A DNA stretch of 38,354 nucleotides, from the IMG/VR virus record IMGVR_UViG_3300027721_000036, positions 1-38,354 of that record; one strand, written 5' to 3'. Position 1 is the first letter of the stretch. Each line of letters opens with the position of its first letter. The notes beneath the pieces were generated by a model that was not told the DNA's origin, searched no databases, and worked only from the letters and a program-made list of their open reading frames with translations. The DNA comes from a virus. Below are positions 1 through 38,354 of the stretch, one piece after another. A program made the translations under genes and the position numbers.

Positions 1-145
1 AGATACTATCACTTTTAAGACCTAAATAAAAGGTATTAATTGCGTTTTTATCAGCTGAACTTGTTATTGCTGTGTTAGCATTAAAGTAAGCCTGTGCATC
101 GGGGTCGTAAGTTGGTCCTGCAAATACGTAAGGATTTATTATCAT
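1..145 (-). CDS. Tail-appendage protein, N-terminal part only
   Basis: The gene runs off the left edge, so only about 48 N-terminal residues are visible. The start ATG is at 145 and overlaps the TGA of the upstream 403-aa gene (ATGA overlap), so the two are translationally coupled. The peptide begins MIINPYVFAGPTYDPDAQAY and continues with an alternating pattern ending near LGLKSDSI. From memory, this kind of start (a calculated number of items, then a 'GLKSDGLW'-like segment) is common in Bacteroidetes phage tail-spike or appendage proteins with a LamG-like fold. Function is inferred from this and from its place at the end of the appendage gene run. Confidence 0.6.
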   Translation of the reverse strand, partial: MIINPYVFAGPTYDPDAQAYFNANTAITSSADKNAINTFYLGLKSDSI

Positions 146-1353
146 GCTCTTGTTCCAATAATAGTTACTTTTAAACCTTTTGCTGTACCATCACCTATTT
201 GATCTATGTCAATAGTCATTTCAGCGTCATCTGCTAATGCCGTATCACTTATTACAGGAGGCGTAGCAGCGGTGGTTGATGTTTTTTCTGTATTATCAAT
301 AGTTAATTTTGTTGACAAAATAGAAACTCCTCCCTCATTTATATCAACGGTAAATATGCCTCCCGCCCCATTTGCTGCTTGAGCCGTAGTCAATGAAGCT
401 CTTACCGCAGTTACAGTCATTGCGCACGGAGTTCTAAAAGTTATTTTATTAGTTCCTGTTGTTAAGGCAGTTGTTTCATCAGATGCCGCAACTTGTATCT
501 CTATTAAAGACCCCTTGTTTTTCCATAATTGAGTTGCTAATTCGTATGTTAAAACTTGATTGTTGGCTAATGTTCCAGCGTTAATGCTAACGTTATGAAG
601 CTCCTGTAATTCGTACCCGTTTTGAACACGTACATACATTCTGCCCGAACTACCATTGCTCGCTGTTGTAACAACTCCCAAATACACTAAATGGTTTGGT
701 GCAGAAGGTTTAATATTTGTAATACTTCCCGCTGTTGCTCCTAAATATACAGCGTCACCATCCGTAAATGTTGCAGTAGGCAATATAGACAATCCGTCCA
801 ATAAACCCTGCATCATTATTAATCCTTTTTGACCTGCGGCAATAGATGCTGATAACACAAGTCCAACAGTTTGAGCAGAAGTAGCGTCAGATGTATTATT
901 TGCTCTTTTTACAGTCATTCTATCTCCTGTTCCACTAAAAGCATATACAGGCATACCCTTTGTTAAAGTTACAGAATCATCGTTTGTAACATAAGAGAGT
1001 AAAGTGTTTGGAGCGGTTCCGATAACTTGAAATCCATTTAAAACTAAATTGTAGATACAAATCATTTCTCCTCCGTCAACAATATCGCCACCAATTAATG
1101 GTCCGTTATTATTTCTATATAATGAAACAGCACCTAAGCTATTAATGTTTAATGTGGCAGAAGTTGTATTACCATTAGTGAATCTAACAATATAAGCATC
1201 TCCATCGTTATAGGCTGTAACTCCTGTAACAGTACCCGTATAAGTATCTGTTCCTGAAGCTATAAAATTAGTTATGCCACCACCTGATGACCCTCCGCTT
1301 CCCCCTCCGTTTTGAGAGAATATTCTCTTGCTATCTTTTATTGCTGAAATCAT
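142..1353 (-). CDS. Putative tail fibre/appendage protein (403 aa)
   Basis: Late-module virion protein, probably part of a tail fibre or baseplate appendage. After a short N-terminus (about residues 1-15) comes a Gly/Ser linker (about 16-26), then a beta-rich body full of Thr, Ser, Gly and Asn, as in phage adhesins. A segment around residues 120-240 (TKGMPVYAFSG, GDAVYLGATAG, YLGVVTTAS) resembles the beta-barrel repeats found in many phage tail proteins whose text reads 'capsid decoration/tail fibre'. The C-terminus from about 285 is a separate beta domain. No enzymatic motif was recognised. It overlaps the partial gene at the left edge by 4 nt and lies downstream of a 48-aa gene. Confidence 0.6.
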   Translation of the reverse strand: MISAIKDSKRIFSQNGGGSGGSSGGGITNFIASGTDTYTGTVTGVTAYNDGDAYIVRFTNGNTTSATLNINSLGAVSLYRNNNGPLIGGDIVDGGEMICIYNLVLNGFQVIGTAPNTLLSYVTNDDSVTLTKGMPVYAFSGTGDRMTVKRANNTSDATSAQTVGLVLSASIAAGQKGLIMMQGLLDGLSILPTATFTDGDAVYLGATAGSITNIKPSAPNHLVYLGVVTTASNGSSGRMYVRVQNGYELQELHNVSINAGTLANNQVLTYELATQLWKNKGSLIEIQVAASDETTALTTGTNKITFRTPCAMTVTAVRASLTTAQAANGAGGIFTVDINEGGVSILSTKLTIDNTEKTSTTAATPPVISDTALADDAEMTIDIDQIGDGTAKGLKVTIIGTRA

Positions 1354-1356
1354 TTT

Positions 1357-1503
1357 TTATTGTTTTTGTTTGTAACCGTATCTAATTATTAATTGCGGTT
1401 CATCTAAAGAATAACCATAAAATTCTATTGTTTCTAAATTCCCATCCGTATAATAATAAATATTATACTTTTCGTTTTCAAATTTTATTTCATATTCATT
1501 CAT
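1357..1503 (-). CDS. Small hypothetical protein (48 aa)
   Basis: A 48-codon frame that begins MNEYEIKFENEKYNIYYYTDG and fills the gap between two appendage genes. Its ATG (1503-1501) overlaps the stop codon of the upstream 300-aa gene, typical of coupled translation. It is rich in Tyr, Glu and Ile and has no transmembrane segment. It has no recognised family. Its tight fit between neighbours argues that it is real. Confidence 0.55.
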   Translation of the reverse strand: MNEYEIKFENEKYNIYYYTDGNLETIEFYGYSLDEPQLIIRYGYKQKQ

Positions 1504-2405
1504 TATTCTATGTATAAAATAATATTAAATCTAACTTGTGTTGGATTAGTTGGCGTCCATGTTGGTGTAACCCATTTTATATATAAAGCATCCGATGTGG
1601 TTACTGCTATGCTAGTACTTATGTTTTGATTGTTTTGTGCCGAACTAAAAGTGTAAGTAGTCGTTAATGTCTGTACTAAAACATCAGCTCCTCCACCTCC
1701 AAATTTATTAAGTGAAAATGTAGACGCTTGACTTGAAGCTCCTGCCCCATTTCTTGATGTTATCACTATGTTTTTTATCGTTCCATTAATAGGTGGAAAA
1801 ACAGCTAAACAAGAATTTGATGTAAATGGTGTAGATTCATTGCCTAAAAAATAATTAGTTGCATCCGCTGGATTAAAAACATTAACAGTCCTTATTTGTA
1901 AAGCATAACCTTTTTTAGAATCTAAAACAGCCTGTAAATCCGTTTGGTTGCTTAATGTTCCTGTTATTGCACCCCAAACTCCACTATTTGCAGCTACTTC
2001 AATATAAACACTACCTGACCATCTATAAACCTTATTCGTGTCTAATGCGATATAAATTTTATCACTTGCTCCTGTTACTGGAAACGCTGCTAAGTTTGCG
2101 TATTCTAAAACCTCATCTACATAAGCAGGTAAATAAGCAGCATCTACTTTTGCATCGCTACTTAGTGGAGCATATCCGTTTGCTACCCCTTTATTTGCTA
2201 AATTTTCAGGCGTATAAGAAATGCTAATATTAGGATTATCACCTCCGGAAGACGTTAATGGTGAACTTGCTGTTACGCTTGTTACCGAACCTCCTCCACT
2301 TGGATTACTGTTAATATACCTAATAATTTCATCAATCTTAGAAAATATATTTTTTAACGCTAATTGAACGTTATAATTCTTTATTATTTCTACGATATTT
2401 GCCAT
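1503..2405 (-). CDS. Putative tail fibre protein with shared N-terminal anchor (300 aa)
   Basis: Residues 1-34 (starting MANIVEIIKNYNVQLALKN) are nearly the same as the N-terminus of the 151-aa protein two genes upstream, suggesting a common virion-docking helix. A Gly/Ser linker follows (about 36-42), then a block typical of phage fibres: NGYAPLSSDAKVDAAYLPAYV, then a 'KIYIALDTNKVYRWSGSVYIEV' segment (about 115-138) found in many fibre and carbohydrate-facing proteins. The C-terminal 120 residues form a different beta-rich domain, probably the receptor-facing tip. This is inferred from architecture and from lying in the appendage gene run. Confidence 0.68.
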   Translation of the reverse strand: MANIVEIIKNYNVQLALKNIFSKIDEIIRYINSNPSGGGSVTSVTASSPLTSSGGDNPNISISYTPENLANKGVANGYAPLSSDAKVDAAYLPAYVDEVLEYANLAAFPVTGASDKIYIALDTNKVYRWSGSVYIEVAANSGVWGAITGTLSNQTDLQAVLDSKKGYALQIRTVNVFNPADATNYFLGNESTPFTSNSCLAVFPPINGTIKNIVITSRNGAGASSQASTFSLNKFGGGGADVLVQTLTTTYTFSSAQNNQNISTSIAVTTSDALYIKWVTPTWTPTNPTQVRFNIILYIE

Positions 2406-2407
2406 TG

Positions 2408-2746
2408 TTATTTGTAGTATTGGATATGCAATACGTGAGTTCCTGCAACAGCTTGTATGATTCTAAAATTAACTAAGTTGGTTCCGTTATTAATGTCGAA
2501 AAAATCTAAATTGTTTAACGCCATGCCTACCGAAGATGTAGGTAATGTTGTAGTTCCTAACATTAAATATCTTGCTGCAACTTGAGTAGTTACATCACTT
2601 TCTAATCTTAATTCGGCGTAAGTTGCTCCCGTAGGAATAGTTAAAGCTTCTGCGCCTGCCGATAATGATAATTTTTCATATCCGCAAGCTATCAAATCTT
2701 TACCCGCTAATAATCTATATAATGTGTTTTTATCTTGAGTATTCAT
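2408..2746 (-). CDS. Small virion-associated protein (112 aa)
   Basis: A 112-aa protein starting MNTQDKNTLYRLLAG. Residues about 20-112 are beta-rich (ALTIPTGATYAELRLES, VAARYLMLGTTTLPTSS, then a final HVLHIQYYK strand), consistent with a small jelly-roll or Ig-like structural protein. This pattern is often seen in small phage head or tail decoration proteins. It sits between two genes that share an N-terminal module, with 2-14 nt gaps, so it is part of the same appendage operon. No family could be named with certainty. Confidence 0.5.
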   Translation of the reverse strand: MNTQDKNTLYRLLAGKDLIACGYEKLSLSAGAEALTIPTGATYAELRLESDVTTQVAARYLMLGTTTLPTSSVGMALNNLDFFDINNGTNLVNFRIIQAVAGTHVLHIQYYK

Positions 2747-2760
2747 TTTTTATATTTTAA

Positions 2761-3216
2761 TTAGTTATATACTCTTATTTCTATAAACTGATTCACTAGG
2801 ATATCATCTTTTAACTGCAATCCACCAGGTGAATTTACATTTCCTAAGTCATAACACTCTAATAACATTTCTGAAAAGTCCATTGAACTATTATAACCCC
2901 ATAAAGAAACCAAACTGCTTGAATTTCCTGCTCCTTGAATAAGTCCAAATTTACCATCTTTAAAAGTACCGACAATACCTAATGATTTATATACACCAAT
3001 GTTTACATATTCCCAAGTTATATTATAACCTAAAGTATTTTCTAATACAGTAGCAACAGGAGCGTCTATTCCTGTTTGAGTTAATAAGGCAGTATATACT
3101 TTATACTTAGGTTCACTATCGTTTAATTTTCTGATAATTTCATCTATTTTAGAATAGATGTTTTTTAATGCCAATTGAACATTAAATGTTTTTATTATTT
3201 CAACAATGTTTGCCAT
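2761..3216 (-). CDS. Virion appendage protein sharing an N-terminal anchor (151 aa)
   Basis: The first 30 residues (MANIVEIIKTFNVQLALKNI, then YSKIDEIIRK) match the N-terminus of the 300-aa fibre protein at more than three quarters of positions. The remainder (about 36-151) is unrelated to that protein and starts KYKVYTALLTQTGIDAPVA, a pattern I have seen in small Bacteroidetes phage or prophage proteins of unknown role. This points to a module swap in which one docking helix carries different C-terminal domains. It is the first gene after the terminator of the 539-aa gene. Confidence 0.55.
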   Translation of the reverse strand: MANIVEIIKTFNVQLALKNIYSKIDEIIRKLNDSEPKYKVYTALLTQTGIDAPVATVLENTLGYNITWEYVNIGVYKSLGIVGTFKDGKFGLIQGAGNSSSLVSLWGYNSSMDFSEMLLECYDLGNVNSPGGLQLKDDILVNQFIEIRVYN

Positions 3217-3227
3217 TTTTTATTTTT

Positions 3228-3260
3228 TAAAAAAAAAGGGGGACTTTTACATCACCCCTT
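3228..3260 (-). terminator. Intrinsic terminator after the 539-aa gene
   Basis: Read leftward, AAGGGG pairs with CCCCTT across a 13-nt loop (plus-strand positions 3255-3260 and 3236-3241) and is followed by about nine U. It lies 18 nt past the stop of the 539-aa gene. Appendage genes downstream must be read by partial read-through or by another promoter. Confidence 0.75.
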
Positions 3261-3277
3261 ATTATTTATTGGGTTGA

Positions 3278-4897
3278 TTAGATTCTCCAATCGTTAGAAG
3301 GTAATGCAGCAAACTCGCTAACAACAACTGTCGGCGCTGAAGCAGCAGCATTTAAAACGTAACCAAAAGGAACTAAAACCGTATCTGCTGTAAAGCTAAA
3401 TGCAGCGGTTGTAGCAGGAGCGTAACCATCAATTTTGTAAGTTACTGCACCATTAACATCTACATAAACTTCAAGAGTATGAGTTTCTGTATCTGCCCAG
3501 CTTTCAGTTGTGTCAGTCGTGGTTGTTGCAGCGTTATTTAAAATTGTTTCAATTTTAATATCACCTGAAATAACATTTAAACAAGCCATATCGTTATAAT
3601 CATCAATATTCGCTTGATAAGCTTCTTTTTTACGGAAACCAAATGCGCAATCATCTGTGCTTGACACGTCAGCAATGCTCAATTTAGTAACTAATGAAAA
3701 TGCTTGTTTTCCTACAACAAACTCTTTTGGACAATTTGTTTCTAAAGGAGCAGAGTATTCAGCGCCTTCGTTATTAGCAGCGTCTAAATCTAACTGCAAT
3801 CCTGTATTAGTGAAAGTAGGTACAATTTTAGTTTGACCCGCACCAAGAATTGAATAAGATAATGTCGCTTCGTCATTTTGGATAGCGTTAATATCACCTG
3901 TTGCGCCTGAAGGAACTCCGTTCACGGTAGGAACACCTGTTAAAGCAACTTTTACACTTGAAAATGCAGCAGGTGAACTAAATAAAGTTGCGAAAGTTGA
4001 AGGACTTGCACTAAAATATTTAATAACCAAAGCATGGAAAGCTCTTTCAAAAGCTTCAAATCCTGCAAGGTTAGTAGGGTTTCCACCTGTACCATTATCA
4101 ACGTAAACGATTGTTTCGTAAGGAACTAAAGCCCACTGACCTGTTACGTTATGAGCAGATTGTAATTCCAATGTTTCGATACGGAAACCATCGTAATTTT
4201 GTCCACTTACAGCGTATTGACCATTTGCAGTTCTTGGAGCAGTAAATACACCAGTTGCAAGGTTTCCTGCCATGTTATACATTACAGGTTTTTGAGCTAA
4301 CAATTCTTCACCTACACCAAATGAATAAACAGCAGCAGTAGTTACAGCCACAGAAGCCGAACCGAAACCTGAACCATCATTGTTCATTGCAGGAATAACT
4401 GTCGTTGCTCCTAAACGATTTGATTGGTTTTGTCCGTGAACAGGATAGTAACCTGATTCGTCAGTGATTGTAAATCCTGCACCACCTGTTAAAGTAGCGG
4501 CAGTTACGTAATTGTTTAGATTTGCATTAATAGCGTCAATGATTCTGCCGTGAATGTACTCACGTTGCGTAGCAGCACTTAATCCGATTAATGTTAAATC
4601 TGAAGGAGTTGTGTAAGAGTATGGCAACAATACTTCGTGACCACCTTGAATTACACGATTAACATCCCCTAATAAAATTGTGTACTTAGTTGATGCAGTA
4701 GGAGTATAAGATCCTAATCCTGCTTCTACAACTTGTACTACTTCGGCTCTGTACTTTTCTTGTTTAATAGAAACGATTCTATCAACATTAATTGCACGGT
4801 TAGCCCCTGTGATAGTTAACTCTCTACCACTGTACTTTAAGTCTGCTGCTGAAGATGTCTTCAACAAGATAGACTGAAGTGCTGGTTTTAAACTCAT
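3278..4897 (-). CDS. Major virion protein candidate with C-terminal LamG-like domain (539 aa)
   Basis: A large late structural protein. The N-terminal 110 residues (MSLKPALQSILLKTSSAADL, IVSIKQEKYRAEVVQVVEAG, YTILLGDVNR) look like a tail or capsid beta-structure. Residues about 120-330 are rich in Ala, Thr and Gly. From about 345 to the end the pattern (GLQLDLDAANNEG, FAFGFRKKEAY-like segment, HTLEVYVDVNGAVTYKIDG, TVLVPFGYVL) fits a concanavalin/LamG jelly roll. It has its own late promoter and its own terminator, suggesting a high-copy product such as a tail tube/sheath or a major appendage. It follows the connector gene. The exact role cannot be set from sequence alone. Confidence 0.6.
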   Translation of the reverse strand: MSLKPALQSILLKTSSAADLKYSGRELTITGANRAINVDRIVSIKQEKYRAEVVQVVEAGLGSYTPTASTKYTILLGDVNRVIQGGHEVLLPYSYTTPSDLTLIGLSAATQREYIHGRIIDAINANLNNYVTAATLTGGAGFTITDESGYYPVHGQNQSNRLGATTVIPAMNNDGSGFGSASVAVTTAAVYSFGVGEELLAQKPVMYNMAGNLATGVFTAPRTANGQYAVSGQNYDGFRIETLELQSAHNVTGQWALVPYETIVYVDNGTGGNPTNLAGFEAFERAFHALVIKYFSASPSTFATLFSSPAAFSSVKVALTGVPTVNGVPSGATGDINAIQNDEATLSYSILGAGQTKIVPTFTNTGLQLDLDAANNEGAEYSAPLETNCPKEFVVGKQAFSLVTKLSIADVSSTDDCAFGFRKKEAYQANIDDYNDMACLNVISGDIKIETILNNAATTTTDTTESWADTETHTLEVYVDVNGAVTYKIDGYAPATTAAFSFTADTVLVPFGYVLNAAASAPTVVVSEFAALPSNDWRI

Positions 4898-4929
4898 GTT
4901 TTCTTGTTTTTAATTGGTTTATAATATTA

Positions 4930-4986
4930 CAAATATATTATTTATAATTAATCTAAATCTAAATAAGGTTTGTTACTTTTCAACAA
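4930..4986 (-). promoter_or_regulatory. Late promoter with TTATTTAGA at the -33 place
   Basis: Read leftward, TATATTTG (4937-4930) matches the Bacteroidetes -7 element TAnnTTTG. TTATTTAGA (4966-4958) replaces the usual TTG, 20 nt upstream. A second element, TTGTTGAAAAGTAA (4986-4973), lies just upstream of that. The same two elements occur at the promoter of the scaffold/capsid genes. It drives the 539-aa gene, giving a leader of about 25 nt. Confidence 0.7.
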
Positions 4987-4987
4987 A

Positions 4988-5770
4988 TTATTGTTTTTCA
5001 ATTTCCTTTTGTAAGAACACGGATTTATTGTAATCTTCAATAGTTCCATTCATTATTTCAGAAGCCATTTTGCATATTTCGTCATGAATGTTTTCTGGCA
5101 TATCGCAATTAACAATTACTGAATTTGGAATAACAACACCCGACGTTAATGCAGCCGTTACGCTTGCCGTAAAAATACTTCCTACGTAATAAGTTACACC
5201 ATTAAAAACGCAATCCTCATATACTATGTATTGTACGCCTGAAGTTAATGTTGAAGCTGGATATTTTTTATCACTTTCTGTACCTATTGATACGGTATCA
5301 GGAGTTTTTAAATAAGTCATAGTTGCGCTCGTAAACGAACCATTACCGAAATAAACGTCCAATCCTAAATCATTCTCAATGTAATATGTTTTTTTAGGAG
5401 TTGGTTTACGGAAAGGATCAAATTGTATTGGTCCTATTTCGTTTAAATTAGTAGGCTTACAATAAATTACATTTCCATCAACAGTCGTGTACATATTTCC
5501 AAAATAATAAAAATCAGCAGGGTAAACTACATTCTTGTTTGCTGTTGGAACTATTGTTGAAGTTTTAATTAACGTGTATAATTCACGCCTTACTTGTTCA
5601 TTACTCTGAAAAGAATATCTTCTAAACAACTTTTTGTTGTCTGTTTTGTCTTTAAATAAAGAGTTTACAGATGCGTTTATAGCGTCCATGTAATTTGAAT
5701 CCGCAAAACGCGCTGACTTATACCTATCATTGTAAAAGTCAATTCTTTCCATCATTTGAATAATATTCAT
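4988..5770 (-). CDS. Head-tail connector/adaptor protein candidate (260 aa)
   Basis: Probable neck protein that joins the portal vertex to the tail. The N-terminal 70 residues are helical and charged (MNIIQMMERIDFYNDRYKSA, then a stretch with QSNEQVRRELYTLIKTST near 53-70). This matches the pattern of P22 gp4-like or crAss-type connector proteins, in which a helical bundle docks to the portal. The middle (about 75-215) is beta-rich (VVYPADFYYFGNMYTTVDG). The last 35 residues return to helix (ENIHDEICKMASEIMNGTIE). Position two genes after the capsid gene supports this. The assignment rests on pattern and order, not on a motif. Confidence 0.6.
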   Translation of the reverse strand: MNIIQMMERIDFYNDRYKSARFADSNYMDAINASVNSLFKDKTDNKKLFRRYSFQSNEQVRRELYTLIKTSTIVPTANKNVVYPADFYYFGNMYTTVDGNVIYCKPTNLNEIGPIQFDPFRKPTPKKTYYIENDLGLDVYFGNGSFTSATMTYLKTPDTVSIGTESDKKYPASTLTSGVQYIVYEDCVFNGVTYYVGSIFTASVTAALTSGVVIPNSVIVNCDMPENIHDEICKMASEIMNGTIEDYNKSVFLQKEIEKQ

Positions 5771-5783
5771 GCTTATAAAATTT

Positions 5784-5808
5784 AAAAAAGCGGCATATAG
5801 CCGCCTTT
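5784..5808 (-). terminator. Intrinsic terminator after the 365-aa gene
   Basis: GCGGC and GCCGC pair across a 5-nt ATATA loop. Read leftward the stem is followed by six U. It lies directly after the stop of the 365-aa gene, 14 nt before the connector gene, so it would reduce transcription into the connector. Confidence 0.72.
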
Positions 5809-5810
5809 AT

Positions 5811-6908
5811 TTATTTTGTTTCTTGTTCTTTTTTGGCTTTCTCTATTTCATCTTTTAGTTTTTGCAAACCAAATAAATGACTACCTTTTATTCCTAAATT
5901 TTTAGCTTCTTTTACAAGCTCTTCTTTTTCAGGATTTGTTTCGGCAGTTACAGTGTTAACCGTTGTATTTGTTATAACTACTTTCTTTTTTAATTCTTCT
6001 AATTCTTTTTCTTTTGCCTCTAATTGCTTTTTAAGTTCTTCCATAGGATTAACCTGTTTAGGAACTACCGGGCTGTAAGAATGGCTTGAATTAGTTTCTT
6101 TTTCTTTTGATAACATATCAATAGCAGAAAGTAATTGTATGTTTCTAGTTAAATAAGAGAATGCTTGCGGTTCTGTTTTACCCAATACTTGACCCTCGTA
6201 AGTATATCCGTAAGTTTGGTCAAAAGATATTAATCCGTTTTTCAACGCTCTTTTGAATACAACCATTCCTTGTTTGTCAGGGTTGTCCCAAATTGTCAAG
6301 AACTTCTTGTGGTCAGTATCAGCTATTTTGTAAATTTCAGCCGTTAGCATAGTTTGTGAATGAGCTTCAGGACGAATACCAAATGCAGGTGCTAAATCTA
6401 CCATTTGTTCGTACGTTAAGTTCTCGGCAACTTCAGCAGCTCTCTTTCTTTCTCCTCTTTCTTCAAGATAAGTGCTTGCTTTTCTTTGTTGGTCAATTAC
6501 TCTCCAATTAGGTTTACCGAATTGATTAGGACTTCCCTCCATTGTGTAATGACGACTTAATACGATGTACCTTGCTCTTTCTTTTCTGTTTGATAAATCA
6601 AAGAACTCAAATTCTTTTAAATTGATTCGTTCCCAAATAATATCTTTTGTAACTCTATCAACTCCAATATCAATACCGAATATCGCTCCAGTTTGCTTAT
6701 CGTTAACAGTCTTAATAATTACATTTTTATTATTTCTTGAACTTATCTTTGTTGCTTCTATTTTTACAATCCCTGTATTAGGGCACCATGTTGGATTGTC
6801 TAAGTTTGCAACTTTTAATTCAAAGCCGTGTCCGTCTTTAATAACTTTAAACATCGGCGCATTTTCTTCCATGACAGCTCCACTGTCAGATAATTGAAGT
6901 GTATTCAT
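5811..6908 (-). CDS. Post-capsid virion protein with coiled coil and HeH-like C-terminus (365 aa)
   Basis: Sits directly after the capsid gene and is presumably a head protein or assembly factor. Residues about 1-250 form the main domain (FKVIKDGHGFELKVANLDNP; YIVLSRHYTMEGSPNQFGKP). Next is a Lys/Glu coiled coil (about 288-312; MEELKKQLEAKEKELEELKK). The last 40 residues (EELVKEAKNLGIKGSHLFGL, then QKLKDEIEKAK) look like a HeH/SAP-type helix-extended loop-helix domain, as found at the ends of Rho and of several phage head genes. Terminators lie on both sides. The biological role is unknown. Confidence 0.55.
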   Translation of the reverse strand: MNTLQLSDSGAVMEENAPMFKVIKDGHGFELKVANLDNPTWCPNTGIVKIEATKISSRNNKNVIIKTVNDKQTGAIFGIDIGVDRVTKDIIWERINLKEFEFFDLSNRKERARYIVLSRHYTMEGSPNQFGKPNWRVIDQQRKASTYLEERGERKRAAEVAENLTYEQMVDLAPAFGIRPEAHSQTMLTAEIYKIADTDHKKFLTIWDNPDKQGMVVFKRALKNGLISFDQTYGYTYEGQVLGKTEPQAFSYLTRNIQLLSAIDMLSKEKETNSSHSYSPVVPKQVNPMEELKKQLEAKEKELEELKKKVVITNTTVNTVTAETNPEKEELVKEAKNLGIKGSHLFGLQKLKDEIEKAKKEQETK

Positions 6909-6930
6909 TTTTTTTATTATTTTGTTTATT

Positions 6931-6959
6931 AAAAATCCCCCTTATATTTCAAAGGGGGA
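6931..6959 (-). terminator. Intrinsic terminator after the major capsid gene
   Basis: TCCCCCTT (6936-6943) and AAGGGGGA (6952-6959) form an 8-bp stem with an 8-nt loop. Read leftward it is followed by AUUUUU. It ends the scaffold-capsid transcript and should enrich capsid mRNA over downstream genes. Confidence 0.8.
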
Positions 6960-6981
6960 CTTTATTATTTTAAAGAACTAA

Positions 6982-8451
6982 TTATGCAGATTTGTAAATG
7001 ATACCACACTTGTTAGTATTGTAGATAACAAGTAAGTCTTCAGTTAACATTGCATATTTTTTTGCATCTTCTTCAGACATGATAGCTCCTTGAGAACCAG
7101 TCATACCATTGAACTCTTGATTAACGAATGAACGATTAACACCATTCTTACCACCTTTAGCAAATACATCCATGTTTTTAGATGCACCTTGACCAACTGT
7201 TAAACAGTAGTAGTTAGAAGACATTAATAATTTACCGTCATTACCTCTTTCAGGGAAACGCTCTTCATCGTCAAACATTGGATGCTTGATGAACCATACA
7301 GTATCACCATCAATGTTGAAGTTTGAGAAAGTAACACCCGCTTGTGGTTGGTCGCCACCTGCTTTGTTTACATCAGCAACGTTACGGAATAACTGAATGT
7401 TTTGATTAACGTTTAATGCAGCCATTTTCTTCTGTGCATTAGAGAAACCATCTTCACCTGTTACAAACACGTAAGTTAAACCTGAAATCATATCCGATTT
7501 TTTACGGATAGCTTTCATCATATCAGAGAAATCATCTTCAGTAGCTTCTCCGTTTACACCTGAACCGTAAATTTCGTTACCACCTTTGATTTGCTCTTCT
7601 AAACCATCACCTGCAATAATTCCTTTTCCTGTTTCAGGGTCAATTAAACGCGATATAGGTAATAAAGCACCGTTAGCATCTTTCATTGTAGAGATACCGA
7701 ACCATCTTTGGTATTCACGCTCCATTAAGAATTGCGCACGAGCTTGTTGTAATTGCTCATACATCCATCCTTTTATTGGTCCATTTTCCGATTCAACTTC
7801 ATACCATAATACATCAGATAAAGCTGTACCAGTGATAGAAACAGTTTTACGTTGGATAGTAGTGTGGTTGATATAAGTATCAGGGAAATGTGAACGTCCG
7901 TAACCGCGTAAAGAAGCCTCTCCGTAAGAAGAATAACTTCCAAAACAAGTTTTAACGCCCGGTTGTGCAGCAACATGAGTAGCGTAGTTAAATAATTCAC
8001 CGTTTGGAGATTGGAAAGTGTAAGTATAGTTTCCTGAAGTTCCAACAGGGTATCCCATTACGCGAGCAGTAAAACGACCACCATAAAATACAGCGTTCAT
8101 TCCCGGTACTAAATAGTTATCAGATAATACTAATTGGAAAGTTCCATCAGAAGATGTAGCTCCAACTTGTGATAAAATGTTAGAAGCTTTTTGGATACGA
8201 CCCATAATGTTAAAACGGTAAGCATTATCAGCTACCATTTTACCTTCTTCTAATGAAGGAAGATATGAACTAGGTACGTCTTTTACTCCGTAAGGACCAA
8301 CCGCTCCGTTTACTAGTAATGTAGAAACCATACGTTGATCTTTGTATTCCAACATTTTTCTAATTGCTGGATATTTAATTTGATTTAACATCAAATCGTT
8401 TTCGTCAGTGCAATCGCCTGACCATGTGCCTCTGTTAATATTAATATTCAT
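6982..8451 (-). CDS. Major capsid protein candidate (489 aa)
   Basis: Assigned as the HK97-fold capsid subunit from its size, position directly after a scaffold-like gene and before neck genes, and its place in a transcript with a strong late promoter and terminator. N-terminus MNININRGTWSGDCTDENDL, then an N-arm and beta-rich body (GMNAVFYGGRFTARVMGYPV; YTFQSPNGELFNY). A helical 'spine'-like stretch (about 225-245, WMYEQLQQARAQFLMEREYQ) and a later segment (FSDMMKAIRKKSDMISGL, about 310-325) are consistent with the fold. No catalytic motif. I recognise no named family with certainty; a structure prediction would settle it. Confidence 0.72.
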   Translation of the reverse strand: MNININRGTWSGDCTDENDLMLNQIKYPAIRKMLEYKDQRMVSTLLVNGAVGPYGVKDVPSSYLPSLEEGKMVADNAYRFNIMGRIQKASNILSQVGATSSDGTFQLVLSDNYLVPGMNAVFYGGRFTARVMGYPVGTSGNYTYTFQSPNGELFNYATHVAAQPGVKTCFGSYSSYGEASLRGYGRSHFPDTYINHTTIQRKTVSITGTALSDVLWYEVESENGPIKGWMYEQLQQARAQFLMEREYQRWFGISTMKDANGALLPISRLIDPETGKGIIAGDGLEEQIKGGNEIYGSGVNGEATEDDFSDMMKAIRKKSDMISGLTYVFVTGEDGFSNAQKKMAALNVNQNIQLFRNVADVNKAGGDQPQAGVTFSNFNIDGDTVWFIKHPMFDDEERFPERGNDGKLLMSSNYYCLTVGQGASKNMDVFAKGGKNGVNRSFVNQEFNGMTGSQGAIMSEEDAKKYAMLTEDLLVIYNTNKCGIIYKSA

Positions 8452-8499
8452 GGCTTTTGTTTTTGTTTTTTATTTATTGTTTATTTTGGGTTATTTGAT

Positions 8500-9666
8500 T
8501 TAATCACCAAACATAGAACTTAAAGATTCAAAGCCTGAAGTTGTCTTAGCATTTTGTTTTGCAATAGGTTTAGCGTTGTTTTGCTGCGGAACAGGAGGGA
8601 CGTTTGAAAGATGTTTAGTTACTTTCTCCCTGCCTTCTTCTAACGCCTTGTTGCGTATGTTCTTTGCAGCTTGCTCGCCAAAGTGATGATACATGATGAA
8701 CTCGGCTTTTTTAACAGGATCATTGAAAATACTGTCGTACGCACCCTCTGCATATCTGTTAGCCAATTGTTTACGAGCATTCTCGTTAATTGGTTGTCCC
8801 ATGAAATCCTTAACTGTGTTAAAGGCGTTTGACATGAGTTCAGCTTGGGCTTGTCTTTCAGTCTGCAATCTTGCGTGATAATTTGTTGCAACTTGTTCCG
8901 CTAATTGCTGTCTTTCTGTTAAAACCGATTCTCTTGCATTATGCAAAACTAATTTAAGTTTTTCGGCTTCGTGATCTATTAATCCTTTTTCGGTTAATAA
9001 TTCAATTTCTTTTTCTATTAAACTTTCACTCATTCCTTGTAATTCTAAATCTTTTTTTACAAGGTCTATATTGCTATAATTTAATAATGTATCAATTTCT
9101 TTTGTTGGCTCATTTATTTGTTCTCTTGTATAACCTTCACGTAATAACAAGAAATCAACTTGAGCTTCTATTGGTAGTTCGGCTACTTCTTTTTGAAGAG
9201 TTGTTTCCATTCCTCTTAATTCAGCTTGCTCTACCGCAACTTTAGCGGCTTCCACAAATGCCTCGTAAGAGTTTTCTTGAACCTCAAGTCCAAACAATTC
9301 TTTAGCAGTTTCAACCCAAACACTACTTTCTTCATTTCCGTTAATGTTAGTATCGTCTAACTTTAACTCGAAATCATTTGATGTAGTTTCGGCTGATGCT
9401 TCTTGCTTGGTTTCAGTATTCTTTTCTTCATTTTTTACCTCTTCCTTTTTTGTTTCTTTAATTTCTTCCTGTAAGTTTAAATCCACAGGAACTTGTTCTT
9501 TTGTTTCTTGTTCTAACTTTTCCTCAATCTTTTTTTCCTCTTTTACCGCAGTTGCATTGTAATTTGGTTCAAATAAATCTTCGGTCAAAAGCTCGAAATT
9601 GGGCGCTGTCGCCGTTGCCTCACCACCTCCAGTGGCTTCATCGGGGCTGTAATATTTCTTTTGCAT
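8500..9666 (-). CDS. Head scaffold protein candidate (388 aa)
   Basis: Very rich in Glu, Lys and Gln, with low complexity in residues about 40-110 and long predicted helices from about 115 to 350 (KEVAELPIEAQVDFLLLREG; ESLIEKEIELLTEKGLIDHE; RESVLTERQQLAEQVATNYH). The C-terminus is Pro/Asn/Gln rich and ends SGFESLSSMFGD. This build, lying between portal and capsid, is characteristic of internal scaffolds in tailed phages. No protease motif was seen, so it does not look like a scaffold-protease fusion. It is the first gene behind the late promoter at 9682-9740. Confidence 0.7.
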   Translation of the reverse strand: MQKKYYSPDEATGGGEATATAPNFELLTEDLFEPNYNATAVKEEKKIEEKLEQETKEQVPVDLNLQEEIKETKKEEVKNEEKNTETKQEASAETTSNDFELKLDDTNINGNEESSVWVETAKELFGLEVQENSYEAFVEAAKVAVEQAELRGMETTLQKEVAELPIEAQVDFLLLREGYTREQINEPTKEIDTLLNYSNIDLVKKDLELQGMSESLIEKEIELLTEKGLIDHEAEKLKLVLHNARESVLTERQQLAEQVATNYHARLQTERQAQAELMSNAFNTVKDFMGQPINENARKQLANRYAEGAYDSIFNDPVKKAEFIMYHHFGEQAAKNIRNKALEEGREKVTKHLSNVPPVPQQNNAKPIAKQNAKTTSGFESLSSMFGD

Positions 9667-9681
9667 TTAATGAATTTTAAA

Positions 9682-9740
9682 CAAATATAAATAATTTTGT
9701 TTTTAATTAGTCTAAATAAGGATAACTTGTTGAAAAGTAA
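9682..9740 (-). promoter_or_regulatory. Late promoter for scaffold and capsid genes
   Basis: Read leftward, TATATTTG (9689-9682) is a full -7 element. TTATTTAGA (9719-9711) lies 21 nt upstream at the -33 place. TTGTTGAAAAGTAA occurs at 9727-9740, in the opposite orientation to the copy at 4973-4986. The architecture matches the promoter of the 539-aa gene. Confidence 0.72.
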
Positions 9741-9761
9741 TAAACATTTATAAATATATAC

Positions 9762-9789
9762 AAAAAAAGCCCTGACGTTAATCAGAGCT
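9762..9789 (-). terminator. Intrinsic terminator after the portal gene
   Basis: AGC-C-CTGA and TCAG-A-GCT form a 7-bp stem with one internal mismatch and a 6-nt loop. Read leftward it ends in seven U. It separates the TerL-portal transcript from the scaffold promoter. Confidence 0.7.
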
Positions 9790-9813
9790 CTCTTTTGTCA
9801 AAGTAAAACTAAA

Positions 9814-12054
9814 CTACATCGGAGGAATTGGGGGCTGTGTGCCTCCCATATTTTTATCGCTATAAACAGATTTTTGTTCTATATTATTTGTATCAACAAT
9901 CATTTGTTTACCCATTTTGTTATCGTCAATTCTTATTTGACCTTCTGTTTTAGCATTAATCTCATCAATTCTTGAAGCTTGCATATCTTCTCTATTCTCT
10001 AAAGCCATTTGTTGTTGCATTTGCAATTGTTGTTGTTGCATTTGCTGTTGTGCTTCTATCTGTCTTTGTTGCTGTTCAGCAGCCACTTGTTGTATAGACT
10101 TCCACGCATTCTTTAATATGTTTTTAGCTTCAGTATATGATTCAGCAGTTTCTAATTGCATCAAATCTTCTAATCTTATTTCTTTTGCGTTTAATGATAC
10201 TTGAGCCAAAGCCATAATCTTATTTTTCATTTCAGCGTATCTTCCGCCGTCTTGAATTGCAACACCATAATCCTGATAACCTATTTCTTTTTCAACTACC
10301 AAAAATCTTTGTTGTGTATCGCCTAAAATCTGCTTACCTTTTTCTACTTTAAAGAAACCATAAGACAATTTATAATACTCACACATTTTCATTAATACTC
10401 TTTCGGTAAACTTATTCATTCCGTAGAACAATGGAGTAGTAATGTTTTTAGATGCTGTAATTGCTATTTGAGCGTTCGTAACGGTAGAACTTGCCGCAAT
10501 ATCACCCTGTCTGTTTTCGTTAATCCCTGTAATTAAATCTAAAGTTTGACGTATATCATTCTTTAACATGATTAATTGTTGGAATGAACTAGATAAACCT
10601 ATATCTAATACTTGAATCAAATCTCTTAAATTCAATTCTCTACCAGATTCGTTACCATCCGCAGAAGTATCGAAATCAACAAAACCATCATTTACTACGT
10701 CGTAAATAATTTCTTTCATTGTTCTTTTTTGCGGTAAAGCTGCTCTGTTATAACCTATAACTTTTCCTTTTGCAATGTTCAATTCTTTAAGAATTTGATA
10801 CATACAAATATCAAAAGCTGAATCAAAATTCTCTACAATTTGCTGTAATGATACTCTTATTCCGTCTACCGTATTAAATAAGTATCCAACATAAGACATA
10901 TCAACTACCCTATTAGGGTTATCAACTCTTCTAGGCTGAAATTTTTTACGTCCTAAGTCAACACTTATAATACCGCCAATTCTAACAGCCTCTCTAATAT
11001 CTTCTGCCCATTTAGTTTCTATTGCTAGTAACTTGCCTTTTTCTACAAGCTTATCGTAATATTCTCTATTGTTCTCATACTCGGCAGCGTCCATTTGAAT
11101 TGTGTAGTATTCAGAACTTGGATCTAACTCTAATTGTTTTTGTGTTTTTGGAGATAGCTTATAATAAGTCGGAACATAAGAAATCCATTCTATATGCACT
11201 ACGTCCATACATAAGTCACCGTTTATCTGATATGTTGTTGCTCTTCTTGTACCTGCATTTTGGTTACCGGTATTCTCAAGACCTTTCAACATTTCTTTTT
11301 GTTCTTTTGTCAAATCGTATTTCCTTAATATTTCGGAAATAGTCATTCTGTATCTTGCTCCTTTTAATGGCGCTCTTTCAATAAAGTCGTCACCTTCTAT
11401 TTCGTCAAAAATAGCATCACGAGGGTCAATCTTAATGTAATTAACGTTACCTTCTAAATCAATATCAATCTTACCATAACACATTGATGTAATTTCAAGG
11501 TCAAGAAAATTCTTAGAAAGCTTATTCTTCATGTCTAATTCAGAGATACCGTTTTCCAATATCAATTGCATAACGTGCTCATTCTTATCCTTGAAAGTCA
11601 TTTGGTTCCATACCTCATCTGGATCGCCCTCCGGTAATTCCATTCCTTCCAATACATCAACCCCAACTTCTTTTAACTTAGATAATTCTTTACGAGCAAT
11701 TAATGCTCCGCGAACTAAATCAGCCTCGTCAAGTTTCTTAGTCTTAGCATCTGAATTTATTGTGGTAACTGTTGGTTTAAGCGCTTGATTAAGGTATTCA
11801 CCTTTAAGTAATTCTAACTTGTTTCTGCCTAATCGGTATGATATAAATTTAGATTTATTTTCTCTTCCATACGTTTTACCTATGAATCGTAAAGCGTCAG
11901 CATTTTTAATACCATTATAAGTATTATACAATCTACTCATTATTGAATAGATATTGTTTCTTCTGTTAAGGATAGTTTCTGCGTAGTTTAAGTGAAGTTT
12001 CACCCATGCTAACGTCTTATCCTTGTCTGGAATATCCTGTTTTGGAAAGATCAT
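9814..12054 (-). CDS. Portal protein (746 aa)
   Basis: Forms the dodecameric ring through which DNA is packaged and ejected. The length fits P22-like or crAss-like portals (about 700-800 aa) rather than the 400-500 aa of siphoviruses. The N-terminus (to about 100) is helical with FISYRLGRNKLELLKGEYLN. The central 'wing/stem' includes ITSMCYGKIDIDLEGNVNYI (about 208-228), IDPRDAIFDEIEGDDFI, a typical portal pattern of a prescribed 'DP..iy.D' turn, and VVDMSYVGYLFNTVDGI. A Gln-rich coil (about 665-700) would make the barrel, as in P22. It follows the terminase and precedes the scaffold, the canonical order. Confidence 0.82.
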   Translation of the reverse strand: MIFPKQDIPDKDKTLAWVKLHLNYAETILNRRNNIYSIMSRLYNTYNGIKNADALRFIGKTYGRENKSKFISYRLGRNKLELLKGEYLNQALKPTVTTINSDAKTKKLDEADLVRGALIARKELSKLKEVGVDVLEGMELPEGDPDEVWNQMTFKDKNEHVMQLILENGISELDMKNKLSKNFLDLEITSMCYGKIDIDLEGNVNYIKIDPRDAIFDEIEGDDFIERAPLKGARYRMTISEILRKYDLTKEQKEMLKGLENTGNQNAGTRRATTYQINGDLCMDVVHIEWISYVPTYYKLSPKTQKQLELDPSSEYYTIQMDAAEYENNREYYDKLVEKGKLLAIETKWAEDIREAVRIGGIISVDLGRKKFQPRRVDNPNRVVDMSYVGYLFNTVDGIRVSLQQIVENFDSAFDICMYQILKELNIAKGKVIGYNRAALPQKRTMKEIIYDVVNDGFVDFDTSADGNESGRELNLRDLIQVLDIGLSSSFQQLIMLKNDIRQTLDLITGINENRQGDIAASSTVTNAQIAITASKNITTPLFYGMNKFTERVLMKMCEYYKLSYGFFKVEKGKQILGDTQQRFLVVEKEIGYQDYGVAIQDGGRYAEMKNKIMALAQVSLNAKEIRLEDLMQLETAESYTEAKNILKNAWKSIQQVAAEQQQRQIEAQQQMQQQQLQMQQQMALENREDMQASRIDEINAKTEGQIRIDDNKMGKQMIVDTNNIEQKSVYSDKNMGGTQPPIPPM

Positions 12055-12081
12055 TATAATTAAATTTCGTTATTTAACCTA

Positions 12082-12098
12082 TTTACCCCGTTGGTAAA
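12082..12098. repeat. Short inverted repeat upstream of the portal gene
   Basis: TTTACC (12082-12087) and GGTAAA (12093-12098) pair across CCGTT. It lies in the 101-nt gap between the 210-aa gene and portal, 28 nt before the portal start. It could be a weak terminator, an operator or a leader hairpin; no U-tract follows in the leftward direction. Confidence 0.4.
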
Positions 12099-12155
12099 TT
12101 TTGCCTAAAAATACAAATAATAATGATTTTTTCTCATTGTTATTTATTAACATAT

Positions 12156-12788
12156 TTATTTTTTATGGTTTGCATTATTCATATTGTAATAAAAACAATC
12201 ATTGTTGTCTGCTATCCACCTATCCGAAACGGCTTCAACGGAAAATAACTCATTGTCAACTTTTATGTTTTTTACATCAACAGGAAATTTATTCGTTATC
12301 CAATTAGAATCTTTCCAAAATATTCTATTGTTTGGTTGGCAAAGTAAATAGCCATCGTCCGAAATTAAAATATGACCGCACTTGTAATCAGACGGCTCAT
12401 TAGAATAAGCGTTATCATACCAATCAATAGTCATTAAATATTTTGCCCATACTTTTGATTTGTCTTTTAGTACAATTTCACATCTTTTTTCAGACAAATA
12501 TTCATATTTAGTTACAGTAACATTCTCCGAAAAACAATCCCATAATTGTTTAAAGTGAAATGGTATATCTTTTTTAGGTTTCTCTATAAATATTTCTGAT
12601 AAAGGAACTCTTGACCTTAACATACCATAATCAGTCATAACATGAAATGTTAATATTTTTCCTGTAACTGATTGAATACCAAAAGCATAAGCGTTATGAT
12701 ATTTATTGTTGTCTTTTTTATTTTTAGTAAAATGAGATAACCTTACATAGCATTTAAAAGACTGAATGTTTTCATTTAATATAGCCAT
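12156..12788 (-). CDS. Conserved TerL-portal intergenic protein (210 aa)
   Basis: Starts MAILNENIQSFKCYVRLSHF and contains GKILTFHVMTDYGMLRSRVPL (about 44-65), FKQLWDCFSENVTVTKYEYL (about 78-98), LMTIDWYDNAYS (about 117-128) and LLCQPNNRIFWKDSNW (about 148-163). I remember proteins with the same ordered signature (ENIKS.KCYVR, then IWDCFSY.VTV, then QPNNRI.W.D) next to terminase genes in marine and environmental phages. No function is known to me; it is probably a head or packaging protein. It is separated from TerL by only 2 nt, so it is co-transcribed with it. Confidence 0.62.
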   Translation of the reverse strand: MAILNENIQSFKCYVRLSHFTKNKKDNNKYHNAYAFGIQSVTGKILTFHVMTDYGMLRSRVPLSEIFIEKPKKDIPFHFKQLWDCFSENVTVTKYEYLSEKRCEIVLKDKSKVWAKYLMTIDWYDNAYSNEPSDYKCGHILISDDGYLLCQPNNRIFWKDSNWITNKFPVDVKNIKVDNELFSVEAVSDRWIADNNDCFYYNMNNANHKK

Positions 12789-12790
12789 AA

Positions 12791-14764
12791 TTATTTACCG
12801 AATAAATCGTGATCTTGTTCTATCGTTTTTAATTTTGGAGAATTAAAACTAAAATCATCGTTTAACAAATACTTATTTAGTTTATCTTTTTCTGCTTCGT
12901 CACGCGGATTTAAAGCGTTTGACATATCTTGCATCAAAGCAATACCTAACGTATCTGCTAAGTCATTATCGGAATCATTAGTGTATTCATCGTATGCCTT
13001 TAATTCGTCTATCAATGTTGGAAACACTATCTTTTCTCCGTGATCTAATATGTAACTTTGCATAACAGAAACCATTGCAGGTCTTGACCATTTATTCAAA
13101 GATACACCATATTCGTGCAATTGCTCACTATTTACTGATTCAAATTTCTTCGGTCTGCGAGCCAAATACCTTGTCCCCCCATTGCTTTTGAAATATTCAA
13201 TAACCATTGGCTTCGCTACGTCCACCAGTACAGAAGATGTTAAATTGTAATAAATAGCAACTTTTAAACACATCTCATAAAACTTTTCTTTTCTGTCAGG
13301 TCTATTTCTTACAACACAAACAGGCTTCATTTTTGGTTGGTTAGGTAATTTATGGTCACGTATCATTACTAGCATAGCTCCCAAAGACTTAGACGTTTTA
13401 GATTGGTCTTGATCATAACTATCTATTCCTGCTGAATAAAGATTATTTACAGTTGTAATAGGGTGCCCGTCAATTGAAATTAATACGCAGTCTTTTTCCA
13501 AATCAGTATCTTTCGCAGGAACAGCTTCAACCTTAAAAGGAACTACTCTTTCTCCTTTGTCATTTTTTACAAATTCTAATTTGTATTTAGCGTACTTTTT
13601 AGGATTTGACGACAAATCAAAACCTACTTTATTGAGTAATTCAATATCAAACTTGTTACTTGACACTCTTTTGAATACTTCTTCTATTGTCAATGGATTG
13701 TTTTGACATTCCTCAATCCAGCCTTCTATATCTCCTGTATCTAATAAATGTTGTCTTACTTTTTTAATATTTTCTTCGGCAGCTTCTTCGTCCTCAACAC
13801 CTAACATCTCGTAAGGTTGATACTTCAACTTTAAATTAGGAACCTCTTCTACATTCTCACCTAAGTCATTAGTAGCTCCTGCAAAGAATGGATGGTAAAA
13901 CCTTGTTCCCTTAATAAAGAATCTATACATATTGTAAGATTCGTAATTGTGCCACATTTCCTCAAAGTCTTCTCCTGCCGAACTTTTGTTACCTCCTGTT
14001 GCCCAAGTCCAAAAGTTACCTTTCTGAACTGAACCATACATCAAACAAGCTTTAGTAGCATTATAAAAAGCTTTCAGTTTTTTAAACTCTACACCTTCTT
14101 CTGCAACTACATCGTTCAAGAACAATCCCTTAAATAAGTTAGCGTTTTGAAACATGGTAGCTACGTGTATCTTGTTAAAGGTACCTTCTTCACGTTTGCC
14201 GTTCTCGTCAATAACATCGTAACATGATATTATTTCGTCCGTGCCTTTGCTCCTTAATCTAAATTCAGGAACCAATATGTTATCGTGAACAGCCCACTTT
14301 TTCATAAACTCTTCGGTATATGTAGAAAGTCCTGCCGCTACACCTGCATTGTAACCGGGTATAAAACGATAACCATAATCAATAACCATATTATTAAAAG
14401 CCTCCGATAAACCTCCTCTACGTTTCTTTGGTCCTATAAAGTTTAATCCGTTCTTTTTGCAGTGCTCAATAGCGTAAGCCAATTCTAAATGTAAGTCACA
14501 AATATCTGCGTTACGCGGACCTAATACGGTATCGAATATCTTAAAGTTAGCATAGTAGTAATACCTTCCCGGTATAAACATTCCTCCTGTTTGATAACCG
14601 TGTATAATGTAATAAAGTTGTTCTTCCCAAAACTTTTCCCAATCAGGAGTTCCTATTACATTCTTATTGTACTTGCTATCTGCGTATTTAGGAATACCAT
14701 TCTTAGCAATTGGATTCGGACAAAATCCTTTCCCTTTTTTATAGGGGCTCTTAGGTAAACTCAT
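12791..14764 (-). CDS. terL: Terminase large subunit (657 aa)
   Basis: DNA-packaging motor: an ATPase joined to an RNase H-like nuclease. The Walker A region is GPKKRRGGLS (111-120), an atypical but TerL-like P-loop. Walker B is LFLNDVVAEE (214-223) with Asp217/Glu222 region acidic residues. Nuclease acidic residues appear in SAGIDSYDQD (near Asp447), SVLVDVAKP (Asp515) and DNDLADTLGIAL (Asp601/Asp604). Length is at the long end of the family. The start ATG overlaps the stop of the upstream 176-aa gene by 4 nt. No frameshift or intron. Confidence 0.88.
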   Translation of the reverse strand: MSLPKSPYKKGKGFCPNPIAKNGIPKYADSKYNKNVIGTPDWEKFWEEQLYYIIHGYQTGGMFIPGRYYYYANFKIFDTVLGPRNADICDLHLELAYAIEHCKKNGLNFIGPKKRRGGLSEAFNNMVIDYGYRFIPGYNAGVAAGLSTYTEEFMKKWAVHDNILVPEFRLRSKGTDEIISCYDVIDENGKREEGTFNKIHVATMFQNANLFKGLFLNDVVAEEGVEFKKLKAFYNATKACLMYGSVQKGNFWTWATGGNKSSAGEDFEEMWHNYESYNMYRFFIKGTRFYHPFFAGATNDLGENVEEVPNLKLKYQPYEMLGVEDEEAAEENIKKVRQHLLDTGDIEGWIEECQNNPLTIEEVFKRVSSNKFDIELLNKVGFDLSSNPKKYAKYKLEFVKNDKGERVVPFKVEAVPAKDTDLEKDCVLISIDGHPITTVNNLYSAGIDSYDQDQSKTSKSLGAMLVMIRDHKLPNQPKMKPVCVVRNRPDRKEKFYEMCLKVAIYYNLTSSVLVDVAKPMVIEYFKSNGGTRYLARRPKKFESVNSEQLHEYGVSLNKWSRPAMVSVMQSYILDHGEKIVFPTLIDELKAYDEYTNDSDNDLADTLGIALMQDMSNALNPRDEAEKDKLNKYLLNDDFSFNSPKLKTIEQDHDLFGK

Positions 14765-15291
14765 TTTTTCTTTTTCCTTAATAACGACATATATCTTTCT
14801 CTATTCCTTTGAAACTTCTCTAAAAACGATAAATTACCTCCGCCTACAACTTTACCTTCCTTAGCCACTTCGTCATAAACTTCGGTTTCTAAGTCCCTAA
14901 TAGATTCTCTGATAGCGTTTATAGATTTAATAATCCTTGCAATTTCTTTTTCATCAGAAGCCAATACCATTTCGTCTTGCAATTGGTCTATCTTTGATTG
15001 ATAGGTTCGCGCTAATTCTACTTTGGGATTGTATTGTAAACTGATATAGGCTTCCGCAGCTTGCTTTATTTTGTCTTTATCAAAGATATTCTTATCATCG
15101 TTTCCGTAAGCGTGAATCAACGCTTTTCTTCGTCTGTCAGCGTCAGTAAATTGTCTGTAAGGTGATTTATAGTCATAAGCTAATATAATAGCCAATGTTT
15201 CTTTTTCGTCCAATACAGTCAATTCAGGACATAACTTAACAGCGTCCGGGTGCAATAATGCTACGTTCTTTTCGTCTAAATAAAAAAGCAT
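14761..15291 (-). CDS. TerL-linked protein, candidate small terminase subunit (176 aa)
   Basis: Immediately upstream of TerL with a 4-nt overlap, the usual place of the small terminase subunit. The sequence contains ETLAIILAYDYKSPYRQF (about 30-47) followed by DADRRRKALIHAYG. This resembles a conserved crAss-like and Bacteroidetes phage protein that carries 'IYL.IDWKSPY....ER' and lies in the packaging cluster. The centre (about 85-150) is helical and charged; the C-terminus (RNRERYMSLLRKKKK) is basic and could bind DNA. No classical TerS helix-turn-helix is visible, so the terminase role is an inference from context. Confidence 0.55.
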   Translation of the reverse strand: MLFYLDEKNVALLHPDAVKLCPELTVLDEKETLAIILAYDYKSPYRQFTDADRRRKALIHAYGNDDKNIFDKDKIKQAAEAYISLQYNPKVELARTYQSKIDQLQDEMVLASDEKEIARIIKSINAIRESIRDLETEVYDEVAKEGKVVGGGNLSFLEKFQRNRERYMSLLRKKKK

Positions 15292-15292
15292 A

Positions 15293-15490
15293 TTATTGTA
15301 ATCTTATAGTGTCGCTAACATCTACTTTATTTTCATTCAATAATGAATCGTATTTTCTTGACCAATAGGAATCTTTTTCGTGATGTTTACTGTATTCTTT
15401 TACATACATACAGAACATAAATAAAAATCCTACCGCCAATAATAAAAATAATCCATTATAAAACTTGATTGTTTCTTTACAGTTTTCCAT
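15293..15490 (-). CDS. Single-pass membrane protein (65 aa)
   Basis: A single transmembrane segment spans about residues 12-31 (GLFLLLAVGFLFMFCMYV) with a charged outer tail (KEYSKHHEKDSYWSRKYDSL). The start overlaps the 3' end of the nuclease gene by 14 nt and the stop is 1 nt before the next gene. An i-spanin or lysis-associated role is conceivable given the topology, but no lysis partner is in view. It is real by its tight packing. Confidence 0.6.
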   Translation of the reverse strand: MENCKETIKFYNGLFLLLAVGFLFMFCMYVKEYSKHHEKDSYWSRKYDSLLNENKVDVSDTIRLQ

Positions 15491-16220
15491 TTGTTAATTG
15501 TTTTTTTCTTATTCTTAAAATGTGCTCAACCTCTGGCTTCAAATACATAACAGGCATATATACATGATTCATGTAGTTATCAGGCGGAATAAATCTAATT
15601 CCTAACTTCCTGCATTGCTTACCTGTTAATTGTTCAAACATATACGCGTAAATACTTAACTGCAAAGAGTATTTAACAAAGTTACAATCCTCCAAATAAT
15701 CAAATGGAGGATTTAATCTTGTTCCGTACTTATTGAAAGTTTCTATTCCATTACGCATATTCGTCTTATAGTCCTCTACATCAAATTTACTTCCCTTAGT
15801 TTTACTAATCATACATATCATATCGCTCGTTCCCGCAATTCTCGTTTCGTCGTGATACAAAGTCAATTCATCGTAAACCTGATAGTAGTCCTTATAATAT
15901 GAGCAAACGTCAATTATCATATCTTTCAAATCTTCGTCTTCAGGCAATATGATAGCCGTCTTTTTATACCTTTCTAAAGCGTTATGTATTCTCGTTCCGT
16001 GATCAGTAGATTTAGTTGCTATATCTTTCCATTCTTGCAGAACTTCCGCCTGACTGACACCTCTCTTTTTAGCAACCATAGCTGATACCTTTTCGGAATC
16101 AAACTTAGTTCCCAAGCCACCCAATAGTTTACTGACGCTCGTATATTCTTCGCCCGTAACCAAGTTGTAATACTTGTGCTCTATCGGTTCTAATTGTACT
16201 TTTGGTTCAAATAACTTCAT
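15477..16220 (-). CDS. PD-(D/E)XK nuclease, RecB/Cas4-like (247 aa)
   Basis: Probable single-domain exonuclease of the RecB/Cas4 branch. The ordered motifs are visible: HGTRIHNALE with His79 (about 74-83), AGTSDMICMI with Asp133, FDVEDYKTN with Asp150-x-Lys152 (the core D-x-K), and YSLQLSIYAYMFE with Gln187 and Tyr191 (QxxxY). The length fits small phage Cas4-like nucleases. It might process ends during recombination or help clear concatemers for packaging. Its place at the start of the packaging transcript instead of in the replication module is unusual. Start ATG overlaps the previous stop (ATGA). Confidence 0.82.
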   Translation of the reverse strand: MKLFEPKVQLEPIEHKYYNLVTGEEYTSVSKLLGGLGTKFDSEKVSAMVAKKRGVSQAEVLQEWKDIATKSTDHGTRIHNALERYKKTAIILPEDEDLKDMIIDVCSYYKDYYQVYDELTLYHDETRIAGTSDMICMISKTKGSKFDVEDYKTNMRNGIETFNKYGTRLNPPFDYLEDCNFVKYSLQLSIYAYMFEQLTGKQCRKLGIRFIPPDNYMNHVYMPVMYLKPEVEHILRIRKKQLTNGKL

Positions 16221-16996
16221 CAGAAAGCAGGGGCTTTAAATGCAGTAGGAGTTACTGGTATAATCAATGGCTCATTGTTTGTTTCTGTTTCGGGAACCAC
16301 AACTTCGTTATTGCTATCCAACACAACAGGCTCAACTATCTCCAATTGAACATTCTCAATCTGAACATTAACATCGTCAATCTCCAATTCGTCGTTAATC
16401 AAAACAACTGCTCCCATCTTCTCCAATATCTCCGTACATTTATCCCTCTTTTCCTTATTACTCATATCCTTAAACTCCTTAATAAGTACATCGTCATTCT
16501 TCAATTTAGCAAATTTCTTTAAGAACTCTGCCTCATCCAATTTCTTCTTTCCTGCCATGTACTCATGAGTTTCCTCAACTACCGTATTAATTACCTTCAA
16601 AACAGTTTCAAAGTGTTCGTAACCATCAGCAGCCTCAACATCAGGAGTAGATACTTTAATGAACTTGTCGCCCAATGTTCTCATCTCCCCAGAAATCTTA
16701 AACGATGTAGTCCCATTAACAACAATCTCCGTTATCTTAGTTTCCTCAATAAGATAATCCTTGTGCATAACAGAAATCGTTTCGTTATAATATCCACACA
16801 ACTCCAACAGGAAATTCCTCAAGTCATTAATAGAGTTCTCCAATCCCGTGTGTATAGGATGCCTCCTCTTTTCGATATGCTCATTGTTCCATATCAAATT
16901 GTCCTTCTCTTGCGGATACATATAAGTAACCTCCAAGCCCTTCAAGCCATCATCCTTTAGCCTGATCTTCGTGATCTGTTTTGTCGTCTTTATCAT
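16220..16996 (-). CDS. Conserved hypothetical protein (258 aa)
   Basis: Starts MIKTTKQITKIRLKDDGLKG. Residues 1-120 form an alpha/beta domain with the motif NLIWNNEHIEKRRHPIHTGL (about 32-51). Residues about 140-190 are Lys/Asp-rich and helical. From about 205 the chain is low-complexity (Val/Glu/Asn/Pro), like a flexible acidic tail. From memory, short versions of the N-terminal domain are widespread in Bacteroidetes prophages without an assigned role. Codon choice uses more G-ending codons (TTG, GAG, AAG) than neighbouring late genes, which may mean separate acquisition. Confidence 0.6.
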   Translation of the reverse strand: MIKTTKQITKIRLKDDGLKGLEVTYMYPQEKDNLIWNNEHIEKRRHPIHTGLENSINDLRNFLLELCGYYNETISVMHKDYLIEETKITEIVVNGTTSFKISGEMRTLGDKFIKVSTPDVEAADGYEHFETVLKVINTVVEETHEYMAGKKKLDEAEFLKKFAKLKNDDVLIKEFKDMSNKEKRDKCTEILEKMGAVVLINDELEIDDVNVQIENVQLEIVEPVVLDSNNEVVVPETETNNEPLIIPVTPTAFKAPAF

Positions 16997-17117
16997 TTGT
17001 TTTTGTTTTAGTTTCTTCGCAAAATAATTTTTCTTTCTCCGCCCTTTCCCTATCCGCGCGTATCTTCTTCTTTATTGATTCAGCTTCTATCCACCATTGG
17101 ATTCTCTCAATGTCCAT
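16950..17117 (-). CDS. Small charged protein at the head of the late transcript (55 aa)
   Basis: MDIERIQWWIEAESIKKKIR followed by a Lys/Glu/Asp-rich tail; predicted to be one long charged helix. It overlaps the start of the 258-aa gene by 47 nt in another frame. The ATG sits only 5 nt past a TATATTTG element, so one transcript would be almost leaderless; a second promoter further up gives a normal leader. Supported by position and promoter; function unknown. Confidence 0.5.
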   Translation of the reverse strand: MDIERIQWWIEAESIKKKIRADRERAEKEKLFCEETKTKTNDKDDKTDHEDQAKG

Positions 17118-17121
17118 ATCA

Positions 17122-17180
17122 CAAATATATTCTTTTATTTTTAATTATACAAAATTACAAAATAAATTTTTAATAATCAA
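17122..17180 (-). promoter_or_regulatory. Tandem leftward promoters for the late/packaging transcript
   Basis: Two overlapping promoters read leftward: TTG (17180-17178), 20 nt, TAATTTTG (17157-17150); and TTG (17152-17150), 20 nt, TATATTTG (17129-17122). Both match the Bacteroidetes consensus exactly. The -33 of the second falls within the -7 of the first, so binding would be mutually exclusive. Confidence 0.72.
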
Positions 17181-17200
17181 ATAAATTATTTTTTTATTAT

Positions 17201-17233
17201 TTGTATTTTATTACAAATTATTTGTTATATTTG
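17201..17233 (+). promoter_or_regulatory. Rightward early promoter
   Basis: TTG (17201-17203), 22 nt, TATATTTG (17226-17233). It diverges from the leftward promoters at 17122-17180 and leads after a short leader into the 190-aa gene at 17256. Confidence 0.72.
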
Positions 17234-17255
17234 CAGAAACTAAAAACTAACTATC

Positions 17256-17828
17256 ATGGAAACATTTGAAACTTATGCCCCATTATTCGCAGGATTTTAT
17301 GGAACAATTTACGAATACAATAACGAAGATTTTGATATTGAATCGTACAACGAAGAAAACAATACCAATCTTAATTATGACGATTTTGAATGGGATTATT
17401 CTGATTACAGAGAAAGAATAGCAAAAAGATTTGTCAGCGAAATAGAATCAGAACTTAATATGTATTTTCCAATAAAAATAACATATCAAAATATTCAATC
17501 TCCAAAATATTATAACTTCACCAACGATTCAATAAACATATCCGTAGAAGTTGACTTGAATAAATTAATAGATTTAATTAAAGAAAATAATAACGAAGCT
17601 GAAAAGTATTTTTTAGACAATTATACTTCGCGGGACGGATTTACCTCATTCCATTCTAATGATATAAATGATTGGATAAATATAAAATATATACTTGAAG
17701 ACGATAAACATAGAGTAGGAGCAATAATAGACTGCTTATCTTCTATATTTATAAACATAGAAGATATTAATAGTTACGTTATTGAGGAAACATACATAAA
17801 CTTTAAATGTAAAAATAAACTATCATGA
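17256..17828 (+). CDS. Acidic early protein (190 aa)
   Basis: First gene of the rightward early transcript. The first 50 residues contain about fifteen Asp/Glu and no Lys or Arg (METFETYAPLFAGFYGTIYE, then EDFDIESYNEEN and DDFEWDYSDY). The rest is mixed alpha/beta with more balanced charge (IESELNMYFPIKITYQN; HRVGAIIDCLSSIF). Early timing and acidity fit proteins that mimic DNA or block a host factor, such as anti-restriction proteins, but no family motif was recognised. The leader ends AACTATCATGG, with the AACTATCA motif merging into the start codon. Confidence 0.62.
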   Translation: METFETYAPLFAGFYGTIYEYNNEDFDIESYNEENNTNLNYDDFEWDYSDYRERIAKRFVSEIESELNMYFPIKITYQNIQSPKYYNFTNDSINISVEVDLNKLIDLIKENNNEAEKYFLDNYTSRDGFTSFHSNDINDWINIKYILEDDKHRVGAIIDCLSSIFINIEDINSYVIEETYINFKCKNKLS

Positions 17829-18061
17829 AAAGATGTTTTACCTGCAAGCGCAAAAAACCTTTATTTCTGTTCAAGAAAAACAGAATGAAGTACCAGCTAA
17901 AATCAGACCTGAATCGCTGCGTAGAATGTAGGCTATGCACCACCAAAAGATTCATAAACCAACACGGCAAAATAGCCAAATTCGACTTCAACATCAAAAA
18001 ATTCCAAATAACAAAACAAAATGTATCACTAATAAATATCATAAAACAATATATTAACTAA
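17825..18061 (+). CDS. Small zinc-ribbon basic protein (78 aa)
   Basis: Begins MKRCFTCKRKKPLFLFKKN; Cys pairs CFTC (4-7) and CVECRLC (32-38) would bind one zinc ion. The spacing 'CxxCKxxKP...F' followed by 'CxxC' resembles the zinc-binding half of HNH/endonuclease VII-like proteins and of a 138-aa protein at 28654, but no HNH catalytic residues follow. Strongly basic, so likely binds nucleic acid. Overlaps the upstream gene by 4 nt and has its own AACTATCA motif at the start. Uses more C-ending and CTA codons than its neighbours. Confidence 0.58.
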   Translation: MKRCFTCKRKKPLFLFKKNRMKYQLKSDLNRCVECRLCTTKRFINQHGKIAKFDFNIKKFQITKQNVSLINIIKQYIN

Positions 18062-18064
18062 TCA

Positions 18065-18259
18065 ATGGAACAAACATTCATAGTAGGAAACATACCCTAC
18101 AAAATAGTCGGCGAAGATGTTTACCGCCTCCCATACGAAAGAAACCACAGATGCTTCAACCTAAAAAAACTATCACCAAACTACCAACTTAGATATACAC
18201 TAAACGGTAAAGTATACTCAATGCAACAAATAAAAGAAATATTCCTTAAATCAAAATAG
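18065..18259 (+). CDS. Small hypothetical protein (64 aa)
   Basis: MEQTFIVGNIPYKIVGEDVY, then a pattern of short strands (YQLRYTLNGKVYSMQQIKEI). Lies 3 nt after the zinc-ribbon gene, thus same transcript. The final GKVYSMQQIKEIF resembles the 'NGK.yt..qL..l' ending of small HNH-adjacent AP2-like DNA-binding pieces, but that is a weak likeness. Codon use is C-rich like the preceding gene, unlike the rest of the early region. Confidence 0.5.
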   Translation: MEQTFIVGNIPYKIVGEDVYRLPYERNHRCFNLKKLSPNYQLRYTLNGKVYSMQQIKEIFLKSK

Positions 18260-18622
18260 TAATACCGTCTATATGAATACTTGAGGCAGGCTTTTTTTAT
18301 TTATGATATACACAAATCCATTTTTTTGTTATATGCGTCAATGTTTGGGGGATGCTATATACCCCTTTAAAATTTTACGGGGGTGGCTCTGCCTTACTGG
18401 GGGGCTTATATTTTTACTGACTACCTGCCAGCCGTTTTAATAGCTTACTAAATTTGTAACTGATCTAATAAAATAGGATTGAAAAATAAATTTTTTACAG
18501 TACAGAAAGAAATTATTTTTTTATCTGTGCTATAAATAAAAATAAAATAAAAATAGTTTGATGCTAATATATATTTATATATGATAATCAAACTGTATTG
18601 ATATAAATTTATTGCTGACTAC

Positions 18623-18662
18623 TTATTTAGATTTAGTCTAAATAAAAATAAGAGTATGTTTG
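18623..18662 (+). promoter_or_regulatory. Operator-like palindrome with downstream -7 element
   Basis: TTATTTAGA (18623-18631) and TCTAAATAA (18637-18645) are perfect 9-bp inverted copies around TTTAG. TATGTTTG (18655-18662) follows the left arm after 23 nt, so the arm could serve as a -33 substitute as in the late promoters. A single TTATTTAGA copy lies at 18678-18686. Confidence 0.55.
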
Positions 18663-18680
18663 CCGGTTGCTATGTACTTA

Positions 18681-18778
18681 TTTAGAATGAATATATATCA
18701 TAATAATATAATACTTTGGCACGGTTTTATTTTATGTAGAATGATTATAAATAAAACTTTGGCATGATTTTTTTTTAT
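18681..18778 (+). repeat. Imperfect direct repeat, two copies
   Basis: Each unit has TAGAATGA followed after a variable AT spacer by ACTTTGGCAYGRTTTT and then WTTTTAT. The ACTTTGGCA cores are at 18713-18721 and 18756-18764, 43 bp apart. Possible iterons or protein-binding sites. Confidence 0.5.
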
Positions 18779-18892
18779 TTTACAAAAGTATATAAATAAT
18801 AAATAATAAATAAATTTATATGTTTATGTAAAATTAATTAGCCTGATAATCAGTAAGTTAGCTATTTATTTGTAAAAAAGTACAAAAAAAAT

Positions 18893-18923
18893 TTGCATTT
18901 CGGTTGTTCTTGTTGTATATTTG
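18893..18923 (+). promoter_or_regulatory. Rightward promoter of the small-gene block
   Basis: TTG (18893-18895), 20 nt, TATATTTG (18916-18923), an exact consensus match. Leader of about 35 nt to the 43-aa gene, ending in AAAAACTATCAATTATG. Confidence 0.78.
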
Positions 18924-18964
18924 TAAAAGATAATTAATCAATAACAATTTAAAAACTATCAATT

Positions 18965-19096
18965 ATGGAAACTTTAAGAAAATTCGCAAAGATTGAAAAC
19001 ATCGCAATTTGTATTGTTTTTGCAATCTTAACAGGTTTAGTTGTTTATAATATTCTTACTCATGGAATCACTAGTACGGCTTCATTTGAATTTTAA
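18965..19096 (+). CDS. Small membrane protein (43 aa)
   Basis: METLRKFAKIENIAICIVFA with one transmembrane helix (about 12-32, IAICIVFAILTGLVVYNIL) and a short polar tail. First gene after a consensus promoter and with the AACTATCA leader, so very likely translated. Small early phage membrane proteins often act on superinfection or host envelope; no direct evidence here. Confidence 0.62.
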   Translation: METLRKFAKIENIAICIVFAILTGLVVYNILTHGITSTASFEF

Positions 19097-19153
19097 TAAA
19101 TAACAAATAAAAAAAACATCAACTAATTAATTAACAATTTAAAATTAAAAATT

Positions 19154-19534
19154 ATGGAAACTATCAAAAATCAGATCATTGAGTTAATCAATAACATGGA
19201 TCAAAACGAGTTAGTACAATTAAACAACCTGTACTGTCAAAGTGCTAACATATACGACAGCGAAGTATTTAGTAATGATGAAGAATTTTTTAGTATGTTT
19301 TACCCTAATGCAGGGGACGGCTTAAAAGTTGCTCAAGCTGTTTTTTATGGTGATTATAATTACAGTCATGATTGGGTAACTTTTAACGGTTATGGTAATT
19401 TACAAAGCTATGATTATTTTACTGCTGAAAACCTTTGTGAATTAGTCGAAACTATTGCCGAGTATATAGAAGAGAACGCGGACGATTTCAGCGACTTAAT
19501 AGATGTTAGCGAATTAACAGAAGACGAACAATAA
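19154..19534 (+). CDS. Very acidic early protein, DNA-mimic candidate (126 aa)
   Basis: By hand count about 27 Asp/Glu against two Lys and no Arg (K5 and K58), net charge about -25 in 126 residues. Acidic clusters run throughout, e.g. NDEEFF (41-46) and the C-terminus (IEENADDFSDL; ELTEDEQ). The central block (FYGDYNYSHDWVTFNGYGNL, about 65-84) recurs, as I remember it, in small conserved proteins of Bacteroidetes mobile elements. Charge and early timing suit a protein that imitates DNA to block restriction or another DNA-binding enzyme, as ArdA and Ocr do; homology to those is not visible. Confidence 0.65.
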   Translation: METIKNQIIELINNMDQNELVQLNNLYCQSANIYDSEVFSNDEEFFSMFYPNAGDGLKVAQAVFYGDYNYSHDWVTFNGYGNLQSYDYFTAENLCELVETIAEYIEENADDFSDLIDVSELTEDEQ

Positions 19535-19573
19535 TAAATAAAATAATTAATTAACCTTTTAAAAACTATCAAC

Positions 19574-19918
19574 ATGAAAACTTATAAAATAACAACAGAA
19601 CACAACGTATTTATTGATAATTACGAAAACGGAGAAGGAAAAAGCGTTAATTTTTATATATTAACAAGTGAATGTAAAGCGCTAACAGTTCAGGATGCAA
19701 TAATAAACCATTTTAATAATACCGTTTATTTGCCTTTCGATATTCAGTACGCCGATATTGATAAAGAACAAAATTTAATTTTTTATTGTAACCTTGTTAA
19801 TGTAGACAATGAGGACCCAACAGAACACGAGCTCGAAGAATGGAAAAAGGGAAAAATTGAATTATACAGTAATCATATTGTTATAAGCGCTCAAGAATTA
19901 ACAAAAGTAATATTTTAA
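19574..19918 (+). CDS. Early hypothetical protein (114 aa)
   Basis: MKTYKITTEHNVFIDNYENG followed by an alpha/beta pattern with VQDAIINHF (about 38-46). The N-terminal 'xYKITxxxx' and the later '(T)AxDAxxA' rhythm are shared with the 52-aa protein next to it, suggesting distant paralogues. Acidic overall. Leader AAAAACTATCAACATG. No family recognised. Confidence 0.58.
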   Translation: MKTYKITTEHNVFIDNYENGEGKSVNFYILTSECKALTVQDAIINHFNNTVYLPFDIQYADIDKEQNLIFYCNLVNVDNEDPTEHELEEWKKGKIELYSNHIVISAQELTKVIF

Positions 19919-19940
19919 CTAACTTTTAAAAACTATCAAA

Positions 19941-20099
19941 ATGAACATTTATAAAATAACGCTAAAAAGCGACAGCGGAAAATTTAGCATCACTACTACA
20001 GCAATAGACGCGGACACGGCAAAATTTATAGTTTGCGAAGCTCAAAACTGCCCGCCGTTTGCAATAATTAAATGTAAACTAATTAAAAGAATTTATTAA
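19941..20099 (+). CDS. Small early protein (52 aa)
   Basis: MNIYKITLKSDSGKFSITTT, then AIDADTAKFIVCEAQNCPPF and a basic end. The fold looks like beta-beta-alpha-beta, as in small proteins whose first strand reads 'Y.I.L'. Leader TTAAAAACTATCAAAATG, one of the best matches to the early leader motif, supports this start. The likeness to the N-terminus of the preceding protein suggests duplication. Confidence 0.58.
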   Translation: MNIYKITLKSDSGKFSITTTAIDADTAKFIVCEAQNCPPFAIIKCKLIKRIY

Positions 20100-20118
20100 T
20101 CTATTAAAATTTAAAGTT

Positions 20119-20322
20119 ATGTTAAGTTATATAAACCACCCAGAAACGGACGAAAGAAAAGCCCATACAGATATTATGCTAAATAATGAGTATATAGGTT
20201 ACTATATTATATTAGATGAAGTTTTAACGGCTTTTATTGAGATTGAGCGCGAAATGTACGCCGGAGAATTCGAAAACATTAAACAGTTAGAAATAAAAAT
20301 AAATGAAGTATTAAACGATTAA
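20119..20322 (+). CDS. Small acidic early protein (67 aa)
   Basis: MLSYINHPETDERKAHTDIM; mostly helical after residue 30 and acidic. Nineteen nucleotides separate it from the preceding gene. No motif recognised. Kept because it fits the close, same-strand packing of the early block. Confidence 0.5.
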   Translation: MLSYINHPETDERKAHTDIMLNNEYIGYYIILDEVLTAFIEIEREMYAGEFENIKQLEIKINEVLND

Positions 20323-20333
20323 AATAATAAGCC

Positions 20334-20519
20334 ATGAACGATAACATAATTAAATTAGAACAGGTTTTAAAGTATTTAGAAATTAATTTAAAGCTATATG
20401 AAGAAAACAAAGAGAACGACAAATTACGCGATTGCTGGCATGACAGCGCAGTAATTGCCGGGCAGACTAAATTTGCAATAATAGCAATAAACGAAGTATT
20501 AAAAGACTTTACAAAATGA
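20334..20519 (+). CDS. Small helical early protein (61 aa)
   Basis: MNDNIIKLEQVLKYLEINLK, with further helix (ENDKLRDCWHDSAVIAGQTK) and an amphipathic C-terminus. Eleven nucleotides after the previous gene. No family recognised. Confidence 0.5.
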   Translation: MNDNIIKLEQVLKYLEINLKLYEENKENDKLRDCWHDSAVIAGQTKFAIIAINEVLKDFTK

Positions 20520-20592
20520 TATAAATTTTAAATATTTTCAAAACTTTACAAAATCGTATAAATAATAAATAACCATTTAATAAATAGAAATT

Positions 20593-20778
20593 ATGAACAC
20601 TGAACTAAAAAAAGCAATTGTAAATTTTATGTTTGACAATTCAAAAGACTTCCAATTAATAAACAATACTACTCATGAATTTAGGCCGTATATTTACGAT
20701 AGTAAAGGTAATTATTTAATTGGCGGTGAAAATGTAGCTAATTTTATAAAAGAAACAGAAAAATTAATTAAATTTTAA
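20593..20778 (+). CDS. Small early protein (61 aa)
   Basis: MNTELKKAIVNFMFDNSKDF, then TTHEFRPYIYDSKGNYLIGG and a closing helix. Alpha-beta-beta-alpha pattern. Its leader AATAGAAATTATG lacks the AACTATCA motif, so it is probably translated from the shared transcript. Confidence 0.5.
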   Translation: MNTELKKAIVNFMFDNSKDFQLINNTTHEFRPYIYDSKGNYLIGGENVANFIKETEKLIKF

Positions 20779-20789
20779 AATAATTTATC

Positions 20790-20906
20790 ATGACAATAAT
20801 AAAAACATACACGAGCAACGGCGTAAAATTAGCCATTGTAAGATACCCAGACGGGAGCGAAACCGTAATTAATTATAATTTTTTACCCAAACATCTGAAA
20901 AAATAG
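20790..20906 (+). CDS. Very small early protein (38 aa)
   Basis: MTIIKTYTSNGVKLAIVRYP, then DGSETVINYNFLPKH. A compact beta pattern. Eleven nucleotides after the previous stop. Reads through cleanly to TAG; supported only by position, so coding status is uncertain. Confidence 0.4.
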   Translation: MTIIKTYTSNGVKLAIVRYPDGSETVINYNFLPKHLKK

Positions 20907-20965
20907 TATTTAAAATTAGGTAGGACAGGCAAAAAATAATTAATAATTTATAAAATTTAAAAACT

Positions 20966-21217
20966 ATGAAAATCAAAATTGAAAATCTAGTCAGCATCAC
21001 GGAAATAATTCCAATGATTGACGCTAATGAAAAATCATGCTCATGTTGTGGTGAAGAATCAATAAAACATCATTTAACGTTTTATGAGGCTAAAAATGAA
21101 TACTTCTGCCGGCAATGTTCTGCCGATGGCTCCGCCGGGCGTCATATATTATTTAATTTTAACGGTACCGTAGCAGACTTTTCAGATACTTTAAAGTCTT
21201 TAAATATGGTTTTATAG
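20966..21217 (+). CDS. Small zinc-binding early protein (83 aa)
   Basis: Cys residues CSCCGEE (24-30) and FCRQCSADG (about 48-56) make a treble-clef or ribbon-like zinc site. The stretch SIKHHLTFYEAKNEYFCRQC is typical of such ribbons. The leader reads TTTAAAAACTATG, a degenerate form of the motif fused to the ATG. It may bind nucleic acid or a host transcription component; no direct evidence. Confidence 0.58.
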   Translation: MKIKIENLVSITEIIPMIDANEKSCSCCGEESIKHHLTFYEAKNEYFCRQCSADGSAGRHILFNFNGTVADFSDTLKSLNMVL

Positions 21218-21230
21218 TTAAAATAAGGTA

Positions 21231-21345
21231 GGAAAGGCACCAATTTTTTAAGGTATTTTTAGGTGCTAAAATTTTTGTCTTCGCTCGGTGGACAAAGTAG
21301 ACTAACTACTTATAAATTAAGCAGTTACAAAAATGCCTTTTTTCC
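21231..21345 (+). ncRNA. Possible small structured RNA or long leader
   Basis: Between two early genes. Nested helices: TTTGTC (21274-21279) with GACAAA (21291-21296), AGTAG (21296-21300) with CTACT (21306-21310), GCACC (21237-21241) with GGTGC (21262-21266), and an outer GGAAAGGCA (21231-21239) that could close with TGCC...TTCC (21334-21345). The outer and GCACC helices cannot coexist fully. No promoter of its own was seen; it may be a leader of the 81-aa gene. Confidence 0.35.
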
Positions 21346-21382
21346 AATTTTTTAGTGTAATTTTAACCAAAAATTTAACGTT

Positions 21383-21628
21383 ATGAGCAAAGATGAATTA
21401 AAAGAGGTATTAATACATACTATTGTGCTGCAATTACAGATATTAAACCCTGAAAAGTATAAAAATGGTATAGACAGGAACCAAAAAATCCTCCTTGAGA
21501 TACTAAATCCTGATGAGCTGGAGAAGATTATTCAAATATATCAGGACCAGATAACAGCCATGTTGAAAGGAATGAGGAATAAATTATATGGTCACAGATT
21601 GCAACCTGACCACTATTGCAATAATTAA
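21383..21628 (+). CDS. Small helical protein, last early gene (81 aa)
   Basis: MSKDELKEVLIHTIVLQLQI, with helices continuing (RNQKILLEILNPDELEKIIQ) and a C-terminus carrying GHRLQPDHYCNN. Mildly basic end. No family recognised. It closes the rightward early block; a 7-bp palindrome at 21638-21654 (ATTTAAG/CTTAAAT) follows but lacks a strong U-tract. Confidence 0.5.
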   Translation: MSKDELKEVLIHTIVLQLQILNPEKYKNGIDRNQKILLEILNPDELEKIIQIYQDQITAMLKGMRNKLYGHRLQPDHYCNN

Positions 21629-22014
21629 AATTAGACGATTTAAGCCACTTAAATGTATTTAAACGTAGGTAGGCAAGGTAGGGAGGTTAAAAGCTTCTGT
21701 AATGGCAAGGAAATGGCTAAAAAAGGCGTGTAGATAGGTAGGTAGGTTTTATATCCCTCCCCCAAAGGTGATATAATACTAATTAGGGGCATAAAATGTC
21801 TACTGGGTGTTGATGGGTATGGTTAGACATTATTTAGCTATTATTTAGACGTTATGGGGTATATTTAAGATTGGGTAGGCAGGTTTGTTATGCTTGTAGG
21901 ATATTGCTTATTGGTACTTATTATCCTTGTAGATTCTTAAATACTTTTTAAAATACATTAGGGTATTCCTTGCGGAATGAATTCTTCGGATATATTATAT
22001 TCAAAATATGAGCA
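21629..22014. repeat. Non-coding junction with GGTAGG repeats
   Basis: About 386 bp without a gene, between convergent transcripts. GGTAGG-type sites occur at 21668-21686 (several in tandem), 21737-21746 and 21873-21883; related sites are at 20919-20930, 21227-21238 and 22095-22105. Also present are an inverted repeat ATGTCTA/TAGACAT (21796-21802, 21824-21830) and two TTATTTAG copies (21830-21837, 21841-21848). Candidate origin, or binding region for the adjacent two-HTH protein. Confidence 0.45.
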
Positions 22015-22869
22015 TTATGCTAATAGGTTATATTTATTGCAGTGGTTCTTTATTATGTATCCGTAGGAGTAGAAGCAGTTCTTATATACATCTTGGTAGG
22101 ACAGGAAGTCGTTCCATATATGTTCTTGTATGTTCTTCTTTATTACTTCTCTTTTGGTGTGTACTTTGAGAACTTCTTTCCGCGCGAGGTTACGGAGGTA
22201 ATTGTAGGCGGATCCTACTGAACAGTTTAGAAGCTTTGCAAGTCCTTTATAACTTATTTGAAGCTGATAGTCAATTTCACCGTTTAAGGCTGTTATGCCT
22301 AATTTCTTACAGCGCTCTGCTAACTTTTTAAATTGCTTAACGCTCTTCGGATTAGATAGGTCTTGACGTAACTCCAATAAGTAGTTCTTGTTTATCTCCT
22401 TCTGCTTTATTATTAAATACCTTAAATAGGCTTCAATGTCTTTTACTTGTTTACTCTTTACTTCTAAATATACATTAGCCTTTCTGCTGAAACCTTCAAC
22501 GTCTTTCTGAATATACTCATGGCTTATTTCTGTTACCTTTAATAACATTAAGTTACCGCCGTGATACTTTACCCAGCCTAAACGCTCTAAACGGTTTCTT
22601 AACCTGTTTGCTGTTTGACGTGATACTTTTAATATCGCCGCGAGCTTACTATCGGTTACATTGTATATGCAAGAATTACTGTAAACAGATTTTAGTCTTA
22701 AAAATACCGCAAGTAACTTTAAATTACCCTCATCGGATATAACCTTAACTACTTGCGGATTTATTCTTAAATGACCAAAGCCCTCCGGTGTATCACCCGT
22801 ACACGATGGATCAGAACCACTTTTTACGGCAGAGCTAATTTCTGTATATGTGTAAATAATATCTTTCAC
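22015..22869 (-). CDS. DNA-binding protein with two winged-HTH-like domains (284 aa)
   Basis: The first HTH lies near residues 70-110 (VTDSKLAAILKVSRQTANRL, then RNRLERLGWVKYHGGNLML), with wing-like strands after. The second is near 205-235 (ISYKGLAKLLNCSVGSAYNY, then LRNLARKEVLKVH). Between them is a basic helical region (about 130-195). Candidates are a replication initiator or a transcription regulator acting on the repeats beside it. Start is GTG at 22869-22867, the first start codon after an upstream stop-free stretch; no ATG is available. Its promoter is at 22995-23025 and a terminator-like hairpin lies in the leader. Confidence 0.6.
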   Translation of the reverse strand: MKDIIYTYTEISSAVKSGSDPSCTGDTPEGFGHLRINPQVVKVISDEGNLKLLAVFLRLKSVYSNSCIYNVTDSKLAAILKVSRQTANRLRNRLERLGWVKYHGGNLMLLKVTEISHEYIQKDVEGFSRKANVYLEVKSKQVKDIEAYLRYLIIKQKEINKNYLLELRQDLSNPKSVKQFKKLAERCKKLGITALNGEIDYQLQISYKGLAKLLNCSVGSAYNYLRNLARKEVLKVHTKREVIKKNIQEHIWNDFLSYQDVYKNCFYSYGYIIKNHCNKYNLLA

Positions 22870-22932
22870 TTTCGGGTGATGTTTAAAAAACGTTATCTCT
22901 GTTAGCTTTAGTCCCTGAATGTTTTTAACTTT

Positions 22933-22989
22933 AAAAAGCGGAGAAGAACTATCAGGTAAACTTCCCCGCTCTACTTTAAAAAAGTGTAT
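22933..22989 (-). ncRNA. Short hairpin RNA (sRNA or attenuator) antisense to the early leader motif
   Basis: Starts about 6 nt after a consensus -7 element and ends in a hairpin followed by UUUUU. Arms: AGCGGGGAAG and CTTCTCCGCT (plus-strand 22961-22970 and 22937-22946), 10 bp with one G-U. The 14-nt loop is UUUACCUGAUAGUU. This is complementary over 13 nt to the leader of the DEAH helicase (26208-26220) and over 8 nt to every AACTATCA leader. It could be a free RNA of about 57 nt or an attenuator in front of the 284-aa gene; both are compatible. Confidence 0.6.
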
Positions 22990-22994
22990 GAATG

Positions 22995-23025
22995 CAAATT
23001 TAGGAAATGATTATTTAATTTCCAA
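22995..23025 (-). promoter_or_regulatory. Leftward promoter of the hairpin RNA and 284-aa gene
   Basis: TTG (23025-23023), 20 nt, TAAATTTG (23002-22995), exact consensus. Confidence 0.75.
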
Positions 23026-23043
23026 ATAAAAAGTGTTAAATTT

Positions 23044-23226
23044 TTATGTTGCAGGTAACTTTTTTATTTCGCCTTTTACATCTATCCAATAATCAAATAC
23101 TTGCTTATGTATTAAAGCACTATACTGATATTCCTTAATAGCATCAAGTATTTCATCTACTACTTTAAACGCTACTTCTTTACCGAACTTTTCTTTTAAG
23201 TTCTCTGCTTTCTTTTTAGGTATCAT
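23044..23226 (-). CDS. Small operon-end protein (60 aa)
   Basis: Starting at the ATG of MIPKKKAENLKEKFGKEVAF (23226), since an earlier TTG would overlap the previous gene. Predicted helical with VVDEILDAIKEYQYSALIHK. The 'KKxAExLxxKFGxExAxxVVDEIL' rhythm is common in small Bacteroidetes mobile-element proteins. No catalytic residues. Confidence 0.52.
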   Translation of the reverse strand: MIPKKKAENLKEKFGKEVAFKVVDEILDAIKEYQYSALIHKQVFDYWIDVKGEIKKLPAT

Positions 23227-23228
23227 GT

Positions 23229-23441
23229 TTACCAAGTTATTATGTAACAATTATTTTCATATCCTACCGAGAAACCTTGTTTCTTCAGCTCCTTCATAGC
23301 ATTATGGCTTATCTGATCGTGCCAAATTAAAGACTTACATTTGTCTGCTATTCTTTCTATTTCGTCATAGATTTGTTTTACTTCGGTAGTTTGCTCACTT
23401 TCAACTCCGAACTTTTTACGGATTTCTTCTGCTTTGCTCAT
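23229..23441 (-). CDS. Small operon protein (70 aa)
   Basis: MSKAEEIRKKFGVESEQTTE, then a helix (YDEIERIADKCKSLIWHDQI) and a short strand end (GYENNCYIITW). N-terminal 'AEEIRKKFG' parallels 'AENLKEKFG' in the next gene, so they may be distant paralogues. ATG overlaps the upstream stop. Confidence 0.5.
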   Translation of the reverse strand: MSKAEEIRKKFGVESEQTTEVKQIYDEIERIADKCKSLIWHDQISHNAMKELKKQGFSVGYENNCYIITW

Positions 23442-23905
23442 GGTTTGTTTTTTCTTATAAATTCATCAATATTATTTAATTCAGCAACTATTCTCTTTAT
23501 TAAACTTTCATTATTAGAATACAGGTTATTGTCTAGAAAGTAAACATTCAGATTCTTTTTATATGAGTGTAAATACTTAATATTATCTATTAGCTTATAA
23601 GTCTTTTTACGCTCAATATGATATTGATGCTTACTCATACTTTTATAAGTAAATGTATTTATTTGTTTACCGTCTTTTAAATATTTCTTTGTAGGAACGC
23701 TCCTGCCTTTACCAGAATTTTCTTTTGTTAAGCCATACATTAATTTATTTAAAGTTATTTTCTCGTTTAGGAAAAAAATATATAAATCTATCTTACCTAT
23801 GTAGTCGCAATAGTTATATAGTTCCATTTTATCTTTCAAGCCTAACTGATAGTGATACTCTATTGACTTTGATAAGTCTAAAAATTTATTTATTAATTTT
23901 TCCAT
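23438..23905 (-). CDS. Basic hypothetical protein (155 aa)
   Basis: Lys-rich and Tyr-rich, with long helices (MEKLINKFLDLSKSIEYHYQ; LYIFFLNEKITLNKLMYGL) and a basic middle (GRSVPTKKYLKDGKQINTFT). Possibly nucleic-acid binding. Overlaps its neighbours by 4 and 13 nt. Not recognised. Confidence 0.5.
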   Translation of the reverse strand: MEKLINKFLDLSKSIEYHYQLGLKDKMELYNYCDYIGKIDLYIFFLNEKITLNKLMYGLTKENSGKGRSVPTKKYLKDGKQINTFTYKSMSKHQYHIERKKTYKLIDNIKYLHSYKKNLNVYFLDNNLYSNNESLIKRIVAELNNIDEFIRKNKP

Positions 23906-24222
23906 TTTATTGTTATTGATTCTGATTCATTAATACCTAAAAATATCGGATGTAACGAATAAAGTTTACCTATTTTAGCAACTACATTCTTTTTCATTAA
24001 CCGCGACAAAGATACATTAAACGTGTTTATGTTTACATCACCATTTATGCAGGCTACATTCTTTGCGTATGTATCCATTAAGCATTGCTTACCATTATTG
24101 ATATTAAACAACGTCTTGATGACAAAGATTTCAGGATCCGCAGTTATTGATATTAATCTGCATAAAAAGTCTATCTTTTCATTATTTGTTTCGGCGGGTA
24201 TTTCAATCAGTTTTGTTAACAT
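23893..24222 (-). CDS. RepL-like winged-helix protein (109 aa)
   Basis: Residues about 60-105 (NINTFNVSLSRLMKKNVVAK, then IGKLYSLHPIFLGI) match the winged-helix ending of RepL-type plasmid replication proteins, where a recognition helix is followed by 'K.gk.Y.vNP..F'. N-terminal part is helical. The resemblance is in pattern only. It shares this with the 184-aa protein at the operon head. Confidence 0.5.
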   Translation of the reverse strand: MLTKLIEIPAETNNEKIDFLCRLISITADPEIFVIKTLFNINNGKQCLMDTYAKNVACINGDVNINTFNVSLSRLMKKNVVAKIGKLYSLHPIFLGINESESITIKWKN

Positions 24223-24553
24223 CTTGATTTGGTTTAAATTCGTTTAATAACTCTTTGTTGTTCTTAAAAAACAATCTCACTAACTCACCCTTGTAAATAT
24301 TTAAACAAGTCCTGTTTTCTTTTAAGTCTGTTTTAAATAGTTCTGAATAAGATCCGTTCTTTTGTTTATACTCCTTAATTACATCAGACCATATCTTACC
24401 TTTCTCTTCCATTGAAAACTCAATAGGAAATTTAGTAACTACATAGTCATAGAATATTCCTCCATGAGTAGCAGGTAATTTCTTCTCAAAGTTTCTGCGC
24501 TCCAATATGTCAACGCAAACACTTATAGCTGTGGACCACATATTATCTTTCAT
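24203..24553 (-). CDS. Hypothetical operon protein (116 aa)
   Basis: Start set at the ATG at 24553 (MKDNMWSTAISVCVDILERR); an upstream TTG in frame is less likely. Alpha-helical, charged, with WSDVIKEYKQKNGSYSELFK in the middle. No family recognised. Overlaps the previous stop by 11 nt. Confidence 0.5.
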   Translation of the reverse strand: MKDNMWSTAISVCVDILERRNFEKKLPATHGGIFYDYVVTKFPIEFSMEEKGKIWSDVIKEYKQKNGSYSELFKTDLKENRTCLNIYKGELVRLFFKNNKELLNEFKPNQDVNKTD

Positions 24554-24851
24554 GTTCAATCATTTGTTCTTGGTTAATTTCTTCCTCTAATTCTTTTACC
24601 AACTCTTCACTTTGAGAATCTAATACGTCTTTCAGTGGCTTGAAATGAGAATGATTGTATCCACCTGTTCCCGGAAACTCTTCCAACATTATGTACCAAC
24701 AAGAAAATGTATCGTCATAACCTTTTACTCTATCAAACGTATAGATTACGTCTTTTTGCGGAGGTATAAAGGACAACTTTTGTCCCATTTTGTTAATTCC
24801 TCTAAATGATTTGATGCAAACCAGTTTAGTTCCTTTTTTCCAATTTATCAT
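24543..24851 (-). CDS. Small beta-barrel-like protein (102 aa)
   Basis: Residues 1-80 read like the SH3-like small proteins frequent in Bacteroidetes phages: KGTKLVCIKSFRGIN, 'F.P.KD.IYTFDRV', then a closing HSHFKPL. The last 20 residues are a Glu-rich helix. Overlaps the previous gene by 4 nt. Function unknown. Confidence 0.5.
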   Translation of the reverse strand: MINWKKGTKLVCIKSFRGINKMGQKLSFIPPQKDVIYTFDRVKGYDDTFSCWYIMLEEFPGTGGYNHSHFKPLKDVLDSQSEELVKELEEEINQEQMIEHER

Positions 24852-25402
24852 ATATTTTTATTTAAACAATTATTATAAAACTCTTTTGCCGCCGTTACTA
24901 TTAAAGAATGTAATACCTTTTTATCGTATCCTCCAAAAACATACAGCGCATAGATATTCTCGTAAGCTTTCATGTAAGTCGCCTGCTCATTGTAGTAACC
25001 TTCATGGTATGTTAACGCCGGGTTTATTAAAAACAATTTCTCTTTAGGTACAATTGGGATGATAATTCCTAACCTTACTAACTGCTGAAAATCATTTCTG
25101 TTAAACATTACCGTTTTACGCGTCTTAACTTCATTACCAAACTTATTTTGAACAGCTTCTAAATATTGTCCGTACTTAACCAACAAGTGAGTATTAAATT
25201 CTAATACATTATTTTTCTTTGCTTCAAATATTAAAAACGTCAGTAGTCTTGCAAGATTTGTTTCGGATCCTGTTATATACGCTGTAAAGTTTTTAGTAAT
25301 AACTCTATTGGATTTATGAATTGATAGTTCTCTAAAATCTAATAAGGTTTCGATTTCAGTCTTTTGCACTCGGCGATTGTTACCCTGTCTATTAATTCCC
25401 AC
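24848..25402 (-). CDS. RepL-like winged-helix protein, first gene of leftward operon (184 aa)
   Basis: Start set at GTG 25402, because the leader just before it reads TATAAAAACTATCAAA, the early leader motif; an in-frame TTG at 25447 would be almost at the transcription start. Residues about 45-145 (TNLARLLTFLIFEAKKNNVL; FNRNDFQQLVRLGIIIPIV; KEKLFLINPALTYHEG) follow the RepL-type replication protein pattern, whose winged helix ends in 'f.iNP.l...G'. It may initiate replication or regulate the divergent RNA/helicase promoter. Pattern-level evidence only. Confidence 0.55.
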   Translation of the reverse strand: MGINRQGNNRRVQKTEIETLLDFRELSIHKSNRVITKNFTAYITGSETNLARLLTFLIFEAKKNNVLEFNTHLLVKYGQYLEAVQNKFGNEVKTRKTVMFNRNDFQQLVRLGIIIPIVPKEKLFLINPALTYHEGYYNEQATYMKAYENIYALYVFGGYDKKVLHSLIVTAAKEFYNNCLNKNI

Positions 25403-25457
25403 TTTGATAGTTTTTATATTATTTATATAAATTCTGAAAATATTCAAAATTTATACG

Positions 25458-25488
25458 CAAATGTAAAATATAAAACGCTTAAAATCAA
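25458..25488 (-). promoter_or_regulatory. Leftward promoter of the seven-gene operon
   Basis: TTG (25488-25486), 20 nt, TACATTTG (25465-25458), exact consensus. Leader of about 50 nt to the GTG at 25402. Confidence 0.78.
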
Positions 25489-25605
25489 TACATATTACAA
25501 TTTTACATTAACATAAGTTGTAACTGTCTGATAATTAAGCTGATTATTTTTATGTAATTGTAAAGTTTTTATAATTTAATACTTAACTATCTGATAAATT
25601 GATAC

Positions 25606-25628
25606 TTATTTAGATTTATTCTAAATTA
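25606..25628. promoter_or_regulatory. Operator-like palindrome between divergent promoters
   Basis: TTATTTAGA (25606-25614) and TCTAAATTA (25620-25628), 8 of 9 positions inverted around TTTAT. Nearly the same as the palindrome at 18623-18645, including the preceding TAC. The rest of the 240-bp gap (25489-25730) is AT-rich with an imperfect direct repeat AACTRTCTGATAA at about 25523 and 25585, and no gene was seen in it. Confidence 0.5.
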
Positions 25629-25730
25629 TATTGTAACATACCGATAGTTTTATATAGGTATAAAAATTGCTTATAAATACAAATAATTTAATAATGTTTT
25701 CAACAACCGTTATTATTCCGTAAAATTTAT

Positions 25731-25761
25731 TTGCAGAATTAAAATAAAGTTTGTAACTTTG
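25731..25761 (+). promoter_or_regulatory. Strong rightward promoter of the structured RNA
   Basis: TTTG (25730-25733) then 20 nt, then TAACTTTG (25754-25761), exact consensus. Transcription would begin near 25768, directly before the closing helix of the RNA. Confidence 0.8.
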
Positions 25762-25770
25762 CACAAATTA

Positions 25771-26203
25771 GTTCTTTAAAAACATTGCAGGGTAATTGCT
25801 GTGCTCTATTCCCGTAAGAAAATCATAGCCCCTGCGAACTTGTTGCGTTTCAAGTAAGTCCTGTTGTATGCAGGTTTGTGATTGACGGTTGAGGCTTATT
25901 GCATAGCGTAGAATAGCATTAATGTAATAATAATAGGTGCTACACGTATCGTAAGAAACAAATAGCTTGAAACGCGATTACATAGTCAGGTAGAGTAAAA
26001 GTAACTCATAGTTGCGCGATAAAAAGCAAAATACTAAGAAACAGGGGCAGTACCTGTCTTGGCTACAAAATCTCTGATGCGCGCAGAGAACGTAAGCTTT
26101 CAAGTTTGGTTAATGTGAATAGCATTCACAACCAACCACTAAGAAACTAAATCGTAAGTTAGCGTAGTAGCGGTCTACGGCTATTTAAAACCGCTTTTAG
26201 AAC
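25771..26203 (+). ncRNA. Candidate large structured RNA (about 433 nt)
   Basis: No credible reading frame, clearly richer in G and C than its surroundings, and many helices. Closing stem GTTCT (25771-25775) with AGAAC (26199-26203), extended by AAAA (25778-25781) with TTTT (26195-26198). Stem 2: GCAGGG + GCTGTG (25787-25792, 25798-25803) with CATAGC + CCCTGC (25824-25835). Long-range stem: GCGTTTCAAG (25845-25854) with CTTGAAACGC (25966-25975). Local hairpins: CTAAG-AA-ACAGG/CCTGTCTTGG (26034-26062), TCTCTG/CAGAGA (26071-26089), TTGGT..TGTGAAT/ATTCACAACCAA (26106-26135), CGTAG/CTACG (26163-26179), the last competing with AGCGGT/ACCGCT (26169-26174, 26190-26195). CGTAAG, which can form a GNRA tetraloop, appears four times. 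It could be a free RNA or the leader of the helicase gene. Confidence 0.68.
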
Positions 26204-26223
26204 ATTAAACTATCAGGTAATAA

Positions 26224-27828
26224 ATGAAACCATTAAGAGATTATCAAATCAAAGCCATTAACGCGGTCAAAAAAGAACTTGACAATGGCGTTAAGAAACA
26301 GTTATTAGTAATGGCAACCGGCACAGGCAAAACCTTTACCGCCGTTAAAGCCATAGAACAATTTAACTTTCAACGAGTATTGTGGATTACACATACAGAA
26401 GAGTTAGTTCAACAATCCGCATTAGCCTTTTTATCCGAAAAGTTTGATAAGGAGCTTACTGATGCTGTTGAAGATATAGGATTCATTAATTGGGTCCATA
26501 ATGGTTCGGGAATGTTCGGATGTAGAGGTATTAAATTCAGAATGGGATTAATAAAGGCAGATGCTTTTTATCCTGATGGAAGCGTAGTAATGGCTTCTGC
26601 TCAAACGCTATACAGAAGATTAGATAAATTACCAAAAGACCATTTTGATGCTATTATCTGTGACGAAGCTCATTTATTCCTTAGTCGTACATTCTCCGAT
26701 CCTTTAAAATACTTTGAACCTAAACTATTATTGGGATTAACGGCAACGCCTACGCGTTTAGATGGTATGCAGTTAGGTAATATGTTTGATAAAATAGTTT
26801 ATAGTTACGATATTGCGGACGGAGTTAAAGACGGTTACTTGTGCGAGTTAGATGCTGTAAGAATTAAAACTGATTTATCACTTGATAACGTCAGAACAAC
26901 AGGCGGTGAATTTAACGCTAAAGATTTATCAAACGAAGTAGATATACCTCAAAGGAATAAGCTAATTGTAGATTCGTACAAAACATACGCAGAAGGAAGA
27001 CAGGGTATTTTCTTTTGTGTTGATATTAAACATAGCTTACATTTAGCAGAAGAGTTTAAATCACAAGGAATTATTTGTAATGCTGTTTCGTCTGATGAAG
27101 AATCAACAGGAGATAGGTCACAAACTATTAAAGATTTTAAGGCGGGTAAAATACAAGTATTAACTAATGTAGGTATTCTCACGACAGGATTCGATCACAG
27201 AAACACGGGAGTTATAGGTAATTGCGCTCCGACTAAATCGTTATCTAAATATTTGCAATGTATCGGCAGAGGCACCCGTTTAAAAGATGAGAACTTTGTT
27301 GCTAAATACGGGCAGAATTGTGTCATACTTGATTTTGTTGATAGCACAACAAGACACAAGCTAATTAACGCTTGGAGCTTAGATTCAGGAAAGGCAACGG
27401 AAGAGAAAGTATTCATGACTAAGGCTAAAAAGAAAGCATTAATTGATGAAAGAGAAAGAAAGATAGCCTATGTAGTAGCTACATCCAAAAAAGACGTTAA
27501 GGTTGATTTATTTGCCTTACCAAAAGTTTATATCAGTAACTCTATTAAGATGGAAGAGCCTGCTACCGAAAAACAATTAGCATGGATAGCTCGTTTAGGA
27601 TATGATACAGTAAACGTAGAATACACAAAGAAAATGTGTAGTGAAATTATCAGCGCGCAACCAGCAACAGAAAAACAAATTGGTTTATTAAAATGGAAAG
27701 GTTACGATGTTAGCAATGGAGTAACAATATCAGAGTTTAAAATGGCGCTTAACGAAATAGAAAAAAGAGAAAATAAAGAAGTAGTAAATAAATACACACC
27801 TAACAATAATGGTAATCCATTCTTTTAA
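26224..27828 (+). CDS. SF2 DEAH-box helicase (534 aa)
   Basis: ATP-dependent DNA/RNA helicase of the type I restriction HsdR/UvrB-like branch. Motif I MATGTGKT (30-37), motif II DEAH (147-150), motif III GLTATPT (171-177), a motif V region LTTGFDH (319-325) and motif VI QCIGRGTR (345-352). Two C-terminal repeats (ATEKQLAWIARLGYD near 447; ATEKQIGLLKWKGYD near 480) are small helical modules seen at the ends of several Bacteroidetes phage helicases. Likely acts in replication or recombination. The leader AAACTATCAGGTAATAAATG is complementary to the loop of the hairpin RNA at 22933-22989. Confidence 0.85.
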   Translation: MKPLRDYQIKAINAVKKELDNGVKKQLLVMATGTGKTFTAVKAIEQFNFQRVLWITHTEELVQQSALAFLSEKFDKELTDAVEDIGFINWVHNGSGMFGCRGIKFRMGLIKADAFYPDGSVVMASAQTLYRRLDKLPKDHFDAIICDEAHLFLSRTFSDPLKYFEPKLLLGLTATPTRLDGMQLGNMFDKIVYSYDIADGVKDGYLCELDAVRIKTDLSLDNVRTTGGEFNAKDLSNEVDIPQRNKLIVDSYKTYAEGRQGIFFCVDIKHSLHLAEEFKSQGIICNAVSSDEESTGDRSQTIKDFKAGKIQVLTNVGILTTGFDHRNTGVIGNCAPTKSLSKYLQCIGRGTRLKDENFVAKYGQNCVILDFVDSTTRHKLINAWSLDSGKATEEKVFMTKAKKKALIDERERKIAYVVATSKKDVKVDLFALPKVYISNSIKMEEPATEKQLAWIARLGYDTVNVEYTKKMCSEIISAQPATEKQIGLLKWKGYDVSNGVTISEFKMALNEIEKRENKEVVNKYTPNNNGNPFF

Positions 27829-27830
27829 TC

Positions 27831-27968
27831 ATGTTTAAAATCACTCATCAAGAATTAGAGCAAATAAAGAAAATTGCAAAGTCAATATCAAAGACATCAA
27901 TATTTGCTAAAAAGAAGTCTGATAAAATTATAAAATTAATTGACGATAAATTTCTAAATACAAAATGA
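27831..27968 (+). CDS. Small basic protein (45 aa)
   Basis: MFKITHQELEQIKKIAKSIS, Lys/Ile-rich helix. Two nt after the helicase stop, with its TGA overlapping the next ATG. Position supports it; no motif. Confidence 0.5.
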   Translation: MFKITHQELEQIKKIAKSISKTSIFAKKKSDKIIKLIDDKFLNTK

Positions 27969-28267
27969 CAACAGAACAACAGCATCGCCACTTCGAAAGA
28001 ATGATTAACAGAATGGCGGAAGTAATGATGAGCAAAGGAAACGATTATGCCAACGCAGACCGTTTGAGTAACTTTAAAACAGCAGGAGCAATAGTAGGAG
28101 TTTCCCCTGAAATTAATTGTTTATCGTTGATAGCTACTAAGGTTGCAAGATTGGGAGTTTTATTAAATAGTAAGGGTGAACCTAATAATGAGAGCATAAG
28201 AGATAGCGTATTGGATTTAGCTAATTATGCAGTATTGTTAGATATGTTATTAAGCGAAAAGAAATGA
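27965..28267 (+). CDS. DUF1599-like protein (nucleotide-modification associated, 100 aa)
   Basis: Contains KGNDYANADRLSNFKTAG (about 25-41), SLIATKVARLGVLL (about 54-67) and SIRDSVLDLANYAVLLDMLL (about 77-96), the ordered signature of the DUF1599 / Nmad1 family found in phages next to nucleotide metabolism or modification genes. The all-helical fold resembles MazG-type pyrophosphatase modules. The biochemical role is not established; no DNA-modification gene is in view here. Confidence 0.75.
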   Translation: MTTEQQHRHFERMINRMAEVMMSKGNDYANADRLSNFKTAGAIVGVSPEINCLSLIATKVARLGVLLNSKGEPNNESIRDSVLDLANYAVLLDMLLSEKK

Positions 28268-28476
28268 CAACAATACATGAGTTTAAACAAATATTATGGG
28301 TATCAACACCTCACGGGGACGGAATGGCTTTATTTATTATTGATTATGGTCCACATGAAAATACTATTTGGGCAGTAGCTCTTGAAGATAGCGGAATAAT
28401 TAAACACTACAACAGTAATGATATTAAGTTATGCTTTAATCACACTTTTAACATGAATACAATTAAAAACAAATAA
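28264..28476 (+). CDS. Conserved small phage protein (70 aa)
   Basis: FKQILWVSTPHGDGMALFII, then DYGPHENTIWAVALEDSGII and NDIKLCFNHTF. I have seen this signature (tight beta barrel with 'TP.GDG.a.fiIDYG.H.NTIW') in many Flavobacterium phage genomes, without a function. Overlaps its upstream neighbour (ATGA). Confidence 0.62.
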   Translation: MTTIHEFKQILWVSTPHGDGMALFIIDYGPHENTIWAVALEDSGIIKHYNSNDIKLCFNHTFNMNTIKNK

Positions 28477-28477
28477 T

Positions 28478-28657
28478 ATGAAATTAAGTTTACGCGCCAA
28501 AAAAGAAATTAGAGAATACTTGAGAGTGGTAGATATTAATAGTTTACCAAAAGAAAGAAGATTGCCTCTTATAAAAGAGCTTATTGCTAATTTTAGAGAA
28601 ATTGAAGAGTTAAGTCTATGGGAAAAATTTCAATCCATTTATGTTTTTAACAAATGA
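28478..28657 (+). CDS. Small charged protein (59 aa)
   Basis: MKLSLRAKKEIREYLRVVDI, then helical segments rich in Arg/Glu/Leu. TGA overlaps the next ATG. No family recognised. Confidence 0.5.
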   Translation: MKLSLRAKKEIREYLRVVDINSLPKERRLPLIKELIANFREIEELSLWEKFQSIYVFNK

Positions 28658-29070
28658 ATGAAATAATAAAAAAGTGTATTACTTGCAAGATTAAAAAACC
28701 TAAAACGAGGGAATTTTGGAGATATGACAAAAGAAGAGAAGAACCAAACGGGTCTTGTAAAGATTGTATTAATAAAAAGAGAAGTTTACACAGAAAAATA
28801 AAAAGAATTTCAAATTACGACACGGATTCAGGTATTGCTAAAAGAATTAGAATTAAAGATTTAGATAAAGAACTTATAGAGGCTCAAAGGGTAAGATTGA
28901 TATTGCTTGACAGAATTAAAAATGGTTATCATTTAATACTAAATAATGATAGTTTATATTGTAAAATATGTAAAAAGAAACAACAATTAATTTTACCAGT
29001 ATCTCTTAATCTTTTAATAGAATCAATAAAGGCATTTAAAAAAATACACAAACATGAAAAAAGAATATGA
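28654..29070 (+). CDS. Zinc-ribbon protein with basic tail (138 aa)
   Basis: Cys pairs CITC (8-11) with KIKKPKTREFWRYDKR, and CKDC (35-38) form a ribbon; a second CKIC pair (about 108-111) follows within a basic region. The first half resembles the zinc-binding part of endonuclease VII-like proteins, as does the 78-aa protein at 17825, but no catalytic His-Asn-His set is visible. Likely nucleic-acid binding. Confidence 0.58.
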   Translation: MNEIIKKCITCKIKKPKTREFWRYDKRREEPNGSCKDCINKKRSLHRKIKRISNYDTDSGIAKRIRIKDLDKELIEAQRVRLILLDRIKNGYHLILNNDSLYCKICKKKQQLILPVSLNLLIESIKAFKKIHKHEKRI

Positions 29071-29518
29071 AATAAAAAAAGCACTTGACAAATTGATTAA
29101 CCATGTTTTATATGATAAAGATGGTTTAATATGTAAATTTAAAGATTATAGTTATTTTAATGGAACAAAAGAGATATGCTTAAGATTTTATTACGGAGCA
29201 GCGGCATCCCAAATAATAAAAGAATTTATCATAAAAGAAGATGAATTAGCCCTTGTGATAGATTCTTATACAATAGCGACAAACCAATCAATAAACACAA
29301 AACCCAAAAAAGAAATGAGCGAACACACAGACAACAATCTAAAAGGATTAAGGACACATTTATTCTCCGCTATTAAAAAACTCGAAGGAGGCACAATGAA
29401 AAACGAAGACGCTAAGGCTATGGCGCAAGTCGCTCAAGTTATTATTAATTCTGCTAAATTAGAAATGGAGTTTAAACTATTAGTTACCGATAAACCTAAA
29501 ATAGACTTATTGGATTAA
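29054..29518 (+). CDS. Hypothetical protein with C-terminal helical module (154 aa)
   Basis: Residues 1-85 are an alpha/beta domain (IKKALDKLINHVLYDKDGL). From about 88 (MSEHTDNNLKGLRTHLFSAI, then MKNEDAKAMAQVAQVIINSA) the sequence matches a small helical protein that I recall as free-standing in many phages; an internal ATG at 29315 could start such a product. Overlaps the upstream gene by 17 nt. Confidence 0.55.
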   Translation: MKKEYEIKKALDKLINHVLYDKDGLICKFKDYSYFNGTKEICLRFYYGAAASQIIKEFIIKEDELALVIDSYTIATNQSINTKPKKEMSEHTDNNLKGLRTHLFSAIKKLEGGTMKNEDAKAMAQVAQVIINSAKLEMEFKLLVTDKPKIDLLD

Positions 29519-29534
29519 ATTAAAAACAAACAAC

Positions 29535-29729
29535 ATGAAAACAAAACAAAAATTAATTGAAATGGTTTACAACTATTTATGCTACGATTTAAAATTAGAT
29601 AATAGGTGGCATGACCCAAGTCAAACAAATAAACATTGGGTAAATGTAAAAAAGGATGCTGAAAATATTGTTAACTTAATAATCAAAGAGCATGAAAACA
29701 GTAGAAAACGAAGCAAATTACATACTTAA
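29535..29729 (+). CDS. Small hypothetical protein (64 aa)
   Basis: MKTKQKLIEMVYNYLCYDLK, then DNRWHDPSQTNKHW and a helix. Its 3' end overlaps the next gene by 38 nt. No family recognised. Confidence 0.48.
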   Translation: MKTKQKLIEMVYNYLCYDLKLDNRWHDPSQTNKHWVNVKKDAENIVNLIIKEHENSRKRSKLHT

Positions 29730-29898
29730 TCAGTATTTAAAAGTTTGCAAAACATTAGAACTAGCAAAAGAATGTTCTATTTTATCAGTAGAAAAAATAA
29801 TGGAAAATTGTAAACAAAACAAAGTTCCTTATTGGCACGGAGTAAAAAATGAATTAATGAATGTTAGAACTAATTACTTTATAGATTTAAGAAAATGA
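29692..29898 (+). CDS. Small helical protein (68 aa)
   Basis: MKTVENEANYILNQYLKVCK, then LELAKECSILSVEKIMEN. The pattern 'ENEAN.IL..YL..c.tLELAKECsi..V' is recurrent in small Bacteroidetes phage proteins as I remember them. Function unknown. Confidence 0.55.
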   Translation: MKTVENEANYILNQYLKVCKTLELAKECSILSVEKIMENCKQNKVPYWHGVKNELMNVRTNYFIDLRK

Positions 29899-30167
29899 AC
29901 TACACAACAACTACTACGTTAGATAATTACTGGAAAAATAGACAAAAAGATTTTGTAAAAACATTAAAAGAAATTATTGAAAATTACATTATTCTTGAAT
30001 TTGGAAATGATTTAAAACTTGATGTTGAAATGGGATTATTTACTTCTGATAACTACGGGTCATACAGGATTAATTTTTATAACAAAGAAAAAGAAATTGT
30101 AGCATATACAATAGCAGACACAATAATGGGAGAATGGAAAACATATAAAACAAATAAACATGAGTAA
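29895..30167 (+). CDS. Hypothetical protein (90 aa)
   Basis: MNYTTTTTLDNYWKNRQKDF, then an alpha/beta pattern ending AYTIADTIMGEWKTYKTNK. Overlaps the previous and the next gene slightly, so it is in the same transcript as the GroES gene. Not recognised. Confidence 0.5.
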   Translation: MNYTTTTTLDNYWKNRQKDFVKTLKEIIENYIILEFGNDLKLDVEMGLFTSDNYGSYRINFYNKEKEIVAYTIADTIMGEWKTYKTNKHE

Positions 30168-30618
30168 AACAACAAAAAAAGGATTCGATGTTCCGGCAGG
30201 ATTTCCGATTCCACTAAACAAGTCAGTGATTTTAGAAAAAATCAAAGAAGAAAAAGAAGTATCAAAAATTATCTTAACAGAAAGCGCCGAAGAAAATAAT
30301 ATTGGTAGAGTAATGGCTGTTGCTGATAATTGCGATCCTCGTATCAAAGTAGGAAGCAAAGTAATGTTTAACATTCTTGAAAACAGAACCATTCGTTTTG
30401 AAGGTAACTATTACTTTATTATGCACGAAGTAGCTTTATTCTGTGTGTTGCCTGACGAAGCTATATTGATGCCAGAAACCATTAGCAAACGCGTTAAAGA
30501 ACGTGAAGCTAAGTTGCAGAACGAACAAAAAAGACTTAATGAGAACTACAAAAGAGAACTAAACAGTCTTGATAAAGTTAAGTCGGAAGCAAAGAAAAAG
30601 TTTAGTAAGAAAAAATAA
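30160..30618 (+). CDS. GroES-like co-chaperonin with C-terminal extension (152 aa)
   Basis: Residues about 17-97 follow the GroES fold in order: FPIPLNKSVILEKIKEE (first strand and lead-in), a mobile loop with the GroEL-binding hydrophobic tripeptide IIL (37-39), GRVMAVADN (49-57, the 'G.V.aVg' strand), IKVGSKVMF (62-70) and FEGNYYFIMHEVALFCVL (80-97, 'l.g..y.imre.dilavi'). From about 105 a charged helical tail is added, absent from host GroES. It probably pairs with host GroEL to fold a virion protein, as T4 gp31 does for its capsid. No groEL gene is in view. Confidence 0.8.
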   Translation: MSKTTKKGFDVPAGFPIPLNKSVILEKIKEEKEVSKIILTESAEENNIGRVMAVADNCDPRIKVGSKVMFNILENRTIRFEGNYYFIMHEVALFCVLPDEAILMPETISKRVKEREAKLQNEQKRLNENYKRELNSLDKVKSEAKKKFSKKK

Positions 30619-30641
30619 TTGTAAGATTTTACAAAAATAAT

Positions 30642-30672
30642 TTGCAAATTGATTATTAATTTTGTAACATTG
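30642..30672 (+). promoter_or_regulatory. Promoter of the recombination gene cluster
   Basis: TTG (30642-30644), 20 nt, TAACATTG (30665-30672), one mismatch to TAnnTTTG. The leader ends ATAAAAACTATCAGTCATG. Confidence 0.6.
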
Positions 30673-30710
30673 TACAAATTTTTACGTTATACATATAAAA
30701 ACTATCAGTC

Positions 30711-31310
30711 ATGAACACAATCACAACAACCGACAGAGTAGATTTAGAATGGAGTAAACTACAATCTACAAAAGACGTATTCATTCAGTTATCTGAAGAA
30801 GCGTTACAAATTAAAGTTACAGACGATGTATCTTTAGCTATTGCAAATCAAAAGTTATCCGCAGTAAACAATCACTTAAAACTGATTGAAGAGAAAAGGA
30901 CAGAACTTAAAAAGCCTTACCTTGATGCAGGTAAAAAAGTAGATGCAGTTGCTAAGGATTTATCTGAACCTCTTAACAATTCTATTCAGTACCTTAAAAA
31001 TCAAATTAAGGAATGGAACTTAGAATTACTAAGAAGAGAGCAAGAACTTAAACAGCAAGCTCCAGCTAACAGTTTATTTGAAGACAGCATTAACCATGAG
31101 TTAGCTATGTTAGAATCACAAAAAGCATCTAACATCAGACACAATTGGAAATTTGATGTTGTTGACCTTAGCAGAGTTCCTGTTCAATTCTTAATGGTTG
31201 ACGAGGCAAAAGTTCGTGAATGGATTAAGGCTAACAAAGAATCACTTAACGATGGTGATATTATTGCAGGTATTAAGTTTTACAAAGAAGTATCAGTAGT
31301 TACTAAGTAA
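30711..31310 (+). CDS. Recombination-associated coiled-coil protein (199 aa)
   Basis: N-terminal helices with KLIEEKRTELKKPYLDAGKK (about 57-77), a long coil (about 80-118), then a compact end: WKFDVVDLSRVPVQFLMVDE, AKVREWIKANK and GIKFYKEVSVV. This pattern ('KRk.LkkPyldagkkid...W...D...vP..fl.vd...v......G..f......v') is typical of phage proteins placed beside RecT/Erf or SSB genes. Directly downstream lie the SSB-like genes. Function is inferred from this context. Confidence 0.62.
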   Translation: MNTITTTDRVDLEWSKLQSTKDVFIQLSEEALQIKVTDDVSLAIANQKLSAVNNHLKLIEEKRTELKKPYLDAGKKVDAVAKDLSEPLNNSIQYLKNQIKEWNLELLRREQELKQQAPANSLFEDSINHELAMLESQKASNIRHNWKFDVVDLSRVPVQFLMVDEAKVREWIKANKESLNDGDIIAGIKFYKEVSVVTK

Positions 31311-31603
31311 TGGCAAAAGACAAACAAGTTCCCGACAAACTTATCAGTATGTTTCCGCAATACACACGCAAAGAATTATATTTTATGCTGTATCCTTTTT
31401 GGACGGGAGTATCTGATAGGTTTAAAAGGAAAAAGTCAGATGTTTCAGCAGTATCAATAACAGTTAAAGGTTTAGGCAGATTTGAATTTAAAAGCAATGC
31501 TAAGATGAGAAAGTCAGCAACGTTATTGAGAAAGAGAATTACTAAGAAACTAACTAATTACAAAAGGAAACAAGAGTTAAAGACGGATAAATTAATTTAT
31601 TAA
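31310..31603 (+). CDS. Basic hypothetical protein (97 aa)
   Basis: MAKDKQVPDKLISMFPQYTR, then VSITVKGLGRFEFKSNAKMR and a Lys/Arg-rich helix. Strongly basic; it may bind nucleic acid. ATG overlaps the previous stop. The family is not recognised, although 'kGLG.F......K+.' recurs in small Bacteroidetes phage proteins. Confidence 0.5.
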   Translation: MAKDKQVPDKLISMFPQYTRKELYFMLYPFWTGVSDRFKRKKSDVSAVSITVKGLGRFEFKSNAKMRKSATLLRKRITKKLTNYKRKQELKTDKLIY

Positions 31604-31627
31604 TAAACAAACAAAAACAAAAACAAG

Positions 31628-32422
31628 ATGGGACTATCAACACCACAGGGTCAAAGAACCCAAAAGCCAATTCCTCCAGCAGGATTACACCCAGCAATTT
31701 GCTATGCAATAATTGATATGGGTACGCATCAAGAAAATTTCAAAGGCAACGTAAGCAGTAAGCCTAAAGTAAAGTTCTGCTTCGAGTTTCCAACATTACC
31801 TGAACAGGTATTTGACGAAACAAGAGGACCTCAAAGATTATCTATTATGCAAGATTACAATTTCTATTCAGATGAAAAGGCTAACCTTTGCAAGATGCTT
31901 AAACAATGGAGAGGGGTAGCTAAAATTGATTTAGCAAAAGACTTACCTGCATACTTAGGGCAGTCATGTCAAGTAATGGTTGTTCACACTCAAAAGGACG
32001 ATATTACCTACGCTAACATAGCTGCATCAGGAACAATGATTATGCCTCCGACAAGTAATTATGGTCAACCTAAAAACGCGCCGTTCTTATTCGATTTAGA
32101 TAAGTTTTCATGGCAACAATTTCATTCTTTATGGCAATACGTTCAGAAGAAAATCAGAGAATCACAAGATTGGCAAAACATTATTACTAAGTTTGGTCCT
32201 GAACCACAAGTTGGTCAAGCAATGCCTCAACAGCCTGTTCAAACGTTTCAGCCTCCACAATATCAACAACCTGTTTTTACGCAACCAGTACAACAGCAAG
32301 CTCCTGTTCAACAACAGGTACCTTTCCAACAAAATAATGTATTTCAGCAACAGGCTCCTCCTCAAATGAACGCTCCACAGACAGGTATTTTTATTGACGA
32401 TAATCAAGGTGCGCCGTTCTAA
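31628..32422 (+). CDS. SSB-like single-stranded DNA-binding protein (264 aa)
   Basis: N-terminal domain (about 1-185) with beta-rich lead-in PAGLHPAICYAIIDMGTHQE and KPKVKFCFEFPTLPE, consistent with an OB-type phage ssDNA binder. Residues about 195-250 are a Gln/Pro-rich flexible linker. The chain ends IFIDDNQGAPF, an acidic tip ending in Pro-Phe like the protein-recruiting tail of bacterial SSB. All three parts match the SSB plan, though the N-terminal domain is not recognisably the classical SSB fold. It likely coats DNA in replication and recruits partners. Confidence 0.7.
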   Translation: MGLSTPQGQRTQKPIPPAGLHPAICYAIIDMGTHQENFKGNVSSKPKVKFCFEFPTLPEQVFDETRGPQRLSIMQDYNFYSDEKANLCKMLKQWRGVAKIDLAKDLPAYLGQSCQVMVVHTQKDDITYANIAASGTMIMPPTSNYGQPKNAPFLFDLDKFSWQQFHSLWQYVQKKIRESQDWQNIITKFGPEPQVGQAMPQQPVQTFQPPQYQQPVFTQPVQQQAPVQQQVPFQQNNVFQQQAPPQMNAPQTGIFIDDNQGAPF

Positions 32423-32424
32423 AC

Positions 32425-32832
32425 ATGGGACTATCTGTTACTATACCGCAATTGAAAGAAGAAATTCCGCACGGAGTTCACGAATGTGTTATTGACAATG
32501 TTTATGCTTTAAAAGATGCAAACGGAGATTTAATAACATACCTTGCTTCGCCTTGTGTAGTTTTTTCTTTTAATTGTAACGGTAATATTTTTGAAAAAGC
32601 ATTCCGTATTGGGGATCAGTTTGAATATAAAACTTTTAAAAAGTTACTTGCTATATTGGGAGTTCTTAAAAAAGATATTGCTTTTAGCAGAAACGATGTG
32701 ATAGGTAAAAAGGTTTGTATATTCATACAAAAGATTATCAACAAGGAAACGGGTGAATACACTATGAAAATAGTAAACTACAAGCCAGCAGGAAAGAATT
32801 ATACTTACATAACATCAGAAATATACGTATGA
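32425..32832 (+). CDS. Second SSB/DUF669-like protein (135 aa)
   Basis: Starts MGLSVTIPQLKEEIPHGVHE, echoing the MGLS start and layout of the preceding gene, and shows ECVIDNVYALKDANG, FEKAFRIGDQFEYKTFKKLL and IGKKVCIFIQKIINKETGEY. This strand order fits an OB-fold 'DUF669-like' ssDNA-binding domain without linker or tip. The two look like diverged tandem copies. It may be an accessory to the larger protein. Confidence 0.6.
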   Translation: MGLSVTIPQLKEEIPHGVHECVIDNVYALKDANGDLITYLASPCVVFSFNCNGNIFEKAFRIGDQFEYKTFKKLLAILGVLKKDIAFSRNDVIGKKVCIFIQKIINKETGEYTMKIVNYKPAGKNYTYITSEIYV

Positions 32833-33284
32833 GTTTAATAGTAAGACATTATGGAAAGATACAGAATGGTAAAAAGATTTACTACAATACCGAATTGTAT
32901 AAGAAACAACTTGAATCATTAGAAGGTCAAGAGTTTGAAGAGATTATTAAAAAAAGATATAAGAAAGTTTCTACTGACCAACACGCATATTACAGGGGAG
33001 CTATATTGCAAACAGCTCATCAGCACGAATCGTTTAGCCATTTTAATAAAGCGGATGATATTCATGAAGATGTTATAGCTCCAATGTTTTTATCTTACAT
33101 TAAACCTATTAGACTGAAAAATATACGTTGGGACAAATTAGAGGTTACGAGTACTTCATCTTTATCTAAGGAAGATATGAGTAAATTCATAGAAAAAGTA
33201 TTGGCATGGTTAGCTGTTGAATTTGGAATAGAAGTATTGTCGCCAGAAGATTATTATTTAAAATTAAGTGAAAATGGAAGTTGA
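32829..33284 (+). CDS. NinB-like recombination protein candidate (151 aa)
   Basis: Contains KKVSTDQHAYYRGAILQTAH (about 45-64), EDVIAPMFLSYI (about 79-90), STSSLSKEDMSKFIEKVLAW (about 107-127) and ends FGIEVLSPEDYYLKL. The order 'S..Q..YY.g....h....' then 'StssLs...f..yi..i..wa...gi..pdP..y' matches NinB-type proteins (ORF family of lambda) found in Bacteroidetes phages. NinB/Orf stimulates recombination on SSB-coated DNA, which fits its neighbours. Confidence 0.65.
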   Translation: MSLIVRHYGKIQNGKKIYYNTELYKKQLESLEGQEFEEIIKKRYKKVSTDQHAYYRGAILQTAHQHESFSHFNKADDIHEDVIAPMFLSYIKPIRLKNIRWDKLEVTSTSSLSKEDMSKFIEKVLAWLAVEFGIEVLSPEDYYLKLSENGS

Positions 33285-33468
33285 ATTAAGATTAAAGGCT
33301 ACTGAATACGCTATATTATACGATGAAAGAATAGAAGAAATATGTTTTTATCTTAACGAAAAAAGCGTTGTAATAAGCGGATTAGATAAAGACGAAAAAG
33401 TAATTAGTCAGTTTGAAGTAGAAAGAAGTGAATTTGTAAAATTAACAAACTTAGTGAATAAATTATGA
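33274..33468 (+). CDS. Small hypothetical protein (64 aa)
   Basis: Start taken at the ATG at 33274 (MEVELRLKATEYAILYDERI); a GTG 6 nt earlier is possible. Beta-alpha pattern with acidic bias (EEICFYLNEKSVVISG). Overlaps the upstream gene by 11 nt and the downstream ATG by 4. Not recognised. Confidence 0.5.
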   Translation: MEVELRLKATEYAILYDERIEEICFYLNEKSVVISGLDKDEKVISQFEVERSEFVKLTNLVNKL

Positions 33469-33755
33469 AACTAAACATTGAAGGGAAAGAGCCTGAAATG
33501 GCAAAAATCCAAAGAGTAAAAGATAAAGACGGAGAAGAATATATTGCTAAGGTAATGTGTTATTCCGATTCAGTCGCAAAAACAAAATCGTTCGGCGATG
33601 TTTATTCTTTTGCATCAATAGAACACGCAGTAAGGGGAGAAATTATATTTTCCTTGCTATTTACATCGCCATTAACTTCAGAACAAGTTGATAAGCAATT
33701 TAACTACATGATTGATAACATAGATAAAATTTTGGAGGAACGAGAAAATGGGTAG
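33465..33755 (+). CDS. Hypothetical protein (96 aa)
   Basis: MKLNIEGKEPEMAKIQRVKD, mostly alpha-helical from about 45 (FASIEHAVRGEIIFSLLFTS; EQVDKQFNYMIDNIDKILEE). Overlaps both neighbours slightly. No family recognised. Confidence 0.5.
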   Translation: MKLNIEGKEPEMAKIQRVKDKDGEEYIAKVMCYSDSVAKTKSFGDVYSFASIEHAVRGEIIFSLLFTSPLTSEQVDKQFNYMIDNIDKILEERENG

Positions 33756-34098
33756 AAAATATTCGGTTATTAAGACTAACCAAAAAATAAGACAGGCGAT
33801 AATTGATAGGATTAATATACTTAAATTAACGCAACAAGACGTTATAAACGATGCAGCTTTAAGAGGGTATAAATTACCTGTTGATATGATTAGCAGATAT
33901 TTAAAGCACGGCGATATGAAAGGCTCATTAAGAGAAGATCAGATTATTTGGCTTGCAACTCGTTACGGAGTGTTTATCAACTTAACAATTGGTAGTCCTG
34001 AAATTGACGAGAACGGTAAAATAAAATTTGCTGTAAAAGAATTTAACGAAGAACAAAGTTTAAAAAAATTAAAATTATTATTTCCCGGAACAAAATGA
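33748..34098 (+). CDS. HTH-type DNA-binding protein candidate (116 aa)
   Basis: Residues about 10-60 (IRQAIIDRINILKLTQQDVI, then VDMISRYLKHGDMKGSLRED) show an XRE-like helix-turn-helix pattern in which 'LTQQDV' begins the second helix and 'ISRYLKHG' marks the end of the recognition helix. The remainder (IIWLATRYGVFINLTIGSPE) is a small extension. It could regulate the phage promoters, possibly at the TTATTTAGA sites, but no target is shown. Confidence 0.55.
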   Translation: MGRKYSVIKTNQKIRQAIIDRINILKLTQQDVINDAALRGYKLPVDMISRYLKHGDMKGSLREDQIIWLATRYGVFINLTIGSPEIDENGKIKFAVKEFNEEQSLKKLKLLFPGTK

Positions 34099-34469
34099 AA
34101 CAAGAAGAAAAATCACTCAAAATTGAAAGTCAAATTGGATTTAAAATGACTTTAACATTGCAAGGCTATGAAATATCATACGACCAAACAAACGAGCACA
34201 ATTTGGCTGCATTCATGATTGTAGATCAAGTATTAAACGATAACATGGAAGCAATTAAACTTTCTAATGTTTATAACGAAAAACAGAAAAAAGAAAAACG
34301 CGACAGAATAGAAAAAATGCGTAAGTTAAAACTTGAAGTAGTTAATTGCATGGCAGAAGTAGCTCAATATCTTTTAGCTAATAAAAATCAAGAAGACTAC
34401 ACCAAGAAAAAGAAAATCAAATTAGCTACTAAGGATGATGTTAAAAAACTTAATTTAATAAAGCCATGA
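34095..34469 (+). CDS. Hypothetical protein with basic C-terminus (124 aa)
   Basis: Beta start (IESQIGFKMTLTLQGYEISY), helical middle (LAAFMIVDQVLNDNMEAIKL), then a strongly Lys/Arg-rich coil (EKQKKEKRDRIEKMRKLKL) and KKKKIKLATKDDVKKL. Possibly nucleic-acid binding. Overlaps both neighbours (ATGA type). Not recognised. Confidence 0.5.
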   Translation: MKQEEKSLKIESQIGFKMTLTLQGYEISYDQTNEHNLAAFMIVDQVLNDNMEAIKLSNVYNEKQKKEKRDRIEKMRKLKLEVVNCMAEVAQYLLANKNQEDYTKKKKIKLATKDDVKKLNLIKP

Positions 34470-34627
34470 TTAATATAATTAAAGCATTTTTTCTACTCAC
34501 AACACTTTATCTACCTGTTGTTGTATCAATAATGACAGGGAGTTCAATGTGGTTATTCATGTGGTTTTTTGTAATATTTGTAAGCGTATTTGATAATGAT
34601 AAAGATAACGGGAGTAACAACGATTAA
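34466..34627 (+). CDS. Small membrane protein (53 aa)
   Basis: MINIIKAFFLLTTLYLPVVV, then MWLFMWFFVIFVSVF: two hydrophobic stretches (about 5-20 and 25-40) with a short acidic tail. Its stop overlaps the start of the next gene. A two-helix membrane protein inside the replication operon could be a holin-like or inner-membrane anchor; no further evidence. Confidence 0.55.
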   Translation: MINIIKAFFLLTTLYLPVVVSIMTGSSMWLFMWFFVIFVSVFDNDKDNGSNND

Positions 34628-35108
34628 TCATTCAGTAAGAGTTGATTTAGATTTATCTCTTCAGCAATACGTTGTAATGGATTTTATGAATTTATGTTTT
34701 GAAAAAAATGAGAATCCAGCAGATAAATCTATTGAATATATTGCTATTGAATTTGATAAGATAGTTCCTTACATATCTTTGTTAAGAGAAAAAGGACTAT
34801 TAATTGAAAATCAACCTACTGACAAATGGTTAAACTTTTTTAAGAAACCTAAATGTAAAAAAAGTAAAAATGAATTTATACCGCCAACGCAGGAACAAGT
34901 CGTTTCATATTTCAAGGAAAAAGGGTATTCAGATATTCAAGCCAAAAAAGCGTTTGAGTATTATTCGGTGGCTGATTGGAAAGATCGTAACGGCGATAAA
35001 GTTATTAATTGGAAACAAAAAATGATTGCTAATTGGATGAAAGAAGAACATAAAATAGTTAATCAATCAACAGGAATATCATTTGAGCCTAAAATATACA
35101 AACGATGA
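34596..35108 (+). CDS. Helicase-loader/DnaD-DnaT-like primosome protein candidate (170 aa)
   Basis: The ATG at 34596 is chosen over a TTG 6 nt upstream. Residues 1-80 fit a winged helix (LSLQQYVVMDFMNLCFEKNE; VPYISLLREKGLLIENQPTD). Residues about 105-155 (PPTQEQVVSYFKEKGYSDIQ; AFEYYSVADWKDRNGDKV; NWKQKMIANWMKEE) are the module seen at the C-terminus of many phage replication proteins in Bacteroidetes, comparable to DnaD/DnaT-type primosome parts. It lies directly before dnaB with a 4-nt overlap, supporting a loader role. Confidence 0.68.
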   Translation: MIKITGVTTINHSVRVDLDLSLQQYVVMDFMNLCFEKNENPADKSIEYIAIEFDKIVPYISLLREKGLLIENQPTDKWLNFFKKPKCKKSKNEFIPPTQEQVVSYFKEKGYSDIQAKKAFEYYSVADWKDRNGDKVINWKQKMIANWMKEEHKIVNQSTGISFEPKIYKR

Positions 35109-36442
35109 ACATACCTCAAGCAACAGATATAGAAGCCATAGTTTTAGGGCAAATACTTTACTTTCCGAAAGCAATAGACGAAGTAGTTAATAGGCTTACT
35201 CACGAACATTTTTATCACCCTTCACACGCCATTATATTCAAATGCTGTAAGTGGTTATACGATACAAAAAAGCCCATTGAATACGTTACCGTTATTCAAG
35301 CACTAAAAGATAACAAGTATTTAGATTCCATTGGCGGAGCGTATTTTATAACAAAACTAACAGACAACGTATTGTCACACGACAACATTGAAAAACATTG
35401 CGATATATTAGTTGAAAAAAAGATGTTTCGTGACGTTATAAATATAGCATCCTCTACACTTACTGAAGCTTATAATCCTCAATGTAAAATAGCTGACTTA
35501 ATTGATAAATACGAAAAGAATTTAACAGAAATAACTACCAACTTAACAGGAAACAATATAGCGTCTTCTCGTGAAATTTATGCAAATATGATTGAGAGAA
35601 ACAAGTTAATATTGGAGAATGGTGGAAAATTAGGAGTTACATCAGGATTTAATGGTATTGATAAAATTACAGCAGGGTGGCAGGAGCCTGATTTGGTTAT
35701 ACTTGCTGCACGTCCGGGAATGGGAAAATCTTCATTAGCGGCACAACTTGTTACAAATCCTGCGATTACTCAAGGAAAATCAGTTGCTTTATTCACTCTT
35801 GAAATGTCAACATCACAATTTTATGCACGAATGCAATCACAGCAAAGCGGTATTCCTGTTGAGAAAATTTTAAGAACAGGATTAAATGAATATGAAATGA
35901 CCCAATTGACTAATAATTGCGCAGGACTTATTGGAGCCCCTATATTCATTGATGATACAGCAGGAATATCAATATTTGATTTAAAAAATAAATGCCGTAA
36001 ACTTAAAAGAGAAAAGAATTTAGGGCTAATTGTAGTTGATTATTTGCAATTAATAACTGTTCCTGATCACAAAGGTAATAGAGAACAAGAAATAGGTATA
36101 ATTTCAAGGTCTTTAAAAAATATTGCAAAAGAATTAAAAGTGCCTGTTATAGCGCTGTCACAATTAAGTAGAGCTGTTGAATCAAGACAAGATAAAAGAC
36201 CTATGCTTTCTGATTTGCGCGAAAGTGGCAGTATAGAAATGGATGCAGACGTTGTTTCGTTTTTATATCGCCCTGAATATTATGGTATAATGCAAGACGA
36301 AAAAGGAAACTCTACTTCAGGAATGGCAATGTTTATTATCGCCAAACATCGTAACGGACCACTGGCAGATGTAATGTTAACGTTTGAGCATGAAAAAACT
36401 AAATTTACTGATTATCAACCTTATATGAATTATTACAAATAA
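35105..36442 (+). CDS. dnaB: Replicative DNA helicase DnaB (445 aa)
   Basis: Hexameric 5'-3' helicase. N-terminal helical domain (about 1-105, VLGQILYFPKAIDEVVNRLT), linker, then a RecA-like motor: Walker A AARPGMGKSS (201-210), motif 1a-region TLEMSTSQF (231-239), Walker B LIVVDYLQLI (308-317), motif H3 ALSQLSRAVESR (350-361) and an arginine-finger region KHRNGP (414-419). The length and motif set match full DnaB. It follows the loader candidate, so the element directs its own replisome assembly. No DNA polymerase or primase is in the window. Confidence 0.92.
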   Translation: MNIPQATDIEAIVLGQILYFPKAIDEVVNRLTHEHFYHPSHAIIFKCCKWLYDTKKPIEYVTVIQALKDNKYLDSIGGAYFITKLTDNVLSHDNIEKHCDILVEKKMFRDVINIASSTLTEAYNPQCKIADLIDKYEKNLTEITTNLTGNNIASSREIYANMIERNKLILENGGKLGVTSGFNGIDKITAGWQEPDLVILAARPGMGKSSLAAQLVTNPAITQGKSVALFTLEMSTSQFYARMQSQQSGIPVEKILRTGLNEYEMTQLTNNCAGLIGAPIFIDDTAGISIFDLKNKCRKLKREKNLGLIVVDYLQLITVPDHKGNREQEIGIISRSLKNIAKELKVPVIALSQLSRAVESRQDKRPMLSDLRESGSIEMDADVVSFLYRPEYYGIMQDEKGNSTSGMAMFIIAKHRNGPLADVMLTFEHEKTKFTDYQPYMNYYK

Positions 36443-36517
36443 AAACTATTTTTTTATAAAATTATTTGTAACTTTATACAAATTACTACGTTAAAGGTTA
36501 TATAAAAACTATCAATC

Positions 36518-37042
36518 ATGAAAAAATTAATCACAACAGCTTTATTGTTTGCAGGGCTTACAATTAGCGCTCAAGAGGATCCAATTACAGATTTGTACGA
36601 AAAATTTGAAACTATTGATTCTGTTTACGAAGATGGAGTTTATTTTACATCAAAAATGTTAAGTGGATTCATTAATCAGAACGATATAGAAGATACATTG
36701 TTCGTTTGGTTAGTTGTTAAGTATGATGTAGACTATAACGTAAAAGTAATTGCGTTAGGATTTCAAACCATAAACAATTATGATTATGATGATTTAAGAG
36801 TTATTCAGTTTGAGCTTGCAGATAAAACTGTAAACTTTAAATTAAGTAAAGAATTATTAAATCCCTTAGACTTTACATGGTATTTGACTACGGAAGAAAA
36901 TTTAAAGCCTGAAGAGTTTGTTGTTCCTATAAAATCAATTAAGCTTAGACACAAAACTTATATACCAGACAAACATCACGAAAAATTTTTTCAATACCAT
37001 TTGTTATCTTTTAATTATTTAAAATTTGATTGGACTAAATAA
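36518..37042 (+). CDS. Secreted protein with signal peptide (174 aa)
   Basis: MKKLITTALLFAGLTISAQ is a textbook Sec signal (positive N-end, hydrophobic core, SAQ cleavage about residue 19), of the Flavobacterium kind ending in AQ. The mature part is acidic and beta-rich (YVDVDYNVKVIALGFQ-like segment, YDDLRVIQFELADK). Leader ATAAAAACTATCAATCATG and a degenerate promoter (TAACTTTA at 36469-36476). Exported phage proteins often guard the host against other phages or alter the envelope; no family was recognised. Confidence 0.62.
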   Translation: MKKLITTALLFAGLTISAQEDPITDLYEKFETIDSVYEDGVYFTSKMLSGFINQNDIEDTLFVWLVVKYDVDYNVKVIALGFQTINNYDYDDLRVIQFELADKTVNFKLSKELLNPLDFTWYLTTEENLKPEEFVVPIKSIKLRHKTYIPDKHHEKFFQYHLLSFNYLKFDWTK

Positions 37043-37053
37043 AACAAATAAAT

Positions 37054-37194
37054 ATGAAACAATTTAATCTTATGAGTTGCCTCCAATTTTGGAGCGAAAA
37101 GACTGAAAATTCAGTACGTCAACAATTTAACTACAATCTTTACATTAAAATTATAAAAGCTAAACTAAACGAAAACCCTAATAAATTACCATAA
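37054..37194 (+). CDS. Small hypothetical protein (46 aa)
   Basis: MKQFNLMSCLQFWSEKTENS, then RQQFNYNLYIKIIKAKLNEN. Basic, helical. Follows the secreted-protein gene by 11 nt. No family recognised. Confidence 0.45.
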   Translation: MKQFNLMSCLQFWSEKTENSVRQQFNYNLYIKIIKAKLNENPNKLP

Positions 37195-37222
37195 TTGAAA
37201 TAACTATAAGATTATTCTTTAT

Positions 37223-37597
37223 ATGATAACAATAATTAATGATAATTACATTCTTTTATTAAGCTTTAATCCGTGTGAAATATTTGAATATTATAACACT
37301 AAAGAAATGCACGGATTAAACGCTGAAGATTGCAAAAAGCATATTAACAATAAAGAACAATCTTATATAGCAGGATGGTGCAATCTTTCTCCAATTAATA
37401 ATAGTCCGTTTGTATTTATTAATTTAAACAGATGTACCGATACGATAACAACAACATCTACTGTTTTTCACGAAATGATGCACCTTTCAGGAATAATATT
37501 TAATGACGATTGGATTAACAAAGAAGAAGAAATGATTACTTTTGCTGAAACAGAAACTTTAAAGGTTGTAAAGATATTTTATGACAACTACTTATAA
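37223..37597 (+). CDS. HExxH metallopeptidase-like protein (124 aa)
   Basis: VFHEMMHLSG (about 81-90) contains the zinc-binding HExxH (His83-Glu84-Met-Met-His87). A downstream acid cluster (WINKEEEMITFAETE, about 96-110) could give the third ligand, as the Glu in zincins of the ImmA/IrrE kind ('HE.gH......EyeAn.FA'). The N-terminal half (FNPCEIFEYYNTKEMHGLNA) is not recognised. ImmA-like proteins cleave repressors, so an anti-repressor or defence role is possible. The stop codon lies within the left arm of the first palindrome of the cassette-like array. Confidence 0.55.
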   Translation: MITIINDNYILLLSFNPCEIFEYYNTKEMHGLNAEDCKKHINNKEQSYIAGWCNLSPINNSPFVFINLNRCTDTITTTSTVFHEMMHLSGIIFNDDWINKEEEMITFAETETLKVVKIFYDNYL

Positions 37598-37727
37598 CGT
37601 ATTGGCGGTTGGCGTTCGTTGCCGACTTTGGAACACAAAACTTTAACTTTAAAAAATAAATTTAATATGGAAAACAAAACTTCAACAAACTACGAAAACG
37701 GCAATGACGCTAACCGCTTGTTAGCGG
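37591..37727 (+). repeat. attC-like imperfect palindrome 1
   Basis: Left arm starts CTTATAACG (37591-37599) and continues GCGGTTGGCGTTCG, TTGCCG (37605-37624). Right arm CGGCAATGACGCTAACCGC (37699-37717) is its imperfect reverse complement (about 17 of 20), followed by GTTAGCGG (37720-37727). The loop of about 75 nt holds the start codon of the 74-aa gene, so the right arm is translated. Confidence 0.55.
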
Positions 37728-37891
37728 ATAGTGCCTTAGTGTGTAGTGGTTGCTTAAAAAAAGACGGAACTGTTCAAAGAGATATGTATGATGGGCTATG
37801 TGCTGATTGCACAACGAAAGCATTGTATAACTACGATTTTGCCAAGAAAGCTGAAAAGACGAACGAAGTTTTAAAAAGGCATTTCCGCTAA
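37667..37891 (+). CDS. Zinc-ribbon cassette protein (74 aa)
   Basis: Begins MENKTSTNYENGNDANRLLA; ATG 37667 is chosen over an in-frame TTG at 37619 because that TTG lies inside the palindrome stem. Cys pairs CSGC (about 27-30) and CADC (about 47-50) form a zinc ribbon; the rest is helical and basic. I recall many small Bacteroidetes proteins that start with an 'NGNDANRLL'-like peptide followed by Cys pairs; here that peptide is encoded by the right arm of palindrome 1. The TAA stop falls in the left edge of palindrome 2. Confidence 0.6.
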   Translation: MENKTSTNYENGNDANRLLADSALVCSGCLKKDGTVQRDMYDGLCADCTTKALYNYDFAKKAEKTNEVLKRHFR

Positions 37892-37983
37892 CGTTTTGCG
37901 TATATACGAGGTACGCCTAACGATGAACTTTAAATTATAAACAAATGCTTGTAGGCGTATCTTGTATATACGCTGTTATAAGC
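37885..37983 (+). repeat. attC-like imperfect palindrome 2
   Basis: Outer cores CCGCTAACG (37885-37893) and GTTATAAGC (37975-37983). Stem arms 37898-37919 and 37952-37973 are 22 nt each, complementary except for two G-T positions, around a 32-nt loop with ACTTTAAATTATAAAC. Of integron-attC build (two arms, outer GTT/AAC cores), though the core is not the classical GTTRRRY. Confidence 0.6.
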
Positions 37984-38003
37984 TGTAAAATAAAATTTGA
38001 GCG

Positions 38004-38231
38004 ATGGCTAAAACAAAACAACAAATTGAAAACTGCTTAGTTTCTGAACTTAGAAATATGGTTTCAGAACATCAACTTGGGACATTAACAGAAGAATTGA
38101 TTTATAACTATTTTAGAAACTTCTTATGTGATGCAGAAGTTGATTCAAGAATAACTGTTAATGTTTTGGAGCAGTTTGGAGAACTTGGTAAAGAAGAGGC
38201 AAGGAATATTAAAATCAGCGAGGGTTGGTAA
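38004..38231 (+). CDS. Small cassette protein (75 aa)
   Basis: MAKTKQQIENCLVSELRNMV, then a helical body (TEELIYNYFRNFLCDAEVD) and an end with FGELGKEEARNIKISEGW. No motif recognised. One gene in one unit between two palindromes, with stop 13 nt before the next CTTATAACG core. Confidence 0.55.
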   Translation: MAKTKQQIENCLVSELRNMVSEHQLGTLTEELIYNYFRNFLCDAEVDSRITVNVLEQFGELGKEEARNIKISEGW

Positions 38232-38243
38232 TTTTATTTTATT

Positions 38244-38290
38244 GCTTATAACGGATAGGTGTAAGCGTAGTTGCGTATAAATTAAAACAA
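38244..38290 (+). repeat. attC-like core 3 (partial)
   Basis: GCTTATAACGG (38244-38254) is the exact inverse of the right core of palindrome 2 (GTTATAAGC) and matches the left core of palindrome 1. The following GTGTAAGCGTAGTTGCG may be its left arm. Its right arm would fall inside the next gene or outside the window. Confidence 0.45.
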
Positions 38291-38295
38291 ATATT

Positions 38296-38354
38296 ATGAA
38301 TAAAGATAAAGAAATTGAACAACTGAAAAAGATAATTAGAGAACAGGACGAGCA
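38296..38354 (+). CDS. Next cassette gene, N-terminus only
   Basis: Begins MNKDKEIEQLKKIIREQDE, a charged helix, and leaves the window after about 19 residues. It starts 42 nt after the third core and has an A-rich upstream stretch (AAACAAATATTATG). Too short to identify. Confidence 0.5.
   Translation, partial: MNKDKEIEQLKKIIREQDE

Follow-up and report, generated by a model that had tools for sequence, protein, structure and literature searches.

A conserved structured RNA opened by a boxA-like element, predicted ahead of the helicase gene of a Crassvirales-related phage

Comparative sequence analysis makes it very probable that positions 25771-25975 (plus strand) of the investigated phage DNA form a conserved structured RNA of about 205 nt, directly preceding a helicase gene. 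The window, i.e., the whole stretch of DNA that was analyzed, is a 38-kb virus record (38,354 nucleotides). Its major capsid protein resembles the Pfam Crassvirus capsid family (1.6e-25), and its terminase matched at least 20 phage records with 20-25% identity, 16 out of 20 being named uncultured phages. Those terminase-matching records whose taxonomy was inspected belong to the Crassvirales. Capsid and terminase matches in combination place the phage near this order. The RNA probably represents a new phage RNA family ahead of replication genes, a candidate as yet confined to one small group of phages.

The RNA is located in a gap of 776 bases between a leftward gene (24848-25447) and the rightward helicase gene (26224-27828). 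Two divergent Bacteroidetes-type promoter matches are present within this gap (25488-25458, minus strand; 25731-25761, plus strand), with the RNA lying downstream of the rightward one. The original prediction had described a non-coding stretch of about 430 nt, richer in G/C than its surroundings. Both properties hold: no long ORF runs across the stretch, the longest stop-free runs being 54 codons forward and 69 codons reverse, and its G+C content amounts to 39.3%, above that of the sequence immediately upstream (18.9%), of the helicase gene (35.0%), and of the window as a whole (32.1%). Elsewhere in the window, positions 18260-22014 constitute a long AT-rich and sparsely coding stretch with small rightward ORFs.

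A search with the helicase led to three metagenomic contigs carrying the RNA, L002, L004, and L003. L002 and L004 are identical over the leader and show 97.8% identity to the window, while L003 shares 87% identity in the helicase and 74% in the RNA over about 205 nt. The known relatives of the RNA therefore comprise two distinct sequences; including the window there are three, two of them 98% alike, which limits the statistical power for paired changes. In L003 the RNA is shorter, consisting of the counterpart of 25771-25975 followed directly by the helicase start region. A reverse-strand open frame of 69 codons was dropped as a gene candidate; within the core it spans 68, 56, and 42 codons in the window, L002, and L003, respectively. 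The RNA is absent from the further helicase relatives L083 (61%), L175 (48%), L176 (46%), and L178 (38%). In L083 (1-990), a GIY-YIG-like ORF was recognized by eye ahead of the helicase, preceded by a leader that contains a CCCACA/TGTGGG hairpin and a T run; this region has no match to the strict promoter pattern, the leader has no boxA match, and a tRNA-like stretch near 40-115 is not accepted by ARAGORN.

The structure is primarily supported by paired changes. Between the window and L003, 10 of 52 consensus pairs differ in both bases, 4 in one, and 38 are the same, with none broken; the comparison with L002 adds up to 4 one-sided changes, again without a broken pair. Counted over all three sequences, 11 pairs are double-changed (the eleventh resting on a tie) and 6 one-sided, 156 out of 156 cells being paired. 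Of 500 shuffles, none attained the count of double changes or the score for covariation, and 33 attained the number of further pair types; controls with slid register gave 0-2 double changes. As the 52-pair structure was derived from the window/L003 pair, it is favored by construction, making column shuffling with refolding the better control. Under column shuffling, the RNAalifold consensus fold reached z -8.0, -8.1, and -8.6 in three alignments (0/300 each), for core bounds picked after the alignment was seen. When syntenic windows of no more than 85% identity were scored on a fixed grid, position 25763 (plus strand) gave z -4.15, the lowest of 94 strand-windows (mean -0.26, sd 1.26). The reverse strand was also low, in the consensus fold (z -6.4, 0/300) as well as on the grid (-3.83, second lowest). 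Because the fold scores low on both strands, the RNA was assigned to the plus strand on the basis of promoter and operon orientation. Folding of single sequences of the 5' core resulted in z -2.29 for the window (4/200), -2.51 for L002 (3/200), and -3.76 for L003 (0/200).

A fuller three-sequence consensus contains 63 pairs, 12 of which are double-changed; nine are broken or gapped in L003 (five of inner P1, two at the end of P2, and two of an inner helix). Next to changed helices, AUUGACGGUUGAGGCU and UAUCGUAAGAAACA, which are strands of loops and internal loops, hardly vary, a pattern that may resemble RNAs with tertiary contacts or a ligand. All 10 differences between the window and L002 fall within the 5' core. 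A pairing C25886-G25901, proposed from two of these differences, was dropped, being broken in L003 by eye and having its first site explained by P5.

The P1 domain (25781-25844, like all helices on the plus strand) shows paired changes in three of its helices. It is composed of the helices 25781-25784/25841-25844 and 25785-25792/25830-25837, an inner helix 25798-25803/25824-25829, and an apical helix 25809-25811/25818-25820 around the invariant CCGUAA loop (25812-25817). The inner helix exists in this register in the window and L002 only; it breaks in L003 in this alignment, a different helix being predicted there. A bulged stem had been anticipated in this domain and is recovered within 25785-25837 with pair probabilities of 0.81-1.0, its outer part being supported by paired changes. 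The same applies to a perfect 10-bp stem (25845-25854/25966-25975, pair probability 0.96), which forms part of the long-range helix P2 (25845-25855/25965-25975) closing the inner domain. Nine pairs of P2 were counted, of which four are double-changed, two one-sided, three constant, and none broken; three of the double changes lie between the window and L003, the fourth hangs on a three-way tie, and L003 has gaps at the two outermost pairs. The inner domain comprises the hairpin P3 (25860-25874, 2/5 pairs double-changed) and helix P4 (25875-25879/25958-25962, within 25875-25962, 1/5 pairs double-changed), followed by an internal loop whose strands AUUG and AAGAA do not vary. P5 (25885-25891/25945-25952) has two one-sided changes in seven pairs, and its internal pairing differs between the two consensus folds. 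P6 (25892-25896/25905-25909) and P7 (25914-25920/25936-25942) are predicted helices, invariant in all sequences. The repeats reported before are present, namely four copies of CGTAAG (0.23 expected, 0/2000 shuffles) and two of ACTAAGAAAC (0.001 expected, 0/2000 shuffles). The GNRA loops ascribed to the former were not found, as neither core CGTAAG is a tetraloop in the covariation-supported fold: one falls into the CCGUAA hexaloop plus the pair that closes it, the other into the P5 helix and an internal loop.

In contrast to the core, the 3' extension (25976-26195, plus strand) occurs in the window and L002/L004 only. Since L003 lacks it, no comparative support exists for the length of 430 nt, the closing stem, or the 3' switch given in the original prediction, whose claim of a large structured RNA stands with respect to conserved structure, but for a unit of about 205 nt. 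Folding energy of 25760-26225 was within chance (z -0.92, 16/100 shuffles as low), as compared with z -1.78 (6/100 shuffles) for 25771-26207. Ordinary folding energy alone would thus speak against the structured RNA, a verdict that is reversed by the comparison with L003. The suggested closure of the stretch on itself is predicted for GTTCT/AGAAC (0.70-0.83), but AAAA/TTTT reaches just 0.13-0.20, and the closing stem is not conserved, with GAAC in L003 serving as the 3' strand of P2. The two stems of the supposed 3' switch have probabilities of 0.04-0.07 (CGTAG/CTACG) and 0.25-0.34 (AGCGGT/ACCGCT) in the window; the switch region is lacking in L003 and without differences in L002/L004. A stem at 26169-26195 with TTTTA behind it is weakly predicted (0.25-0.34), and the fold of the extension gave z -1.61 with 15/200 shuffles as low. 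Extension and core have many words in common, i.e., 16 seven-mers (3.7 expected, 0/2000 shuffles), 9 eight-mers (1.0 expected, 1/2000), and 3 nine-mers (0.27 expected, 42/2000). The idea of a degenerate core copy was dropped, as model R1, the covariance model of the core, finds none with filters off. Likewise, the complete lack of differences between the window and L002 in 25976-26223 was not taken as constraint, as coding blocks nearby show almost no differences either and exchange or recency explains it.

The putative promoter was identified by pattern match at 25730-25761 (plus strand), consisting of TTTG (25730-25733), a spacing of 20 nt, and TAACTTTG (25754-25761), which would put the transcription start near 25768. 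Its pattern follows what we take to be the Bacteroidetes promoter consensus; TTG-N17-22-TAnnTTTG has 13 matches in the window (7.2 +/- 2.8 expected), 7 of them intergenic. The RNA had been predicted to possess its own promoter. This fits the window, but in L003 a 111-codon gene separates the promoter (2351-2381) from the RNA without a further promoter match in the interval. This gene (L003:2399-2734, plus strand) encodes a 111-aa protein homologous to the Thoeris anti-defence protein Tad1 (PDB 8kbb, 5e-12; 41.5% to Tad1 of Bacillus phage SBSphiJ7) and is missing from the corresponding place in the window.

The first gene after the RNA codes for a DEAD/DEAH-type helicase (26224-27828, plus strand; Pfam ResIII 5.1e-30, Helicase_C; phrog_16 6.2e-87). 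Judged from ORF direction and signal-free gaps, it opens a rightward early/replication operon of about 12 kb (26224-38231, plus strand), which the promoter of the RNA probably serves. The non-overlapping ORFs taken as genes in this region are all rightward, with helicase, GroES-like, and DnaB genes among them. The GroES/Cpn10-like gene is found at 30160-30618 (plus strand, Pfam 5.1e-11). No plus-strand terminator-like site was detected within the operon, where a single site lies on the minus strand (4.7 expected). Its gaps are free of Bacteroidetes-type promoter matches, one such match lying inside a gene at 34753.

A probable phage translation-start element, AAACTATCA (26207-26215, plus strand), is positioned 8 nt before the helicase ATG, is kept in L003, and gives the outermost possible 3' end of the RNA unit. 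In total 11 copies occur in the window (0.95 expected, 0/100 shuffles; among them 19563, 19930, 25413 on the minus strand, 26207, 30699, and 36506), 8 of which lie -1 to 8 nt from the start codon of a frame with 40 or more codons. From its placement, a GTG near 25402 may be the start of the leftward gene 24848-25447. The core is 248 nt away from the helicase start in the window and 40 nt in L003; this variable distance, together with the separate start element, argues against translation control by the core.

A feature overlooked in the earlier reading is the boxA-like 5' end. The RNA starts with the boxA-like element AGTTCTTTAAAA (25770-25781, plus strand), which is kept in L002/L004 and, in the form GGTTCTTTAAAA, in L003, and is similar to Bacteroidota rRNA leaders. 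The name boxA refers to what we take to be the E. coli consensus. Among 35 16S rRNA loci sampled from genomes of Bacteroidota, the 5' end could be read in 31; TTCTTT[AG]A was found in 18 of these leaders, the 13 misses comprising 6 leaders shorter than 220 nt and 7 of full length (400 nt). The longer GTTCTTT[AG]A is present in 16 out of 28 distinct leaders, with 0 in antisense and a mean of 0.08 (at most 3) in shuffled leaders. The commonest rRNA leader form of the motif is AGTTCTTTGA. Compared with the common leader form GTTCTTTGAAA, the phage element agrees in 10 of 11 positions and has an A where most leaders of the presumed host phylum carry a G. Even though the tad1-like gene lies between promoter and RNA in L003, the boxA-like element still opens the RNA there; consequently, it stays with the RNA and not with the promoter.

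A second copy, the 16-nt AATTAGTTCTTTAAAA, is located past the stop codon of the capsid gene and immediately precedes a terminator hairpin. It is kept in three phages (window 6979-6936, minus strand; G002 and G003; loci L073 and L074) and may tune read-through past the capsid gene. When one mismatch at most is allowed, GTTCTTTAAAA has 7 occurrences in the window, not more than chance would give (5.4 expected); its two exact copies are both intergenic.

Homologue searches returned the known copies only. Pattern scans of viral contigs yielded true homologues, all known contigs, in 2/2, 1/51, 3/7, 3/8, and 3/7 of the matches, the remaining ones being judged unrelated by their surrounding sequence, and a scan of genome contigs gave 0 matches. 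By blastn against phages, a match of ~40 bases upstream of the RNA appeared in the listed 20 of 27 records; plasmids gave no match. Model R1 found only known copies in 51 + 46 sources, which covered 76 out of 80 loci of one helicase-relative set, the other four being the known contigs and again L083. The model had no hit in four whole genomes from a second 80-locus set (0/4) or in 395 genomes of the same phylum (strict filters, no positive control genome), and two hits, both already known, in 12 records including five Crassvirales genomes. A 73-base match in L090 was dismissed as AT-rich chance. Rfam gave no gathering-level match in the window, L075, L077, and L083; at E up to 5, solely a snoRNA model (0.65, minus strand of 26198-26252) was reported for the window and nothing for L003:2730-3000. 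ARAGORN found 0 tRNAs in the window, which is a fragment, and in five relative loci, and the RNA has no tRNA/tmRNA match.

The explanation we tentatively prefer, at somewhat less than even odds, is a boxA-tagged structured untranslated leader of the early operon of this Crassvirales-related phage, acting in Nus-type transcription control. After the polymerase leaves the promoter, host NusB and S10 would bind boxA and travel along; the modified polymerase would cross the long untranslated folded stretch without a Rho-dependent or folding-induced stop and read on into helicase and DnaB. The phage-specific part of the signal would most likely be the folded core, on which polymerase, Nus factors, or a phage protein could dock. 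As its distance to the helicase start varies between 40 and 248 nt, the core would act on transcription rather than on helicase translation. In one study, a sequence containing boxA gave partial rescue of a reporter from the Rho termination that a 567-bp noncoding leader causes, with the authors seeing the main role of the Nus complex in promoting rRNA maturation (PMC4807359). Another study calls boxA control outside rRNA widespread and reports that boxA can accompany more Rho termination, as for suhB (PMC5725501). This suhB precedent counts against the leader, as do the A/G mismatch to host leaders and the seven 400-nt leaders among 31 without a match. Furthermore, with no plus-strand intrinsic terminators in the operon, processive antitermination is not obviously needed, and L083, lacking R1 and boxA matches, indicates that the operon can do without the RNA.

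The main alternative, less likely than the leader, is a stand-alone trans-acting RNA in the manner of GOLLD and ROOL, cut from or terminated before the operon transcript, with boxA getting the RNA made and folded as in rRNA. The travel of boxA with the RNA, the lack of a fixed core distance to promoter or helicase start, and the strong structure with nearly invariant long loop segments would all fit; the extension sharing core words could be growth of the RNA product, and the tad1-like neighbor in L003 would suit an early counter-defence region. However, every known copy lies immediately ahead of the helicase gene, plus-strand terminator-like sites near the core amount to 25860-25874 inside it and none after, and the stem 26169-26195 with TTTTA is weakly predicted. 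We regard as improbable an elaboration by analogy, in which host rRNA machinery makes a free-standing phage RNA: a boxA-loaded Nus complex would let the polymerase loop the RNA, a mechanism that has been proposed for rRNA, aiding the folding of P2 and the inner domain, for a task such as early counter-defence or a NusB/S10 decoy, and the RNA would have grown by a module of core-like words in one lineage. Less credible still is a riboswitch or protein-sensing leader switching the operon via the competing 3' stems or by hiding boxA in GTTCT/AGAAC. Its 5' leader position, the predicted pairing in the window, and stems mutually exclusive on paper agree with it, but the stem probabilities are low, 3' stems and AGAAC pairing are absent in L003, where GAAC belongs to P2, and no Rfam riboswitch matched at E up to 5. 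Chance folding of a G+C-richer non-coding stretch, with the L003 similarity reflecting recent common descent, is very unlikely: the full-stretch energy within shuffles, the invariant P6 and P7, and the few sequences and post hoc bounds would allow for it, but the paired changes with their shuffle and slide controls and the invariant loops beside changed helices speak against it. We consider it equally far-fetched that a mobile-element remnant (intron or homing site) sits at a hot spot ahead of the helicase gene. The tad1-like gene in L003 and the GIY-YIG endonuclease ORF seen by eye in L083 point to such a hot spot; no group I/II intron matched in Rfam at E up to 5, no interrupted gene was seen, and no second copy was found in the window or in three relatives.

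In respect to known systems, one close likeness is to the boxA/Nus leaders of bacterial rrn operons and phage nut sites, sharing a 5' boxA-like element just after the promoter and a long untranslated folded RNA; an element like that of host rRNA leaders lies near the expected transcript start and is kept in the diverged L003. The difference is a folded core of about 190-205 nt followed by phage genes instead of rRNA. HK022 put RNA and EAR/LoaP elements are structured leader RNAs that could modify the polymerase in cis. They likewise precede an operon; size and fold differ as far as is known, and Rfam gave no match. GOLLD and ROOL are large folded phage RNAs of unknown function, often beside tRNA genes, many GOLLD exceeding 800 nt (PMC12286853). 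The present RNA measures 205-430 nt, lies directly ahead of an operon in a window fragment without ARAGORN tRNAs, and, as originally noted, shows no likeness to either class; the Rfam covariance models do not place it there.

Among the listed paper titles, judged by title only, no comparable boxA phage RNA from Bacteroidetes was found. If confirmed, the RNA would stand for a new family from a Crassvirales-related group of phages, and for a clear candidate case of a Bacteroidota phage making use of Nus factors. It would thereby offer a simple test system for boxA outside rRNA, setting termination protection against the folding of long RNAs.
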